Under the pieces are notes generated by a model that searched no databases, was not told the origin of the DNA, and was given only the letters and a program-made list of their open reading frames with translations. 64,000 bases of DNA, taken from assembly GCF_030691015.1 (NCBI RefSeq), contig NZ_JAUYFF010000001.1, positions 372,001-436,000 on the forward strand, read 5' to 3'. The stretch comes from Sulfuricurvum sp. GTDB taxonomy: Bacteria; Campylobacterota; Campylobacteria; Campylobacterales; Sulfurimonadaceae. Below, piece after piece: positions 1-64,000 of this stretch. The stretch's first letter is position 1; every line of letters starts with the position of its first letter. The position numbers were made by a program, and so were the translations under genes.

Positions 1-95
1 TAAACGAAGTGGGCGGAAGTACTCAAATGGGTGAAAAAGCTGGGGAAGAGAAAAAAGAGGGGCTTAGCTCACTCGAAGCATTATTTGGAAATTAA
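1..95 (+). CDS. 3' end of an unidentified gene (partial)
   Basis: The reading frame is open from the left edge to a TAA at 93-95 and ends in residues SLEALFGN. The visible 30 residues are polar and rich in Glu, Lys and Gly, as in a flexible C-terminal tail. The stop overlaps by 4 bp the end of the convergent permease gene. The tail is too short to assign a family. It could be a chance open frame, but the tight convergent junction is typical of a real gene. Confidence 0.5.
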   Translation, partial: NEVGGSTQMGEKAGEEKKEGLSSLEALFGN

Positions 96-1045
96 CGTTT
101 CACAAACGGATTAAGCTTTAACAACACCGCATCGGCAATCTGATTGCCGATCAGCGTTAAAAACGCACTCATCATCAAAATCCCCATAATTACCGGATAA
201 TCCCGACTCATTGCCGATAGATAAAACAGTTGCCCCATCCCCTCGATCCCAAATATCGATTCCAATATCACCGACCCACCGATTAGCCCCGGCAACGATA
301 ACCCCAACATCGTTACAATCGGCGGCAAAAGATTCGGGAGAATATAACGGCGGATTATTTTCTTCTCCTCTATACCGCGAGAGCGGGCAAAATAGATATA
401 GTCACTTTTGAGGATTTCAAGGGTTAGTGAGCGCACATACAGTACTAAACTCCCGATACCGACAAAGACCATTACAGCTATCGGAAGTGTTAAATGCCAC
501 GCCATATCGAGATAATACCCAACTCCCTCCGGTGGCTCCAACGAATGCATCCCTGATATAGGAAACCATCCTAACATAACGCTGAGAATCATCATCACAA
601 CCAGTGCCAGATAATATGACGGCATCGCAAAACTAAGCAATGCAAGCTGGCTCAAAAAGGTATCCGCTTTTTTCCCATGGGAAAGTGCCGCTTTGATCCC
701 CATCCATAGTGATAACACAAATGTTAGTACCATGGCAATGATATTCATCCACAGCGTTACAGGCAGACGATCTGCCACGACTTCAGAAACCTGTGCACCG
801 CTGACAAATGAAATACCGAAATTGAGTGTAATTAAATTACCTACCCAATCACTATATTGCTGTAATAGCGGTTTATTCAATCCATAGATTGCTTGTAATT
901 GTGCAATCGCTTCAGGAGTCATATTGGGATTGAGTTCCCCTCCCATAAAACTGTTCGGTGCCATATGAATCGCCCCAAACGAGAGGAGAGAGATCAGAAA
1001 AAGCATTAAAAACGTGTAAAGCAATGATTTGAGAAAATATTTCAT
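92..1045 (-). CDS. ABC transporter permease, DppB/OppB family
   Basis: Inner-membrane permease of a peptide- or nickel-type ABC importer, one half of the usual DppB-DppC pair. The 317 residues match the usual family length. There is an N-terminal membrane segment (about 8-26), a periplasmic stretch, then about five more segments between 95 and 308. The ATPase-contact (EAA) loop lies near residues 220-240, with RSRG followed by RRYILPN. Its DppC, ATPase and binding-protein partners are not in this window; they probably lie to the left or are unlinked. Substrate cannot be told from the sequence. ATG start at 1045. Confidence 0.88.
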   Translation of the reverse strand: MKYFLKSLLYTFLMLFLISLLSFGAIHMAPNSFMGGELNPNMTPEAIAQLQAIYGLNKPLLQQYSDWVGNLITLNFGISFVSGAQVSEVVADRLPVTLWMNIIAMVLTFVLSLWMGIKAALSHGKKADTFLSQLALLSFAMPSYYLALVVMMILSVMLGWFPISGMHSLEPPEGVGYYLDMAWHLTLPIAVMVFVGIGSLVLYVRSLTLEILKSDYIYFARSRGIEEKKIIRRYILPNLLPPIVTMLGLSLPGLIGGSVILESIFGIEGMGQLFYLSAMSRDYPVIMGILMMSAFLTLIGNQIADAVLLKLNPFVKR

Positions 1046-1090
1046 GTGAATGATTATAGCGAAAGTGTAAGGGGAAAATAAAAAGAGAGT

Positions 1091-1107
1091 TCACCCCAAA
1101 GGGGTGA
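1091..1107 (-). terminator. Rho-independent terminator of the porin gene
   Basis: A perfect 7-bp inverted repeat TCACCCC-AAA-GGGGTGA lies just past the porin stop. Read on the minus strand it is followed, after a few bases, by a T-rich run (CTCTTTTTATTTT). It may also limit read-through into the permease gene downstream on the same strand. Confidence 0.75.
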
Positions 1108-1120
1108 GAAGTAAAAACTC

Positions 1121-2461
1121 TTAGAAGTTAAGAGTTAAGTATGCTTGAACTGAATCGTAACGTGAACCGTCAGCATTTACATTTGTATTTTGATCATCAG
1201 CATCTGTAGAGATATATGCCAAAGTTGCATCCAAAGGACCGAAAGATTTAGAAGCAGTAACTGCGACTTCAGTCATATTAGTATTATCAGCTCTACTTGC
1301 ACCTAAACTTCTTAATGTAGCAATAACAGCGTTGCCAGTGTTATCAACTGAAACATTTGTATAGTATGTACCTAGTTTTGCGAAACCGGCATCGTACTCA
1401 GCCGTTACATTCCATGATGTTGCACCCGGAGCACCAACATACCCATAGTTCCACCATGCTTCTGTGTACAATTTAGATTGTCCAGCAACAAGGTTATTCG
1501 TTGCAGTATTTGCGATGTTCAATACACCGTCTTCATCAACATCAGAATAAGCTACTGATACTTTCAAGTTTTGAACACCTTCGTATCCAAGTTTGAACGC
1601 ATAAGCATCAGAATCTTTAGCATTAGGAACGATACCGTTAACTACACCCTTAGGATCGATCTTCGCAAGTTGAGCACCGATTTTTACACCTTTAACTAAC
1701 TCACAATTAATATCCGCTTGCAACCAATAAGCATCCGCTACACTTGATACATTGTAATACCATGCTTGTGCAGTAAGAGGTTTGAATGAGTTATTGACAG
1801 CCGCAACTGCGTATGCTCCTGCTTCACCGAATGTACTGTATTTAGCACCTGTAGCCATATAAGCATCAAGACCTACAGCCGAGCCGTTATCTTTCGTTGC
1901 AGCTACTTCACCTAATCCAGCCAATGGCGCCAAGTGGTTAACACCGTTCCCTTTTCCAACCCAAGCAGCTACCAAAGTAGTATCAGGAAGATCTTGGTTG
2001 ATCAATACCGCTGCATCAAATGTATTTGCTGCAACTGACCATTTTTCAGAAAACGCTAACGGAGTATCAAGTTCCATGCGACCAAGTTTAGCCGTAGTTT
2101 TACCGATTGTTCCCGCCAACCAAAGTTCACTAATCCATGAGTTATCTTCTACACCGTTAGTGTGCCCAGATGTCCAAGTATTTGCTACCATGTTATTTTC
2201 TAAACCAAGAGTACTAACCGCATAGCCGGTTACACCGAATGATACACCTTTAAGCAAATCACCTGTTACACCAAGACGAAGTGCAGTATCTGCCGCACTA
2301 TTATCTTTACCGAACATGCTATCGCTTGCCGGTGTAACTTGATCCAAGTTACTTGTATTGTAATAAACTTTAGCGTCACCATTTACTTTTACATTGTCTA
2401 ACGCAAATGCGCTCGCTCCGAGCAACACTGCTGCTGCAAGACTCATTTTAACTAACTTCAT
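1121..2461 (-). CDS. Outer-membrane porin (Campylobacterota OprD-like barrel)
   Basis: Predicted secreted beta-barrel porin of 446 residues. Residues 1-20 form a signal peptide ending ASAFA. The rest has alternating polar/apolar strands and aromatic girdles, and the protein ends YLTLNF, with the terminal Phe required by the BAM assembly machinery. A good ribosome site (AAGGAG, 5 bases before ATG) and a strong downstream terminator suggest a highly expressed single-gene unit. OprD-type porins admit small solutes; specificity is not visible. The upstream 250 bp is AT-rich and holds its promoter. Confidence 0.85.
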   Translation of the reverse strand: MKLVKMSLAAAVLLGASAFALDNVKVNGDAKVYYNTSNLDQVTPASDSMFGKDNSAADTALRLGVTGDLLKGVSFGVTGYAVSTLGLENNMVANTWTSGHTNGVEDNSWISELWLAGTIGKTTAKLGRMELDTPLAFSEKWSVAANTFDAAVLINQDLPDTTLVAAWVGKGNGVNHLAPLAGLGEVAATKDNGSAVGLDAYMATGAKYSTFGEAGAYAVAAVNNSFKPLTAQAWYYNVSSVADAYWLQADINCELVKGVKIGAQLAKIDPKGVVNGIVPNAKDSDAYAFKLGYEGVQNLKVSVAYSDVDEDGVLNIANTATNNLVAGQSKLYTEAWWNYGYVGAPGATSWNVTAEYDAGFAKLGTYYTNVSVDNTGNAVIATLRSLGASRADNTNMTEVAVTASKSFGPLDATLAYISTDADDQNTNVNADGSRYDSVQAYLTLNF

Positions 2462-2710
2462 TGATTCTCCTTAGGTTAAGCTTGACCTTATGTTTTGTTT
2501 CGTCGGAGTTAATTGTAACGCCGCTATTCTTAAACATAGCTGTAAAAAAAATATTTTGTTTACTTTCTATTTACCGATTAAAAATCCCTATTTTACGGAG
2601 TATGACATTTTTGTAAGATTTTTAAAATGAATAATCCTCATAAATCTGAGCCTCTTTATGGTATAGTTCAATTTAGTATTATTTTATCAAATAACTCAAA
2701 GGATTCTCAC

Positions 2711-3136
2711 ATGTCCCAAGTATCTCTTCTTGTCACGGCTACAGCTTCACTTTTAATCCTCTCCGGTTGTGCTAATCGTGAAGGGGTAGCCCCTTCTCAA
2801 AATAGTTCATTACATTCTATTTCACCTAGTACAACTGCCGCGAGCGAGGGTGGTGCAATGCAGCATTCCCTTGACAGCTGGCTCAAGGAAGAGTGGACAC
2901 CTATGACGAAAATTGTCCCTGTTGAAACTAAAACAACGGCTCCGGATGGAACTGTTGTAACGACTACCACAATGGTTGAAGTGCCTGAAACTGATAGTAA
3001 TGAATCTTTTACATTGCAAAAATATGCGGATAAGTGGAAAGTCTATCATGAAAGTAAAGCGAAGATGATGGAAGGGAAGCCGAAAGCACCTTCCCATATC
3101 GAAATGATGGGGACTCTTCCTGTTGTTGGTAAGTAA
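2711..3136 (+). CDS. Small putative lipoprotein
   Basis: The start is placed at ATG 2711, which has AAAGGA about 7 bases upstream and gives a proper lipoprotein signal: a hydrophobic stretch then LSGC with the lipidated Cys at residue 20. A longer in-frame start at 2627 would bury this signal. The mature part (about 120 residues) is low in complexity. It has a Ser/Thr-rich linker, a Thr/Val-rich beta-like stretch near residues 75-95 and a charged helix. I do not recognise a family. It is likely anchored in the outer or inner membrane and stands alone, convergent with fabI. Confidence 0.7.
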   Translation: MSQVSLLVTATASLLILSGCANREGVAPSQNSSLHSISPSTTAASEGGAMQHSLDSWLKEEWTPMTKIVPVETKTTAPDGTVVTTTTMVEVPETDSNESFTLQKYADKWKVYHESKAKMMEGKPKAPSHIEMMGTLPVVGK

Positions 3137-3152
3137 CGTTTCGTAACATGGT

Positions 3153-3173
3153 TATTCCGCAATGTGCGGAATA
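3153..3173. terminator. Hairpin between convergent lipoprotein and fabI genes
   Basis: A perfect 8-bp inverted repeat TATTCCGC with a 5-base loop lies 16 bases after the lipoprotein stop and 5 bases from the fabI stop. It is a plausible bidirectional terminator, although neither strand has a long T-run after it. Confidence 0.5.
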
Positions 3174-3178
3174 GTCAA

Positions 3179-4003
<825 letters not shown>

Positions 4004-4006
4004 CTA

Positions 4007-4726
4007 TTATTCCCCTTTTTCTGTGTTTAATTCTGCTGCTTGTGCGATCATCTCGCAAAAATCGTTGGCACTGAGTGCAGCTGAGCCGACAAGAACACCG
4101 TCTACATTCTCCAATGCCATGATTTCGCCGGCGTTTTCTACTTTTACGCTTCCCCCGTATAAAAGAGGTGCGGACGTTTTTGCCCGAAGTGCTCCATGCA
4201 AGAGTTCAATGTCGCCATTTGTCGGAGTCAGCCCCGTGCCGATAGCCCATACCGGTTCATACGCAAGGATGAGATCAGGATAATTCAGATCAATACCCAC
4301 AAATTGTTTTTCGATATACGCCATTAATGACGCATTCCCCTCTTCACGAATCTCAAGAGGTTCACCGACACAATAAACGATCGCAAACCCCTGCTCGGCA
4401 AAGAAACGAAATTTTGCCGCTATCTGCTCTTGCGTCTCACCGAGTATATGACGGCGTTCACTGTGTCCGATAAGGATCGTTTTGATTCCAAACTCTTCGA
4501 GCTGCTCTAAGGCAATCTCTCCGGTATACGCACCGTTTATGACGGGATAGCCGTTTTGTACTCCAATCAGTATATTACGGGAAAGGTCTTCCAATGCCGT
4601 AAACGGAGGAAATACAATGATCGTATCCGAGATATCGTTCGCACTGACAAATGACTCCACGACTGCCATATAGGCACGTGTCTCTTGACGCGTTTTATTC
4701 GCTTTAAAGTTGGCACACACTATCAC
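4007..4726 (-). CDS. tpiA: Triosephosphate isomerase
   Basis: Interconverts dihydroxyacetone phosphate and glyceraldehyde 3-phosphate. Visible active-site residues are the Lys in the N-terminal NFKANK, His88 in IGHSER and Glu157 in AYEPVWAIGTG, plus the phosphate-binding LLYGGSV near the C-terminus. At 239 residues it is slightly shorter than the usual 250, a trait of campylobacterial TpiA. It lies between pgk and fabI with 27 bases to pgk and 3 to fabI, so it is surely co-transcribed. Confidence 0.96.
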   Translation of the reverse strand: MIVCANFKANKTRQETRAYMAVVESFVSANDISDTIIVFPPFTALEDLSRNILIGVQNGYPVINGAYTGEIALEQLEEFGIKTILIGHSERRHILGETQEQIAAKFRFFAEQGFAIVYCVGEPLEIREEGNASLMAYIEKQFVGIDLNYPDLILAYEPVWAIGTGLTPTNGDIELLHGALRAKTSAPLLYGGSVKVENAGEIMALENVDGVLVGSAALSANDFCEMIAQAAELNTEKGE

Positions 4727-4753
4727 AACGAACTCCTTCTAAGCTCTCATTTT

Positions 4754-5944
4754 TTATTTCAACAACGGTTTAACACCCGGAAGAATTTTTCCTTCCAACA
4801 ACTCCAAAGATGCTCCGCCGCCGGTAGAGATAAACGTAATCTCTTCATCAAGGCCGATACGCTGAACCAAATCCGCGGTGTCACCGCCGCCCACTACGGT
4901 AGTTGCATAGGAATCGGCTACAAAATGGGCGATTTTATTGGATCCGCGTGCAAAGCGATCCATCTCGTAAACCCCCATCGGACCATTCCAAAGAATCGTT
5001 TGTACATCAGCTAAAATCTGACGATACAATCTCACCGTTGCCGGCCCGATATCCAAGCCCATCCAGCCCGATGGAATTTCTTGGATACTGCACAGGCGGC
5101 TCATAGCATCCGGTGCAAATTTCTCAGCGGCAACCACATCGACGGGAAGGTAGAATTTCACCCCTAACCGCTTCGCTTCATCCATAATATTGATTGCTTC
5201 ACCCAGTAAATCATCTTCCACCAACGAGTTTCCGACATCGTGACCTAATGCTTTGAGAAACGTAAATGCCATCCCTCCGCCAATCAGCACTTTATCAACT
5301 TTCGGTAACAAGTTGATCAGTGCTTCAAGTTTACCGGAAACTTTCGATCCTCCGACAATTGCCGCAAACGGCCGAGTAGGGTTTTCCAACAAGGTTCCGA
5401 AAAATTGAATCTCTTTTTGGAGTAAGAATCCCGCAGCCTTATGAGCTTGATCAAAATGTTCCGTAATCCCCTCGACTGAAGCATGCGCACGGTGACTCAC
5501 CCCAAATGCATCGTTAATGTAAACTTCTGCCATGTGAGCCAAGAGTGTGCTGAGTTCCGGATCGTTTTTCGTCTCCCCTTTTTCAAAGCGGAGGTTCTCC
5601 AACAATAAGATTTCTCCCCCTTTGAGTTCGGAAGAGAGTTTCTTCGCGCTCTCACCGACAACATCCTCTGCCATTTGAATATCAATTTTTAGAAGTTGAT
5701 GAAGCCGTCTTGCAATAGGAGAAAGAGAATATTTCTCATCCGGTTCCCCTTTTGGACGACCGAAATGGGATGCTAAAATAATCGCACACTTTTGATCCAA
5801 ACAATAACTGATAGTTGAAAGTGCCGAACGGATACGACGATCATCGGTAATATTGCCGTAGTCATCCATCGGGACATTAAAATCACATCGGATAAATACC
5901 TTTTTACCGTAAATGTCACACTCTTTAATATTCAATAATTCCAT
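4754..5944 (-). CDS. pgk: Phosphoglycerate kinase
   Basis: Transfers the phosphate of 1,3-bisphosphoglycerate to ADP; works in reverse in autotrophic gluconeogenesis. It has 396 residues, full length. Hallmarks are RCDFNVP near residue 19, SHFGRPKG near 60, the substrate-binding GVSHRAHAS in the N-terminal domain, GGSKVSGK near 200, and the C-terminal [10 protein letters not shown] and STGGGASLE loops. Second gene of the gap-pgk-tpiA-fabI operon, 29 bases after gap. Confidence 0.97.
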
Positions 5945-5973
5945 TTTTTCCTCTTACTGTAAGATTGATAAAT

Positions 5974-6978
5974 TTATTTTTGACTGATATACAATGCCAT
6001 TTCGATAAGACGATTGGAATAACCCCATTCGTTATCGTACCACGCCATAACTTTAATCATATTTCCATCGATAACTTGAATCAAATCGTCCGCCACTGTG
6101 GCACTGTACGGTGATCCGACAAAATCTTGAGAAACACGATAACGCTCATCCACTTCCAAAATCCCTTTCATTTCCTTCTTTGCATACGATTTAAAAAGAC
6201 GACTCAGTTCCTCTTTAGTGGTGGATCGACTTACTAAAACATTTAAATCAACCATAGATACATCCGGAGTCGGGACACGAACACTTTGCCCGTGTAGCTT
6301 CCCTTCCAGATTGGGCAGAACAAGACTAATCGCTTTTGCCGCACCGGTCGTGGTAGGGATCATATTCAGTGCTGCCGCTCGTGAGCGGCGCATATCACTG
6401 CCGTGTGCAGAATCAATAATCGCTTGTCCGTTTGTATACGCATGAATAGTTGTCATCAACCCTTTTTCGATTCCGAACGCTTCATCCAAGATTCGGGCAA
6501 TCGGTCCTAAGCAGTTCGTCGTACATGAAGCATTCGAGAGTATATCCTGACCTTCATACAAATGCTCATTAACCCCAAGTACAAACGTCGGTATTGCGCT
6601 ATCTTGTGTCGGAGCGGAAAGAATGACCTTTTTAACCCCTTTTTCGAGATGGTGTTTTGTCGCCGCTCCACTCAAGAATAGGCCACTGCACTCAAAAACA
6701 ACATCTGCCCCTAGTACACCGAAATTGACATTTTCAGGATCTTTTTCACACAATACACGAACTTTATTTTTTCCGATTTGGAGATACTCATTATCTATTA
6801 TTGCGGCATCAACCGTGAACGAACCATGTACAGAATCATTTTGCAACAGATAAAGAATCATATCCATCGATGCCATGTCATTAATAGCGACAAGTTCGAC
6901 ATCATTACGCATAGCGATGAGACGGGTAACACAACGTCCGATACGTCCAAACCCGTTTAGTGCAATCTTCAACGCCAT
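5974..6978 (-). CDS. gap: Glyceraldehyde-3-phosphate dehydrogenase
   Basis: Oxidises and phosphorylates glyceraldehyde 3-phosphate, or the reverse in CO2-fixing metabolism. It has 334 residues. The N-terminal GFGRIGR (9-15) starts the Rossmann fold, with Asp34 after the second strand as in NAD-preferring enzymes. The catalytic Cys152 lies in SNASCTTNC. First gene of the glycolytic operon, divergent from nadD. It is the only gap in this window, so whether it serves both directions of flux cannot be told here. Confidence 0.97.
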   Translation of the reverse strand: MALKIALNGFGRIGRCVTRLIAMRNDVELVAINDMASMDMILYLLQNDSVHGSFTVDAAIIDNEYLQIGKNKVRVLCEKDPENVNFGVLGADVVFECSGLFLSGAATKHHLEKGVKKVILSAPTQDSAIPTFVLGVNEHLYEGQDILSNASCTTNCLGPIARILDEAFGIEKGLMTTIHAYTNGQAIIDSAHGSDMRRSRAAALNMIPTTTGAAKAISLVLPNLEGKLHGQSVRVPTPDVSMVDLNVLVSRSTTKEELSRLFKSYAKKEMKGILEVDERYRVSQDFVGSPYSATVADDLIQVIDGNMIKVMAWYDNEWGYSNRLIEMALYISQK

Positions 6979-7009
6979 TACCTAATCCTAACCACAAATA
7001 TAAGGGGCT

Positions 7010-7015
7010 ATTTTA
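7010..7015 (-). promoter_or_regulatory. -10 element of the gap operon
   Basis: TAAAAT on the minus strand, preceded by a T-rich stretch, about 32 bases upstream of the gap start codon. In Campylobacterota, sigma-70 promoters rely on a TATAAT-like -10 with upstream T-tracts and little -35. The nadD -10 lies only 12 bases away on the other strand, so the two promoters overlap. Confidence 0.45.
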
Positions 7016-7027
7016 CCAAAAATCGGT

Positions 7028-7033
7028 TATAAT
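7028..7033 (+). promoter_or_regulatory. -10 element of nadD
   Basis: A consensus TATAAT, 24 bases before the nadD ATG, leaving a short leader that contains a TAAGG ribosome site. Confidence 0.5.
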
Positions 7034-7057
7034 TTCGATTAAAAGAAGTTAAGGCTT

Positions 7058-7591
7058 ATGAAGCTTGCACTCTATGGCGGAACTTTCGATCCGCCGCATG
7101 CCGGACACGTTGCTGTGGTATTGAAAGCTTTAGAAGTTTTGAGCATTGATAAGCTTATAATCGTCCCTGCATCGCGCAATCCATTCAAACCTTTTGCCGC
7201 TGTAGAGGGGACGATACGGTATGAGTGGCTGAGGGAAATTTTCAGCCCCTATGAAAAAGTTGAGATCAGCGATTTTGAAATCGCACAGCAGCGCAGTGTC
7301 TACACGATTGAAACGGTCAAACATTATGCACCTGTGTGTGATGAACTTTACCTCATCATTGGAGCAGATAATCTTGAAAAGTTGTCTTCATGGCACTGCT
7401 TTTATGAATTAAACGCGATGGTCCATTGGGTCGTCGCGACGCGCGAGGGTCGAGAAATCCCTCAGAACATGATTCGGCTCAATATCGACGTACCGATCAG
7501 TTCAACCGATATTCGCACCTCTTTCTCCTCTTTAGGATTGGAACCGAACATCGAAAAAAAAATTATTACATACTACAAGGAACACCAGTGA
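7058..7591 (+). CDS. nadD: Nicotinate-nucleotide adenylyltransferase
   Basis: Adenylates nicotinate mononucleotide to deamido-NAD in NAD synthesis. It has 177 residues. The nucleotidyltransferase signature GGTFDPPHAGH lies at residues 7-17 and the second motif SSTDIR near the C-terminus; both bind ATP phosphates. It overlaps rsfS by 4 bases (GTGA), implying translational coupling. It is divergent from the gap operon. Confidence 0.95.
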   Translation: MKLALYGGTFDPPHAGHVAVVLKALEVLSIDKLIIVPASRNPFKPFAAVEGTIRYEWLREIFSPYEKVEISDFEIAQQRSVYTIETVKHYAPVCDELYLIIGADNLEKLSSWHCFYELNAMVHWVVATREGREIPQNMIRLNIDVPISSTDIRTSFSSLGLEPNIEKKIITYYKEHQ

Positions 7592-7917
7592 ACCCACGAA
7601 TTGAAAAGATCAGTGCAATTCTCGATCAAAATAAAGCTGAAGCTATCGAAGTATTCGATCTTCAAGGCGGTGATTATTTCGCCGATTACGTTATTCTCGC
7701 ATCATCTTTGGGAGAGCGCCATACGATAGCACTCCTTGATCACCTTAAAAAAGGGCTTAAGCCTGATGAGCAATTTTTATATGTTGATGAGAGCGGTGAT
7801 TGGGTCGCTATCGATTTAGGAGATATTCTCGTTCATATTTTGACACCGCAATACCGTGTTAAATACGATTTAGAAAGCTTTTTGGGTGAGATTACCGCAC
7901 GCAAAAATAAAGCATAA
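7588..7917 (+). CDS. rsfS: Ribosomal silencing factor
   Basis: Binds ribosomal protein L14 and blocks subunit joining when nutrients are short. The GTG at 7588 is chosen as start because it overlaps the nadD stop and gives the normal 109-residue length; the frame is open further upstream inside nadD, but that part resembles nothing. Family features visible are the FDLQGGDYFADYVILAS strand-helix and ESGDWVAIDLGDILVHI near residues 67-85. nadD-rsfS pairing is common in bacteria. Confidence 0.93.
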   Translation: MNPRIEKISAILDQNKAEAIEVFDLQGGDYFADYVILASSLGERHTIALLDHLKKGLKPDEQFLYVDESGDWVAIDLGDILVHILTPQYRVKYDLESFLGEITARKNKA

Positions 7918-7934
7918 TCTGCAGAGCAGACTGC

Positions 7935-8681
7935 ATGTTTGTAATTAAAAAGGCTATATCCTCCGTTCTTATGCCTTTTCCTCTCTTTTTTATAGCAATA
8001 GGGATCGGAATCTATCTTTGGTACCGAGGGTATTACTCCCGAGCCAAAAAATTTTTCCTCTTTGCTTTTGCTTGGATAACCCTTTTATCCTATCCCCCTT
8101 TTTCAGCACTGTTACTACAACCGCTCGAAAACGCTTATCCGAAAGTAAACTTAACTTCTGTTCATCCTCACTACATCCATGTTTTGGGAAACGGTCATAC
8201 CACAAATCCGAATCTCCCTCTCTCCTCCGAGCTAGCTCTTGTATCTCTCGCACGTATCAATGAGGGGGTCATACTTTATAAAAGTTATCCGAATATGAAA
8301 CTTATTTTCAGCGGATACGGAGGCGATGATCCAATCAGTAATGCTCGTAAAAATGCTCAAATGGCTATGGCATTGGGAGTTGATCCTAAAGATATTATGA
8401 TTCTAGAGTCACCGAAAGATACACAGGATGAAGCGATCGCCGTCAAAAAAATCGTAGGGAAAAAACCTCTTATATTAGTGACATCCGCATCGCATATGGT
8501 ACGTGCATCATTACTGTTTAGACAAAACGGTATCAATGTTACAGAAGCTCCGACAGATTTTAAAGTTAAAAAAGAAGAATCGTTATGGCAATTTCCATCA
8601 ACATCGGGGTTGGCAATATCTGAAAATGCATTTCATGAGTATCTTGGATTGTTATGGGGAAAAGTGAAAGGGTATATCTAA
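7935..8681 (+). CDS. DUF218 (YdcF/ElyC-like) membrane protein
   Basis: 248 residues with two N-terminal membrane segments (about 10-28 and 36-56), then a cytoplasmic or periplasmic DUF218 domain. Domain features are YIHVLGNG near 76, LIFSGYGG near 121, and TSASHMVRASLLFRQNG near 183-200. Relatives such as ElyC and SanA influence envelope or peptidoglycan integrity, but the enzymatic activity is not established. It follows rsfS by 17 bases and is probably in the same unit. No clear ribosome site is visible, so a later Met is possible. Confidence 0.75.
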   Translation: MFVIKKAISSVLMPFPLFFIAIGIGIYLWYRGYYSRAKKFFLFAFAWITLLSYPPFSALLLQPLENAYPKVNLTSVHPHYIHVLGNGHTTNPNLPLSSELALVSLARINEGVILYKSYPNMKLIFSGYGGDDPISNARKNAQMAMALGVDPKDIMILESPKDTQDEAIAVKKIVGKKPLILVTSASHMVRASLLFRQNGINVTEAPTDFKVKKEESLWQFPSTSGLAISENAFHEYLGLLWGKVKGYI

Positions 8682-8693
8682 AATGGATTTGTT

Positions 8694-10370
8694 TTAGAAA
8701 AGTCCGGTAATAACCCCATCATTATCAATATCAATATATTCTGCCGTCGGCACTTTCGGTAAACCCGGCATCGTCATCATATTACCGGCAATTGCAACGA
8801 TAAACCCTGCACCGTTTTCCAGCTTAATGCCGCTTATTTCAACTGTATGCCCTTCAGGTGCCCCTCTTAAACTAGCATCTGTAGAAAACGACATTTGCGT
8901 TTTTGCCATACAAATAGGTAACTCTCCATAATGCTGCTGAAGCCTTTCAATTTCATTGCGAATACTCGCACTGGCCGTTATACCTTCAGCGCCATATATT
9001 TTAGTAGCAACCGTTTTGATTTTATCCCATAAAGGCAATGCATTATCGTATAAATAATTAAACCCTTCCGAATAATTATCGACGACATCCAATACTTCTT
9101 GTGCCAACGCTTCGGCACCTTTTCCTCCCTCAGCCCAGTGTTTGGAAACAATACATTTAACACCCAACGATTCACATTTCTCTTGCAATAGAGCAGTTTC
9201 AGCATCTGAATCAAAGGTAAAGTGGTTAACACACACGACAGCCGGCAATCCATAGTGAATCTTTATATTGGATATATGACGTTCCAAATTTGCAAATCCA
9301 GCCTCTAATGCTCCTAAATTTTCTTGATTCAGATGATCTAGTTCAATACCGCCATGAAATTTCAAGGCACGAATCGTAGCGACCAATACTACAGCCGAAG
9401 GGGCTAACTTTGCACTACGGCATTTAATATTCAAAAATTTTTCCGCCCCTAAATCTGCTCCGAATCCTGCTTCCGTTACCACATAGTCCGCCAGTTTTAA
9501 AGCTGTTTTAGTGGCGATAACAGAGTTGCACCCATGTGCGATATTAGCAAATGGTCCGCCATGTACAATAGCGATATTATTTTCCAAGGTTTGTACCAGA
9601 TTCGGTTTAATGGCATCTTTTAAAACGGCTGCCATCGCGCCATGTGCTTTTAAATCGCTGGCATATATCGGAGTTGATTTATCCGATTTATAGGCAATTA
9701 TAATGCGTCCTAAACGCTCTTTTAAATCTGCCCGATTGACAGCCAAGCACAAAATTGCCATCACTTCAGAAGCTACAACAATATCAAAGCCGTCTTCACG
9801 TAAATAACCGTTTGAAGAGCCTCCATGCCCTATCGTAATTTCACGCAATGCACGATCATTCATATCAACGACACGCTTCCATTTGATACGACGTGAATCT
9901 ATCCCTAAAGCATTACCGTGATGGATGTGGTTATCAATCATCGCAGCTAACAGGTTGTGTGCTACAGCTATAGCATGAAAATCACCTGTAAAATGAAGGT
10001 TAATATCTTCCATAGGAACAACTTGGGAGTATCCGCCTCCTGCCGCCCCACCTTTTAAGCCGAAACATGGGCCCAAAGAAGGTTCACGCAAACATATAAT
10101 CGTTTTTTTACCCAAACGGTTCATGGCATCGCCAAGTCCCACGGTAGTAGTAGTTTTTCCTTCTCCTGCCGGAGTCGGGCTGATAGCGGAAACGAGGATT
10201 AGCTTCCCCTCTTCTACCTGATGAGAAAGAGTGTCAACATATTCTAAAGAGAGCTTCGCTTTATAGTGCCCATACGGGTCTAAGTGTTCAAAAGGAATTC
10301 CATAGCTCTCTTTTACCAAATTTACAATAGGTTTCATTTTGGCATTTTGAGCTATTTCTATATCCGACAT
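8694..10370 (-). CDS. fhs: Formate--tetrahydrofolate ligase
   Basis: ATP-dependent synthesis of 10-formyl-tetrahydrofolate from formate, feeding purine and C1 metabolism. It has 558 residues, full length. The P-loop [10 protein letters not shown] lies at 66-75, followed by the conserved [11 protein letters not shown] and [11 protein letters not shown] segments. It is convergent with the DUF218 gene (12 bases) and stands alone, with a 130-base AT-rich upstream region that contains repeats (see the repeat entry). Confidence 0.96.
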
Positions 10371-10417
10371 ACTTTGTCCTAGTGTAATAAGTAATGGTTT
10401 TAAACTTTACCTTGAAA

Positions 10418-10465
10418 TAGTTTAGTTGTTTGTTAATAGATAAAATTTTTCTATTAGTTTAGTTG
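10418..10465. repeat. Paired 11-bp direct repeat upstream of fhs
   Basis: The sequence TAGTTTAGTTG occurs at 10418-10428 and again at 10455-10465, 37 bases apart. Between and partly overlapping them is an inverted repeat TAATAGA/TCTATTA. The spacing is near 3.5 helical turns. The position, 48-95 bases before the fhs start codon, fits an operator or the promoter region. Confidence 0.5.
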
Positions 10466-10504
10466 ATTTAACGGATGAATGTAGAAATGAGGAATTTTGA
10501 AAGA

Positions 10505-10581
10505 TGGTGCGCCCGAAGGAATTCGAATCCCTGACCGCCGGTACCGCAAACCGGTGCTCTATCCAGCTGAGCTACGGACGC
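10505..10581 (-). tRNA. tRNA-Arg (anticodon GCG)
   Basis: 77 nt including an encoded CCA. On the minus strand the acceptor stem is GCGTCCG paired with CGGGCGC (one G-T). The D arm is GCTC-loop-GAGC. The anticodon stem is CCGGT/ACCGG around loop TTGCGGT, and the T arm has loop TTCGAAT. The loop gives U33, anticodon GCG and G37, reading CGC and CGU as Arg. It stands alone between fhs and the mqnP operon. Confidence 0.95.
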
Positions 10582-10623
10582 ATCTTTTAAAGAGAACGAA
10601 ATTATAGCTGATAAAGCTTATAA

Positions 10624-11139
10624 CTATCTGAGTTGGTTAATTTTAAGGACGAATTCTACTTCTGCTTTCGATAAACGAAGTTCTTTGGCGATTGTATCGA
10701 TTTCTATCCCCTGATTGTAACGGCTAATGACTTTCTCATCATCTAGCCCGCTGATCGAGGTGGGAAGAGATAGATTTCGTATCCGCTCTTCGAGGTAGCG
10801 CAAACGATTTTCCGTTTTTTCCTTGTACCCGCTAAAGCTCTCTTCAATATGGGTCAACGATTCCAAAATCGGGACAGAAAGTTCATTAACCTCACGACCG
10901 AGTTCGGCGTGGAGTGATGTTTGTTCACGAGGAACACTCTCTTGAAGTGATGTAATGATTTCCAGCTCTTGCTTCAGCCGTTTGTCCATTACAAAAAGCT
11001 CACGGTGCAGATCATCGACCGCTTTTGCAATAGAACGGATTTGAGAGGAGACTTCCCCCTCTTTCGTAATAACATAGTAGATAAGCCCCACAACCATAAC
11101 CGCCAGAGCAATAAGTGCTATCTCAATGGTATAATTCAT
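10624..11139 (-). CDS. Membrane-anchored coiled-coil protein, unknown function
   Basis: 171 residues with one N-terminal membrane segment (about 6-25), a heptad-rich coiled coil (about 30-125), and a C-terminal helix-turn-helix-like stretch. In that stretch a basic residue precedes a run ending AKELRLSKAEVEFVLK. This layout resembles small DUF2802-type proteins. The start overlaps the stop of the upstream gene by 4 bases (ATGA), so the pair is translationally coupled. It may be a structural or tethering factor; no enzyme motif is seen. Confidence 0.7.
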   Translation of the reverse strand: MNYTIEIALIALAVMVVGLIYYVITKEGEVSSQIRSIAKAVDDLHRELFVMDKRLKQELEIITSLQESVPREQTSLHAELGREVNELSVPILESLTHIEESFSGYKEKTENRLRYLEERIRNLSLPTSISGLDDEKVISRYNQGIEIDTIAKELRLSKAEVEFVLKINQLR

Positions 11140-11657
11140 TCATACCCCTTTAGGTGACGAATGATTGCCCGCTCACGTGCCATCATATAGATTCCCCATT
11201 CATTGATATCTTTCTGATGCATCCGGACAATTTTAGCTAATGTAGGACTTTGGGCCTCAAAATAAAATCCCGCTTCTCTCATAGGATGAACCGGCATTTC
11301 AAGTCGCCCATAGTAATAGGTCCCACTTACCAATTGCGGTTCAAGAAGCTCAAAATACTCATACCCTATTCGTCCTATCTTAGCGTTATTTGACAGCGGA
11401 ATTCTCTTCGGGGCGGTGTGAAGCAATGCCTGCTCTAAGCGATCAATTTTACGATAAAGTTCTACCAGCAATTGGACGACAATTCCATCGCTATCGCCCA
11501 TCTCCCCTTTCCCTTTTGCATTTCGGAGCCACTGGGCGATTGCATCATTGTCCGCTTCACTTAATTGAATATATTCTCGCTCAAATTCGACCGAATTAAC
11601 ATTTTCTATTTCAAATCCGATATCCAACGGAGCTTCAATCAATCGTACATCACTCAT
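11136..11657 (-). CDS. Conserved hypothetical protein, possibly PilZ-like
   Basis: 173 residues, soluble and without signal or membrane segments. The first half is acidic and helical, with ELYRKIDRLEQAL like a short coiled coil. The second half looks beta-rich (IGYEYFELLEPQLVSGTYYYGRLEMPVHPMREAGFYFEA region), which would suit a degenerate PilZ-type barrel, though no RxxxR/DxSxxG c-di-GMP motif is present. It overlaps mqnP and the next gene by 4 bases each, so the three form one coupled operon. Confidence 0.6.
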   Translation of the reverse strand: MSDVRLIEAPLDIGFEIENVNSVEFEREYIQLSEADNDAIAQWLRNAKGKGEMGDSDGIVVQLLVELYRKIDRLEQALLHTAPKRIPLSNNAKIGRIGYEYFELLEPQLVSGTYYYGRLEMPVHPMREAGFYFEAQSPTLAKIVRMHQKDINEWGIYMMARERAIIRHLKGYE

Positions 11658-12529
11658 AGACTCACCTTATCTAAAATAATCAATCCTATAAAAACAAATC
11701 CCAAATAGCCGTTCACCGTAAAAAATGCCCGATCAATTTTTGTAAAATCACGTCGTACCAAATAGTGCTCATACGTCAGCATCAGGGCTGAAAACACAAC
11801 GGCAGCACTAGCGAATATCCCCAGTCCCGCCTCGTTTACAAACCATCCCCAAAACAAAATAGTTAGCATATGAAACAGCAACGAAATTTTGAGCGTCGCT
11901 CTAGCACCAAATCGAGAGGGGATAGAGTGGAGCCCGTTTATTTTATCAAACTCCATATCTTGCAGCGAATAAAGCAGATCAAATCCCGCTACCCAAAACA
12001 CAACTCCGATACTGAGCAGCAGTGACCATAACGGCACAGCCCCCAATACCGCTATTGCCCCTGCCATCGGTGCAAGACCCAACGATATCCCCAAAACAAT
12101 ATGTGCCATTGAACTAAACCGCTTGAAATACGAATAGCTGAGGAGTACAACAAGAACAGGGAGACTCAGATAAAATGCCAGATCGTTGATAAAATAGGCA
12201 ACGGCCATAAATACTAACGCATTGACCGCAGTAAAAATGGCGATGGAAGAGCCATCTAAACGGCCATCGACACTCGGTCGTCCTGCCGTGCGGGGGTTAT
12301 GAATATCGAAAGCGCGATCGACGTAACGATTAAATCCCATGGCAGCGTTGCGGGCGCTGATCGCCGCTAACGCTCCTAAAATAAGGAGTTTAAACCCGAA
12401 CCATCCATTGGACGCAACAATCATCGCAATAAAAATAAAAGGGAGGGAAAAGACGCTGTGCTGAAACATCACCAGCTCATTGAAATTTTGTAATCTTCTC
12501 GCCAATCGTTTCACACAAGCCCTTTTCAA
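11654..12529 (-). CDS. mqnP: Menaquinone-pathway UbiA-family prenyltransferase
   Basis: Integral-membrane prenyltransferase of 291 residues with about eight to nine segments. The first Asp-rich motif is NRYVDRAFDIHNPRTAGRP near residue 67, matching NxxDxxxD; the second is DLLYSLQDMEFDKING near 184-199. Campylobacterota make menaquinone by the futalosine route, where MqnP attaches the polyprenyl tail, so mqnP is preferred over ubiA. It heads a coupled three-gene operon divergent from miaA. Menaquinone is the likely acceptor for the Nuo complex encoded downstream. Confidence 0.88.
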   Translation of the reverse strand: MKRACVKRLARRLQNFNELVMFQHSVFSLPFIFIAMIVASNGWFGFKLLILGALAAISARNAAMGFNRYVDRAFDIHNPRTAGRPSVDGRLDGSSIAIFTAVNALVFMAVAYFINDLAFYLSLPVLVVLLSYSYFKRFSSMAHIVLGISLGLAPMAGAIAVLGAVPLWSLLLSIGVVFWVAGFDLLYSLQDMEFDKINGLHSIPSRFGARATLKISLLFHMLTILFWGWFVNEAGLGIFASAAVVFSALMLTYEHYLVRRDFTKIDRAFFTVNGYLGFVFIGLIILDKVSL

Positions 12530-12574
12530 TCATAATCTCTTTATTTTATCGTAAAAACTCTTTAAGGGTGCGGG

Positions 12575-12580
12575 TATAAT
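12575..12580 (+). promoter_or_regulatory. -10 element of miaA (leaderless type)
   Basis: A perfect TATAAT ends exactly 7 bases before the miaA ATG. A start site 6-8 bases downstream of the -10 would fall on or next to the ATG, and no ribosome site lies between. This predicts a leaderless transcript. Confidence 0.5.
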
Positions 12581-12587
12581 AACGCTA

Positions 12588-13481
12588 ATGAAACAAATTG
12601 CACTCATCGGTTCCACTGCTTCCGGAAAAAGCGATCTCGCTTTAACCCTTGCACTAGAGAATAATGCCCTTATATTATCAATTGATTCACTCAGTATCTA
12701 TCAGGAGATCGACATAGCCTCTGCTAAACCTTCTAAAACCGAACTCGCTTCCCTAGAGCATTTTGGGATCGATCGGCTCCGTCCGGATGAGAACGCTAGT
12801 GTCATAACCTTTATCGACGAATACCGCCGCCTTCGTGAAAAAGCTTTAGCTGAAGACAAAAATATTATTATTGTCGGCGGAAGCAGTTTTTATCTCAAAA
12901 GTATGATTGAAGGGCTCTCGCCAATTCCAAATTATTCTCCCGATACCCTTTATCAAACAAAGAACATGCTCCATGATTTGGATAAATGCTATCGTCTTTT
13001 GAATGGTATTGATCCGATCACGATGGATAAAATCGCTCCGACAGATGCTTATCGAATCGAAAAAATGCTCCTCATCTATCTCGAAGCCGGTGTTGCCCCA
13101 TCTGAATGGTTTAGAAATAATCCCCCCACTCCCATTATCGCAGAGTGTCCGATACTCAATTTACACGTTGATCGCGATATTTTACGCCAACGTATTTCGA
13201 TGCGAACGCAAAAAATGGCAGATTCCGGTTTGATCGATGAAGTAGCCGAGTTGGAACGACTTTATGGAAGAAGTCCCAACAGCATGAAAGCGATTGGAAT
13301 TATCGAGACGTTAGAGTATTTAGACGCTAAAGTTACAAAATCGGAGCTGATTGAGCACATTGCAACCCATACCGCTCAGTTGGCCAAACGGCAACAAACC
13401 TTTAATGCCCATCAGTTTGAATTGAGTGCAAGCGGTACAGCAGATGAACTCTACAAGGCTGCGATCACTCTTTTAAAATAG
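12588..13481 (+). CDS. miaA: tRNA dimethylallyltransferase
   Basis: Adds the dimethylallyl group to A37 of tRNAs that read codons starting with U. It has 297 residues. The P-loop GSTASGKS is at 8-15, followed by SIDSLSIYQEIDIASAKP, which corresponds to the family's DS-QvY-dIgTAKP block, and IVGGSSFYLKSMIEGLSP near 102. The C-terminus NSMKAIGIIE and AKRQQTFNAHQF match the tRNA-binding region. It ends 9 bases inside the convergent pflA gene. Its -10 lies immediately upstream of the ATG. Confidence 0.95.
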   Translation: MKQIALIGSTASGKSDLALTLALENNALILSIDSLSIYQEIDIASAKPSKTELASLEHFGIDRLRPDENASVITFIDEYRRLREKALAEDKNIIIVGGSSFYLKSMIEGLSPIPNYSPDTLYQTKNMLHDLDKCYRLLNGIDPITMDKIAPTDAYRIEKMLLIYLEAGVAPSEWFRNNPPTPIIAECPILNLHVDRDILRQRISMRTQKMADSGLIDEVAELERLYGRSPNSMKAIGIIETLEYLDAKVTKSELIEHIATHTAQLAKRQQTFNAHQFELSASGTADELYKAAITLLK

Positions 13482-15830
13482 TGCTAATGCATCTTTAGCT
13501 AATTTGCCCCACGCGGAGTTTTGATCGGCTTTGATACTGGCATTAAATGCCTCTCTGGCTTGGCGTTTATTCCCCAATTTTTGCTCAATAGCTCCGATCA
13601 AATACTGCTGACGAGAACGTTTTTCATTGGTCATTTTACGAGCGTTTAATGCTCTTAGCACTTTTAATGCATCGCCGTCTTTTCCTAAGTTTTGATACGA
13701 TTCTGCCAACGTGAACTCAATATAAGGGCTTTGGGTATAGGTTTTAGTCCGCTCTTGCAACACCATAACTTTGCGGGCATAGGTCTGTGTGAGGGCTTCA
13801 TCTTTACGTTTCAGACCCAAGCTTACCATTTGAGTATAGCGTTCAATATCTTTAAAAGCATTCGGGTAGGACGCTTCAATCGATTTGATATGACGAATCA
13901 TCCCCTCACCGTCTCCCACTCTCTGTGCGGCGTCAAACATAGTACGGTAGATATCATTGAGAGGTGGATTTTTTTCGGCAGCTAAGAGGGTAATTAACTC
14001 ATTTCCACCCTTGATCGCCCCCTTGTAATCTCCAAGACCAAATTGTGTTTTTACCATGCGCAAAAGCCAAACTTGACGCTCTTGGATTGATTTTGATTTG
14101 AGATGTCTTTGAGCTATTTTTTTGGCATTTTCATATTGGGTTGTTTTGAGGGCACAATTAAACAATGCCTCATCCCATTCGGGAAGAAGTTTTATTTTAT
14201 ACATCTTCTGAAGCTTCATAGCCTCCGTACATTTTCCCTCTTTTAAATGGACTTTTTCTAACCCGATCGCACTTTTTGAAATAATGGCATTCGTCTCAGG
14301 GTACTCAGCAGAATCCAAACGATAAAGATCACTCTCGATGTCCAATATCTCTTTGTATTTTTTCTCTTTTAATAAAAGTTGCGCTTTTTTGTACAACGCT
14401 TTTCGTCCGACACTGTCATTTCCGTAGCGTTCAATCAAATCGTTGTATTTTTTAATCTCTTTGGTCGTATTGTTGTCACCCTCTTCAAAAAACAAACCGT
14501 CTTTAGCCCGTCGGATCTCTTCAACAAATTCACCGTATTTATAGGTTTCAAGGTATTCATTAAACCGTTTGAGCGCTTCATTTCGTTTGCCCGCTTTCGC
14601 CAGTTGCATTCCAAGGTTTTTCAATAGTAATTGGTGCTTATCCAATTTTTTATCGGTATTGTTCAATAAAGCTTCAGTAATACGGGCAGCCGTTTTGGGA
14701 TCCTTCCGATTCACAAATGCATCTGCTATTTCCATTGCATGATCGTAGACTTCACTGAAATAGTTAGGATTAACAGTCGCTATCTTATCAATGTACTCTG
14801 CCGACTTTTTGGTATTACCCTCGAGCATTTCAAGTTGAGCCAATTTAAATGCCGCTTTGGACGCAACCGCCATATCCGATGTCGATGCAAGTGCTTTTTG
14901 ATAAAACATCATTGCTTTTTTCAAATCTCCGGAAGACTCTGACTGCTCGGCTTTAAAAATCATCCCCTGTGCCGCAAACGGACTATCGATTTGCTCATCA
15001 AAAAGTCGATCAAAAAAGTAATCGGCATCAAGTATTTGCCCTATTTTGCTATAGGCATTTGCCGTGTATGCCAATACTTCGGCGACACTTGTATCCGCAG
15101 AGTATTCGCGTAAAAATTTCTTAGATAATTCAAGAAGCTTTTCATATTCTCCAAGCTGATGGTAGGAACGGATTTGATAAAGTATCAATTCATTTTTAAA
15201 GACGGTATTGGGATACTCTTGAAGGGTATTTTTTGCACGATCGATCACTTTATGATAATCATTTGCGGCATATGCTTTTTTCATCTCCATATAGTCGGTT
15301 ACATCCTGTACCCGTCTAATTTTGATGGGGTTCCCTTTTAAATCAAGTCCGCCGACATAAGGTGGGACGTTTTTTTGCACTTTAACTGGAAAATTAATGG
15401 ATAATGCAGAAGGGGTAGAAAGATTCATCAGTGGAAGTGTTTTAGTATATCCGACAACATTCCAGTGTCGCGCTTTTTTCACGTCGCTTTGATACGTCTG
15501 CGACTCTTTGGAGAGGTCAAACATTTCCGGCACCAGCATCATCTTTGATTTAGGGATGATGGTTATTGTGTACCCTTTGGGTGTTGAAGAGGCACTAACG
15601 CTTAAAAGTCCATTGTCAATAGGGGATAAAGATTGTTTTGGAGCAGTTGAAAAACGGCAATCAACGCGACGTGTCTCACCGAATTCATTGTTTGTTGCCT
15701 GACATACAAAAGGGGCAGTGTGGCGGAGATGAAGAATACTGAACTTTTCTCCCTCCTCTTTACCGCTTTGAAGGGATAGTTCCAAGCCAAACAGGGGAAG
15801 ACAAAGAGATAGTGCGATCCAGTATCTCAA
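13473..15830 (-). CDS. pflA: Periplasmic TPR protein, flagellar motor PflA homologue
   Basis: 785 residues with an N-terminal signal peptide (about 1-16). A beta-rich N-terminal region follows to about 160, then a long solenoid of TPR helices to the end. In C. jejuni, PflA (788 residues, as I recall) forms part of the periplasmic disk scaffold that widens the stator ring and gives high torque. Length, architecture and position just after nuoN all match. The start is TTG with a strong GGGGGAAGG site. It follows nuoN by 23 bases on the same strand, so it may be transcribed with complex I. Sequence identity to PflA was not computed. Confidence 0.8.
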   Translation of the reverse strand: MRYWIALSLCLPLFGLELSLQSGKEEGEKFSILHLRHTAPFVCQATNNEFGETRRVDCRFSTAPKQSLSPIDNGLLSVSASSTPKGYTITIIPKSKMMLVPEMFDLSKESQTYQSDVKKARHWNVVGYTKTLPLMNLSTPSALSINFPVKVQKNVPPYVGGLDLKGNPIKIRRVQDVTDYMEMKKAYAANDYHKVIDRAKNTLQEYPNTVFKNELILYQIRSYHQLGEYEKLLELSKKFLREYSADTSVAEVLAYTANAYSKIGQILDADYFFDRLFDEQIDSPFAAQGMIFKAEQSESSGDLKKAMMFYQKALASTSDMAVASKAAFKLAQLEMLEGNTKKSAEYIDKIATVNPNYFSEVYDHAMEIADAFVNRKDPKTAARITEALLNNTDKKLDKHQLLLKNLGMQLAKAGKRNEALKRFNEYLETYKYGEFVEEIRRAKDGLFFEEGDNNTTKEIKKYNDLIERYGNDSVGRKALYKKAQLLLKEKKYKEILDIESDLYRLDSAEYPETNAIISKSAIGLEKVHLKEGKCTEAMKLQKMYKIKLLPEWDEALFNCALKTTQYENAKKIAQRHLKSKSIQERQVWLLRMVKTQFGLGDYKGAIKGGNELITLLAAEKNPPLNDIYRTMFDAAQRVGDGEGMIRHIKSIEASYPNAFKDIERYTQMVSLGLKRKDEALTQTYARKVMVLQERTKTYTQSPYIEFTLAESYQNLGKDGDALKVLRALNARKMTNEKRSRQQYLIGAIEQKLGNKRQAREAFNASIKADQNSAWGKLAKDALALF

Positions 15831-15853
15831 GCCTTCCCCCTTTTTCTTTCCTT

Positions 15854-17359
15854 TTAATAACCGCTATTATACACGAATAGCGTAATAACTTCCAAGAGAG
15901 GGTTTACAGTAAAGACGGCGAATATCGTTCCGACTGCCGCAATACCGATAATGGTTTTAAGGGAGAGTGATGCATTCATAAAATAGAATTGATCGTATCC
16001 CACCATCGGCTCTTTCATAAACATGAAAACGATCAGTTTAAGGTAGTAATATCCCGCGATTGCAGAGTTAAGCGCCATAATGAGAGCTAAGACCGTATAA
16101 CCGGCACTGACGGCAGAACCGATCATATATATTTTGCCCCAAAATAAACCAAAAGGAGGAATCCCTGCAAGTGAAAGCATAAACAGTGCCATCATGACCG
16201 CAGCCATCGGCATTGTTTTTACCATACCTGAGAATTTTTCATACGGATGATCCGAACTTTGTCCCGGCAAAAGATTTTTTTGACGGTTGACCCATAGCAT
16301 CGTAAAGGCTCCCAAATTGGTAAAGCTAAAGAGAGCCCAATACAAGAAAAGTCCCGTATTGGCTTGCGTCGTACCGATCAAAATAGCGGCCATGACAAAA
16401 CCGGCATGCGAGATCGAACTGTAAGCCAACATACGCTTAACATCGGTTTGTACCAATGCCCAAATATTGGATGCCGTCATCGTAACAACCACACCGATAT
16501 AGAGGATCACTTGGAGCCATACGACACCGCTATGAACCAAAAATTCAAACAGCCTCATTGCGACGACAAATCCTGCGATTTTCGGAACGATAGACATATA
16601 TCCGGCCAATGCTGCGGATGAGCCCTCATACACGTCAGGTGTCCATGTATGAAACGGAACCATAGAGAGTTTAAATCCGAATGCCGCTATCATAAACGCC
16701 ATGGATACAAGGACATAACCGATATTGCTGTAATGATCTTCCGCCAATACAGTAGCAATTTGGTTAATCTCAACCGAGCCGCTGATCGCATACAAAATCA
16801 TCGATCCGAATGCATAAAAACCTGCCGCTAAAGCACCCATTGTAAAATACTTCACTGCCGCTTCAAACGATTTTTTACGATTATGCAATGCGATAAGAGT
16901 ATACAGTGCCAATGATGCCGTCTCAAGACCGACAAAGATCAAGATAAGGTTATCGGTAGCTACCATAAATTGGAACCCTGCAATCATAAACAAGAAAAGA
17001 GCAAAATATTCCGGATAGTTATACTCATGGAAACGTTTAGAGGTCAATGCCAACGGGATGAAGAGCATCGAACCCGCAACGATGATAATTTGGGACAAAA
17101 TTGCGATCCCATCCATCAACATGACATCAAAGAACCCTAATACGGTTCCGTTTTTCATAAATAGACCGGCAAAATCGACCAATGCTCCCAAATCAAGGAG
17201 CAAGAAAAGGAGACTGATCATCACGTATAATGATTTATGCAATCCCCCTTTCACCATATCGATCACCAAAATTGCCAACGCACCGACGATGGCTATCAGC
17301 ATCGGAGCTAAGGTCGCTAAATTGAGCGACGCTAGTGAAACATTAATCGGCTCCAACAT
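15854..17359 (-). CDS. nuoN: NADH-quinone oxidoreductase subunit N
   Basis: Antiporter-like proton-pumping subunit of complex I, 501 residues and about 14 membrane segments. A Glu in [13 protein letters not shown] (segment 5 region) and Lys in the [18 protein letters not shown] segment are the conserved charged residues of the proton channel. Its ATG overlaps the nuoM stop by one base. Last nuo gene, followed by pflA. Confidence 0.95.
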
Positions 17360-18909
17360 TAGTGCGCCTCCTGCATTGGAATAATCTCATTTTTGCCTGA
17401 GAGATCAGGAATACGCGCTTTTGCCTCTTGGCTTTGCGCTTTATCGTGCATCAACTGAATGACCGATTCAACACTGTTGTTAATCGGCTCTAATACCGGT
17501 TTCGGATAAACCCCTAACCAAATAGCAACAATAACAAGAGGAATAAGTCCTAAGTACTCTGTTCTATTCAAATCTTTGAGATTTTTATTTTTTTCATTCA
17601 TTACGGTGCCAAAGAACATCTTTTTATAGGCCGCAAGCATATAAATAGCTCCGACAATAATCGCGACTCCGGCAGTCAGTGTTAACATGTGTGATTGTTT
17701 ATAAAAACCTAAAAGAGACAAAAATTCTCCGACGAAATTGATCGTAAGAGGCAAGCCAACCGATGCCATCATCATAATTCCGAAAATCGTCGCATAACGC
17801 GGCATAACCGATGCAAGCCCGCCGAATTCAGACATTAATTTTGTATGACGGCGATCATAGATAACGCCGACAAGCAAGAACAGCGCCCCCGATACAACAC
17901 CGTGTGCTAGCATCAGGAATACCGAACCGCTGACACCCTCAACGTTCAAAGCGAACGTTCCGAGGATAATAACCCCCATGTGAGAAACGGAGCTATACGC
18001 TACGACTTGTTTAATATCCTCTTGCGCATAGGCTACCATCGCCGTATAAATAATCATGATGATAGCGATAATAGCGATCGGGAACATGAAAAACACTGAT
18101 GCATCCGGAAACAACGGCAATGAGAAACGGACAAATGCATAGGTTCCCATTTTAAGCAAAATCGCCGCCAAAATAACCGAACCGATGGTCGGTGCCTGTC
18201 CGTGAGCGTACGGTAACCAGGTATGGAACGGGAACATCGGAACTTTGATCGCAAAGCCCAAGAAAAATGCTACAAATAACCACAGCTGGAAATTTTCCGG
18301 CAAAATCAAACGGTACCACTCAAGGATCGAGAAGCTCCACTGTCCTGTTGCTTGATAATAGAAATAGGCCATAAAGAGCATACCAACAAGCATAACCAAT
18401 GAACCTGTAAAGGTGTAAAGGAAAAATTTGATCGACGCATAAATACGAAGAGGCCCGCCCCATGCTCCGATGATATAGAGCATCGGTACAAGAGAGAGTT
18501 CCCAAAATACGTAAAACACGATAGCATCAAGTGCTGCGAATACACCGACCATCGTCATCTCAAGAAATAACAACGTAATAATTAAATCTTTAATACGGCG
18601 TGTTTCGGTCAATGACGCAATACCGATCAACGTGAAAAAAGTTGAAAGAATAATAATGAAAAGCGAAATACCATCGACACCTAAGAGGTAATTAATACCA
18701 AACTGCGGAATTAACGGCATTGACTCCATAAACTGCATCCCCGAAATCATCGGATCGTACGCATACCACAACCACAAAGAGAGGACAAATTCAATGAATG
18801 CTACGGCAATTCCGTACGCTCTCATACTGTCCTTTGTGACGACAAATCCGAGCATTGCAGCCAATGCCGGAAAGAAAATTAAAAGTGTTAAAATATGATC
18901 TATCATCAT
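17359..18909 (-). CDS. nuoM: NADH-quinone oxidoreductase subunit M
   Basis: Proton-pumping membrane subunit, 516 residues, about 14 segments. Conserved features are [17 protein letters not shown] with the key Glu, [19 protein letters not shown] with the channel Lys, and [10 protein letters not shown]. The C-terminus carries a short cytoplasmic charged tail. Six bases after nuoL and overlapping nuoN by one base. Confidence 0.96.
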
Positions 18910-18915
18910 TACTCC

Positions 18916-20802
18916 TTAAGCGCCAACCGCGTTGTATCCGACGGTAAAGGCAACGGCTAGTGTTATTAAAACGACTAAGCCGATAACCATCCAACGAAGC
19001 ATCGTGGAGAGATTTCCATTTTGGATATCGCGTGTATTCTCACCCGTTTTGTAGATGATATTTGCGATTCCATCGACCGTTGCATCAACGATTTTAAGAT
19101 CGATCTGTTTCCATGCGATTTTAGAGAGTTCCAAATACGGTTTAGAAAACACTTCATCATAAAATTTTGGAATGTAATATTGATTCCAGAGTAGTTTATA
19201 GCCAAAACTATTTTCCAGTTTGGAAGAGCCATCCGGAACACTGTTCCAGTTGCTGTATTTTTTATACGCAAACACAATAGCGGCAATTACAAACAACTGT
19301 GTTCCGATCGTCATAATCCAATAAGTCATTTCACCATGAACATGGTATTGAGTCGATGGAAGCAATGAGGTAACCAATTGATAATAGGTCATTTTAAATG
19401 AACCGGCAATGATCGCCAATACCAAAAGCGGTGACATCGCAACCAACATAAATTTGTATGCCTCATGCGGATGAATACCGAAAAGTTTATAACGTTCTTC
19501 CCCGTGGAAGATTAACGCGACAAGACGGAATGAATAGAATGCCGTCAGACCGGCAGTCAACAACAAGACAGTATAGATAACATAATGGTGTTCAACAAAC
19601 CCGACCTCTAAGATCAGATCTTTTGAGAAGAATCCGGCAAACGGATAGATACCTGCTAATGCAACGGAGGCAAGGGTCATCATGATAAACGTCCCTTTCA
19701 TCACTTTGCGCAAGCCACCCATTTTGAACGGATCAAGTTCATCGTGCATCGCGTGCATCACGTTACCCGCACCGAGGAAAAGGAGTGCTTTGAAAAATGC
19801 GTGCGCCATAAGGTGAAATAACGCTACCCAGTACGCACCCAGCCCAGCCGCTACGAACATATATCCCAGCTGCGAGAGGGTAGAGTAAGCAATGATACGT
19901 TTCATATCACGATTTACGAGTGCCATAGAAGCGGCAAACAATGCTACAAATGCACCGAGACTTGCGATAAAGATCCCGACATTAGGAATCAAATCATAAA
20001 TCGGATTGGCACGAACGACCAGATAAACCCCAGCGGTAACCATCGTCGCCGCGTGAATCAACGCAGAGACAGGTGTTGGGCCTTCCATCGCATCGGCAAG
20101 CCATGTATGGAGCGGAAACTGCGCCGATTTACCCATTGCACCGATAAAGAGGAAAATACCGATCCACGTTGTAACCACTAACGGAAGGTTTCCGATTTCA
20201 GCAAACACGACGTCGTATTGAAGTGAACCCGTATTCCAGTACAACAAGAAGATACCGATCAACATACCAAGGTCGGCGATACGGTTCATAATGAACGCTT
20301 CGTTTGCCGCCCATGTCGCCGACTCTTTGTGATACCAAAAACCGATGAGTCCCCATGAACAAAGACCGACCCCTTCCCATCCGATAAAGAGTCCTGCGAA
20401 GTTGTCACTCATAACGAGTACCATCATCGAGAAAACGAATGCCGAAAGCCATGAGAAGAAACGGTTGAATCCTTTGTCATGATCCATATACCCGATAGAG
20501 TAGATATGAACAACTGTGGAGACGATGGTAACGACCATCATCATCACAACACTCACTTGATCAACGACAAATCCAAACGGAATATAAAGATCCCCCGTTG
20601 CTATCCATGTCATCATCTCGACATGAACAGTGTGACCGCCCAATACGTAAGAGAGCAAAAGTGCACTGCTCACAAACGAGGTAAAGAGTAATCCCGATGC
20701 CACAATACCGACATGCTGCGATTTAGGTGATCCACCGAAAAGAGCAGCGTAAAGCGACCCTACCAGCGGAGCAAAGAGTGCAATATATAAATAAAGTTCC
20801 AT
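18916..20802 (-). CDS. nuoL: NADH-quinone oxidoreductase subunit L
   Basis: Distal proton-pumping subunit, 628 residues with about 16 segments. The lateral amphipathic helix lies in the C-terminal third. Motifs include LFIGWEGVGLCSWGLIGFW with the conserved Glu and KSAQFPLHTWLADAMEGPTPVSALIHAATMV. It follows nuoK by 3 bases. Confidence 0.97.
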   Translation of the reverse strand: MELYLYIALFAPLVGSLYAALFGGSPKSQHVGIVASGLLFTSFVSSALLLSYVLGGHTVHVEMMTWIATGDLYIPFGFVVDQVSVVMMMVVTIVSTVVHIYSIGYMDHDKGFNRFFSWLSAFVFSMMVLVMSDNFAGLFIGWEGVGLCSWGLIGFWYHKESATWAANEAFIMNRIADLGMLIGIFLLYWNTGSLQYDVVFAEIGNLPLVVTTWIGIFLFIGAMGKSAQFPLHTWLADAMEGPTPVSALIHAATMVTAGVYLVVRANPIYDLIPNVGIFIASLGAFVALFAASMALVNRDMKRIIAYSTLSQLGYMFVAAGLGAYWVALFHLMAHAFFKALLFLGAGNVMHAMHDELDPFKMGGLRKVMKGTFIMMTLASVALAGIYPFAGFFSKDLILEVGFVEHHYVIYTVLLLTAGLTAFYSFRLVALIFHGEERYKLFGIHPHEAYKFMLVAMSPLLVLAIIAGSFKMTYYQLVTSLLPSTQYHVHGEMTYWIMTIGTQLFVIAAIVFAYKKYSNWNSVPDGSSKLENSFGYKLLWNQYYIPKFYDEVFSKPYLELSKIAWKQIDLKIVDATVDGIANIIYKTGENTRDIQNGNLSTMLRWMVIGLVVLITLAVAFTVGYNAVGA

Positions 20803-20805
20803 AGC

Positions 20806-21111
20806 CTATCCTCGCATTGAATTCATTTGATCTAGGTCGATCTTACCGGTACGTTTGTACCATACGATGAGGAGACCCAACCCGATCGCTACTTCCGATG
20901 CCGCAATCGCAATAATGAAAAATGCAAACATTTGTCCGCTCAAATCGCCGATATAGTGAGAGATCGCCGCAAATGCGATGTTGGTTGCATTAAGCAAAAT
21001 TTCGGTTGCAAAAAAGAGCATCAAAAGATTTTTACGGCGCATAACCCCGACCAAACCGATAGCAAATAAAATAGTGGATAATACAAGATAATGGGATAAT
21101 GTAATTTCCAT
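20806..21111 (-). CDS. nuoK: NADH-quinone oxidoreductase subunit K
   Basis: 101 residues and three membrane segments, the usual length. The conserved intramembrane Glu residues are in LFFATEILLNATN (segment 2) and AIAASEVAIGLGLLI (segment 3); both belong to the E-channel next to the quinone module. It overlaps nuoJ by one base. Confidence 0.96.
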   Translation of the reverse strand: MEITLSHYLVLSTILFAIGLVGVMRRKNLLMLFFATEILLNATNIAFAAISHYIGDLSGQMFAFFIIAIAASEVAIGLGLLIVWYKRTGKIDLDQMNSMRG

Positions 21112-21689
21112 TAGTGTCCCCCTGCTTGTGGTTCAAAACCGTCATCCATCGTGCTGATATCTTCTTCTGCCATCAAGGTTAACGATTTGTCCATTTTTTT
21201 ACCGGCTAAAATAATTCCGCCGATCATCGAAACAAGCAACATAACGGCTGCAAGCTCAAACGGAACCAGGTATTTTGTAAAAAGAACCATACCTACCGCT
21301 TGTGAGTTACCGACTCCTTCTTGGATCGGGTAGAGGGCTTGAATATTATTGGATACGATCGGTGCAACGAAAATTGCTACTACCATGACTGCTGCCAAGA
21401 CCCCAAGAACAAAAACGATCTGAGGATTGGTCCGTTTTTCAACAACATCACGCGTTGTATCGAAGAACATCATACCGAAGGCATACAACGCCATTACCGC
21501 ACCGGTATAGACGATGATTTGGATCGCACCCAAAAAGTCGGCACCCAAAATAAAGAAAAATGCGGAGATGAAAATCATCCCTGCCGCCATTGCGGTAATC
21601 GCATACAGCGCTTGGCTCGTCATAACGGTGATAGTAAACATCACGATTGTGAGGGCCGCAAACAGATAAAAAGCGATTGCTTCAAACAT
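21111..21689 (-). CDS. nuoJ: NADH-quinone oxidoreductase subunit J
   Basis: 192 residues with five membrane segments. Segment 3 contains IVYTGAVMALYAFGMMFF, the pi-bulge helix region with conserved Tyr and Gly. It lies between nuoI and nuoK in the standard order. The last 25 residues form an acidic tail. Confidence 0.94.
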   Translation of the reverse strand: MFEAIAFYLFAALTIVMFTITVMTSQALYAITAMAAGMIFISAFFFILGADFLGAIQIIVYTGAVMALYAFGMMFFDTTRDVVEKRTNPQIVFVLGVLAAVMVVAIFVAPIVSNNIQALYPIQEGVGNSQAVGMVLFTKYLVPFELAAVMLLVSMIGGIILAGKKMDKSLTLMAEEDISTMDDGFEPQAGGH

Positions 21690-21700
21690 ACTTTGACTCC

Positions 21701-22324
21701 TTAATACGCCAACGGGGTCTTTTTGACCGACGCGTCGCTTCCTGGGATAATGGCTCCGAAGCCTGGGTATTCTGCTTGTTCACCCGCTTTTAAAAGATCA
21801 AGCGGAGTCAGCATATCGTCTTTAATGACGAAATGGGCACGTTGTTCTGAAGCATTCTCGTAACGTCCGCCATGAACGATCGCGAGTTCCGGACATACTT
21901 CGGCACAGTAGCCGCAAAAAATACAACGCCCGAGATTAATACTGTACTCGGTAACCTCTTTACGGCTGTTCTCATCGATACGGGTGTCCATACGGATACA
22001 ATCGGAGATACAAATTTTTTCGCACAATCCGCATCCGATACAACGCTCATATCCCGATTCCCACAAACGTAATAGTTTGTGTACCGCACGGTAACGCGGC
22101 CCGATCGGGAGTTTTTCAAGCGGGTATTGAAGCGTGTGAATATCGAATTTAATCATCTCACGTAGTACAACCCAAAGACCTACAAAGAGTTCTCCGTTGA
22201 ACGTACGTTTAACAACCTGCTTAAATTTATCCCATCCTTCAGTCGGATAGGTTTCGATATCGACGTAATAGTAAGCAGATGACTCGCTCACGTTACGATT
22301 CGTAAATGGTTCTTCATGATGCAT
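21701..22324 (-). CDS. nuoI: NADH-quinone oxidoreductase subunit I
   Basis: Ferredoxin-like subunit carrying two [4Fe-4S] clusters (N6a and N6b) that pass electrons to NuoB. The two Cys motifs are CIGCGLCEKIC and CIFCGYCAEVCP, spaced as expected, each completed by a Cys-Pro or equivalent of the other. It has 207 residues, with a longer N-terminal region (about 90 residues before the first Cys) that includes an amphipathic helix for membrane contact. Placed after nuoH. Confidence 0.96.
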   Translation of the reverse strand: MHHEEPFTNRNVSESSAYYYVDIETYPTEGWDKFKQVVKRTFNGELFVGLWVVLREMIKFDIHTLQYPLEKLPIGPRYRAVHKLLRLWESGYERCIGCGLCEKICISDCIRMDTRIDENSRKEVTEYSINLGRCIFCGYCAEVCPELAIVHGGRYENASEQRAHFVIKDDMLTPLDLLKAGEQAEYPGFGAIIPGSDASVKKTPLAY

Positions 22325-22336
22325 AACCCAACCTCC

Positions 22337-23326
22337 TTAGAACATCATCACGATACCGGTGATCACAATGTTGATCACCGCAATCGGCATTAATACTTTC
22401 CAACACAACCACATCAATTGGTCAGGTCGGACATCCGGCCATGCAGCGCGTGTCCATAGGAAAAAGAAAAAGAAAAACGCTACTTTTAACAGAAGCTGAA
22501 TAGCCCCGGCAATCGTACCGTCACCAAAACCGCCCAAGAAAATGATGGCGATTACAAACGAGATGAAGAACATATTGGCGTATTCACCGATGAAGAAAAG
22601 TCCCCAACGCATACCCGAATACTCCGTACCGAAACCGTCGATGATTTCGTGGTCGTTCGCAACAAGATGGAACGGTGTACGTCCCGTCTCAGCAAAAGCG
22701 GCAATCCAGAAAAGGATAAACGCTACCGGTTGTGACCATACGATCCAATTGCCGATTCCACCCGCTTGGTAGTTATTAATGTCAATTAACGACAATGACC
22801 CCACCATCATAAGGGGTGCCAATAGCGATAATCCCGAAATAACCTCATACGAAATGAAGATGGCGGCACTACGGGCAGCAGAGATCAACGACCATTTGTT
22901 CGCCGATGCCATACCCCCAAGAAGCGGTCCGTACAATCCGATGGCCATTACCCCTAAAACGTAGAGGATACCGACATTGATATCAGCGACAATCGGATGC
23001 ACTGTGTATCCGAATACCGTAAACTGAGGCCAAAACGGAATCGCAGCAGAGGCCATAAATGCCGTTGCTGCTGTAATAACTGGAGCAATTTTAAAAATCG
23101 GCTTCACAACGTTTTGAGGGATAATATCCTCTTTGGTAAAGAGTTTAATCCCATCCGCCGCAACTTGAAGCAAACCGAACGGCCCAACATGCATCGGTCC
23201 AAGACGGCGTTGCATAAACGCCAGCACCTTACGCTCAAAGTAGGTTCCAAGACCCGCAAGCGCAGAGAAAATTAACAAGATGACAACGATTTTAACGATC
23301 GTCTCTATAATGAATGCTACATCCAT
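22337..23326 (-). CDS. nuoH: NADH-quinone oxidoreductase subunit H
   Basis: Membrane subunit forming the quinone chamber with NuoB and NuoD, 329 residues, eight segments. Conserved loops include RLGPMHVGPFGLLQVAADGIKLFTKED (first cytoplasmic loop) and AETGRTPFHL followed by EIIDGFGTEYSGMRWGLFFIGEY. Three bases after the second nuoG. Confidence 0.97.
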   Translation of the reverse strand: MDVAFIIETIVKIVVILLIFSALAGLGTYFERKVLAFMQRRLGPMHVGPFGLLQVAADGIKLFTKEDIIPQNVVKPIFKIAPVITAATAFMASAAIPFWPQFTVFGYTVHPIVADINVGILYVLGVMAIGLYGPLLGGMASANKWSLISAARSAAIFISYEVISGLSLLAPLMMVGSLSLIDINNYQAGGIGNWIVWSQPVAFILFWIAAFAETGRTPFHLVANDHEIIDGFGTEYSGMRWGLFFIGEYANMFFISFVIAIIFLGGFGDGTIAGAIQLLLKVAFFFFFFLWTRAAWPDVRPDQLMWLCWKVLMPIAVINIVITGIVMMF

Positions 23327-23329
23327 GCT

Positions 23330-25816
23330 TTACACCTTTTGAATTGATACGCACGTAAAACGGTAACCGTCAAACAGTGCCTCAGAATTGATAGCGGTAT
23401 CAAATGTCGGAAGATACGAAATGTCTCCCTCGATTTTACCGTCTGTGATAACGCTAACGCTTAGCTCACCGCGTGCGGTTTTAACCCTCACCATGTCTCC
23501 TTCATTCCATCCGTTGCTTTCCATAGCTGAAGCAGATACGTATAAACCACCCGAGCCTTTAAGCTGGTGTGACATTGCCGTAAACGGTGAAAATTGGAGT
23601 ACCGGATTTGCCAAGTAAACCACTTTATCCGTGATTGCCGAATCTGCATTAAACGGTGTTACGCTTTCATCTCCGCTGACATGTACTGCGATATTCTCTA
23701 GCAGGTATCCGCGAATCTCTTCGCCGGTATTGGTGAAATGGTTCGGAAGGGTATCAAATGCCATTGCCTTGAATCCTCTATTTTCAGGAAGCTGCGCCGT
23801 ATAATCAACAGTGAATTTCGAGTTTACGCCAAGAGCATTAGCTAAATCATTCAGAACATATCCGCCGTAACCGAGTGCGGCATTGGTCGGATTCACCCGT
23901 TTATCGATGCTGAGTAATGTCCCCTCTTGCTGATTCAGAGACGGCATATCCAAATCGCCGCCGCCCATTGCACTGAGGGTGAAATCACCTGCTGTGTTGT
24001 AACCGATAGTGTAACTTCCACGTGTATTTTCAAGGTCACATATCATCGCAACACCGAGAGTATTGGAGAGATTCGGGATCATTGTGACACTAAACGGTGT
24101 GTATTTTTCAATCAATGCCACAAGACGTGCACAATTCTCAGAATGTGGATGGGTATACAAATCAGGTCCCACCATCAGGCTAAACATCTCTTTTTTCGCC
24201 AAATATTTGGTAAGGGTATCGGCAAATCCGCTCGGAGCGCTCACGAGATCGAAGAGACTATTTTCATCCACTTCCACCTCTTTTGAGATTTTTTTCTTGA
24301 TGGTTTTAGTGACCTCTTCGCTCACCTCTTCTTCGATGCCGCTCTCTTCGTTGAGTACTTTTTTGACAACCGTTTCGGTCACTTTCTCATCCACTGTCTC
24401 TTCAACCGTAACGGTTTTCATCGAATGGAACGTTGCCAAATATTCGGTGATACTTGATGGCATTGCCGCTTTATCCCCGAAAAGATCGAGCATCAAATAC
24501 AAAGCCGCCTCTTCCATCATCGGTGCATGGTTAAACTGCGTCACGTTTTTAGACATATCGGCGATAACGGGATCGTTAATCGGGTGAAAATACAACCCTG
24601 CCCCTTTGTTCATGGAGAGGGCATTGTTCATCGCGAAACGGGCATTCGGGTTATCCGTTTTGAGTGCACTTCCGATAGAGACAACGAAATCCGATTCGTG
24701 AACCTGTTTCAAATCACCGCCGTAAAGTGATTTTCCGCTGATCGTGCTGTAGCTGCTCAAAAACTTTTTAAGTGCCAGCGCTTCGTTATTCACCAATCTG
24801 TAGCCGTATTTATCGCTCAAACGTTGAAGAATCAATGCCTCTTCGTTGGTGATCGTCGAAGTAAATGCGATGGTATCGGCTTTTTTAAAGGCTGCAATCG
24901 CTGCATCAAAGGCTGCCGCATTTTTAACCACATCGCGATTCTCGAAATCGTATCCGTAACGCCCAGCACCGCAGAGGGATACATAGTTCCACTCATTTTT
25001 GACACGGTAAATTTTCTTCTCAGGATCTGTGATACTGGTATGTTTGATATCGTAGCTGAGCTGGCACCCTGCCGAACAATGGGCGCATGTTGCAGGGATC
25101 TGGGTATGTTCCCACGCATTGGAGGTGTACTGATAATCACTGCTCACCAATGCCCCGACCGGACATACTGACGTACACTCACCGCAGTTGGTACAATCAA
25201 GTCTGTCGCCGCCGTTTGGAGCAATAAGCGATTTGTTGAGTTTGTTCCACATCGCGTAGGCGTCTTTAGGCATAGACTCTTTAAATTCAGCCTCAATTGC
25301 CTCAGAGCCGCGTGCAACGGTAGAGAGTGCCGCATCCCCGATCATATCTTTACAGACGGTAATACAACGCTCACACATAATACACAAAGCCGGATCATAG
25401 TGGATTAAGCCCCAGTCTTGTGCCGGTTTATGGGTATCTTTGATCGAATACGTTTGTGAATCAACACCCACTTCAAGCGTATAGTTTTGAAGCTCGCACT
25501 CACCCGATTGGTCGCACACGCCGCACTCTAGAGGATGGTTTACATCGTAAACTTCCATAATGGCTCTGCGCTCTGCCAAAATATTCGGTGTGGTGGTCGT
25601 AATATCCATCCCCTCTTTGGCTTTGGCATTACACGCATAGACTTGCTTGCCATCGGCTTCAACCAAACAAATACGACACGCCAATGTCGGTGAACATCGT
25701 GTCAGATAGCAAATCGCAGGGATAAATATCCCGTTGGCTCGCGCCGCATTGAGGATATATTCACCCTCTTGCGTCTGAACACTACGACCGTCTATGGTAA
25801 TCGTGATTTCATTCAT
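23330..25816 (-). CDS. nuoG: NADH-quinone oxidoreductase subunit G, second copy
   Basis: 828-residue iron-sulfur subunit. It has the [2Fe-2S] ligands Cys36, 47, 50 and 62, and the N5-type His94/Cys98/101/107. A pair of ferredoxin clusters uses Cys145-155 and Cys208-218, and the N7-type set is Cys244, 247, 251 and 282. The remainder is the molybdopterin-oxidoreductase-like fold without catalytic metal. Residues about 468-520 form a Glu/Lys/Val-rich insert absent from the first copy. It overlaps the first copy by 4 bases (ATGA). Having two full nuoG genes in tandem suggests both subunits are in one complex or serve alternative donors. Confidence 0.93.
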   Translation of the reverse strand: MNEITITIDGRSVQTQEGEYILNAARANGIFIPAICYLTRCSPTLACRICLVEADGKQVYACNAKAKEGMDITTTTPNILAERRAIMEVYDVNHPLECGVCDQSGECELQNYTLEVGVDSQTYSIKDTHKPAQDWGLIHYDPALCIMCERCITVCKDMIGDAALSTVARGSEAIEAEFKESMPKDAYAMWNKLNKSLIAPNGGDRLDCTNCGECTSVCPVGALVSSDYQYTSNAWEHTQIPATCAHCSAGCQLSYDIKHTSITDPEKKIYRVKNEWNYVSLCGAGRYGYDFENRDVVKNAAAFDAAIAAFKKADTIAFTSTITNEEALILQRLSDKYGYRLVNNEALALKKFLSSYSTISGKSLYGGDLKQVHESDFVVSIGSALKTDNPNARFAMNNALSMNKGAGLYFHPINDPVIADMSKNVTQFNHAPMMEEAALYLMLDLFGDKAAMPSSITEYLATFHSMKTVTVEETVDEKVTETVVKKVLNEESGIEEEVSEEVTKTIKKKISKEVEVDENSLFDLVSAPSGFADTLTKYLAKKEMFSLMVGPDLYTHPHSENCARLVALIEKYTPFSVTMIPNLSNTLGVAMICDLENTRGSYTIGYNTAGDFTLSAMGGGDLDMPSLNQQEGTLLSIDKRVNPTNAALGYGGYVLNDLANALGVNSKFTVDYTAQLPENRGFKAMAFDTLPNHFTNTGEEIRGYLLENIAVHVSGDESVTPFNADSAITDKVVYLANPVLQFSPFTAMSHQLKGSGGLYVSASAMESNGWNEGDMVRVKTARGELSVSVITDGKIEGDISYLPTFDTAINSEALFDGYRFTCVSIQKV

Positions 25817-28065
25817 GATCCACTCCCCATCTTCATAATTTTCACCTTTTCAAAACGGTATTGTTCGCTTAGCGCACCGAATTCTTCATCGTATGTCGGA
25901 ACCAACGCTACTGTCCCTTTTAATGAAGTATCGAGTTTAAAAATCCTCTCTTGCGTCTTACCGGCAAACTCAATTTGAATTTTATCACCATCACCGATTT
26001 TTGCAGCAGCGGCAAACTGTGCGGAACCGCGTAAAGTTGTATCTTTTTCAAGCTGTTCAGTGCGCGCCGTATAACTGTTAAACTGGTTCACCGGATTACA
26101 GCGATAGACAACCGTTCCGTTAAACTCCGGTAAATCGGCAATCTCTTCGAGCTTACCGTTTGTGTCGACATCACAATTTTCGAGCATATAGCCTCGATTA
26201 TCATCACCCAACACACTGTAGAAATTACCCAAATCATCGAATGATTTTCTCTCAAATCCTTTTTCACGAGGCAGTTCAATGGTGTAATCAATGGTGTTTT
26301 CTGCTTTAACACCGAGGGCATTTGCAAGGTCGTTGAGGGTGTACCCCTTAAATGCTACCGCTACATTGGTCGGCAATACGTGATAGTTGATACTGACGAA
26401 TGTCCCCTCTTGGCTGTTGAGTGCTGCAAGCGGAAGCATCGCATCCCCGAATGAGCCTATCGTGTAGCTTCCCGCTGCATTGTAACCGACAACATTTCCG
26501 TTGCCATTATCTACATCCAAATCACAGATAAGCGATACACCGACGGTATTGACATTTGTAGGTATTACCACAACCGAAAACTCGGTATAAGTCTCAATCA
26601 TGGCACAAAGACGTGCAATATTGGAGGAGCGTTTATGGTTCAATACATCGCTTCCGATCACAAGAGTTTTTCGTTTCGCTCTCTTCATCGATTGGGCAAT
26701 TCGCGTAAACTCTTCATCACCGACATTGCTCTCAGCGCACAAATACCCCTCGTCAAGTTCTTTGAAATACTCACGGTTCTCTTCGCTGATATCTGCACCC
26801 TCAAGGAGGGTTGAAGCTAACATGGCAACGACACCCTCTTCAGTTCCCACTTCGTATTTCACAAACTGGGTTACAACGTTTTGAAGCAGTTCATCTTCAA
26901 GCGGATGCATATAAACGACTTTTGCACCTCTATGACGTGCTGCCGTCGTTACAGCATAACGGACGACCGGATTATCGGTGCTGATACGTCCACCGAGAAC
27001 AATGATCCCGTCGCTTTGGGTAATGGCATCAAGAGTTCCGCCGAATCCGCTCTTACCGCTGATTGAACTGTAAGCCGCCATAAAACTCTGATACGCACGT
27101 GCTTCTTCGTTGTAGAGCTTAAGCCCCGTTTTTTCTTTGAGGCGTTGAAGAATCAAAGCCTCTTCGTTGGTAATGAGTGAACTGAAACGAATCGCTTCGG
27201 CGCTCTTTATCGCATGGATTGCCTTTGCAAATTCCGCTTCGTCTTTAGAGGCTTGGTGATCGAAATCAAAACCGAATCGTCCCGCACCGCAAAGGGTCGT
27301 GTGTTCAAAATCATTGGTAACACGGTAGATACGATCTTCTCCGTTGCTCGTCGAGGTGTGTTTTACCTCATAGCTCAATGAACACCCTGCCGAACAATGA
27401 ACACACGTAGCAGGTACTTGAGAAAGTTCCCATGCATTCGCACTATACTGAAATTCCGAACTGACCAATGCACCCACCGGACATACCGCGATGCATTCGC
27501 CGCAAAACGTACAATCGAGAACATCGCTGTTTTTCGGTATGACGGAAGATTTGTATCCCCCAAATTGAAGGGTAATTGCATCGTCACCGATAATTTCATT
27601 ACAGACGTGGACACATTTTTCGCATAAAATACACAATGAGGGATCGTAGTTGATCAATCCCCAATGCTCGATGTGGCGGAGCTGATCTTTCGCACTGAAG
27701 TGCTGTGCCGAAACGCCGAACTCTAATGTTTTATTTTGAAGATCACACGCACCCGATTTGTCACACACGCCGCACTCTAACGGATGATTCACATCATAAA
27801 GACGCATAATATTCGTTCGTTCGGTTTTTAAACGATCCGAATCGATGGTAACGGCTAGCCCCTCGGTCGGAGGAGTTTGACAGCTGAGAATCAGTCCGTC
27901 GGTTTTATCGGTTTCCACCACGCACAAACGACATGATGCACATGGGGTTGTTTTTTCCAAATAACACATCGTCGGGATATAAAATCCAGCTTTCCGTGCC
28001 GCTTGGAGAATAGTCTCCCCTTTTTGTGCCGTTACGGGTTGATTGTTAATCGTAAAGTTAATCAT
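25813..28065 (-). CDS. nuoG: NADH-quinone oxidoreductase subunit G, first copy
   Basis: 750 residues from the ATG at 28065, which has AAGGGGGG just upstream and begins the ferredoxin fold directly; a longer in-frame start would add ten unrelated residues. [2Fe-2S] ligands are Cys34, 45, 48 and 62, followed by HPLECGVCDKSGACDLQ, two ferredoxin cluster motifs and the N7-type CVHCSAGC. It shares the whole domain order with the second copy, so the two are paralogues from duplication. It follows the NuoF-like flavoprotein by 10 bases. Confidence 0.93.
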   Translation of the reverse strand: MINFTINNQPVTAQKGETILQAARKAGFYIPTMCYLEKTTPCASCRLCVVETDKTDGLILSCQTPPTEGLAVTIDSDRLKTERTNIMRLYDVNHPLECGVCDKSGACDLQNKTLEFGVSAQHFSAKDQLRHIEHWGLINYDPSLCILCEKCVHVCNEIIGDDAITLQFGGYKSSVIPKNSDVLDCTFCGECIAVCPVGALVSSEFQYSANAWELSQVPATCVHCSAGCSLSYEVKHTSTSNGEDRIYRVTNDFEHTTLCGAGRFGFDFDHQASKDEAEFAKAIHAIKSAEAIRFSSLITNEEALILQRLKEKTGLKLYNEEARAYQSFMAAYSSISGKSGFGGTLDAITQSDGIIVLGGRISTDNPVVRYAVTTAARHRGAKVVYMHPLEDELLQNVVTQFVKYEVGTEEGVVAMLASTLLEGADISEENREYFKELDEGYLCAESNVGDEEFTRIAQSMKRAKRKTLVIGSDVLNHKRSSNIARLCAMIETYTEFSVVVIPTNVNTVGVSLICDLDVDNGNGNVVGYNAAGSYTIGSFGDAMLPLAALNSQEGTFVSINYHVLPTNVAVAFKGYTLNDLANALGVKAENTIDYTIELPREKGFERKSFDDLGNFYSVLGDDNRGYMLENCDVDTNGKLEEIADLPEFNGTVVYRCNPVNQFNSYTARTEQLEKDTTLRGSAQFAAAAKIGDGDKIQIEFAGKTQERIFKLDTSLKGTVALVPTYDEEFGALSEQYRFEKVKIMKMGSGS

Positions 28066-28075
28066 CCATCCCCCC

Positions 28076-30112
28076 TTAATGTGCGACCATCGCAATATAG
28101 TAACAACGCATACAGCGTTCCGCCTCTGCGAGTGCCTCTTCTTGTGTAAAACCGTATTTCACTTCACGATTGTTATCGCGCCGTTCATCCACCGTGAGCA
28201 CTTCACTGTGTTGGCGCGGCAAGCCTGGAAGCCACCCTTGAATTTTCTCTTTTTTATCATAGACTTTGAGTTTACGGAGGTGATCTTCCATAATCTCATC
28301 ATCACTTAGAGTGATTTCACCGCTTAGCACATAGCGTGACATGACCGATGCGGCACGCTTGGCCTGACCGACGGCATTAACAATCGTCATCGGACCGTAT
28401 TCACAATCCCCCGCCGCAAAGATTCCTTTACGTGAGGTCATATAATCTTTTCCATTCGTTTTGATCGTCGCCCATGAGGTACGCTCGATCTCCCACTCTT
28501 CAGGGAGAAGTTTCAAATCGGCACTTTGAGAAACGGCAGGGATGAGATAATCGCACTCCATCTCAAAGCTTGCCCCTTCCACTTTTTCCAATGTCGGACG
28601 TCCGCCGTTCGGATCGGGAACCAGTTCAAAACGATCAACGATCAATGATTTGAGAACATCATTCTCATCCTTCATCGCCGCAACGGCAGAGTGGAAAATA
28701 AATTCAACACCCTCTTCGACCGCTTCGTGATACTCTTCATACGTCGTATTTTTAATAATTGTCGCTTCATCACGACGGTACAACATCACCACTTTTTTGG
28801 CATTTGCACGGATTGCACAGCGGACAACGTCCATAGAGGTAAATCCGCCCCCGACACACACCAGTGTTTTACCGGTTAAATCAACGAAATCCGCCGGTAG
28901 CATATGACGTTTTTGATCGGCTTCGGGAACCATGATGTCGTATTTAACTTGGAGGTTCACTTTATCCAAAAAGTCGATGGCACCCCAATATCCTTGGATT
29001 TCAGGACGCTCATTGTCACAATAGACTTTTTTCGAGATACGGGTACCGGTAGCGACCAGCGTTGCATCATACTCATTCTCAAAACGGCGCATCATATCAG
29101 CGGTGACTTTGGAGTTCGTGATAAAATTCACCCCAAGGCTTCGAACGGCTTCGATATCCTGATTGTATTTGTCGATCGGCATACGGTATTCCGGAACTCC
29201 GACCGCTACTTCACCGCCGAGAACCGGAAGCTCTTCATAGACATCGACGTCGATACCATCCAGCGCTAAATAATACGCTCCCGCAAGTCCCGCAGGACCC
29301 GCACCGATAACGGCTACTTTTTTACCGAGGGAAGGTTTTTTCTCGCTCGGATGAAAGAATCCAAATCCGTGATCGGTCTCATAATCGGCACCCAGACGTT
29401 TGAGTTCCATGATCGAAATCGGCTCGTCAAGGTTTGTACGGCGACACTCGCTCTCACACGGGTGAGGACAGACACGTCCGCAGGTATGGGCAAGCGGCAT
29501 CGTTTGACGGGTCGCCATCAATGAATCATCAAAACGTAAATCGCGTACACCCTCGATATACGCCGGAATATCGACATGTGCCGGACACGCATCCATACAC
29601 GGAGCGGTAATTTTCGCGATATAGCTGGTATCTTCCAAATGGTAATGCTTGGACGGTTTTTGGTTCTCGATACATGCCATGAATTCTGATTCAAAGTGAG
29701 TCATAAGATCAAGCAATGGAGTAGGAACGGTTTTACCAATCTCACATTTAGAGGTCTCCTGCATCGTTTTAGAGACCTCGCGCAGGTGTTCCATATCAGA
29801 AACGGCACCTTCACCGCGAGCGATTTTATCGAGCAAATCGTACAAAATGCGTCCGCCCCATCGTCCCGGTGCACAGCGTCCGCACGCTTCGGAATAGACC
29901 TGATACTGCGCCGCATATTCTGTTGCAAGACGAACCACATCCACATCAGGATTAAAAAGCGCCACTCCGTCCCAACCGATAAACGCTTTGGAATGGGCGT
30001 GTTCATTGTATTCCAACGGAAGGTTATAAGCAGAATTTTCCCAAGCATCGTCAGCTTTGCCGATGTTGTTGATCTGCTCACCCCGCCACGTGGAGAAATA
30101 GACTTTACTCAC
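28076..30112 (-). CDS. NuoF-like domain fused to GltD-like FAD oxidoreductase
   Basis: 678 residues in the place of nuoF. Residues 1-150 resemble the NuoF cluster-N3 region (EACGRC at 76-80), but the third Cys of CGxCxPC is Gly83, while a Cys123 could be the fourth ligand. From about 165 on it is a glutamate-synthase-small-subunit type protein. Cys172 and Cys176, then Cys211, 215, 219 and 223, are its cluster ligands; the FAD loop GAGPAG is at 270-275, and a second dinucleotide loop is GGGFTSMD. No FMN/NADH site of true NuoF is seen. It probably receives electrons from NAD(P)H, ferredoxin or flavodoxin and hands them to the NuoG pair. Confidence 0.82.
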   Translation of the reverse strand: MSKVYFSTWRGEQINNIGKADDAWENSAYNLPLEYNEHAHSKAFIGWDGVALFNPDVDVVRLATEYAAQYQVYSEACGRCAPGRWGGRILYDLLDKIARGEGAVSDMEHLREVSKTMQETSKCEIGKTVPTPLLDLMTHFESEFMACIENQKPSKHYHLEDTSYIAKITAPCMDACPAHVDIPAYIEGVRDLRFDDSLMATRQTMPLAHTCGRVCPHPCESECRRTNLDEPISIMELKRLGADYETDHGFGFFHPSEKKPSLGKKVAVIGAGPAGLAGAYYLALDGIDVDVYEELPVLGGEVAVGVPEYRMPIDKYNQDIEAVRSLGVNFITNSKVTADMMRRFENEYDATLVATGTRISKKVYCDNERPEIQGYWGAIDFLDKVNLQVKYDIMVPEADQKRHMLPADFVDLTGKTLVCVGGGFTSMDVVRCAIRANAKKVVMLYRRDEATIIKNTTYEEYHEAVEEGVEFIFHSAVAAMKDENDVLKSLIVDRFELVPDPNGGRPTLEKVEGASFEMECDYLIPAVSQSADLKLLPEEWEIERTSWATIKTNGKDYMTSRKGIFAAGDCEYGPMTIVNAVGQAKRAASVMSRYVLSGEITLSDDEIMEDHLRKLKVYDKKEKIQGWLPGLPRQHSEVLTVDERRDNNREVKYGFTQEEALAEAERCMRCYYIAMVAH

Positions 30113-30121
30113 TACGTTTCC

Positions 30122-30346
30122 TTATTTCTTGACCACAATGGTCCAGTCAGCTTCGTTGAATTTCAACGAGTTCATGAGCTCACATCCAAGCTCTTTAACC
30201 AAATCAGCGGATTGCTGTACGGGGGTAAAATCACCGATTTCAAACAAGAAAATCAATACTTCACCGCTCACCGCTTCTTCTTTGATAATAGTGGACATGC
30301 GGCCTGCAAAATTCTCTTTTAAATGACGTAAATCATAACGTTTCAC
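30122..30346 (-). CDS. Small NuoE-position protein
   Basis: 74 residues. It sits where nuoE should be but is under half the normal length and has a single Cys, so it cannot bind the NuoE [2Fe-2S] cluster. Small proteins at this position (HP1264/Cj1575c, from memory) are annotated as NuoE-like in Campylobacterota nuo loci. The fold looks alpha/beta (VLIFLFEIGDF, then a helix and DWTIVVKK). It probably helps dock the atypical NuoF-like subunit. It is 12 bases after nuoD and 9 before the flavoprotein gene. Confidence 0.75.
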   Translation of the reverse strand: MKRYDLRHLKENFAGRMSTIIKEEAVSGEVLIFLFEIGDFTPVQQSADLVKELGCELMNSLKFNEADWTIVVKK

Positions 30347-30358
30347 TGCATGCTCCTT

Positions 30359-31585
30359 TTAGCGGTCTACTTCACCGAAGACGATGTTAGTCGTCCCGAT
30401 GATAGATACAACGTCCGGAATGTAGTGACCCGGCAGTAAGTCGGTCAAAATTCCGGTGTGCCAAAATGACGGCGCACGGAGTTTTAGACGGTACGGATAA
30501 GCTCCCCCTTGGCTGTTAATGTAATAGCCAAGTTCCCCTTTAGGTGATTCGGTCGCCACATAAACCTCTCCTACCGGAGGACGCATCCCCTGAGTCACGA
30601 GGACAAAGTGCTGCATCAACGAGTAGTTTTGGGTCATGATGTCGATTTTCGGTGCCGAGATGTATTGCGGTGCATGCGCCATGAGCTCAGGTCCAGTCCC
30701 CTCATACATATCGATCACTTGATACAAAATTTTCGCAGACTCGCGCATCTCTGCCATGTAGAGTTTATAACGGGCATAGTTGTCCCCTTTGTCGGAGACC
30801 GGAACGTTGAACTCCACTTCGTCGTAGAGTTCATACGGCTCCTCTTTACGGATATCCCACTCAACGCCTGAAGCACGGAGCATTACCCCTGAACATCCCC
30901 AGCTAAGCGCCATCTCTTTAGAGATAACCCCAACGTTCTCCATACGCATCAACCAAATACGGTTGGTATCGAGAAGGTCTTCGTAGTCTTTGATGTTTTC
31001 CGGCAATTTATCGAGGAATTTACGTAAATCCGCAATGAAATTATCAGGGAGATCAAGCGGTACCCCGCCGATACGGATTGCCGCATGGGTTAGTCGCGCT
31101 CCGCAATAATCTTCGATCAAATCCATCAAGTATTCACGTTCACGGAATGCGAACAAGAACACCGTCATAGCCCCGATATCCAGAGCCGTCGTCGCCAACC
31201 AGAAAAGGTGGGACATAAGGCGATTCGTTTCCAAAAGCATCATACGGATCACTTTGGCACGACGAGGAACGTCAAGCCCGATGAGCTCTTCTACCGCCAA
31301 TGCAAAGCCGTAGTTGTTTGAGCTTGAAGCGATATAGTCCATACGGTCGGTTGTCGGCATGAACTCATTATAGATCATGTTCTCCGCCATTTTTTCCATA
31401 CCACGGTGAAGATATCCGATATCCGGATGGGCTTTCGTGATTTGCTCTTGCTGCAAATGGAGCATTAAACGTAATTGACCGTGTGCCGAGGGGTGTTGAG
31501 GCCCGAAGTTAAGGATCAGTTCATTATCGTCGCGGTCAAACGTAATATTTTCAAAAAAAGGTCGTAATCTATTGGCTTGTTGCAT
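30359..31585 (-). CDS. nuoD: NADH-quinone oxidoreductase subunit D
   Basis: 49-kDa-type subunit lining the quinone site, 408 residues. Features are [15 protein letters not shown] near residue 27 with the quinone-site His, then GYLHRGMEK and the C-terminal DIVFGEVDR-type ending (here NIVFGEVDR). It is full length and separate from nuoC. No functional [NiFe] ligands remain, as normal for NuoD. Confidence 0.97.
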
Positions 31586-31596
31586 ACTGTAATTCC

Positions 31597-32403
31597 TTAA
31601 CGATCGCGATCAGAGATCACGACGCTTTTTTCTGCGTCAAATTTTTGGATGAGGAATACACCCTCATTCTCTTGGTAACACAATGGAGTATCCGGTTCAC
31701 CTTGAGAGATGTCGGCACCGCGCGGTACTTCGTGACCCAAACGCGAAAACCGCTCGGTATCGTAGCGATCCACTCGCGCCGAATCACGGTTTTCAGGCCC
31801 GATAATCTCGCGTGCTTCTTTTCCGAAAATTTTGTCCACTTCATACCATTGGGCAAACTCATCCCCTTGAAGAGGATAGGTTTTACGAAGTGGGAACCCT
31901 TCCCAGTCATCCGGCATCAAGATACGTTTCATAAACGGATGGTTGTTCACCACTACACCAAACATATCGTACATCTCACGCTCAGACCAGTCGGCAGAAC
32001 GGAAAAGAGAAGAGAGACTTTGAATCGACTCTTTTTCATCAATTTTGCATTTCACACGAATACGTTTACGCTTGGACATACTGAGCATTTGGTAGAAAAT
32101 CTCAAATTTTCCCTCTTGCGCCAACCAGTCGATCGCTGATAATTCAGAGAGCTGATTGTACTCAAGCTCATTTTTCATGAGTTCAATAACTCCGAAGTTA
32201 TTCGCTGCATTGATCACAACAACCATTTGTTTCACTTGGATATAGGCATCCAAAACTTCAAATTTTGCTTTGATCGCTTCGAGATCCGCAGCGAATACCG
32301 CATCTGCAGAGACATCGCTTTTCGCTACCTGAGGGGCAACCCAGTAACGGTCGGTGTAATAGGGTTTTTTCTGTACGTCGTCTTTAGGGGTGTAAGCTCT
32401 CAT
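31597..32403 (-). CDS. nuoC: NADH-quinone oxidoreductase subunit C
   Basis: 30-kDa-type subunit, 268 residues. The conserved core is [19 protein letters not shown], then [24 protein letters not shown] near residues 157-180. The C-terminal 80 residues extend beyond the E. coli-type domain, a feature of this phylum. One-base overlap with nuoB. Confidence 0.95.
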
Positions 32404-32912
32404 TACATCAACCTTTTTGGTTTTTGAGCGCGAGATGCACTCTCACGTCGAATTTTTTGTTGTAGCAATAATACTGCGTACTGAAGTGTCTCAGGGCGTG
32501 GAGCACACCCCGGGAGATACAAATCGACAGGGATAACACGATCAACCCCTTGAACGGTTGCGTAGGTATTAAACATCCCGCCCGTGTTGGCACATGAACC
32601 CATAGAGATAACCCATTTAGGTTCGGTCATTTGATCGTACAGACGACGGATAAACTCCGCATGTTTTTTCGTCAATGTTCCCGCAACAACCATAAGTTCT
32701 GCTTGACGCGGAGAAGCACGGAAAATCGTACCGAAACGGTCGAAGTCGTAACGGGATGCACCCGAAGCCATCATTTCAATACCGCAGCATGCCAAACCGT
32801 ACGTCAATGCCCAGATGGAGTTTGACCGACCCCAGTTAACTACTTTGTCAATCGTCGTCAACGCAACGGGAAGCCCGCCGTCTTTCAGATAATTTACTTG
32901 ATGTTGTGCCAT
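32403..32912 (-). CDS. nuoB: NADH-quinone oxidoreductase subunit B
   Basis: Carries the terminal [4Fe-4S] cluster N2 that reduces quinone. Ligand Cys residues are visible in LACCGIEMM (the tandem Cys pair), [10 protein letters not shown] and LPGCAPRPE. The start is set at ATG 32912 with a GGGG site upstream, giving 169 residues; an upstream GTG in frame would add seven. It overlaps the end of nuoA by 19 bases. Confidence 0.96.
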
Positions 32913-33283
32913 TCGAGAGCCCCTTTCTTCCACGCATAAACGAAACCGATTGCCAGCAATAAGATGAACATCATCATCTCAACGAATCCAAACCAGCCTA
33001 ATAGTTTAAAATCGATTGCCCATGGAAACATAAAAACAATCTCCACATCAAACAATAAAAACAACAATGCGAACAGATAAAACTGCGTTGAGATACGGTT
33101 CGGTTGCTTCGTTACCTCCGGTCCACATTCGTAAACCGTAAGTTTAATTTTTTCAGTATCTTTAGCCGCTAATGCTCGGCTCGCGATCCGCGCAATGACG
33201 GTTGTGGCATAAAATGCACCAAACGTTAACACAAACAGTACAAATACCCCAAAATAGGGATTTGCTACGTTGTAATGCTCCAT
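32894..33283 (-). CDS. nuoA: NADH-quinone oxidoreductase subunit A
   Basis: 129 residues with three membrane segments (about 9-29, 69-88 and 95-115). The loop [11 protein letters not shown] contains the conserved Glu-Cys-Gly of the quinone-site loop, as in the Y-E-C-G motif of NuoA/ND3. First gene of the 14-gene nuo operon. Confidence 0.96.
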
Positions 33284-33347
33284 AGTTCCGACCTTTTGTG
33301 GTTGATGGCATATCCCGTCGCAGAGAGATTCTCCGCCACGCTCTACG

Positions 33348-33361
33348 GTTTTTATAAAAAC
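33348..33361. repeat. 14-bp perfect palindrome near the nuo transcription start
   Basis: GTTTTTATAAAAAC reads the same on both strands. It begins about 10 bases downstream of the -10 hexamer, so it covers roughly +3 to +16 of the predicted transcript, a classic position for a repressor site. Confidence 0.45.
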
Positions 33362-33370
33362 AGTTATTGC

Positions 33371-33376
33371 ACTATA
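33371..33376 (-). promoter_or_regulatory. -10 element of the nuo operon
   Basis: TATAGT on the minus strand, preceded by T-tracts (TTTAATTCTCTTTTTG), the usual promoter shape in this phylum. It would give a leader of about 80 bases before nuoA. Confidence 0.45.
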
Positions 33377-33595
33377 ACAAAAAGAGAATTAAACAAACCC
33401 TTATCCATACGATATTTAAATGGGTCTGTCACTATAAGAAACACCGTACAATTGGGTTTTGGAGATAAATGTTAAATTTCGTAACACTTTGGGAAGAATG
33501 TTCTCGTATCGTATCAAAACGGAACAATTTAGCGTGTAGTTCGAGGAGCTTTTGCGTATTCCAAAGAATACACTATGCTACTAATCGAAGCAATA

Positions 33596-34690
33596 TCAGT
33601 TTTTTTCTTGAAGCATCCGATCAAGTGTAGCGAACACACCGTCACTTGCATGTTCCATCTCTTCAAACACTTTTACAAATCGCTCAGATCCGAGATCTTC
33701 ACTCTTCATCAGATCAAAGATTTTATGGGTAGAGTTATGGACAACGGAGTGGGGAGATTCAAGGGATGAATAGCTTGGTGTATGTTTGAAGAAATCGGAG
33801 CCTTCACCTTCATAATACCATTTGCCCAAACGACAATTATGGTGATCGACAAAATTAAACTGCTCTTTTTTAGTGACCGCAGAAAGATAGGTATTTACTT
33901 TCCAGACAATATGATCCAATTTTGCCAAACTCATAAAGACCCGCTCTGCCGTATGTTCGGTGCTGGCAAATGTTTCACGCATCATCTGTGCATTATGATC
34001 CATATTAGCATTAAAGCTTCCGATTGATTCGTTTGATTCTTCGATACTCTCTTGGACTTGCTCAAATTTATCGCCGATAGTCGTAACATCTTGTTTCATC
34101 GACTGCAATGAGATGTTGATCTCACTGATCGCTTTATCCGTTCTATCCGCCAGCTTACGTACTTCATCCGCGACGACCGCGAACCCTCGCCCATGTTCTC
34201 CCGCACGCGCCGCTTCGATTGCGGCATTGAGGGCTAATAGGTTTGTTTGATCAGAGATATCTTTGATCAGCACCAAAATACTCGCTACGTCTTGCGCACG
34301 TTCCGATAGAGCTTTAACCGTCTCCATAGATTCCAATGCCAGAGCATTCAACCCTTCCAACGTATGTGAAATACCCGATGCTTTATGACCAAGCTCAACA
34401 ATATTTCCCAGTAACTCCGTGGATTGAGCAATATGTTCTTTAGAAGAAGAGACCGATGAAGCCATATTGCCTTGAACATCGATAAGATTTTTTTTCAGCT
34501 GCTCATTTTGATAGGTCATAATGGCCGACGCATTTCCGCATCGATGCCGCTCATCCTCTTCTACGATCTTCGTTTCACACTCATGAAGTTTAAGGGAGAG
34601 TTCTTGATTTTGCTCCCGAAGTGCACTATTCTCTTTTTGTAGCTCTGCGAGGTCTTCTCTCAGCCGTGTATCATCACTAAACCAACCCAT
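33596..34690 (-). CDS. Soluble methyl-accepting chemotaxis protein with zinc-binding CZB domain
   Basis: 364 residues, no membrane segment, so a cytoplasmic chemoreceptor. An N-terminal coiled coil (10-45) leads into the signalling hairpin, whose tip [35 protein letters not shown] spans 147-181. A C-terminal CZB domain holds a candidate 3His/1Cys zinc site: His260, Cys286 in CRLGKWY, His314 and His318. This is the layout of H. pylori TlpD, which senses oxidants or energy stress. It stands alone next to the nuo operon. Confidence 0.92.
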
Positions 34691-34796
34691 ACTTTTCTCC
34701 GCTCTATAGCTCGTAATGGCTGGATTATACCCCTGCTTGATTGCAAAAACAATACTTTGGTTAAATTTAGGTCACATTGTGATAGGTTTTTGATAA

Positions 34797-36533
34797 TCAA
34801 TGGCTTAAAAATCCCACCGACTTTTCACCCTCAAAACTTCCTGAACGCTCTTTTTGGATTTCACTGATAAAATCTTCAAGTCTGAAGGAACCTTCAGCGC
34901 GTGCGGCAACTTGGTAGGCCGTGTTTTTGACAATCAAATTAATTTGTCCCCCTGTTAAAGGATAGGTTGAAAGTTTTTCAACATCAAACCCTTCCGCATA
35001 AGGTGCATTACGCGGTAGCATCATTTTCCAGAGTGTGAGCCGCTGTTTCTGATCCGGTTTTTTAAACTCTATCTTGTAGTTAAATCGACGTGAAAATGCC
35101 TGATCGATATTTTCGAGAAGATTGGTGGTTGCAATCAAAATCCCCTGAAATTTCTCAATCTGTTCCAAAAAGATATTTTGCATCTGATTGTGCATCTGAT
35201 CAGCAGAGGAACCGACTCCGGATGAGCGCGAAGAGAGAAACTGATCCGCTTCATTCAGGAGTAAAATCGGTTCCGTTTTTGTCTGGCGGGTCAAATCGGC
35301 ATAGGTATCAAAAATCTTGCGGACGTTTTTTTCCGATTCCCCGACATACATTGAAAGAATTTTGGAACAATCAAAGCTTAAAACCTGACGCTTCAATGAG
35401 CGTGAAAGGGAGTGTGCGGTAAGCGTTTTCCCCGTCCCCGGAGGGCCGTAGAAAATGATCCGTGCATCGATTCCCGCTTTTTTATCCTTTACTCCCCATT
35501 CATGCAGTCGTGCGATCACTTCGCGATCCAACTGACGCATAAGATTAGAAAGTGTCTGTTCGGTGGAAGGGTTGAGGACAACATTTTCCAATGAGGTCGT
35601 CGGTTCAATCAACTCAAAAATCTCCTGCTCTTTGATCAGCATATCGAGTTTAAGTTTGCGTACTTTTTTCTTTTTCTGCGGGTGCATAATCGACTGCAGT
35701 ACCTCATCGACGATATAAAAAGCACGGCTGATTCCGCCGAACGGATTGAGCATCTCCTCATAATCGATCACCTCTTCGTTTATAAGGCGAGCACCGTCTT
35801 CTAAGAGGGCACGGTTTTTAATCCGCTCGTAATCATCGAAACTAATAAGATCGATGAGAGTATTCATCTCTCGTAAATTTCCCTCCGTTGCGCTGTACTC
35901 CTCTTTGAGGAGGGCTAAGAAAATAACCTGCTCTTTAGGTTCCAGTTTCTTTTGTTTGAAAAAACGATCCAATACGACATCGAGTGAGGTTTGGGCAATC
36001 CGCTCATCGATCCGTTTTTCGAGGAGATCAAGCTTGTTTTGGATACGGTTGATCCCCAGCGAGTGCTCGTTTCCGTTATGGCGGATAATCGACATTTTCT
36101 GATACAGCTCGATGCGAAAAAACTGATCTTGGAGATACTCTAAATGATCGGCATAGGGTTTAATATCGGGAAGCGTCATCTCCAACGAACCCTCTTCAAG
36201 GAGCTTCATAAAGACGGATGTGACAGCAACGGGAGTGTTATACAATTCCAAATGTGACAGCTCACTGATTTTAATCGGAGTAAATGAGTGATGGGTAATC
36301 CACCCCAGTTCTAATAATGTTTTCACTTCACCGAAATGGCTCAGATAAGAGTAATCGTCCGCCCCGTAAAGCTCTTGTAGGAGTTCGGCGACAATCACAT
36401 CTTCTTGAGACTGTAAAAATTTACGGGTGAGGAGCTGCAATATTTTTGCTTCTTCTACGGTACATTTGAGTTGTGAAAATATATGGGTTTCTTCTATTAC
36501 TTTATTGTCTAAAAAATCGATCAGATATTTCAA
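34797..36533 (-). CDS. AAA-family ATPase with N-terminal helical region
   Basis: 578 residues. The first 300 are helical with no known domain. The AAA module has Walker A GPPGTGKT at 363-370, Walker B LLLNEAD at 424-430, sensor-1 ATTN and arginine-finger RRFN. Walker B carries Asn in place of the usual Asp (LLNEAD). It is of the SpoVK/CDC48-like type and probably remodels a protein partner. A relative exists in C. jejuni (Cj0377, from memory). The start is TTG at 36533, overlapping by 2 bases the TGA of a decayed acyl-CoA synthetase frame, so it was once coupled to that gene. Confidence 0.85.
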   Translation of the reverse strand: MKYLIDFLDNKVIEETHIFSQLKCTVEEAKILQLLTRKFLQSQEDVIVAELLQELYGADDYSYLSHFGEVKTLLELGWITHHSFTPIKISELSHLELYNTPVAVTSVFMKLLEEGSLEMTLPDIKPYADHLEYLQDQFFRIELYQKMSIIRHNGNEHSLGINRIQNKLDLLEKRIDERIAQTSLDVVLDRFFKQKKLEPKEQVIFLALLKEEYSATEGNLREMNTLIDLISFDDYERIKNRALLEDGARLINEEVIDYEEMLNPFGGISRAFYIVDEVLQSIMHPQKKKKVRKLKLDMLIKEQEIFELIEPTTSLENVVLNPSTEQTLSNLMRQLDREVIARLHEWGVKDKKAGIDARIIFYGPPGTGKTLTAHSLSRSLKRQVLSFDCSKILSMYVGESEKNVRKIFDTYADLTRQTKTEPILLLNEADQFLSSRSSGVGSSADQMHNQMQNIFLEQIEKFQGILIATTNLLENIDQAFSRRFNYKIEFKKPDQKQRLTLWKMMLPRNAPYAEGFDVEKLSTYPLTGGQINLIVKNTAYQVAARAEGSFRLEDFISEIQKERSGSFEGEKSVGFLSH

Positions 36534-36650
36534 AGGATTCCTTCTATTAAAACGCGTTTGAGTACTTTGTCTGTGGTAGTCTTCGGTAATGATTCTACCA
36601 CGGTAATGGTTTTAGGGATTTTAAACATTGACAAATGTTCTTTATATTGG
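36530..36650 (-). pseudogene. C-terminal remnant of an AMP-forming acyl-CoA synthetase
   Basis: A frame of about 40 codons reads HLSMFKIPKTITVVESLPK and then TTTDKVLKRVL before a TGA. It matches the end of the acyl-CoA synthetase/AMP-binding family, where a (S/A)xYKxPx-hxFVxELPxTxxGKxLKRxL block holds the catalytic Lys. The rest of the enzyme is missing: upstream in this frame lies the end of the FadL-like gene. A deletion or replacement joined the two. The original stop still overlaps the start of the AAA ATPase. Confidence 0.75.
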
Positions 36651-36651
36651 G

Positions 36652-37833
36652 TCAAAAGCGGTACTCGATTCCGGCAGTGACCAAATAAGCACGTGCGTTA
36701 GAAAATTCACCGTTGATAGAACTGTTATGAACTTCTCGTGATTTTTTAACATCAATCAATCCGGCTAAACCAATGTTCCAATGCTCATCCAATTGATAAC
36801 GTCCCCCTAAAGAAACCATCCAAGCATCCGAATCGGGCAACTCATATCCGAGTGTCGATTCCGGCACCGGAGATTCATCATACGCAAATCCTGCCATGGC
36901 AGTCCATTTATCGTAGTGTTGGGTCAGCCCTAAACGGTAGCTACTCGTATTTTTCCAATTCTTAGGGATCGGTGCACCGAAAGCCACTGTTGCCGCATTC
37001 GGAGTTCCACTGTATTCAAAATCCAATTTCTTATAAGCTGACCAAAATGTTCGATCATATACCGCTTCAACGGTTGTTCCCGTTTCAAAGGTATACGCAG
37101 CAGAAAGGTTAAGAGTTGCAGGGATTGGCACCGTGACACTAGCAGGTCCACTATATGTTGCTGCTAAATAACGTAAAGCAGCAGATCCTTCCACTGTTAA
37201 ATCAATTTTTGAGCGATACGTAGCAGCTAATGATAGATGAGATATCGGACGGTAGTTTAATGCTAAATTATAGCCATAATCAATGGAGTCACCACTCATA
37301 TCTCGTAAAGTCGGTGTAGCTGAACTGCTCTTAACAACCCCATCCGTTTTAACCATACGAAATCCGACACCCATACTCACCGTATCACTGAGTGCAACAG
37401 CAAGTGAGGGATTAAACTCAACCGTCTCCAACGTAAACTCTTCGGCTGTCGCTTTTGGAATCGGATTCTCCCATCGTTTCGAAAGACCTGCCGGAACGAC
37501 AACACTCAACCCGACACGTACGCCGCTGTCACCCAATTTTTTGGATGCAAAATGGAGAGACGGAACCAAAAAATTCTCTTCTTTTGAACTGTAATCGCTC
37601 GTGCCGTCGAAATCGATTGAGCTTAGTCCGATATACGTCGCATCCACTTCGAGAAGATTGGCATCCTCGTTATAGATCATAGCCGCAGGGTTATAATACG
37701 CCGCATCGGCTCCATGGGCATTAGCAACATACGCCGCACTGAGTGCGGTGCCGTTGAGGGAAACTTCAGGAATTTTATATCCCCCCGCCATCACCGTTAC
37801 AGATGCAATAACCGATAGAGCCAAAATTCTCAT
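36652..37833 (-). CDS. FadL/OmpP1-type outer-membrane transport protein
   Basis: 393 residues from ATG 37833, with GGAGAAATA upstream; an in-frame upstream start has no signal sequence. Residues 1-16 form a signal peptide. The mature N-terminus (GYKIPEVSLNGTALSAAYVANAHGADAAYYNPAAM region) is the FadL hatch segment with the NPA motif. The end IEYRF has the barrel-terminal Phe. FadL proteins take hydrophobic compounds, such as fatty acids or hydrocarbons, across the outer membrane; this fits the remnant of an acyl-CoA synthetase just downstream. It overlaps nfo by one base. Confidence 0.88.
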   Translation of the reverse strand: MRILALSVIASVTVMAGGYKIPEVSLNGTALSAAYVANAHGADAAYYNPAAMIYNEDANLLEVDATYIGLSSIDFDGTSDYSSKEENFLVPSLHFASKKLGDSGVRVGLSVVVPAGLSKRWENPIPKATAEEFTLETVEFNPSLAVALSDTVSMGVGFRMVKTDGVVKSSSATPTLRDMSGDSIDYGYNLALNYRPISHLSLAATYRSKIDLTVEGSAALRYLAATYSGPASVTVPIPATLNLSAAYTFETGTTVEAVYDRTFWSAYKKLDFEYSGTPNAATVAFGAPIPKNWKNTSSYRLGLTQHYDKWTAMAGFAYDESPVPESTLGYELPDSDAWMVSLGGRYQLDEHWNIGLAGLIDVKKSREVHNSSINGEFSNARAYLVTAGIEYRF

Positions 37834-38678
37834 TATTTCTCCATTCCATACAGAAGTTCGATCTCTTGAGCCCAAATCGTCTCATCAATCGTCTCAAGAA
37901 CCAAAGGAATATCATCCATTCTAGGATCATTCATGATAAATCCGAATGCATCCAAACCGATTTTCCCTTTACCGAGTGAATCATGTCGATCGACATGACT
38001 CCCAAGATCGGGTTTTGAATCGTTGATGTGCATCCCTTTGAGGTACTTAAATCCCACAATTGTATCAAACTCCGCCCAGGTTGCGTCATACGCCTCGCGG
38101 GTTCGGATGTCATACCCCGCCGTGAACATATGGCACGTATCGATACAGACGCCGACCCGTGATTTATCCTCAATCCGCTCTATAATGGCACTTAAATGCT
38201 CAAAACGCCATCCCAGATTGCTCCCCTGCCCCGCCGTATTTTCGATTACCAATGTGACACCGTTGGTAACACTCAGCGCTTCATTCATACTCGAAGCGAT
38301 ACGATCGATACACTCCTCTTCGCTGATTTGTTTCAAATGGCTCCCCGGATGAAAGTTCAAACGATCCAATCCTAACTGGCTACAGCGATTCACCTCATCG
38401 ATAAACGCTTCGAGCGATTTTTGTCGTTTATCCTCTTCGGGATGACCGAGATTGATCAGATACGAATCGTGGGGGAGAATGTGTTTAGGGAGAATCCCGC
38501 TTTTGGCGAGGTTTGCTTTAAACAGAGCTATCGTCTCATCATCGAGAGGCTTTGCCGCCCACTGTTTTTGGTTTTTGGTAAAAAGGGCAAATGCTTTGGC
38601 ACCGATTTTCATCGCGTTGAGTGGAGCGTTAAAAACGCCGCCCGAAGCGGAGACGTGTGCTCCAACAAATTTAGACAT
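37833..38678 (-). CDS. nfo: Endonuclease IV
   Basis: AP endonuclease that cleaves at abasic sites in base-excision repair, using three zinc ions. It has 281 residues. Visible motifs are GAHVSASGG near 7, LNFHPGSHL near 115 with metal-binding His, [10 protein letters not shown] near 151 with the Glu ligand, and [13 protein letters not shown] near 189. Good ribosome site AAGGAAATT. One-base overlap with the FadL-like gene (TAATG). Confidence 0.96.
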
Positions 38679-38739
38679 ATTAATTTCCTTGTGTATTTTT
38701 AATTATTTGAACTATTTCCAAAATGGAACTAACACAGAC

Positions 38740-38764
38740 AACTATTCAGAAATTCCGAATAGTT
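38740..38764. terminator. Hairpin downstream of the toxin gene
   Basis: Perfect 8-bp inverted repeat AACTATTC/GAATAGTT with a 9-base loop, between the toxin stop (38777) and the nfo start. No T-run follows on either strand. It may be a weak terminator for the toxin-antitoxin unit or a regulatory hairpin for nfo. Confidence 0.4.
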
Positions 38765-38776
38765 AGATTTGTATCT

Positions 38777-39067
38777 TCATTTATCTTGCCATTTGAAGAT
38801 TTCCAAAATCCGAATTGTTTGTTCATCTTTGATTTCATAAACAATGGTGTATCCGTTATGGATGAGATCACGCACATTCTCATCATCAGCATACGATGAT
38901 ACGCGTCCCATCATAGACTGAGTTTTTAAAAGCTCAAATTTAGTATCAATTTCATGTTGAAAATCGATTGCGGCAGAACGTTTGTCATGTGCAATAAAAC
39001 GGAGAATATTTTGAAGTTGAATAGTGAATTTCCGGTTACGAATAATCCGAATTACACGGTTTTCCAA
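38777..39067 (-). CDS. ParE/RelE-family toxin
   Basis: 96-residue basic protein with the RelE/ParE shape: a helical N-terminus, then a beta region with GRVSSYADDENVRDLIHNGYTIVYEI, ending KWQDK. Family members either cut mRNA on the ribosome or poison gyrase; the sequence does not decide which. It overlaps the upstream antitoxin by 16 bases, as typical of such pairs. Confidence 0.85.
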   Translation of the reverse strand: MENRVIRIIRNRKFTIQLQNILRFIAHDKRSAAIDFQHEIDTKFELLKTQSMMGRVSSYADDENVRDLIHNGYTIVYEIKDEQTIRILEIFKWQDK

Positions 39068-39285
39068 AAGGCTTCCATATCGCTTTTGTATTCTTCTTCG
39101 GAAAGAGTATCATCAGACTTTCGCGCGCTTTCTACTCGTGCACGCGCTTCATCCATCGATGATACGATAAACGAAGGTTTTTTTTCTAAATGAGCAACTG
39201 CTTTTTCGAGGAACTGCACGATGGACTCTGATGAATGGTGAAAGAAATTTTCGACCGCAGGATTGTTAATTTGCACACTTAACAT
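39052..39285 (-). CDS. Antitoxin of the ParE/RelE pair
   Basis: 77 residues, acidic. The N-terminus LSVQINNPAVENFF looks like the DNA-binding ribbon-helix or Phd-type strand; the middle helix SESIVQFLEKAVAHLEK resembles dimerisation. The C-terminus would bind the toxin. Ribosome site AGGAGGG. Likely represses its own promoter, whose -10 lies 30 bases upstream. Confidence 0.8.
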   Translation of the reverse strand: MLSVQINNPAVENFFHHSSESIVQFLEKAVAHLEKKPSFIVSSMDEARARVESARKSDDTLSEEEYKSDMEAFWKTV

Positions 39286-39314
39286 TGATCCCTCCTTCTG
39301 TCATAATTCTCAAT

Positions 39315-39320
39315 ATTATA
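39315..39320 (-). promoter_or_regulatory. -10 element of the toxin-antitoxin unit
   Basis: TATAAT on the minus strand, in the 35-base gap between the aminotransferase stop and the antitoxin start. Upstream promoter parts would lie within the aminotransferase coding end. Confidence 0.45.
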
Positions 39321-40466
39321 TCATAAACGTCGTATTCTCTCCGCCGCCTCTTCGAGTACATCCAGAGGTTTAGAGTAGCAAAAGCGCACCATATTTTTCC
39401 CCGCATCGTCATGATAAAATGCCCGTCCCGGAACCGATGCAACTCCTGTTCTTTCCAGTATCGCCATCGCTTTTTCAAAATCATCATTTCCCATAACACT
39501 GCTCACATCGGTCATAACGTAATACGCACCTGATGGAACACTCGGAATGAGCCCCGCATCACGAAGCGCATCGCAGAAAAGATCACGTTTATGCTCGTGG
39601 ATTCGGGCAAGCTCGGTGTAATACCCATCTCCCAGAGTCTCTAACCCGACCGCCGCACCGATCTGTAACGGTGCGGGGGCGCAGACGTAGATGAGATCGT
39701 TGAGTTGTGCCATCGCTTCGATAACGCTCACGGGAGCTATGGCGTATCCCAACCGCCAACCCGTAATACTGAATACTTTGGAAAAGCCTGAGAGGACAAC
39801 GCATCTCTCTTTTAAACTCGGAACACTGAGTGCCGTGATATGAACTGCATCGCCGTACAAAAAGTGCTCATACATCTCATCGGCAAACACGATCAGATCG
39901 TGTTTTTCGGCAAAATGCCCGATTGCTTCGAGTTCGTCACGGGTATAAACTTTACCGCTCGGGTTAGCGGGGTTACAGATCACCATCGCTCTCGTTTTAG
40001 AGGTAACAACCGCTTCGAGTACATCCATATCCAGTTTCCACTCAGGAGTTTCAAGACGGACATAGGTCGGGACAGCTCCTAGTGAGGTAAGAGTGGAGCG
40101 GTGATATCCATAATACGGCTCAAATAAAATCACCTCATCGAGAGGGTTCAAGAGCGCCATACACGCCGTGTAAAATGCCCCTGTCGCTCCATCAGAGACA
40201 AGCACCTGCTCAGGCGCGATTTCGACCTCATAAAACCGTTTCATTTTAGCGGCTATTGCAGAACGTAATCGGGGCAATCCCTCGGTCGGAGTATAAATAT
40301 TAATCCCCTCATTCATCGCCGCATATGCCCCCTCGATCACCTCGCGGGGCACTTCGAGATCGCAGACTCCCTGCGCCATATTGATCCCGTTCAGTGCATT
40401 ACACGCTCTCGTCATAGAACGGATATGGGATTGTTCGATTGTGCCGCTTCGTTGACTCAGTTTCAT
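39321..40466 (-). CDS. Class I/II PLP-dependent aminotransferase
   Basis: 381 residues, fold type I. The PLP Lys is Lys230 in SGFSKVFSITGWRLG; other conserved parts are DGATGAFY near 92, NPANPSGK near 165-172 and the FADEMYE segment at 194-200. It is closest in feel to the aspartate/methionine (YbdL- or KAT-like) aminotransferases. The specific substrate cannot be read. It is followed by the toxin-antitoxin pair. Confidence 0.87.
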   Translation of the reverse strand: MKLSQRSGTIEQSHIRSMTRACNALNGINMAQGVCDLEVPREVIEGAYAAMNEGINIYTPTEGLPRLRSAIAAKMKRFYEVEIAPEQVLVSDGATGAFYTACMALLNPLDEVILFEPYYGYHRSTLTSLGAVPTYVRLETPEWKLDMDVLEAVVTSKTRAMVICNPANPSGKVYTRDELEAIGHFAEKHDLIVFADEMYEHFLYGDAVHITALSVPSLKERCVVLSGFSKVFSITGWRLGYAIAPVSVIEAMAQLNDLIYVCAPAPLQIGAAVGLETLGDGYYTELARIHEHKRDLFCDALRDAGLIPSVPSGAYYVMTDVSSVMGNDDFEKAMAILERTGVASVPGRAFYHDDAGKNMVRFCYSKPLDVLEEAAERIRRL

Positions 40467-40494
40467 AAAAATATCTCCATTATTAAAAATGAGA

Positions 40495-41727
40495 TTATAA
40501 CTTATCGCGCAAAATCTTGACGAGTATTGCCAGTAAAACGACTCCTGAGCCTACCAAAAAGAGCGCTCCTATTTTCCAAAGCACTGTATTCGCTAATCCT
40601 ATTGCAATCGCTATAGCAATCAGTCCGCTCACACCCAATCCCCATTGGACATTAGCCCATCGTGCAGGGAGAAGCTGATGAAGCATCGGCACTTCCCTCT
40701 CATCGAGATAGGGAGCGTAGCGCTCAAACCACACCAAAAAAGGGACAATTTTATATAAATGGGCGGTAATCAAAAATCCTAAAAATCCGGCCGTTAAAAA
40801 CCAAAAAGAGAGCAATATCGCTTTTTCGCTTCCTACTATAATCCCGTAAATGCCTAACCCCATCGAGACACTCAGTGCGACAAACGCTACCGCGACGGAG
40901 CGTTCCCAAATATCGCTATAACGCCGTTTTTTCGAGCTAAAGATCCGATATACCTGCACCATATAATAGACAACCGATCCTATCCCAAAGAACAGTGCAA
41001 TCCTCTCTAACGACTCTATTTGTAATGCCGACGCAAAGATCATTACACTCACCGAGACTATCATCGTCGTAAAGCTGATCGTATGATCTCTATCACTTGG
41101 GCGATTGCACGCGCCGAACATCGGAAGCAATACCGTACTCACTCCCATAATGTTGAGCATCACGTATCCGCCGAATACGGCAAAAATATGCCCCATTCGC
41201 CACTGAATAGGATCGATGGGAATTATCCCCGCATACCCGAATGCCATCATTACTCCGATCCCTAAACCGACACTTAAAAAGAGGGTACTCCACTGCATCG
41301 AGAGAGTAACACTGGTTCGACGACGACTGGTGCGCAGAGTGATAAACAGATTAAACGCAAAAAGACCCAAACCACCCAAGATAATGCCTCCTCCGAACGG
41401 AAGTATCTTTGCATCGATGTAAAACCCCGCCAGAAGTACCGCCGTTCCAAGAGCTAAAAGAGGCCAGATCCATCCGAATACTTTTGGATAACGATGATGA
41501 GCCTCCCCTACCACAACAGAAAGCTGTCCCATTGCCCCGATAATGACCATCATCACAAATCCGATCATATAGGCATGTACCCACCCGATTACTCTGACAT
41601 CGCGCAGAGTTATATCGGGTTGTAAAAACAATAGGAAACTCATTGCGAGAATATAGAAAACGACTGCCACTACAAAATAAGGGGCAATCAGACGAAGGGG
41701 GAGCGAAAAATCGGGAGAGACGTTCAT
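40495..41727 (-). CDS. Polytopic membrane protein, haem-copper oxidase subunit I/NnrS-like
   Basis: 410 residues with about 12 membrane segments. His residues occur in segments at WVHAYMIGF, GHIFAVFGGYVMLN and TAHLYKIVPFLVWFERY. These resemble the haem-ligand His pattern of oxidase subunit I and of NnrS proteins, but no CuB His-Tyr or second His pair is seen, so it is not a functional oxidase core. NnrS-like proteins act in nitric-oxide stress. It is followed by the aminotransferase 28 bases on. Confidence 0.7.
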   Translation of the reverse strand: MNVSPDFSLPLRLIAPYFVVAVVFYILAMSFLLFLQPDITLRDVRVIGWVHAYMIGFVMMVIIGAMGQLSVVVGEAHHRYPKVFGWIWPLLALGTAVLLAGFYIDAKILPFGGGIILGGLGLFAFNLFITLRTSRRRTSVTLSMQWSTLFLSVGLGIGVMMAFGYAGIIPIDPIQWRMGHIFAVFGGYVMLNIMGVSTVLLPMFGACNRPSDRDHTISFTTMIVSVSVMIFASALQIESLERIALFFGIGSVVYYMVQVYRIFSSKKRRYSDIWERSVAVAFVALSVSMGLGIYGIIVGSEKAILLSFWFLTAGFLGFLITAHLYKIVPFLVWFERYAPYLDEREVPMLHQLLPARWANVQWGLGVSGLIAIAIAIGLANTVLWKIGALFLVGSGVVLLAILVKILRDKL

Positions 41728-41763
41728 GCAGACTCTTTTTAAGTGCGATTGTAACTCAGACGA

Positions 41764-42264
41764 TTACGGAAGAGATTGATTCGTATCAAGATCGTTTATT
41801 CGAATAATGAGGCTATTGAGTCGATCTTTAAAATAGATCTCCCCTTTTCCTCTACGATAGATGATGTCCATCTCATCGTTACGAATAAACTGAAACAACC
41901 GTCCGTCACACATCTCCTCTTTCCCTCGACCCGCAAAAATATCTTTGCCCAACACAATATTACGCATCGTGTCAGCGGGATAATCAGGGTATAAATACTC
42001 TTTGACAAATGCCTCTTCACTCATACATCCGTTGCTCACACACACTAGTGAATCGATCGAAATTTTCTCTACCGCAACTCCGGCAGTAAAGAGTTCCACC
42101 TCTACCGATGTTTCATCATGGCGAATATACCCCGTATCGGCAAATTTGAGTTTCGGGGTTTTGAGGGTGATAATTTTGGGTTCACTAAACTGATAATGCT
42201 TGGTTGAACACCCTGTAATTAGAATGAGAAGGATACTAACCCATAGGATAAAGAATTTTTGCAT
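41764..42264 (-). CDS. Putative lipoprotein, unknown function
   Basis: 166 residues from ATG 42264, which has GAGGT 4 bases upstream. This start gives a lipoprotein signal with LITGC, Cys near residue 19. The mature part is about 148 residues, beta-rich with a paired Cys (LVCVSNGCM) that could form a disulfide. It lies inside the last 29 bases of the aldo/keto reductase gene, so the two are coupled. The family was not recognised. Confidence 0.7.
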   Translation of the reverse strand: MQKFFILWVSILLILITGCSTKHYQFSEPKIITLKTPKLKFADTGYIRHDETSVEVELFTAGVAVEKISIDSLVCVSNGCMSEEAFVKEYLYPDYPADTMRNIVLGKDIFAGRGKEEMCDGRLFQFIRNDEMDIIYRRGKGEIYFKDRLNSLIIRINDLDTNQSLP

Positions 42265-43252
42265 GTACCTCATCCAGTTTTTGGAGTATTTCACTATTCA
42301 AAGTGACGTTCATTGCCGCCAAACTCGCATCGAGCTGTTCAGGCGTTGTTGCCCCGATAATCGTCGAAGCGACAAAATCAAACTGTTTGCTCCATGCAAT
42401 CGCCATTGTCACCGGATGTAATCCTGCTTCGGCTGCAATACGGAGATACTCTTGTGTCGAGAGAAGTGTTTTATCGTTCATAAACCGTGCCGCCATCAGA
42501 CGTTGACGTTTGTTTGAAGATTTGACGTAATCGCTAAATCGTCCGTGGGCATTGATATCCTGATTGTATTTCCCGCTCAACACCCCGCCACCCAACGGTG
42601 AGTATGGGAGGAGTGAAATTTTCTCTTCTCGGCACAATGCGCCGATCTCGGTCAAATCACGTCGGTTAAGAAGTGAAAAATTATTCTGGATTGACTCGAA
42701 ACGGGCCAATTTTTCGTATTTGGAAACCATCAACGATTTCATCGTCCCCCGCGCAGTGTCGTTAGAGGTTCCGATATAGCGAACCTTGCCGCTTTGCACC
42801 AATGCATCGAATGCCCTCATTGACTCCTCGATAGGGACAATCGTATCGGGCCAGTGCATTTGATAGAGATCGATATAGTCCGTTCCGAGCCGTTTGAGTG
42901 ATCCCTCAATCGCCCTCTCGATATGAAACCGATCAATCGCCGTGTAGCCGTGACGGATCGGAGGGACAAACCACCCCGACGCGGCACCCGCCACTTTTGT
43001 CGCCAAAATAACCGAATCACGAGGTCTTGTTTTGAGCCAGCGCCCCACCATCTCCTCGGTCAATCCGACAAGACTCTCTTGCGGGGGAACGGGATAGAGC
43101 TCCGCCGTATCGAAAAAATTCACCCCTGCATCATAGGCTTTATCCATAATCGCAAAGGCATTTTTCTCATCACATTGGCTTCCGAACGTCATTGTCCCCA
43201 TACATATAGGTGATACCCGTAACCCGCTCCGCCCGATATAGCGATACTCCAT
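42236..43252 (-). CDS. Aldo/keto reductase
   Basis: 338 residues, NADPH-dependent carbonyl reductase family. The N-terminus YIGRSGLRVSPICMGTMTFG is the classic start. The catalytic tetrad is seen in FFDTAELY (Asp, Tyr), the Lys of ATKVAG, and His in YQMHWPD. The cofactor loop at the C-terminus is STIIGATTPEQLD. It is of the YghZ/Tas-like group, where substrate is often uncertain. Confidence 0.9.
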   Translation of the reverse strand: MEYRYIGRSGLRVSPICMGTMTFGSQCDEKNAFAIMDKAYDAGVNFFDTAELYPVPPQESLVGLTEEMVGRWLKTRPRDSVILATKVAGAASGWFVPPIRHGYTAIDRFHIERAIEGSLKRLGTDYIDLYQMHWPDTIVPIEESMRAFDALVQSGKVRYIGTSNDTARGTMKSLMVSKYEKLARFESIQNNFSLLNRRDLTEIGALCREEKISLLPYSPLGGGVLSGKYNQDINAHGRFSDYVKSSNKRQRLMAARFMNDKTLLSTQEYLRIAAEAGLHPVTMAIAWSKQFDFVASTIIGATTPEQLDASLAAMNVTLNSEILQKLDEVHAKILYPMG

Positions 43253-43343
43253 ACATTCTCTTTTAAGTGTAATAAATTTCTAATGCTATTCTACCTTTTT
43301 TTGAGCTACAATTAAGTTCGTGAAATTTAAACGGGAGACAACA

Positions 43344-43676
43344 ATGCTCAATATTCTCCGTGAAGCACAAGAGCAATTTCAAAAAATTCATAAACTGCTG
43401 CGAAGCAATGCACTCCGAAACAGCGCCTATTATGCACACTTAAATATGGCGACGCAAGAGGCGTATATTACGATGAACGAGGGGATGTGTGCCAATACCA
43501 CCGTCTGTCATCAGTGTGCCGAGCATCGTGATTTTTTACATTCAATGCTTAGTGTACTTGAAGAGCTCGAAGCAGGAAATCCTCTCTCCACAGATTATGA
43601 GACGAAGCTAAAGACTTTTTCAGCAAAAGTTACAGAAATTCTCAAAAAAATATCGGCGGTTCTCTCCTCTTTCTAA
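43344..43676 (+). CDS. Small helical Cys-containing protein
   Basis: 110 residues from ATG 43344, with GGGAG 7 bases upstream; the upstream GTG frame lacks a ribosome site. Mostly amphipathic helix, with a Cys49-x5-Cys55-His-x-Cys58 cluster in the middle that could bind a metal or redox partner. The family was not recognised. Confidence 0.65.
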   Translation: MLNILREAQEQFQKIHKLLRSNALRNSAYYAHLNMATQEAYITMNEGMCANTTVCHQCAEHRDFLHSMLSVLEELEAGNPLSTDYETKLKTFSAKVTEILKKISAVLSSF

Positions 43677-43692
43677 CCTAGACGCATTAAGC

Positions 43693-43698
43693 TATAAT
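43693..43698 (+). promoter_or_regulatory. -10 element of the nuclease-like gene (leaderless type)
   Basis: A perfect TATAAT ends exactly 7 bases before the ATG of the DUF234 gene, with no ribosome site between; the same geometry as at miaA. The transcript would begin at or next to the ATG. Confidence 0.5.
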
Positions 43699-43705
43699 CT
43701 ATTCA

Positions 43706-44611
43706 ATGAATAGAAACCTCTTATGCGATTTTTTTCACCTCAATCTTCCCGCAGATATGGAACAATGCGTCGAGCTGTTTGCCATTTTCGGCGGGTACAC
43801 TGAGCCGATTGACACGGATGAGCCTCTCGAATCACTTATCCGTCGTCACATTCTTGAACCTTTCGAATCTCACCGAAAATACCTTCTCTCAGCTCTTCAC
43901 GATGATCCTTTATATCTCAATCTTCTTCATGCCATTGCGGTAGGAGATCGGCGAGAAGGATCAGCGTTCCGTCGTGCCCGCATCGGCAAAGAGCGGGGAA
44001 ATGAGGCTTTTGAGTTTTTACGCTCCAGCGGTTATCTGACATTGGAACGCTCTCGCGAAATGCCGCTGATGCGGGTACATCCCAAACAACGATTTAAAAA
44101 AGAGATCGAACACCACCGAATCTCTCATAAATTTCGTTTTGCCTCCCCCTTTTTACGATTCTGGTTTGCCTTTGTGGAACCCTTTTCAAAATCAATCCGA
44201 GAGGAAAATACCCACTTTTTTTATGAGCATTTTCATACCCATTTCAATGCCTTTGTCGGCTTCACATTCGAAGAACTGTGCGATCTCTATATTCGTGAGA
44301 TCTTAGCACCCAAATTTGGGAGTGATATTCTCGACTCAGGGAGCTATTGGAACCGTGAAGTAGAGATCGATCTCCTTACCGAGACGATGGAGGGGGAGAC
44401 GTGGGTCGGAGAGTGCAAGTGGACAAACCACAAAGTGAATAAAAAAGAGTTTCATAAACTCGAAGAGAAATGTACCAAGCTTTCCCTGATACCGGATAAA
44501 ATCTTTCTCTTTAGCAAACGGGGATTTTCAAACGAACTGAATGATATGAAAGAGAAACGGCTTTACCGTTTTTACGCCGAAGATTTAAGCCTCTTAACTA
44601 ACCGCTCTTAA
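43706..44611 (+). CDS. DUF234 protein with PD-(D/E)XK nuclease-like domain
   Basis: 301 residues. The N-terminal half is helical (winged-helix-like). The C-terminal half has the core of the PD-(D/E)XK fold: Asp222 in REVEIDLL and Glu236-Cys-Lys238 in WVGECKW. In larger relatives this region follows a DEXX-box AAA ATPase; here that ATPase is absent and no partner ATPase is adjacent. It may be a standalone nuclease or a decayed remnant. It overlaps the convergent J-domain gene by 18 bases. Confidence 0.75.
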   Translation: MNRNLLCDFFHLNLPADMEQCVELFAIFGGYTEPIDTDEPLESLIRRHILEPFESHRKYLLSALHDDPLYLNLLHAIAVGDRREGSAFRRARIGKERGNEAFEFLRSSGYLTLERSREMPLMRVHPKQRFKKEIEHHRISHKFRFASPFLRFWFAFVEPFSKSIREENTHFFYEHFHTHFNAFVGFTFEELCDLYIREILAPKFGSDILDSGSYWNREVEIDLLTETMEGETWVGECKWTNHKVNKKEFHKLEEKCTKLSLIPDKIFLFSKRGFSNELNDMKEKRLYRFYAEDLSLLTNRS

Positions 44612-45382
44612 TGCGCCGTATGCCTCTTGGAGAAGCTGAAACTTCTCGGTATATTTATTGATAATTTTAGGATTTTTGCTCTGTACTCGGTCGGGATGAT
44701 ACCGTTTTGCCAACGTACGGTACCGTTTTTTCAAATCTTCGGGAGATGAGCCCATCGGTATTTCGAAAATTGCATGATAACGGATCATTTTATCGATGGT
44801 ATCATTTCCGAACCCCCACCCTTTATAATTTCCATACAGTCGACTCATAAATTCATCATCATATTGGTAGTTGATGGCAAAATGGAGCACTTCGCGACGA
44901 TTGAGCGTTTTTTCGAGACGTGATTTTGCCGCAGCGGTACTCACATCGATAAAAATATCCTCTTCGCTGGAGCTGGTTACGAGATTGGAAAGCTGCTGTT
45001 TAAGATAGCGCATCACCCAGCGGTTCGGAGTCAAAAGAGTAAATTGTACACAGCCGGAATTGTAGGCATATACTTCGATATCCACTTTTTCACTCTCACG
45101 ATACGGTACTTCAATCCGAACGGCCGCCGTTCTACAACGCTTTAACGATCGGCTGTAAAACGAGCCGGTAAGTTCATTCGCTTTCGTAAAACGCTCACTC
45201 AGAGTTTCTAGAAACTCCTCTTTTTGGTCGGAAGAGTTTTCGTTATTGAGAACCAATACCCCGTTATCCAAAAACAGCGTGTTATGGATGTGATGATCGA
45301 AAAACTCCTCCATCCACGACTCTTCGAGAGTATTGGTACTCCCTTGAACAAAGATAGCGTTATTGCGTAAAACAACTTTCAC
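44594..45382 (-). CDS. DnaJ-domain protein with C-terminal J domain
   Basis: 262 residues. Unlike classical DnaJ, the J domain is at the C-terminus (about 196-258), with the HPD motif at 229-231 in KRYHPDR, which activates a partner DnaK. The N-terminal 190 residues are a mixed alpha/beta region unlike the Gly/Phe and Zn domains of DnaJ. It is probably a specialised co-chaperone, related to a C. jejuni DnaJ-like protein near aguB as I recall. Confidence 0.85.
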   Translation of the reverse strand: MKVVLRNNAIFVQGSTNTLEESWMEEFFDHHIHNTLFLDNGVLVLNNENSSDQKEEFLETLSERFTKANELTGSFYSRSLKRCRTAAVRIEVPYRESEKVDIEVYAYNSGCVQFTLLTPNRWVMRYLKQQLSNLVTSSSEEDIFIDVSTAAAKSRLEKTLNRREVLHFAINYQYDDEFMSRLYGNYKGWGFGNDTIDKMIRYHAIFEIPMGSSPEDLKKRYRTLAKRYHPDRVQSKNPKIINKYTEKFQLLQEAYGALRAVS

Positions 45383-45437
45383 GGCAACCCCCGTTAGTAA
45401 CTCATTACCTTACTAAAGCAAAAGAAGTTCCAGAAAG

Positions 45438-46286
45438 TTATTTTTTAACAATCTCCCCATAACACTCCGGACGGCGATCACGGATAAGTCCCCAATAGTG
45501 GCGGTGTTCGCGAATGGACACAGGATCGAACTCGCTATACAAAATCTCTTCTTTATCACGTGATGCCTCAGCGACTTTTGAGCCCGTATGATCGGTGATG
45601 AACGAGGAGCCGTAAAAGGTCAGGGTACAACTCTCCCCCACTTCGACGCCGATGCGGTTGGCGGCAATAACGGGGATAATGTTTGCCGCAGAGTGCCCCA
45701 TCTGTACCCTCTGCCAATGCGACGCGGAATCGACGCCTATTTCGGGTTCAGACCCGATTGCCGTGGGATAAAAGATCATATCAGCTCCCATGAGAGTAAG
45801 ACAACGTGCCGTCTCTGGGAACCACTGATCCCAACAGATACCGACACCGACATTACCGAATGCCGTTTGCCACACTTTAAATCCGCTGTCTCCGGGTTCG
45901 AAATAAAACTTCTCTTCATATCCGGGACCGTCGGGAATATGAGTTTTACGATAATTCTCCATCACGGTTCCATCCGCGTCGATCATCACGAGAGAATTAA
46001 AAAAACGACTCCCATCACGCTCGAAATAGCTGATAGGGAGTACAACACCGAGTTCTTTGGCTAAAGTACTAAACTGAGCAATCAGCGGATTATTTTCAAG
46101 CTCACGCGCCCACTCGAAATACTTTTTATCCATATCTTTACAAAAATAGTACCCTTCAAATAATTCCGGGATTAAAATGATATTGGCTCCGTTACGTGCC
46201 GCATCACGCACCATGGCTTCGGCTTTTGCTCTGTTTGAAGCTTTATCCTCACACATTTGCATCTGTATTGCCGCAACTTTGACCAT
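45438..46286 (-). CDS. aguB: N-carbamoylputrescine amidohydrolase
   Basis: Nitrilase-fold enzyme of 282 residues that releases putrescine from N-carbamoylputrescine in polyamine synthesis. The catalytic triad is visible: Glu41 in IPELFEGYYF, Lys114 in YRKTHIPDGPGY, and Cys151 in GICWDQWFPE. These flanks match AguB specifically rather than other nitrilases. The partner agmatine deiminase gene is not in the window. Confidence 0.92.
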   Translation of the reverse strand: MVKVAAIQMQMCEDKASNRAKAEAMVRDAARNGANIILIPELFEGYYFCKDMDKKYFEWARELENNPLIAQFSTLAKELGVVLPISYFERDGSRFFNSLVMIDADGTVMENYRKTHIPDGPGYEEKFYFEPGDSGFKVWQTAFGNVGVGICWDQWFPETARCLTLMGADMIFYPTAIGSEPEIGVDSASHWQRVQMGHSAANIIPVIAANRIGVEVGESCTLTFYGSSFITDHTGSKVAEASRDKEEILYSEFDPVSIREHRHYWGLIRDRRPECYGEIVKK

Positions 46287-46393
46287 TTTTACTCCTTACG
46301 CTTCACAATGACAGAATTATAGCATTGCTACTCTCTCTCGCACCTACTACTTACCCTAAAAACATTATTTCATTTTAATCTGTTCAGTGATAT

Positions 46394-46399
46394 TATAAT
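46394..46399 (+). promoter_or_regulatory. -10 element upstream of the flaC-like gene
   Basis: TATAAT 29 bases before the ATG. This is the housekeeping type; no convincing flagellar sigma-28 site was found in this gap. Confidence 0.4.
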
Positions 46400-46428
46400 T
46401 TAATATGATAAGTTTAGAAGGGGCTAGC

Positions 46429-47175
46429 ATGAAATTAGATACACAATTCAATCCGCTTCCGCAAATCAACAGCGAAACATCCAAAAGAGATAAAACATTA
46501 GAAAAAATAGTAGCTGCTACTGAGTTAAAACTAGAAGAGAGTTCTTCACGTACTATCTCGAATATGATGCAAAGCAACATTTCTACTGCTTCACAAGGGT
46601 TGATGAATGCAAATGAGGGGATCTCAATGATGCAAATTGCAGGGGGAACTTTAACTTCGTTAAGTGAGCAAACCCAAAAGCTCAATGATCTCAGTGTCCG
46701 CCACAATAACGACGCCTTGAATGAATCTCAAAAAGAAGTGTTGCAAGATGAATTTAACCGTACGTTGGAATCAATGCAAGACAGTATCGAGAGCAGCAGT
46801 TTTAACGGCAAATCTCTCTTTGGAAGCAATTTTACTTTCTCTTTGGGCGAAGAGAGTATTTCAACGTCTACCCCTGAACTCGCTACTTCTTCTTTATCTA
46901 TTGAGAGCCTCTATACTATCGAAATGTACAGAGAATCCTTGACCCAAGCCTCTTCAGATATTGGTTCTACGACTAACGCACTGGTCAGTGCAACCGATAG
47001 ACTTTTAAATCAAATTACTGAAATTTCGGCGGCAAAAAGTCAAATCGCCGATACCGATGTAGCAAATGCTGTCAAAGATTTTCAGCAAAGCGATCTGAAA
47101 CTTGATATGTCTCAGATCGCTATTGCCCATCAGAACGATATACTTCGACAAAATGTAACGCGATTATTGGGATAG
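46429..47175 (+). CDS. flaC: Flagellin-like protein, FlaC type
   Basis: 248 residues from ATG 46429, with GAAGGGG 5 bases upstream, close in size to C. jejuni FlaC (249, from memory). It has the two conserved flagellin ends but none of the variable surface domain: an N-terminal coil near 35-130 with ANEGISMMQIAGGTL, and a C-terminal coil ending IAHQNDILRQNVTRLLG. FlaC-type flagellins are minor or secreted. It stands alone. Confidence 0.82.
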   Translation: MKLDTQFNPLPQINSETSKRDKTLEKIVAATELKLEESSSRTISNMMQSNISTASQGLMNANEGISMMQIAGGTLTSLSEQTQKLNDLSVRHNNDALNESQKEVLQDEFNRTLESMQDSIESSSFNGKSLFGSNFTFSLGEESISTSTPELATSSLSIESLYTIEMYRESLTQASSDIGSTTNALVSATDRLLNQITEISAAKSQIADTDVANAVKDFQQSDLKLDMSQIAIAHQNDILRQNVTRLLG

Positions 47176-47197
47176 AAAGAGGTTGAAGATCGAATTT

Positions 47198-48778
47198 TTA
47201 CATTCGATCTTTAGCTTGGATTCCCAGGAGTGAGAGTCCGGTTTTAATCGAGAGGGCAACAACGAGCAGGAGCTTAAGAAGTTTCGCTTCATCTTCTGTG
47301 CCAATGATACGAGTATCATAATAAAATTTATGCAAACGCCCCGCTAACACTTTGAGATAGTCGGGAAGTTTTTGCGCTTGGCGCGATTCGAAAGCATCCT
47401 CGATGATTTCCGGCAACAACAACGCTTCAAACAACAATCCGTCCGCATCCGCGCTCAAACCATGCAAACGGGAGAGCATAATGTCATCCATCGTTTTTTC
47501 ACTTTTCGCGATGAGCGTCTGAATACGGGCATGAGCGTATTGAATATAATAAATCGGATTGGAGCTGTCTTGACGTTTAAGCTCTTCGATATCGAATTCA
47601 AGTGCGGTATCGCACTTTTTAGAGGCAAACATAAAACGTAATGCTTCCGCACCGATCTCCTCAACAACATCGCTCATGAGAATCACAGTTCCCGCACGTT
47701 TGGACATTTTAAACGGTTCACCATCTTTGAGAAGGCTTACCATTTGAGAGAGGAGTACTTCGAGCTTATCGGAGTCGTATCCTAAAAAGTTAATTGCCGC
47801 TTTGACACGCGCAATATAACCGTGATGATCTGCGCCCCAGATATTGATATAATCCTCAAATCCGCGTTCAAACTTTTGATTGTGATAAATAATATCACCC
47901 GCAAGGTACGTTGGACGGCCATCTTCACGAACGACTACACGGTCATGATCATCCCCAAACTCTGACGATCGAATAAAGGTTTTACCTTCATTTTGGTAAA
48001 CACCCTCACCCATTTTTGCCATAACACGATCCCATTCATCATACAATGAAGCTTCACCGACAAAGGTATCAAAGTGGACGTTGATTGCGCTCAAATCATC
48101 GACTATAAGGGCTAAGATTTTATCTTTTGCCCACAATGCCAACTCTTTTTGACGGCTCTCATCGCGAAGTGAAGCTTCACCGAAAAGAGAAACGGCTTCA
48201 CGCGCCAAGTCACTAAGGTACTCACCGCGATAGTATTTTTCCGGCCACTCGACACTCTCACCCAGCAGAGAGCTGCGCCCTTCAAGCTGTAATGAAACGC
48301 CGAGCAAATCGATCTGATTTCCCGCATCGTTGACATAATATTCTGCCGTGATGTCATAGCCCAAATGGCGACCCAATCGTAAGATGGTATCACCGTATAC
48401 TGCACCGCGCGCATGTCCGATGTGAAGCGGTCCTGTCGGGTTTGCACTTACGAATTCAAGGAGGATAGAACCTTTTTTATCGTTACTTCCGAAAGCTTCC
48501 CCATGGCCCAAAGCCCAAGTAGCGTACTCATCCAAAAACTGTTCTGAGAGACGGAAATTGATGTACCCTTGAACCGATTCAACAGCGCTGAACGTCGACT
48601 CGTCGCTAAATGATCCTGCAATCTCTTCAGCAATCGCCATAGGAGATTTTCGAAGTTCTTTAGCAAGGGAAAAAGCGATAGGGGTAGCGAAGTGACCGAA
48701 AGAACGATCTTTCGGTTTTTCGAGAATAACATCACAATTGAATTTATCGCGCAACAGCGCATTGACTCGCTGTTTCAA
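47198..48778 (-). CDS. argS: Arginine--tRNA ligase
   Basis: Class I tRNA synthetase, 526 residues. HIGH motif in PLHIGHARGAVYGDT, KMSKS-type motif in FKMSKRAGT, and the DALR anticodon-binding domain at the C-terminus (with MVSLL and YIQYAHARIQ segments before it). The start is a TTG at 48778, 3 bases after the tatA stop, without a clear ribosome site; the N-terminus aligns with other ArgS from this start. Confidence 0.95.
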   Translation of the reverse strand: MKQRVNALLRDKFNCDVILEKPKDRSFGHFATPIAFSLAKELRKSPMAIAEEIAGSFSDESTFSAVESVQGYINFRLSEQFLDEYATWALGHGEAFGSNDKKGSILLEFVSANPTGPLHIGHARGAVYGDTILRLGRHLGYDITAEYYVNDAGNQIDLLGVSLQLEGRSSLLGESVEWPEKYYRGEYLSDLAREAVSLFGEASLRDESRQKELALWAKDKILALIVDDLSAINVHFDTFVGEASLYDEWDRVMAKMGEGVYQNEGKTFIRSSEFGDDHDRVVVREDGRPTYLAGDIIYHNQKFERGFEDYINIWGADHHGYIARVKAAINFLGYDSDKLEVLLSQMVSLLKDGEPFKMSKRAGTVILMSDVVEEIGAEALRFMFASKKCDTALEFDIEELKRQDSSNPIYYIQYAHARIQTLIAKSEKTMDDIMLSRLHGLSADADGLLFEALLLPEIIEDAFESRQAQKLPDYLKVLAGRLHKFYYDTRIIGTEDEAKLLKLLLVVALSIKTGLSLLGIQAKDRM

Positions 48779-48781
48779 GGC

Positions 48782-49021
48782 TTACGCTTGTGTGGTAGTT
48801 TTAGGAGCTTCTACCGTTGTAGATGCAGTAGTATCAACTTGTTTTGGAGCGTCAGGCGTTGCAGATGCAGTTGGTGCCGCATCTTCTTCTTTCATCTCTT
48901 TTTTGAAATTACGGATCCCTTGACCAATACCTTTGGCAAGATCAGGAATTTTTTTCGCACCGAATAACAAAATAACAATTCCGAAAATCAATAATAATTC
49001 AGTTCCGCTTGGCATACTCAT
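48782..49021 (-). CDS. tatA: Twin-arginine translocase TatA
   Basis: 79 residues with one membrane segment (about 6-22), the [21 protein letters not shown] amphipathic helix with conserved Phe-Gly, and a short acidic and Thr-rich tail. Together with TatC (not in the window) it moves folded proteins across the inner membrane. Ribosome site AAGGAA. Position between argS and gmk matches the C. jejuni order. Confidence 0.94.
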
Positions 49022-49091
49022 GGTAGAGTTCCTTATGTAAAATTAGGTGGAGAAGTATAACGTATTTCGATTAATTCAGCAACGCGTTTTA

Positions 49092-49712
49092 TCAGGAAGC
49101 TTCCCATGATTGGACAAATTCATTGATTTGTAATGTGGGGATTTTCATCCTTGCCGCTTTAGCGATTGAGATTAAAATTTTAGCCGCTTCTTCCAGGTCG
49201 TCGTTTACCACTAAAAAATCATATTCACTTATCCGTTGAACTTCCCTCTTTGCCATTTCAATTCGACCTGTAATCACCTCTTCGCTATCAGTAGAACGGT
49301 TATGCAAACGCCGTTTTAACTCTTCCAAAGAGGGAGTTGTGATAAAAACGGACGTTGTAATATCGCTAAGCCGATTTTGTACGGCATCATGCCCTTGTAC
49401 ATCAATATCAAAAATAACGAGTTTTCCGTCTTTGAGCGCTTTTTTTACCGGTCCTAAAGAGGTTCCGTAATAATTGCCGTGAACCACCGCATATTCCAAA
49501 AACATCTCTTGCTCGATTTCACGTTTAAACTCATCAACACTGACAAAATGGTAATGGACTCCGTCCTCTTCCCCCTCTCGCATTGCTCTTGTCGTCGTTG
49601 AAATCGAAAAATAGGTAGGACCTATGTGATCTTTAATTTTATTGATCAATGAACTTTTGCCGGCTCCGCTTGGCCCTGATAATACTAATATTGCTCCACT
49701 CGCTCGATTCAC
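49092..49712 (-). CDS. gmk: Guanylate kinase
   Basis: 206 residues, phosphorylates GMP to GDP. The P-loop GPSGAGKSS is at 13-21; GMP-binding residues are in FSISTTTRAMREGEEDGVHYHFV near 36-57. The start is a GTG that overlaps the stop of the upstream acidic protein by 4 bases (GTGA), so it is coupled to that gene. Confidence 0.96.
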   Translation of the reverse strand: MNRASGAILVLSGPSGAGKSSLINKIKDHIGPTYFSISTTTRAMREGEEDGVHYHFVSVDEFKREIEQEMFLEYAVVHGNYYGTSLGPVKKALKDGKLVIFDIDVQGHDAVQNRLSDITTSVFITTPSLEELKRRLHNRSTDSEEVITGRIEMAKREVQRISEYDFLVVNDDLEEAAKILISIAKAARMKIPTLQINEFVQSWEAS

Positions 49713-51139
49713 TTGTCATTCCCAAAATTTATATTGATGCTGATATTCATCCCTTTGAGAGATTTAGTAACATTCTCGTTGGATAGTGCTTTGAGAAGTG
49801 CTTGAAGTGCTTCTACCCCTTCGGCATGTGAGACGTTATCCTCTTCCTCAAACGCTTCACTACTCTCTTCTAAGAACCCTGCTTCGCTCATTACTTCATC
49901 TAACGTTTCAGCTGCAAGTGATATATCACCCTCATCGCTGTAAACAGCAGGTTCATCATCCTCTAGCTCTTCACCGATAGCTCGTTTCAATTCCCGCTCA
50001 TCGAGCATGTCTAATTCATCGAAATCTTCCGAATCATCCATCGGTGCAGCTGCACTCTCTTCTTGATTTAGACTCAACTCTTCCAGTGCGGTCTCGTCAA
50101 AATCAACTCCAAAATCATCCGATTCCAATTCTCGCTCCAACTCTTCGCTCTCCAACCCGCTGACGGCATCTTCGATTTTAGACTCTAAATCACCCAATTC
50201 ATCATCATCCATAAGGGAAGATATATCTATATCATCCGCAGGAGCCTCTTCACTCAATGATAGAAGTTCATCCTCCTCGTCCACTCCGACATTTTCCTCT
50301 AGAGCGCTAGAAAAGTCAATGTCATCAAAGTCATCTTCATCCAACATTTCTTTGTGCGCTAAGGTATCCTCTTGCGCTAATCGGTCATCTTCTAATACAC
50401 TGTCAAAATTGAGGATTTCCCCTTCAATTTCGTTAGGAACAAGGTCATCATCAAATGAAAATTCATCGTCAATCTCTAAGTTAAGTCCATTCTCTTCCTG
50501 AGGAAGAGTCATTTCGTTGATATCTTGAGCAAAAGCATCCTCTTCCACCCCTAAATGCTCCTCTTCTGTCTCTTCCAAAAGCCCTTGAACTTCCTGCACC
50601 TCTTCTTGATCCAAAATTGCCGTTTCCGGAAGTTTTTCGTCAAAATCTTCTAAACTGCTAAAATCAAACTCCTCGTCTGAATCGTTTAAGTGCTCCACAT
50701 CCATCAACTCATCTTCATGCCCTTCTAAATCCGGAAGGGTATCTTCCAAATTAATGGCATACATCGGTTCAGTAGGGATACTCTCTTTTTTTAGATCACC
50801 CTTGGCTTCGGAAGCAACATTTACTTTCTTTTCAATTTGAACAAACATATCTACCAAATCAGTAGGTAAAAACGGTTTATTGATAACGTTGTCAAAGCCC
50901 GAAGGTACTGCTTGACCTCGTGTTGCCATAAATAATGTACTTTTAACAATAATTTTTTCATTAAGAGATTCAAACATCTCATCACTGTAGAGTGCATCAT
51001 CAACGATGAGTAAATCATATTCAGACTCTTCAATCTCATCAACTGACCAAATGACACTCAAATCATCTTTCGTTTTTTGTGCACTGAGAGCTACCAGTTT
51101 TCGAACTACCGGATTATCGTTAAAAAGCAAAATTTTCAT
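49709..51139 (-). CDS. Receiver-domain protein with long acidic tail
   Basis: 476 residues from ATG 51139. Residues 1-105 form a response-regulator receiver: Asp8 in NDNPVVRK, phospho-acceptor Asp47 in LLIVDD, Thr73 and Lys88 in INKPF. Residues about 130-430 are extremely acidic low-complexity sequence. The end LQALLKALSNENVTKSLKGMNI is a short hydrophobic helix. C. jejuni has a highly acidic protein at this place (Cj1178c, from memory). It is upstream of gmk, and fliR lies beyond the PLD-like gene. Probably a signalling or scaffold factor; no output domain is known. Confidence 0.72.
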   Translation of the reverse strand: MKILLFNDNPVVRKLVALSAQKTKDDLSVIWSVDEIEESEYDLLIVDDALYSDEMFESLNEKIIVKSTLFMATRGQAVPSGFDNVINKPFLPTDLVDMFVQIEKKVNVASEAKGDLKKESIPTEPMYAINLEDTLPDLEGHEDELMDVEHLNDSDEEFDFSSLEDFDEKLPETAILDQEEVQEVQGLLEETEEEHLGVEEDAFAQDINEMTLPQEENGLNLEIDDEFSFDDDLVPNEIEGEILNFDSVLEDDRLAQEDTLAHKEMLDEDDFDDIDFSSALEENVGVDEEDELLSLSEEAPADDIDISSLMDDDELGDLESKIEDAVSGLESEELERELESDDFGVDFDETALEELSLNQEESAAAPMDDSEDFDELDMLDERELKRAIGEELEDDEPAVYSDEGDISLAAETLDEVMSEAGFLEESSEAFEEEDNVSHAEGVEALQALLKALSNENVTKSLKGMNISININFGNDK

Positions 51140-51218
51140 AATCTTTGCTACCCCTCTTATAGTATGTTCTTGTTCTATCAAAAGCTAAATGGTATCATTG
51201 TAACTAAAAAAAAATTAA

Positions 51219-51695
51219 ATGATAAAACTTCTTCTCCTTCTTCTTACTTTTAGCACCGTTTATCCGCAGGAAACTATTTTTAATTTTCCGGATAATCACA
51301 CCCGATTTATCCACCAAATCAACCGCACTCTAAAAAACAGCTCTCACATCCTTATTGTCACACCGACATATCATCACGCCGAATTAACAAAAGGGCTTTT
51401 AGCATCGATTAAAAGAGGAGCTGATGTTAAACTCATCGTTCAAGACCCTCAAGGTGATCCTCTCTCAATGGTGCAATATAAGGGAATTAACCTTTATACA
51501 TCACCCATATCCCTCGTACAAAGTATTCTTCTTATCGATAAAACATTGGTTTGTATGAGCAATGAAACACTTGATGATGAAATTTTAAATTCTACCCACT
51601 CCTCAATCAGATGCAGTGACGAAGCGAGTGAAATAACAGCAATACGTCACGCACTCACTCCCCTTCTAACCCGTTCAAAAAGCTATTTAGAATAA
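51219..51695 (+). CDS. Secreted PLD-like protein lacking the HKD motif
   Basis: 158 residues with a signal peptide (about 1-16). It follows the phospholipase-D fold pattern (HILIVTPTYHHAELTKGL, then ADVKLIVQDP, then LIDKTLVCMSNETLDD), but the catalytic HxK is missing: the place reads VQSILLIDK. It may have lost activity or act as a binder. Sits divergently to the acidic-protein gene and convergent with fliR (9-base overlap), breaking an otherwise conserved block. Confidence 0.65.
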   Translation: MIKLLLLLLTFSTVYPQETIFNFPDNHTRFIHQINRTLKNSSHILIVTPTYHHAELTKGLLASIKRGADVKLIVQDPQGDPLSMVQYKGINLYTSPISLVQSILLIDKTLVCMSNETLDDEILNSTHSSIRCSDEASEITAIRHALTPLLTRSKSYLE

Positions 51696-52451
51696 TTTTT
51701 CAAGATAATTGTAGGCATCCTGAGTTTGGGCCGTTACGATCAAAAGAGTTGCCCCTAGCGTTACCATTAGAACGACAAACGCCACCGCTATTTTAATCGG
51801 CATCCCAATGACCAGAAGGTTAAATTGAGGCATTGTTTTCATCAGCATTCCAAAAATAAGATCTGCCAACATTGAGAGTGCCGTAATCGGAAAGGCAATC
51901 ATAAATCCGACCACAAACATATTCGTCATGGCATGCATAATGTATTGAAACAGTGACGGTGTCATCATAAATCCACCCAGAGGAACCGCAGAAATAGAAG
52001 CAGAGGCATATAAAAGGATCCAGTGGTGTAAATCAAATACCAGCAGTACCATCAACGCCAACAGCGCCAAAAACTGGCTTATAATCGGCATCGATACCCC
52101 AGATTGCGGATCAATTGCCGAAGCGAGTGAAAATCCCATCATAAACGATATTTGCCCACCCGCAAAAGTAATGACATGGTATGCCAGCTGCAATACAACC
52201 CCTACAGCCAATCCGAAAAGCATTTCACCCAAAATAGCAACGGTCAAACTGAGGGCATCTGTCGGAATATTAAGGGGAGGAACGGCACCGAAAAAAAAGA
52301 TCGTGAAAAAAAAGGCCATCGCCCCTTTTACCGACATCGGAATATTCATATGGGAAAATATGGGAACAGCCATAAAAAGAGCGGTAAATCGAGTAAAAAG
52401 GAGAATAAACGCGACAGTTCTCCCTTCGCTGAATATTTCTGCCCATTCCAT
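51687..52451 (-). CDS. fliR: Flagellar export-gate protein FliR
   Basis: 254 residues with about six membrane segments. Part of the FliPQR type-III export gate. Conserved parts include RFTALFMAVPIFSHMNIPMSVKGAMAFF near 21-48 and MGFSLASAIDPQSGVSMPII near 100-118. Its usual partners fliP and fliQ lie elsewhere. It follows the LolD-like ATPase by 3 bases. Confidence 0.93.
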   Translation of the reverse strand: MEWAEIFSEGRTVAFILLFTRFTALFMAVPIFSHMNIPMSVKGAMAFFFTIFFFGAVPPLNIPTDALSLTVAILGEMLFGLAVGVVLQLAYHVITFAGGQISFMMGFSLASAIDPQSGVSMPIISQFLALLALMVLLVFDLHHWILLYASASISAVPLGGFMMTPSLFQYIMHAMTNMFVVGFMIAFPITALSMLADLIFGMLMKTMPQFNLLVIGMPIKIAVAFVVLMVTLGATLLIVTAQTQDAYNYLEKLF

Positions 52452-52454
52452 CTT

Positions 52455-53096
52455 TTATGCTTCTTTTAGCGTACGATCTTGCATACGATAAATGTGGTTA
52501 CACCGTGCGGCCAACGACTCATCGTGAGTTACCAACACCATCCCTGCACCGTTTTGGCTCAGGTACTCTTCAAAAATATCCATCACTTCTGATGCCGTTG
52601 CACGGTCAAGATTTCCGGTAGGTTCATCCGCAAAAATCAAACGCGGTTTTTTGGATAAGATACGGGCGATTGAGACACGCTGCTGCTGGCCACCGGAGAG
52701 TTCCGTCACTTTTTGAGAAATAACTTTATCAATACCAAGACGTTCTAATAAATGTTCATCTATCTTCTGGTGTGCCAGAATAGCGGCAACTTCAAGATTT
52801 TCGTGCGCACTAAACCCTTTAAAAAGGTAATGGCTCTGATAAATTAGTCCGAGATCAGAGCGTCTAAGCTGTACCAATGCCGAATCACTCAACGTATAAA
52901 TATCATTTCCGAAAAGTTCCACTCTCCCCGAATCGGGACGAAGCAATGAGGAGAGAATATGGAGCAAGGTCGATTTTCCGCTGCCGCTCACACCGACAAT
53001 AGCGATCGATTCTCCTGCGTTTAGTGTGAGAGAAATATCCTCAAAAAGGGGATACTCAAAAGCATGGGATAAAGAGGTTGCGTTTAGTAATATCAT
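52455..53096 (-). CDS. ABC transporter ATP-binding protein, LolD-like
   Basis: 213 residues. Walker [10 protein letters not shown] at 35-43, signature [10 protein letters not shown], Walker [13 protein letters not shown], and switch His in LVTHD. This short-ATPase form (LolD/MacB/FtsE type) pairs with an unlinked permease. The LolD role, moving lipoproteins to the outer membrane, is inferred from the size and sequence style. Located between fliR and tsf as in C. jejuni. Confidence 0.85.
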
Positions 53097-53144
53097 AAAG
53101 AGATTATAGGGGAAAAATGTTTAAGGGGAGTAAAAATGTGAAGA

Positions 53145-53160
53145 TTCCCCCGAAGGGGAA
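53145..53160 (-). terminator. Rho-independent terminator after tsf
   Basis: TTCCCC/GGGGAA 6-bp stem with a TTCG loop on the minus strand, followed about a half-turn later by an ATTTTTA tract. It ends the rpsB-tsf operon before the lolD-like gene. Confidence 0.65.
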
Positions 53161-53182
53161 ATAAATGTGAGAGCGGTTTGGC

Positions 53183-54250
53183 TTACGCCATTTGAGCAGC
53201 AACTTCTTCTGCGAAGTTGTCAACTTTTTTCTCTAAACCTTCTCCGACTTCGTATTTAACGAATTCGACGATTTCAGCAGTACCGCCGTGTTTAGCAGCC
53301 TCTTTAGTAATCGCTTCAGCAACCGTCATAGAATCATCCATAACGTAGTTTTGATCCAAAAGTGCAAGCTCTTTATCCAAAGTCGTATTGTCCGCTACGA
53401 AACGAGCCAATTGACCAGGGATGATGTTTGCCCAGATTTTTTCCGGTTTGCCGTCTGCCAGCAATTTCGCTTTGATCGCTTCTTCAGCCGCAGCCATAAC
53501 TTCAGGAGTCAATTGTGATGCTGAGATGTACTGAGGAACGTTTTTCAACGGTTTTTTCAAACGTGCTAACTCTTCGTTCTCAGTTTTGATCGCTTCGATA
53601 CGACCGATAGTTTCCGCTTCTACGAATGCAGGATCGAAATCTTTAGAGGTCAATGTTGTCGGTTTCATTGCCGCAGCGTGCATCGCAACGTTTTTCAACA
53701 TTGGAGCAAGTGCTTCGGCTACTTTCGCATCCGAACATGCTGCCGCAACAAGAACACCGACACGACCGTTTGAATGAACGTAACCGTTAACACATCCGTT
53801 TGCACCTGCATTGAGAGTTGCAAAACGGCGTACTACGATTTTTTCACCGATACGTGCTACTTGAGAGGTAAAGTACTCTGTAAAAGTAGCCGTTTCGTAT
53901 GCAGTTTCGTTCAACTCTTCAACACTGCTGACACCTGTAGTAAATACGTGTGCCGCTGTGTTGCCGACAAGATTGATGAAACCGTCGTTTTTAGCAACGA
54001 AATCGGTTTCAGAGTTAACTTCAACCAAAGACGCTGATGTAAATGTATCGGAAACTTTAAGACCCAAAAGTCCCTCAGCTGCTACGCGATCCGCTTTTTT
54101 AGCGGTTTGCGCCATACCACGGTCACGCAAAAATTCTTTTGCTTTTTCCATGTCGCCATCACACTCAGTGAGGGCTTTTTTACAATCCATCATCGGCGCA
54201 TCAGTCGCCGCGCGGAGGTCTTTTACCATCGCTGCTGTAACTTCTGCCAT
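53183..54250 (-). CDS. tsf: Elongation factor Ts
   Basis: 355 residues, nucleotide-exchange factor for EF-Tu. N-terminal domain with [19 protein letters not shown] near 9-27, and core motif [14 protein letters not shown] near 75-88, contacting EF-Tu. The length is longer than in E. coli (283) and typical of this phylum. Second in the rpsB-tsf operon; the stop of rpsB is 2 bases upstream. Confidence 0.97.
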
Positions 54251-54252
54251 GA

Positions 54253-55032
54253 TTACGCTTCCTCTGCTACTACTGCTACTTCTTCAACAGCCGCTTCAAC
54301 TGCTACTTCAGATGCAACTTCTTCTTCCGCTACCGCTTCGTCGTTTCCGCCGTTGCGAAGTGCTTTACCTTCGTTGATCGCTTCAGCCATTTCTTTACAG
54401 AAAAGTTGAATAGAACGGATTGCATCGTCATTTCCAGGGATTGGAATGTCGATAACGTCCGGATCACAGTTAGTATCAAGTGGAGCAACAACTTGGATTC
54501 CAAGGTTACGTGCTTCTTGAACCGCGATGTGTTCTTTTACCGCATCGATAACGAACATCAAATCAGGCAAAGTTTTCATATGACGGATACCGCCGAGGTA
54601 TGCAATCAATTTTTCTTTTTGACGATTCATCATCAACGCTTCTTTTTTAGTCAAAAGGTTGATTTGTCCGTTTGCTTGCATCTCTTCGATGATATCAAGT
54701 TTACGGATTGATTTTTGGATAGTCGGGAAGTTTGTCAACATTCCACCCAACCAGCGGTTGTCAACGTATGGCATTCCACATTTTTCAGCCGCATCACGGA
54801 TTGCAACACGAGCTTGTTTTTTTGTTCCTACGAAAAGAACTGTTTTACCTTCAGCCGCAGCATCAACAACTTGTTGATACGCATTGCGGAAATAACGCAA
54901 TGTTTTTTGAAGATCGATGATGTAAATGTTTTTACGAACACCGAAAATGTATTTTTTCATTTTCGGATTCCAACGACGTGTTTGGTGACCAAAGTGTACA
55001 CCACATTCCAAAAGGTCTTTCATAGTTACCAT
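54253..55032 (-). CDS. rpsB: 30S ribosomal protein S2
   Basis: 259 residues. N-terminal [22 protein letters not shown] region and [11 protein letters not shown] are typical S2. The C-terminus carries an extra acidic Ala/Val/Glu-rich tail of about 30 residues. ATG at 55032, with AGGAG upstream. It is preceded by a leader of about 140 bases with paired repeats (see 55033-55176). Confidence 0.97.
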
Positions 55033-55176
55033 AAGTGGCTCCTGTGTTAATGTATTTTTTTGTTCATTCGTTTACTTGGGCGAGCGCAAACAGAGCCGAT
55101 GAGACATCGGATGCACGAGAACAGCACGATTCGCTTGCGATTTTTTTCTTACGTCATAAAATGAGGAGAGAAAATC
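55033..55176 (-). ncRNA. Structured 5' leader of rpsB (candidate r-protein leader)
   Basis: From the predicted start site to the ribosome site. It holds a perfect stem CCGATG-AGA-CATCGG (55096-55110, both strands), a TCGC-TT-GCGA hairpin (55131-55140), and near-complementary GC-rich arms flanking the stem. S2 represses its own leader in several bacteria. I do not recognise this as a known leader class, so the assignment is inference. Confidence 0.4.
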
Positions 55177-55182
55177 GGGCGG

Positions 55183-55188
55183 ATTATA
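55183..55188 (-). promoter_or_regulatory. -10 element of rpsB-tsf
   Basis: TATAAT on the minus strand, about 150 bases upstream of the rpsB start codon. It implies the structured leader described above. Confidence 0.5.
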
Positions 55189-55278
55189 CTGAATTGGCTC
55201 TTAAATTTAGCTGTGTTTAATATTAGAGTTTTGTCACGTTTTTATCACACTTTTTTTCACTTATTCAAATTACTTTTA

Positions 55279-55284
55279 TATAAT
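55279..55284 (+). promoter_or_regulatory. -10 element of the DUF3373 gene
   Basis: TATAAT 52 bases before the ATG. A strong AAGGAG ribosome site follows. Confidence 0.45.
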
Positions 55285-55336
55285 TTTTGTTAATATCATC
55301 ACACGACATAATGCAAGGGCATTAAACAAGGAGAAA

Positions 55337-56857
55337 TTGATGAGACAACGGATTTTAGGTTCAGTCATCACTGCCGCATTACTGACCACCAACACATTCG
55401 CAAATGATGCGCTGTTAGAACGATTTGAAAAAATGGAAAAAGAGATGGCGGCACTCAAAGCTGAGTTGAACGCACTCAAAGCCGAAAACTCCAAACTAAG
55501 CACTCAACTCTCAACCCCTGCGGCTACCGGTTCAAAAACGGAAGTTGCAACTACCGGAAAAGTCAATGAGACCCTTGAAGATATGCAAGATCAGATTGAT
55601 AAATTGAATAAAAAATCCAATGGCAACAATTTAAAATTCGGTGTTGATTTCCGCACCAGTTTGGACAACATTCATTATGAAATGGCGGATGGAAGCAAGC
55701 AGAAAAACGATGCCCTCTTCAGTAACCGTTTATGGCTCAATATGAGCTATGCGGCAACCAAAGAGCTCAGTTTTGTGGGGCAATTGGCTTACAATAAATT
55801 TTTTGGCGAACGTGCTGTACCCACTGCAAGCTCTGCCATGGATGGATTTGACTGGGTCAGCGGTGAATCGGCATACGATGATACCCTTCGAGTCCGATCT
55901 GCCTATTTTTTCTATAATGACGATGAGTTTTTCGGCACCGATACTCCATGGACAATCAGTATCGGTCGCCGCCCTTCGACGGAAGGACATCTTGTCAATT
56001 TTCGTGACGATGTTGAAGCTTCCTCCCCCCTTGCCCATACAATTAACGTCGAATTCGATGGTGCCAGTGCTAAATTTGGTATGGAAGAGTTGATTGGCTT
56101 GGATGGCTCGTATTTCAAACTCTGTGCTGGACGTGGAATGAGTGAAGCCGAGCCACGATTTGCAGGAACCCCATATTCAGGAGATGGCTCTACTACAACT
56201 AATAATATTGATATGGTAGGAATCATTGTCGTCCCTTATGATGATAAGCAATACAGCAGCGGACTTCAATATACCTATGCCAATAATTTAATTGATCAAA
56301 TAACTCCGGGCGGAGCTATGGAAACCGTCGGCGGATTGCACACGGCAACCGCATTTGCGATGGTACACGGTATCGGTGATGGTATCAGCGATTTCTTAGA
56401 TGATTCGATGATTTTTGTCAGCGGTGCAATGTCTAAAACCGATCCGTATGCAGATAAACAGGGAATGCTAGGCTCAACTGAAAGTCAAACCGGTTACAGC
56501 TACTGGATTGGAACCCAATTTCCATCCTTTATCAGCGAGGAGGGTCGATGGGGAGCAGAGTTTAACCATGGTTCCAACTACTGGCGTCCGATCACCTACG
56601 GTGAAGACACCCTTATCGGATCGAAAATCGCCGCTCGCGGTGATGCGTATGAACTTTATTTCACTGAACCGTTGGTTGAGGATATCCTAACTTTTCAACT
56701 ACGCTATACCTATATTGATTACGATTATGCCGGAAGTAACGGATTTTTTGGAAGTACTACAGGTACACCTAGCGCTATCTCCAGCAGTATGCCAGGTGCC
56801 GCTAACTATGTCGATAAAGCCCAAGATATCCGAGCTTATATTCGCTATAAATTCTAA
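55337..56857 (+). CDS. DUF3373-type outer-membrane beta-barrel protein
   Basis: 506 residues. Signal peptide 1-22 (ending TFA). A coiled coil follows (about 27-58, with EKEMAALKAELNALKAEN), then a beta barrel of about 400 residues ending RAYIRYKF with the terminal Phe. This is typical of the DUF3373 family of Campylobacterota, probably a porin anchored to peptidoglycan by its coiled coil, as in SLH-type or porin-and-coil proteins. Transported solute unknown. Confidence 0.82.
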   Translation: MMRQRILGSVITAALLTTNTFANDALLERFEKMEKEMAALKAELNALKAENSKLSTQLSTPAATGSKTEVATTGKVNETLEDMQDQIDKLNKKSNGNNLKFGVDFRTSLDNIHYEMADGSKQKNDALFSNRLWLNMSYAATKELSFVGQLAYNKFFGERAVPTASSAMDGFDWVSGESAYDDTLRVRSAYFFYNDDEFFGTDTPWTISIGRRPSTEGHLVNFRDDVEASSPLAHTINVEFDGASAKFGMEELIGLDGSYFKLCAGRGMSEAEPRFAGTPYSGDGSTTTNNIDMVGIIVVPYDDKQYSSGLQYTYANNLIDQITPGGAMETVGGLHTATAFAMVHGIGDGISDFLDDSMIFVSGAMSKTDPYADKQGMLGSTESQTGYSYWIGTQFPSFISEEGRWGAEFNHGSNYWRPITYGEDTLIGSKIAARGDAYELYFTEPLVEDILTFQLRYTYIDYDYAGSNGFFGSTTGTPSAISSSMPGAANYVDKAQDIRAYIRYKF

Positions 56858-56864
56858 TTCTCTC

Positions 56865-56917
56865 GTCATCCTAAACTTGATTCAGGATCTAAGATTGCGG
56901 ATCTAGTCCGCAATGAC
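56865..56917. repeat. REP-like paired hairpin element
   Basis: A 53-bp element bounded by GTCAT and ATGAC. Inside are two hairpins: an imperfect CCTAAA/TTCAGG (one mismatch) and a perfect ATTGCGGA-TCTAG-TCCGCAAT. The pattern resembles extragenic palindromes found in several genera. It also acts as a likely terminator between the DUF3373 gene and bcp, which converge here. Confidence 0.55.
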
Positions 56918-56922
56918 AACTC

Positions 56923-57390
56923 TCATCCTACTAGTTTTGCCAATTCCTCTTTCACTTTAACCACATGATCTTTGACTTTGACATTCGTCCAAGCGGCTTT
57001 TACAATCCCTTTTGGATCGATGATATAGGTGGATCGGACGATCCCCATATACTCTTTTCCGTAATTCTTTTTCATCGCCCATACACCGTAATCTTGCATC
57101 ATTTGCGTGGTCGGATCACTGAGGAGGGTAATATCCAGATTTTGTTTTTCGATAAAACGACGGTGTGATGTAGTGCTATCGGCACTTACCCCAAGGATAA
57201 TCGCGCCCAAATCATCATACTCATCCATTGCTGCCGTAAATTCGCATGCTTCGGTAGTACATCCCGGTGTTGAATCTTTCGGGTAAAAATACAAAACAAT
57301 CCATTTACCCCGCAAGTCACGTGAACAAATCTCTACATCGTCTTGGTTACTCAAACAAAAATCGGGGGAAACACTTCCTACTTCTAACAT
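56923..57390 (-). CDS. bcp: Peroxiredoxin (BCP/PrxQ type)
   Basis: 155 residues, thiol peroxidase that reduces H2O2 and alkyl peroxides. The peroxidatic Cys44 and resolving Cys49 lie in PGCTTEACEF, five residues apart as in atypical 2-Cys BCP. The C-terminal WTNVKVKDHVVKV segment is normal. It follows the aldehyde dehydrogenase by 13 bases, and the two may share a transcript. Confidence 0.94.
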   Translation of the reverse strand: MLEVGSVSPDFCLSNQDDVEICSRDLRGKWIVLYFYPKDSTPGCTTEACEFTAAMDEYDDLGAIILGVSADSTTSHRRFIEKQNLDITLLSDPTTQMMQDYGVWAMKKNYGKEYMGIVRSTYIIDPKGIVKAAWTNVKVKDHVVKVKEELAKLVG

Positions 57391-57403
57391 TTTTAATACC
57401 TTT

Positions 57404-58819
57404 TTATAAAATTACGATTGATTTAATTTCCGTAAACTCTTCGATGGCAAACCGAGGCCCTTCACGCCCGACACCGCTCAGTTTGACACCGCCATAGGGC
57501 TGAATGTCAAAACGAAGCGTCGGCATATCGTTGATCACAACACCACCCGCATCCAGCTCATCAATCGCTTTCGTCGCATGGGAAAGGTTATTCGTGAAGA
57601 CCGAAAACTGCAGTCCGTACGGTGAATTATTCATTTTCTCAATGGCATCGTCTATTCCATGTACCCGCACCAAACTCACAATCGGAGCAAATACCTCTTC
57701 ACAGACGATTTTCATCGACTCATGCACATCCGCCATGACGCACGGATAAAAAATTCGCCCTTCGCGTCGAGGCGGAGTGAGAGGACGTGCCCCCTCTTCT
57801 ATTGCACTCTCGACCCAGCTCATAGCACGCTCCGCTGCCTCGTCATTAATCAATGGTCCTAAAAACGTTGATTCTTCATACGGTGAACCGACTACAAGTT
57901 TCGATGTCGCTTCCGCCATCTTTTGGGCGAAGGTGTCATAAATAGTACTATCAACATAAATACGTTGCAACGAGATACATACCTGCCCCGAGTTGACAAA
58001 TGCCCCGATAGCACAGCGTGATGCCGCATACTCCAGATCGGCACTCGTATCGATATAAGTCGCTGCATTGCCGCCGAGTTCCAATGAGACTTTTTTGATC
58101 CCCGCACTTTTCGTAATGATATTTCCGACACTGACCGATCCGGTAAAACTGATAACACGGGGAATATCACTGCTGACTAACGTGCTTCCCACTTCCGCAT
58201 CGCCGTAGACGACACTCAGAGCATCGGGGGTGGCGAAAGGGCTTTCGATAAACAGCTGTGCGAGTTTGTAGGCACAAAGCGGTGCTTCGGGGGTTGGTTT
58301 GAGGACAACCGCATTCCCCGCCACCAATGCGGGGGCGAGTTTGTGGGCAACAAGGTTGAGCGGAAAGTTAAATGGAGTAATCGCTACGACAACTCCAACC
58401 GCCTCTCGTCGCCAATAGGCATGAGCAGCTCTTCCGCTTGGCATAGCATCGGTATTAATCGTCTCACCGTGCATGGTACGCATCGTCTCGGCGGAGAGGG
58501 TGATCGTCTCGATACAACGGTCCACTTCGATCCGTGCGTAGGTGATCGGTTTGCCCACCTCATCGCACAACACTTTTGCGAACGATTCACGCTGTTGATG
58601 GAGCTTAAAAGCAACATCTAATAACCAAGCACATCGCTGATGCAAAGGAACTTTTTTAGCAATCTTAGCCGCATTTTGCGCAATAATAAGTGTTTGGCGT
58701 GCATCTTCCGCTCCACAAATCGCCGAGCGTGAGACAACACGCCCATCATACGGGCTGAGACGCTCGGTATAACTGGAATCTACAATTTGACGTGATCCCA
58801 TCCAAACGTGTGCGTCCAT
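57404..58819 (-). CDS. NAD(P)-dependent aldehyde dehydrogenase
   Basis: 471 residues, ALDH superfamily. Catalytic Cys281 in NSGQVCIS, general-base Glu247 in SLELGGNA, oxyanion Asn151 in TPFNFPL, and GxTGS-type FTGSVSVG near 225. The size and the GGVVINDMPTLRFD region suggest a lactaldehyde/glyceraldehyde-type or non-phosphorylating enzyme, but the substrate is undecided. Confidence 0.92.
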   Translation of the reverse strand: MDAHVWMGSRQIVDSSYTERLSPYDGRVVSRSAICGAEDARQTLIIAQNAAKIAKKVPLHQRCAWLLDVAFKLHQQRESFAKVLCDEVGKPITYARIEVDRCIETITLSAETMRTMHGETINTDAMPSGRAAHAYWRREAVGVVVAITPFNFPLNLVAHKLAPALVAGNAVVLKPTPEAPLCAYKLAQLFIESPFATPDALSVVYGDAEVGSTLVSSDIPRVISFTGSVSVGNIITKSAGIKKVSLELGGNAATYIDTSADLEYAASRCAIGAFVNSGQVCISLQRIYVDSTIYDTFAQKMAEATSKLVVGSPYEESTFLGPLINDEAAERAMSWVESAIEEGARPLTPPRREGRIFYPCVMADVHESMKIVCEEVFAPIVSLVRVHGIDDAIEKMNNSPYGLQFSVFTNNLSHATKAIDELDAGGVVINDMPTLRFDIQPYGGVKLSGVGREGPRFAIEEFTEIKSIVIL

Positions 58820-58884
58820 ATTTGACTCCCCTATTTTCGTAAATGTTCAAAATTATACAAATCATGACATAAAAAATCTTGGTG

Positions 58885-59565
58885 TTATTTTTTCTTACTT
58901 CTAACCTTAGAAACTCTTTTAATATTTGCTTTGTATTTTTTATCTTTAAGCTTTTCTACAATACCGACAGCCACATTATGCATATCTTCAATAATCCCAT
59001 CGTTATTCTGCTCAAAATATTCTCTATTGGTTTCAAATTTATCGATCAAAAGGGCAAAATCAATCTCATTTAAAAATGGATAAAGATGTACGGACTTCTC
59101 CTCTTCAAGTATCCAATGACTCAGGACGCAAATAACTAAAAATTCAGGTATAAACGAAGGCTTATCGGAAAAATGATTGACCACTTTTTGTGCCATTGCA
59201 TTATAATAATCTTTCAATGGCTCTTCGTATTTGGCTAATTTTTTAAGGTGTGGATATTTATCAGCATATTTAGCCAATGTTATCAGATAATCCACATTCA
59301 CAACAGACTCTTGAAGCTTATCTCGCAAATCTCTTAATGTATCATAGACATATTCCGTGTCTGCTTTCGTCCCGACAGATAAATTGCAGGCACTTTCCTC
59401 TACTTGATAAAAATATCGTTCTAGAGCAGTTCTGGCAAAAACCAGCAAGGCTTCTGTTTTAACATCTCTTAAAATCGTAGGCTTTATTCTATTAATACAA
59501 TTGTCTTTCAAAAAACGATCAATTGAAAGGGCATTATCTTCAACCACTGAAGAATCATTTAACAT
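58885..59565 (-). CDS. Conserved hypothetical helical protein
   Basis: 226 residues, nearly all helical, no signal or membrane segments, with a strongly basic C-terminus (KDKKYKANIKRVSKVRSKKK). The N-terminal region ends near 60, then a helix bundle with ALERYFYQVEE and several Trp/His-containing helices. The basic tail suggests contact with nucleic acid. The family was not recognised. It lies just downstream of purE on the same strand. Confidence 0.6.
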   Translation of the reverse strand: MLNDSSVVEDNALSIDRFLKDNCINRIKPTILRDVKTEALLVFARTALERYFYQVEESACNLSVGTKADTEYVYDTLRDLRDKLQESVVNVDYLITLAKYADKYPHLKKLAKYEEPLKDYYNAMAQKVVNHFSDKPSFIPEFLVICVLSHWILEEEKSVHLYPFLNEIDFALLIDKFETNREYFEQNNDGIIEDMHNVAVGIVEKLKDKKYKANIKRVSKVRSKKK

Positions 59566-59614
59566 AGTCTCTTCCTTTTTGTGTCACGTTTTAAAGACAA
59601 GCTTCTTTACAGCT

Positions 59615-60109
59615 TTACAGTTTCGTCTCAATCCCTAAAGAATCTGTCTCAACTTGTTGTGCTTTAGCAACTCTGTCTTCTAGAAGTTTTTGGTGCAATT
59701 CTTCATTTTCAAGTGCTAAAATTTGAATTGCCAAATACGCTGAGTTGATGGCACCCGCTTTCCCGATAGCAACGGTAGCGACCGGCATTCCGGCCGGCAT
59801 TTGTACTGTCGATAAAAGAGCATCAATTCCACTAAGAGCCGATGCACTCATCGGCACACCGATAATGGGTTTTGTCGTTTTAGATGCTAATACCCCTGCT
59901 AAATGCGCTGCCATTCCGGCGGCAGCTATAAAAACCTGCGCCCCTTTTTTTTCTGCCTCTTCAATATAATTTTTAGTTCGTTCAGGTGAACGATGCGCTG
60001 AAGAGATAATGAGTTCATATGGTACTCCAAAAGATTCTAAGGTTTCTTCGCACGATTTCATCACTTCATAATCACTTTTACTACCCATAACAATAGATAC
60101 AAACTTCAT
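59615..60109 (-). CDS. purE: N5-carboxyaminoimidazole ribonucleotide mutase
   Basis: 164 residues, class I PurE, a step in purine synthesis. Hallmarks are MGSKSDYEVM near 8, SSAHRSPERT near 36-45, AAGMAAHLAGVLA near 63, and GVPMSASALSGIDALLSTVQMPAGMPVATVAIG at 79-111, the substrate loop. The gene is separate from purK, which is not in the window. Confidence 0.95.
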   Translation of the reverse strand: MKFVSIVMGSKSDYEVMKSCEETLESFGVPYELIISSAHRSPERTKNYIEEAEKKGAQVFIAAAGMAAHLAGVLASKTTKPIIGVPMSASALSGIDALLSTVQMPAGMPVATVAIGKAGAINSAYLAIQILALENEELHQKLLEDRVAKAQQVETDSLGIETKL

Positions 60110-60158
60110 TTTTATCCCTTTTTTTAGTTTCTGTTTGGTTACACATTGATACTTTGTA

Positions 60159-60542
60159 TTACAACATACGCGGCACTTGAGAAGAATGGTGTTGCATTAT
60201 AGGTCTTGGTTTAGAAAGATCCAAAATATAACTAAAGCGAGCTTCAAAATTTAGCATCTCCCCCTCGACATCAAAGCGCCAGTTGTAAATACCGCTTAAC
60301 GTGTAAATGTCATCTTTAATGGGCTGAACATGCAATGTTTTTTCATGTAGCGCTATACTTAGTCCCTCACGACTTCCAAGTTTTTCAAAATAATCACGAA
60401 GCTTATCAGGTGTATTCGGCAATTTATTTGAAAACGTTGGGATTAAAACGGCGTGCTCGTCATACAACGCAAGTAAACCTTCAACGTCTCCATTGTTAAC
60501 CGCATCCATCCATTCCACAAGAACGTCTTTTGGAATTCTCAT
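60159..60542 (-). CDS. SnoaL/DUF4440-like small protein
   Basis: 127 residues from ATG 60542, with GGAGAAGGATA just upstream; the longer in-frame start has no ribosome site. Cone-shaped alpha+beta fold of the NTF2/SnoaL superfamily: helical WMDAVNNGDVEGLLALYDEHAVLIPTFSN at the start, ending in the beta segment with HHSSQVP. Such domains bind small molecules or associate as oligomers; the ligand is unknown. Confidence 0.72.
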   Translation of the reverse strand: MRIPKDVLVEWMDAVNNGDVEGLLALYDEHAVLIPTFSNKLPNTPDKLRDYFEKLGSREGLSIALHEKTLHVQPIKDDIYTLSGIYNWRFDVEGEMLNFEARFSYILDLSKPRPIMQHHSSQVPRML

Positions 60543-60684
60543 TATCCTTCTCCCATTACTATCACCAAGTTGTGGTATAATAAAAATCCTACAGATCATT
60601 AAAATATGTTTCAATTATACTTATTATTACAAAAACGATGTATAAAATAAAACTTTAAGCATCTTTTTCCTAAGAAACCTTTAC

Positions 60685-60707
60685 AATGTGTCCACAAATT
60701 ACACATT
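60685..60707. repeat. Inverted repeat upstream of the globin gene
   Basis: AATGTGT-N9-ACACATT, a perfect 7-bp inverted repeat with arms centred 22 bases before the globin ATG. It lies between the ribosome site and a likely -10 TACAAT, in the right place for a regulator. Confidence 0.5.
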
Positions 60708-60717
60708 AGGATTATTT

Positions 60718-61164
60718 ATGGAGCTTAAAATTACCGACGGTGCACTAGGGATTCGCCCGCCTGTTACCAAACCTCATCCTGGATTCTTTTTCCAAGTCGG
60801 CGAAGAGCGTTTTCGCAAATTGGTTGACGATCATTATGAGATGATCCGTAACAGCGACATCTCTTTTTTGTTCCCCGTTAACGATGAAGAGGATTTTTCA
60901 GCTGCCAAAAAACACGCCTCCGATTTTTTGATTCAAATCTGCGGTGGACCCGATTATTTCGCCCAAACACGAGGGGAGCCTCGTATGGTCGGTCGTCATG
61001 CCCCTTTCCGTATTGACGAGCATGGACGCCAAAGATGGCTTGAATTTTATGCCGTATTGCTCCCTAAACTTGAAGATGAGGGGATCAACCCTGAGTATAT
61101 TCAGTCGTTTTGGAACTATCTCGATGTATTTTCAATCTGGATGATCAACACCCCGACACATTAA
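60718..61164 (+). CDS. Group II truncated haemoglobin
   Basis: 148 residues from ATG 60718, with AGGA upstream. Proximal His94 in RHAPFRI and the preceding GGPDYFAQTRGEPRM loop are characteristic of group II truncated globins. These bind O2 or NO and commonly protect against nitrosative stress. The N-terminus has a 15-residue extension. It stands alone, with an inverted repeat in its leader. Confidence 0.9.
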   Translation: MELKITDGALGIRPPVTKPHPGFFFQVGEERFRKLVDDHYEMIRNSDISFLFPVNDEEDFSAAKKHASDFLIQICGGPDYFAQTRGEPRMVGRHAPFRIDEHGRQRWLEFYAVLLPKLEDEGINPEYIQSFWNYLDVFSIWMINTPTH

Positions 61165-61167
61165 TTT

Positions 61168-61185
61168 TTCCCGCTGTTGCGGGAA
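61168..61185 (+). terminator. Terminator after the globin gene
   Basis: TTCCCGC/GCGGGAA 7-bp stem with a TGTT loop, 4 bases after the globin stop. A weak T-containing tract follows. Confidence 0.6.
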
Positions 61186-61259
61186 TTGTCATTAGCTTAA
61201 TAAACATCAAACCCCTTTCACGCTAAAATCTCCCAATTTTTCTTTTGGAGATCTTCCCT

Positions 61260-62180
61260 ATGAATGAAGCCAAATACATTTGGATGAACGGCAAACTGCT
61301 CCCGTGGAGTGAAGCAAAAATTCACGTCCTTTCTCATACACTGCACTACGGTAACGGTGCCATCGAGGGGACTAAAGCGTATAAGACCCCAAAAGGGTAC
61401 GCGATTTTTCGTCTAAACGATCACACTAAACGTTTGATTGAATCGGCTAAAATGACCCTTATTACGGTTCCTTACACCGTTGAAGAACTTAACAAAGCAC
61501 AGATTGAGCTTTTGAAAGCAAACGACTTTACCGGAGAAAACGTCTATCTCCGCCCGATCGTTTACCTCGGTTACGGTGTTATGGGTGTCTACCACAAAGA
61601 AGCACCGGTAGAAGTTTCCGTTGCGGCATGGGAATGGGGTGCATACCTCGGTGAAGAGGGGATGAAGCGTGGAATCCGTTTGAAAATTTCATCATTCAGC
61701 CGTCCGAATAACAAATCTAACATGGGTAAAGCCAAAGCGGTCGGTAACTACCTCAACTCTCAAATGGCAAAATTTGAAGCGGTAGAAGCAGGATACGATG
61801 AAGCGTTGCTCCTCGATGATGAGGGATACGTTGCCGAAGCAAGCGGAGCATCGTTCTTTCTTATCAAAGACGGTGAACTTATCACCCCACCGAATGACAA
61901 CTCACTCGTATCGATCACTCAAAAAACCGTTATCGAGATGGCGGAAAATATGGGGATCAAAGTAACCCGCAGAAAAATCACCCGTGAAGAGATTTACGTG
62001 GCCGATGAAGCATTCCTCACCGGAACGGCGGCAGAAATCACCCCGATTCGCGAAGTAGACGCACGGGTACTCGGTGCGGGCGGACGCGGGCCGTTGACGG
62101 AAAAAATTCAAGCGGCTTATTTCGACATCGTATGCGGACGTAATCCCGATTACGATCACTACCTAACGTACATCAACTAA
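61260..62180 (+). CDS. ilvE: Branched-chain amino-acid aminotransferase
   Basis: 306 residues, class IV PLP transaminase for Ile, Leu and Val. PLP Lys159 in NMGKAKAVGNYLNS. The N-terminus HTLHYGNGAIEGTKAY and the C-terminal TGTAAEITPIREVDARVLGAGGRGPLTE are typical. The start is ATG 61260 with GGAG about 9 bases before; the upstream TTG is less likely. It is followed by the prohibitin-like gene, a pairing I recall from C. jejuni. Confidence 0.95.
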   Translation: MNEAKYIWMNGKLLPWSEAKIHVLSHTLHYGNGAIEGTKAYKTPKGYAIFRLNDHTKRLIESAKMTLITVPYTVEELNKAQIELLKANDFTGENVYLRPIVYLGYGVMGVYHKEAPVEVSVAAWEWGAYLGEEGMKRGIRLKISSFSRPNNKSNMGKAKAVGNYLNSQMAKFEAVEAGYDEALLLDDEGYVAEASGASFFLIKDGELITPPNDNSLVSITQKTVIEMAENMGIKVTRRKITREEIYVADEAFLTGTAAEITPIREVDARVLGAGGRGPLTEKIQAAYFDIVCGRNPDYDHYLTYIN

Positions 62181-62189
62181 GGATCCTGC

Positions 62190-63227
62190 ATGGCAAGTGA
62201 TATGAACGACTATTTTAACAAAAAGAAAAAAGAAGAGCAACGAGGGAGCGGATTTAATGCTCCTAAACCGCCAAAATTTGATTTTAATATGAACGGCCAA
62301 AAAGCAGGGATGTTTTGGATTGTCGGCGGATTTATTTTGCTCCTTGTTTTGGCAAAACCGTTCATTATTATCACGGAGGGGGAACGCGGTATCCTCTCTA
62401 CCAACGGTAAATATGAAGATCAGGCATTAATGCCGGGCCTTCATTTCCTGATTCCGTTGATCCAAAAAGTCTACATCGTCGATACCAAAGTACGTATTAT
62501 TAACTATGCCGACAAAATCGAACGTGCATCGACGGCGGGTGATGGAATCGTTCTCAAACCGGCGATTACGGTTTTGGATAAGCGCGGACTTCCGGTTACA
62601 ATCGAGCTGACTGTACAGTACCGTTTAAATGCACAGCTAGCGGCCCAAACAATCTCTAACTGGGGCTTTAGTTGGGAAGATAAAATCATCGATCCTGTTG
62701 CTCGTGATGTTGTTCGTAACGTCATCGGTCAATACGATGCAGAAACGCTTCCGATTATGCGTAATGCAATCGCACTCAAAATTGAAGCGGGTATTCGAGC
62801 CAGCGTTGATCGCCAAAAAAATGGCCCTGCCGATCTTGAATCCATTCAATTACGCGAGATTGGTCTTCCCCAAAAAGTAAAAGATCAAATTGAGCGGGTT
62901 CAGGTTGCCAAACAAGAGGTTGAAAAAGCTCAACAGGATGTCGAACGGGCAAAACAAGAGGCGTTCAAAAAAGAGACTGAAGCGCAAGGTACCGCAAATG
63001 CACTTACCATTGAAGCAGCCGCTCAAGCTAAAGCCAATCATCTCGTAGGGCAGTCGATTACTCCGGGATTGCTAAAATTGGAACAAATCAAGGTACAAGG
63101 AAAATTTAACGAAGCACTTAAAGAAAATAAAGATGCTAAAATTTTCCTCACACCGGGAGGCTCTACTCCAAATATTTGGCTCGACACCAAAACAGGCGAT
63201 TCACAAAAAATATCATCTACACGCTAA
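62190..63227 (+). CDS. Prohibitin/SPFH-domain membrane protein
   Basis: 345 residues. N-terminal cytoplasmic tail, one membrane segment (about 41-60), then an SPFH domain to about 240 and a coiled coil rich in Ala/Glu/Lys (about 230-285). It resembles prohibitin or HflK-type scaffolds, which often organise membrane proteases such as FtsH. It follows ilvE by 9 bases. Confidence 0.87.
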   Translation: MASDMNDYFNKKKKEEQRGSGFNAPKPPKFDFNMNGQKAGMFWIVGGFILLLVLAKPFIIITEGERGILSTNGKYEDQALMPGLHFLIPLIQKVYIVDTKVRIINYADKIERASTAGDGIVLKPAITVLDKRGLPVTIELTVQYRLNAQLAAQTISNWGFSWEDKIIDPVARDVVRNVIGQYDAETLPIMRNAIALKIEAGIRASVDRQKNGPADLESIQLREIGLPQKVKDQIERVQVAKQEVEKAQQDVERAKQEAFKKETEAQGTANALTIEAAAQAKANHLVGQSITPGLLKLEQIKVQGKFNEALKENKDAKIFLTPGGSTPNIWLDTKTGDSQKISSTR

Positions 63228-63230
63228 AAG

Positions 63231-63246
63231 CTCTCCTTCCGGAGAG
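63231..63246 (+). terminator. Terminator after the SPFH gene
   Basis: CTCTCC-TTCC-GGAGAG hairpin followed by TTTCTTTCG. A good intrinsic-terminator pattern. Confidence 0.7.
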
Positions 63247-63298
63247 TTTCTTTCGTCTTCATTCGTGAGCACAAAAGAAACCCTTAAAAGGTATAACT

Positions 63299-63973
63299 AT
63301 GAATCTCGATCTTATTGATTGGCAAAAATCTGAACTTCTCCCTGTTATTATTCAAGACTCCACTACGCTTGAAGTACTTATGATGGCGTACATGAACCGG
63401 GAAGCGTTGGAACTCTCTTTATCCACCCGTATCGCACACTATTATTCCCGTTCCAAAAAACGTCTTTGGAAGAAAGGGGAATCCAGCGGTCATCTACAGC
63501 ATATCGAACAATTTCTCCTCGACTGCGATAACGACACCCTTTTACTAATCGTCCGCCAAGACGGTGTTGCCTGCCATACAGGACGCAAATCGTGTTTCTT
63601 TACCAACATCGAAAGCGGTGAGAGTATTAGTGAGCCTACCATCGATACAGCGGCAGCCTACGGTATTATTGACGAACTGTATCATACAATCCTCAGCCGT
63701 AAAAATAGCGATCCCGAAACATCATGGACCGCTAAACTCCTCTCAAAAGGGGACAACGCTATCCTCAAAAAAGTGGTCGAAGAGGCGGGAGAGTTTAGTT
63801 TCGCGATCAAAGACGGCAACGAAGATGAAATTATTTACGAATGTGCCGATTTAGTGTATCACGTCTTAGTCGCACTGGGACACAAAAATATTTCTCCCGA
63901 TCGCATTAAACAAGAATTAGCGCGCCGCTTCGGAATAAGTGGGATTGCGGAGAAAAACTCGCGGGAACAATGA
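63299..63973 (+). CDS. hisI: Bifunctional phosphoribosyl-AMP cyclohydrolase / phosphoribosyl-ATP pyrophosphohydrolase
   Basis: 224 residues, fused HisI-HisE (often called hisIE). HisI part: DGVACHTGRKSCFF with the zinc Cys residues. HisE part: VVEEAGEFSFAIKDGN and YECADLVYHVLV. Catalyses steps 2 and 3 of histidine synthesis. It ends by overlapping the next gene by 4 bases. Confidence 0.96.
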   Translation: MNLDLIDWQKSELLPVIIQDSTTLEVLMMAYMNREALELSLSTRIAHYYSRSKKRLWKKGESSGHLQHIEQFLLDCDNDTLLLIVRQDGVACHTGRKSCFFTNIESGESISEPTIDTAAAYGIIDELYHTILSRKNSDPETSWTAKLLSKGDNAILKKVVEEAGEFSFAIKDGNEDEIIYECADLVYHVLVALGHKNISPDRIKQELARRFGISGIAEKNSREQ

Positions 63974-64000
63974 AAACAAAAATAATCGATTTTATAAACC
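63970..64000 (+). CDS. 5' start of the next gene (partial)
   Basis: The ATG overlaps the hisIE stop (ATGA) and reads MKTKIIDFIN to the right edge. Too short to assign. Confidence 0.55.
   Translation, partial: MKTKIIDFIN

Follow-up and report, generated by a model that had tools for sequence, protein, structure and literature searches.

The nuo operon of the window (the whole 64-kb stretch of DNA that was analysed, from a Sulfuricurvum sp. that appears to live freely on sulfur compounds) encodes two full-length NuoG proteins in tandem, preceded by a flavoprotein fusion; it is probable, in our judgement, that these genes specify a single complex I, in which the fusion (FUS) and the first NuoG (GA) form an added entry module for NADP(H), while the second (GB) serves as the ordinary NuoG. 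Textbook complex I has one NuoG together with an NADH module and, to our knowledge, most bacteria have one NuoG. The GA/GB/FUS operon is a variant of complex I and not a new kind of machine; FUS and a small protein of the type of Helicobacter pylori HP1264, neither of which figures in the original prediction, are needed for reading the GA/GB pair, which the annotations of these genomes presumably list as two nuoG genes.

The operon occupies the minus strand at 15854..33283, as do all genes named here, in the order nuoABCD, 74-aa protein, FUS, GA, GB, nuoHIJKLMN. Family matches of the Pfam/NCBIfam type identify nuoA (32894..33283), nuoB (32403..32933), nuoC (31597..32403) and nuoD (30359..31585) at one end, and nuoH (22337..23326) and nuoI (21701..22324) at the other; the product of the latter carries two 4Fe-4S motifs and is the presumed acceptor of electrons from GB. 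The genes nuoJ, K, L, M and N (15854..21689) are named from operon position alone. Between these blocks lie the 74-aa protein in the nuoE slot (30122..30346, with a GTG start), FUS (28076..30112, 678 aa), GA (25813..28065) and GB (23330..25816), the last an 828-aa NuoG of the usual epsilonproteobacterial type with an ATG start. GA and GB overlap, as originally predicted, by exactly 4 bases (ATGA, 25813..25816). A mechanical call places the start of the GA reading frame at a TTG at 28095, giving 760 aa; translation more likely begins with the ATG at 28065, downstream of a GGGGGGA stretch resembling a ribosome-binding site, which gives 750 aa and agrees with the end coordinate of the original prediction. 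The same gene order is kept in 39 loci, save that contig ends cut L114 within GA and L113 before nuoN, and that GB is split in L143.

GA and GB have the same ligand patterns: C-C..C-C for the [2Fe-2S] cluster, HxxxCxxCxxxxxC for N5, two CxxCxxCxxxC motifs in the ferredoxin domain, and CxxCxxxC...C for N7; the ligands of five Fe-S clusters are kept in both, with those of N1b, N4, N5 and N7 all present. Read in the same way, E. coli NuoG has one CxxCxxC in the ferredoxin domain and GA and GB one more each, so that each may hold one potential cluster beyond E. coli NuoG. Against NF006305, the NCBIfam model for NuoG, the two copies score 1163 bits (GA, scored as the 760-aa reading frame) and 901 bits (GB), well above the cut-off of 591; against the general model TIGR01973 both fall below the cut-off of 470, with 198 and 248 bits, respectively. 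The Pfam families Fer2_4 and NADH-G_4Fe-4S_3 are above cut-off in both. Since the NF006305 and Pfam cut-offs are exceeded by both copies, their ligand sets reflect more than chance. Reading frames, ligand patterns and family scores thus bear out the original prediction of two complete nuoG genes in tandem within one nuo operon, both with [2Fe-2S], N5, two ferredoxin and N7-type ligands.

The ligands are also widely conserved among relatives. All 20 ligand positions are intact in 37 of 39 GA proteins, the exceptions being L113 and L149, where several are missing; among the 56 unbroken GB proteins, every N1b, N5 and ferredoxin position is present in 55 or 56, and the N7 ligands are missing in 16. 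For the Fe-S halves, dN/dS is 0.04-0.07 in GA and 0.03-0.06 in GB (computable for four of five pairs, with dS near saturation), and, as far as these alignments tell, purifying selection acts on both. A GA reduced to a leftover duplicate, of little function and kept by chance or for structure only, would account for its repeated trimming on the tree and for the ligands gone in L113 and L149; set against the intact ligand positions across families and the low dN/dS of the Fe-S half, we find this scarcely credible. An outright pseudogene is ruled out by the same two observations.

The AlphaFold2 model of GA (pLDDT 86.4, pTM 0.87) has a predicted full-length NuoG/formate dehydrogenase fold; it matches E. 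coli NuoG (7nz1_G) with a TM score of 0.77 by query and the Thermus subunit 4hea_3 with Z 24.9 and rmsd 3.4 over 649 residues. Formate dehydrogenases top both lists of structural matches, the whole-chain fold being common to NuoG and formate dehydrogenases. (The alignments used for structure prediction comprised 25 of the 39 GA and 24 of the 39 FUS sequences.) Complete by ligands, and in the case of GA also by predicted fold, the two proteins could in principle be interchangeable NuoG subunits, assembled into two forms of complex I for different donors. We regard this as highly improbable: GA and GB belong to old, separate clades, with a sequence identity, in the window, of 52% over the Fe-S half and 40% over the remainder; a motif of the type LDxGYLSAES occurs in 27 of the 39 GA proteins (by a stricter pattern) and in no GB row; and in the 20 loci of relatives that do not have FUS, GA is trimmed or lost, whereas GB stays.

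What is left of GA in these loci is the main argument for a single complex. In 19 of the 20, a protein of 230-343 aa takes GA's place between the small protein and GB; in profile comparisons it matches GA with an E-value of 8e-53 and GB with 6e-22, and in single-sequence searches the window's GA is matched by all 19 and the window's GB by none. It spans about residues 356-515 and 655-760 of GA (in the numbering of the 760-aa reading frame), contains the LDxGYLSAES-type motif in 18 of 19 cases, and has 2-11 cysteines but in none of the 19 a CxxCxxC or HxxxCxxC motif. By sequence, it is the C-terminal part of GA. Because this half of GA is kept beside GB even where the wire is gone, we place GA in the same particle; a further subunit of that complex would behave in this way, a spare NuoG would not. 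The remaining locus, L156, has no GA remnant at all, which means that the C-terminal half is not strictly needed. Of the two options raised by the original prediction, one complex with a longer wire, perhaps for two electron donors, fits the way in which GA tracks FUS and its C-terminal part persists beside GB, while alternative complexes fit these observations poorly.

The small protein of the 74-aa type is present in all 59 loci, with and without FUS, and a PDB search with that of L124 finds H. pylori HP1264 (2lxr) at 8e-17, a protein reported to bind FMN. From its place in the operon and the HP1264 match of its neighbor, the remnant corresponds by position to Cj1574c/HP1265 ('NuoY'). The key paper on complex I of Campylobacter jejuni is that of Weerakoon and Olson (2008). 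In C. jejuni, cj1575c and cj1574c stand in for nuoE and nuoF, and Cj1574c, probably with Cj1575c, accepts electrons from flavodoxin, according to the available passages of PMC4178425; the pair is named nuoXY in those of PMC6682613, and flavodoxin feeding is reported via excerpts of both papers and of PMC11238625.

FUS combines two parts: residues of about 27-147 form a NuoF-type N3 domain (PF10589, 71 bits), and residues of about 169-671 a GltD/StnC-type FAD/NAD(P) module, with matches to Fer4_20 and to a pyridine-nucleotide flavoprotein family and with cysteines for two 4Fe-4S clusters. The N3 motif reads CGRCxPG (CxxCxxG...C), compared with CGWCTPC in E. coli NuoF; the third cysteine is replaced by glycine in all 39 FUS proteins, and the N3-type cluster may be altered or absent. 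The electron step from FUS to GA is therefore not secured. The FMN/NADH domain of NuoF (PF01512) is not among the Pfam matches of FUS; a search for it comes up empty in the window's genome, and 33 of the 39 FUS genomes likewise have no match.

By sequence, the closest solved relatives of FUS are NfnABC (9bov_A), an Nfn subunit (4ylf_B), StnC (8oh5_C) and an archaeal NfnABC (9n5u_A), and the best matches to its predicted fold (pLDDT 82.0, pTM 0.78) are 9bov_A (Z 40.2, rmsd 2.5, 461 residues) and 8oh5_C (Z 39.0, rmsd 2.5, 460 residues), with 9n5v_A also among them. The eight cysteines of the GltD part, intact in 39 of 39 proteins, would coordinate two clusters, one through C172, C176, C667 and C670 and the other through C211, C215, C219 and C223. 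This assignment is suggested because the end of FUS aligns unbroken with 9bov_A, 8oh5_C and 9n5u_A. The motif with the first two cysteines lies at the front of 4ylf_B but at the very end of FUS: residues 642-670 of FUS align to 14-42 of 4ylf_B, an alignment that is weak on its own (13.8 bits, E 0.12).

In the available text on StnC, the lysine K170 and the arginine R239 are required for activity, and a straight route leads from NADPH via FAD to the NuoG-type clusters (PMC10482914). Counted along the alignment, these two residues pair with K238 and R310 of FUS, which are invariant in the 24 aligned FUS rows; the pattern GGGFTSMD..R...R...YRR recurs in 39 of 39. Motif and relatives together suggest that FUS probably prefers NADPH. 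That these nearest solved relatives are transhydrogenase subunits, and that FUS and GA co-occur, would also suit an Stn/Nfn-like oxidoreductase that is soluble, uses NADPH (with, say, ferredoxin or flavodoxin as its partner) and works off complex I, its genes simply being housed in the nuo operon. We consider this unlikely: the genes lie within a tightly packed nuo operon, in which GA overlaps GB; the partner domain of the StnB type, PF01512, is the one for which the search of the window's genome found no match; and a free enzyme leaves unexplained why the C-terminal part of GA stands beside GB in 19 of the 20 FUS-less loci.

The distribution of the two states was followed on a core tree, built by a quick method from seven core Nuo proteins of 58 hand-picked loci, of which 38 have FUS and full-length GA and 20 have neither (L114, with missing genes, is not among them). 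Between FUS-type and remnant-type loci the tree has six switches, at least five of them forced by firm branches; L156, being of neither type, stands outside the six. The Fe-S half of GA changes together with FUS in five of five independent pairs (sign test, p = 0.0625). FUS directly neighbours the 5' half of GA, so that one contiguous deletion takes out both, and each loss may have been such an event; joint loss therefore says less about a common function here than it would for genes lying far apart. The correlation of protein distances given core distance, over 37 loci (leaving aside L114 and L143), singles out no pairing of FUS with GA: the N-terminal half of GA correlates with that of GB at 0.68 and with the GltD part of FUS at 0.69.

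In a tree of 64 rows chosen for spread (24 GA, 37 GB and 3 outgroup) from 39 GA and 60 GB proteins, GA and GB form separate clades, each running through families, with support of 94 and 92, just below firm; the GB clade includes the NuoG of families without FUS. The broken GB of L143 and of L156 were left out of the GB part of this tree, and L135 and L155, which have a different, shorter complex I-like operon, supply outgroup rows here but enter neither the GA/GB alignments nor the core tree. A recent duplication within the genus is ruled out by the separation of GA and GB into clades across families. The original prediction had proposed phylogeny to date the duplication relative to the phylum; here it predates the split of the sampled families in the order, with the tree support of 92-94. 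Because the two clades span families and the remnant is itself GA, the tandem state would be the older one and the switches losses, not gains.

In a class sample of 121 genomes, all of one order, that of the window, a full or nearly full FUS (at least 611 bits) is found in 24, and nine further matches, at 174 bits or below, cover the GltD part alone. GA adjoins FUS in all 24, one GA being cut at a contig end. Among the 97 genomes without FUS, 77 have a match to PF10588, one in 74 of them and two, far apart, in three (G056, G061 and G109); an adjacent NuoG-like pair is found in none of the 77. Of 200 genomes drawn in a second round from the phylum, some of them shared with the first sample, 46 have a match at E 1e-70 or better. 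The loci read for this analysis, 39 with FUS and 20 without, include the 24 FUS loci of the first sample in full; the others were chosen for spread and are not a random draw. In a scan with the N-terminal alignment of FUS, the best 80 of 584 confirmed stretches include 79 titled as Campylobacterota or members of the phylum and one titled 'bacterium' (L226). ATP-citrate lyase (PF16114) is matched in 30 of the 39 FUS genomes, nine having no match, and in 2 of the 20 without FUS; autotrophy as the driver of FUS was dropped, since on the tree FUS switches hardly ever go along with those of the lyase (parallel change in a mean of 0.3 of five pairs).

For the reading that we prefer, a single complex I extended by FUS and GA, the path of the electrons can be sketched as follows. 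The NADH-input half of the complex would be replaced, with the operon encoding one complex in which GB, as the ordinary NuoG, connects to NuoI and the core. The module added by FUS and GA would operate in the manner of the NADPH half of Stn/NfnABC transhydrogenases. Its substrate, a pyridine nucleotide NAD(P)H and probably NADPH, would be oxidised at the FAD in the GltD part of FUS; from there electrons would cross the two 4Fe-4S clusters of FUS and its NuoF-type cluster domain, enter the Fe-S clusters of GA and travel on to GB, NuoI and quinone. In reverse, the same path would reduce NADP+. The C-terminal half of GA would double as a structural piece of the complex, so that when FUS is lost the Fe-S half of GA would go with it and the C-terminal half would stay behind as a small protein in the nuoF slot. 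We infer the single complex, NADPH as the donor, the order of the carriers and loss over gain from the observations described above.

More tentatively, and as a possibility rather than an expectation, this complex could have two doors: FUS and GA for NADP(H), and the HP1264-type protein with the C-terminal half of GA and GB for flavodoxin or ferredoxin, the latter door being the one still used by the FUS-less relatives. Running backwards from the quinol pool, such a complex could supply CO2 fixation with NADPH as well as with a reduced carrier of low potential, or it could couple the two; the complex I of Campylobacter and Helicobacter would then be a stump with one door and its nuoF-slot protein a remnant of the second NuoG. 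For Nautilia, the available portions of PMC2628731 propose that a partial complex I drives electrons in reverse onto NAD(P)H, as would suit an autotroph.

If GA and FUS do sit on complex I, the wire of this complex is doubled, and its entry for pyridine nucleotides of a different kind, in many free-living Campylobacterota that oxidise sulfur and hydrogen; this would bear on how they generate reducing power for CO2 fixation. The nuoF-slot protein of Campylobacter and Helicobacter would at the same time gain a testable origin, as a second NuoG that has repeatedly been stripped of its clusters. In the open-licence literature, covered through titles, the openings of abstracts and passages, we find no account of NuoG in tandem for Sulfuricurvum, Sulfurimonas or Sulfurovum, nor of the nuoF-slot protein as what is left of a NuoG; genome papers behind subscription, that on S. 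denitrificans for one, may mention the pair.

Among known systems, the complex I of Campylobacter and Helicobacter (nuoX/nuoY; Cj1575c, Cj1574c, HP1264) is, as far as the accessible descriptions go, likewise one in which nuoE and nuoF are replaced, and it shares with the window an HP1264-type protein of about 74-84 aa in the nuoE slot. The FUS-less families have their NuoG in the GB clade and the C-terminal piece of GA as the nuoF-slot protein; unlike them, the window adds FUS and the whole Fe-S half of GA, and with them a flavoprotein for pyridine nucleotides and seven or more further potential clusters. The standard NuoF/NuoE module resembles FUS in having the C-terminal N3 domain of NuoF, and FUS occupies the nuoF slot; in contrast to standard NuoF, the window's genome has no match to the FMN/NADH domain, the third cysteine of N3 is a glycine, and a GltD module is present instead.

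In the large subunit of the Sporomusa ovata StnABC (StnC) and NfnABC systems (8oh5, 9bov, 9n5u), NuoG-type clusters are fed by a GltD-type NADPH/FAD module that holds two 4Fe-4S clusters, and the module of FUS appears alike by sequence: its last CxxC aligns where the GltD part of StnC ends, and the counterparts of K170 and R239 are kept. According to the excerpts of PMC10482914, StnC unites GltD and NuoG in one polypeptide and hands its electrons to a NuoF-like bifurcating pair, whereas the window has FUS and GA as separate genes and no PF01512 match in its genome; FUS also differs in bearing a NuoF-type N3 domain, and FUS and GA in lying within a nuo operon. Finally, NUO-2 of Nitrospina gracilis is described in the available passages of PMC3578206 as a variant of complex I whose NuoG and NuoF carry additional Fe-S clusters, and for which reverse electron flow to ferredoxin is proposed; there, NuoG2 and NuoF2 are part of a second Nuo complex, whereas in the window the two NuoG genes lie within one operon.

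The nuo operon of the window, which lies on the minus strand, is flanked directly downstream of nuoN by a 785-aa ORF with DUF7494 and TPR (13473..15830), and directly upstream of nuoA by an MCP-type signalling protein that contains a CZB (zinc-binding) domain (33596..34690). In FUS, the fusion of a NuoF-type N3 cluster domain with a GltD/StnC-type flavoprotein module (28076..30112, minus strand), the N3 motif occupies residues 77-123 and reads CGRCxPG, with Gly in place of the third Cys; this substitution is found in all 39 FUS proteins, the remaining three N3 cysteines being conserved alongside it.

GB, the ordinary NuoG of the operon (23330..25816, minus strand), carries a Lys/Glu-rich insert at residues about 468-520, which is absent from GA, the second full-length NuoG-like protein; the spacing between the two ferredoxin motifs (residues about 178-207 in GB) is also greater than in GA. 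Among the 56 GB proteins that are unbroken, 16, from more than two families, have lost the N7 cysteines (nuo loci L113, L115, L124-L134, L148, L157, and L158). In two further loci (L143 and L156), GB is broken up over two reading frames as assembled, representing either a true break or an assembly error.

A distinct, shorter complex I-like operon is seen in L135 (G008) and L155 (G012), where the NuoG-like protein has 459-478 aa. Three genomes of family f10 (G056, G061, and G109) contain an extra NuoG-like gene of 507-516 aa, distant from the nuo operon and about 9-13 kb from a gene of 418-425 aa with the NuoF FMN/NADH domain (PF01512); their nuo operons contain both the HP1264-type small protein of the nuoE slot and the GA remnant, a C-terminal part of GA. 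For A. butzleri, one review describes nuoEF in place of nuoXY, the pair that replaces nuoE/nuoF in Campylobacter-type complex I (PMC6682613).
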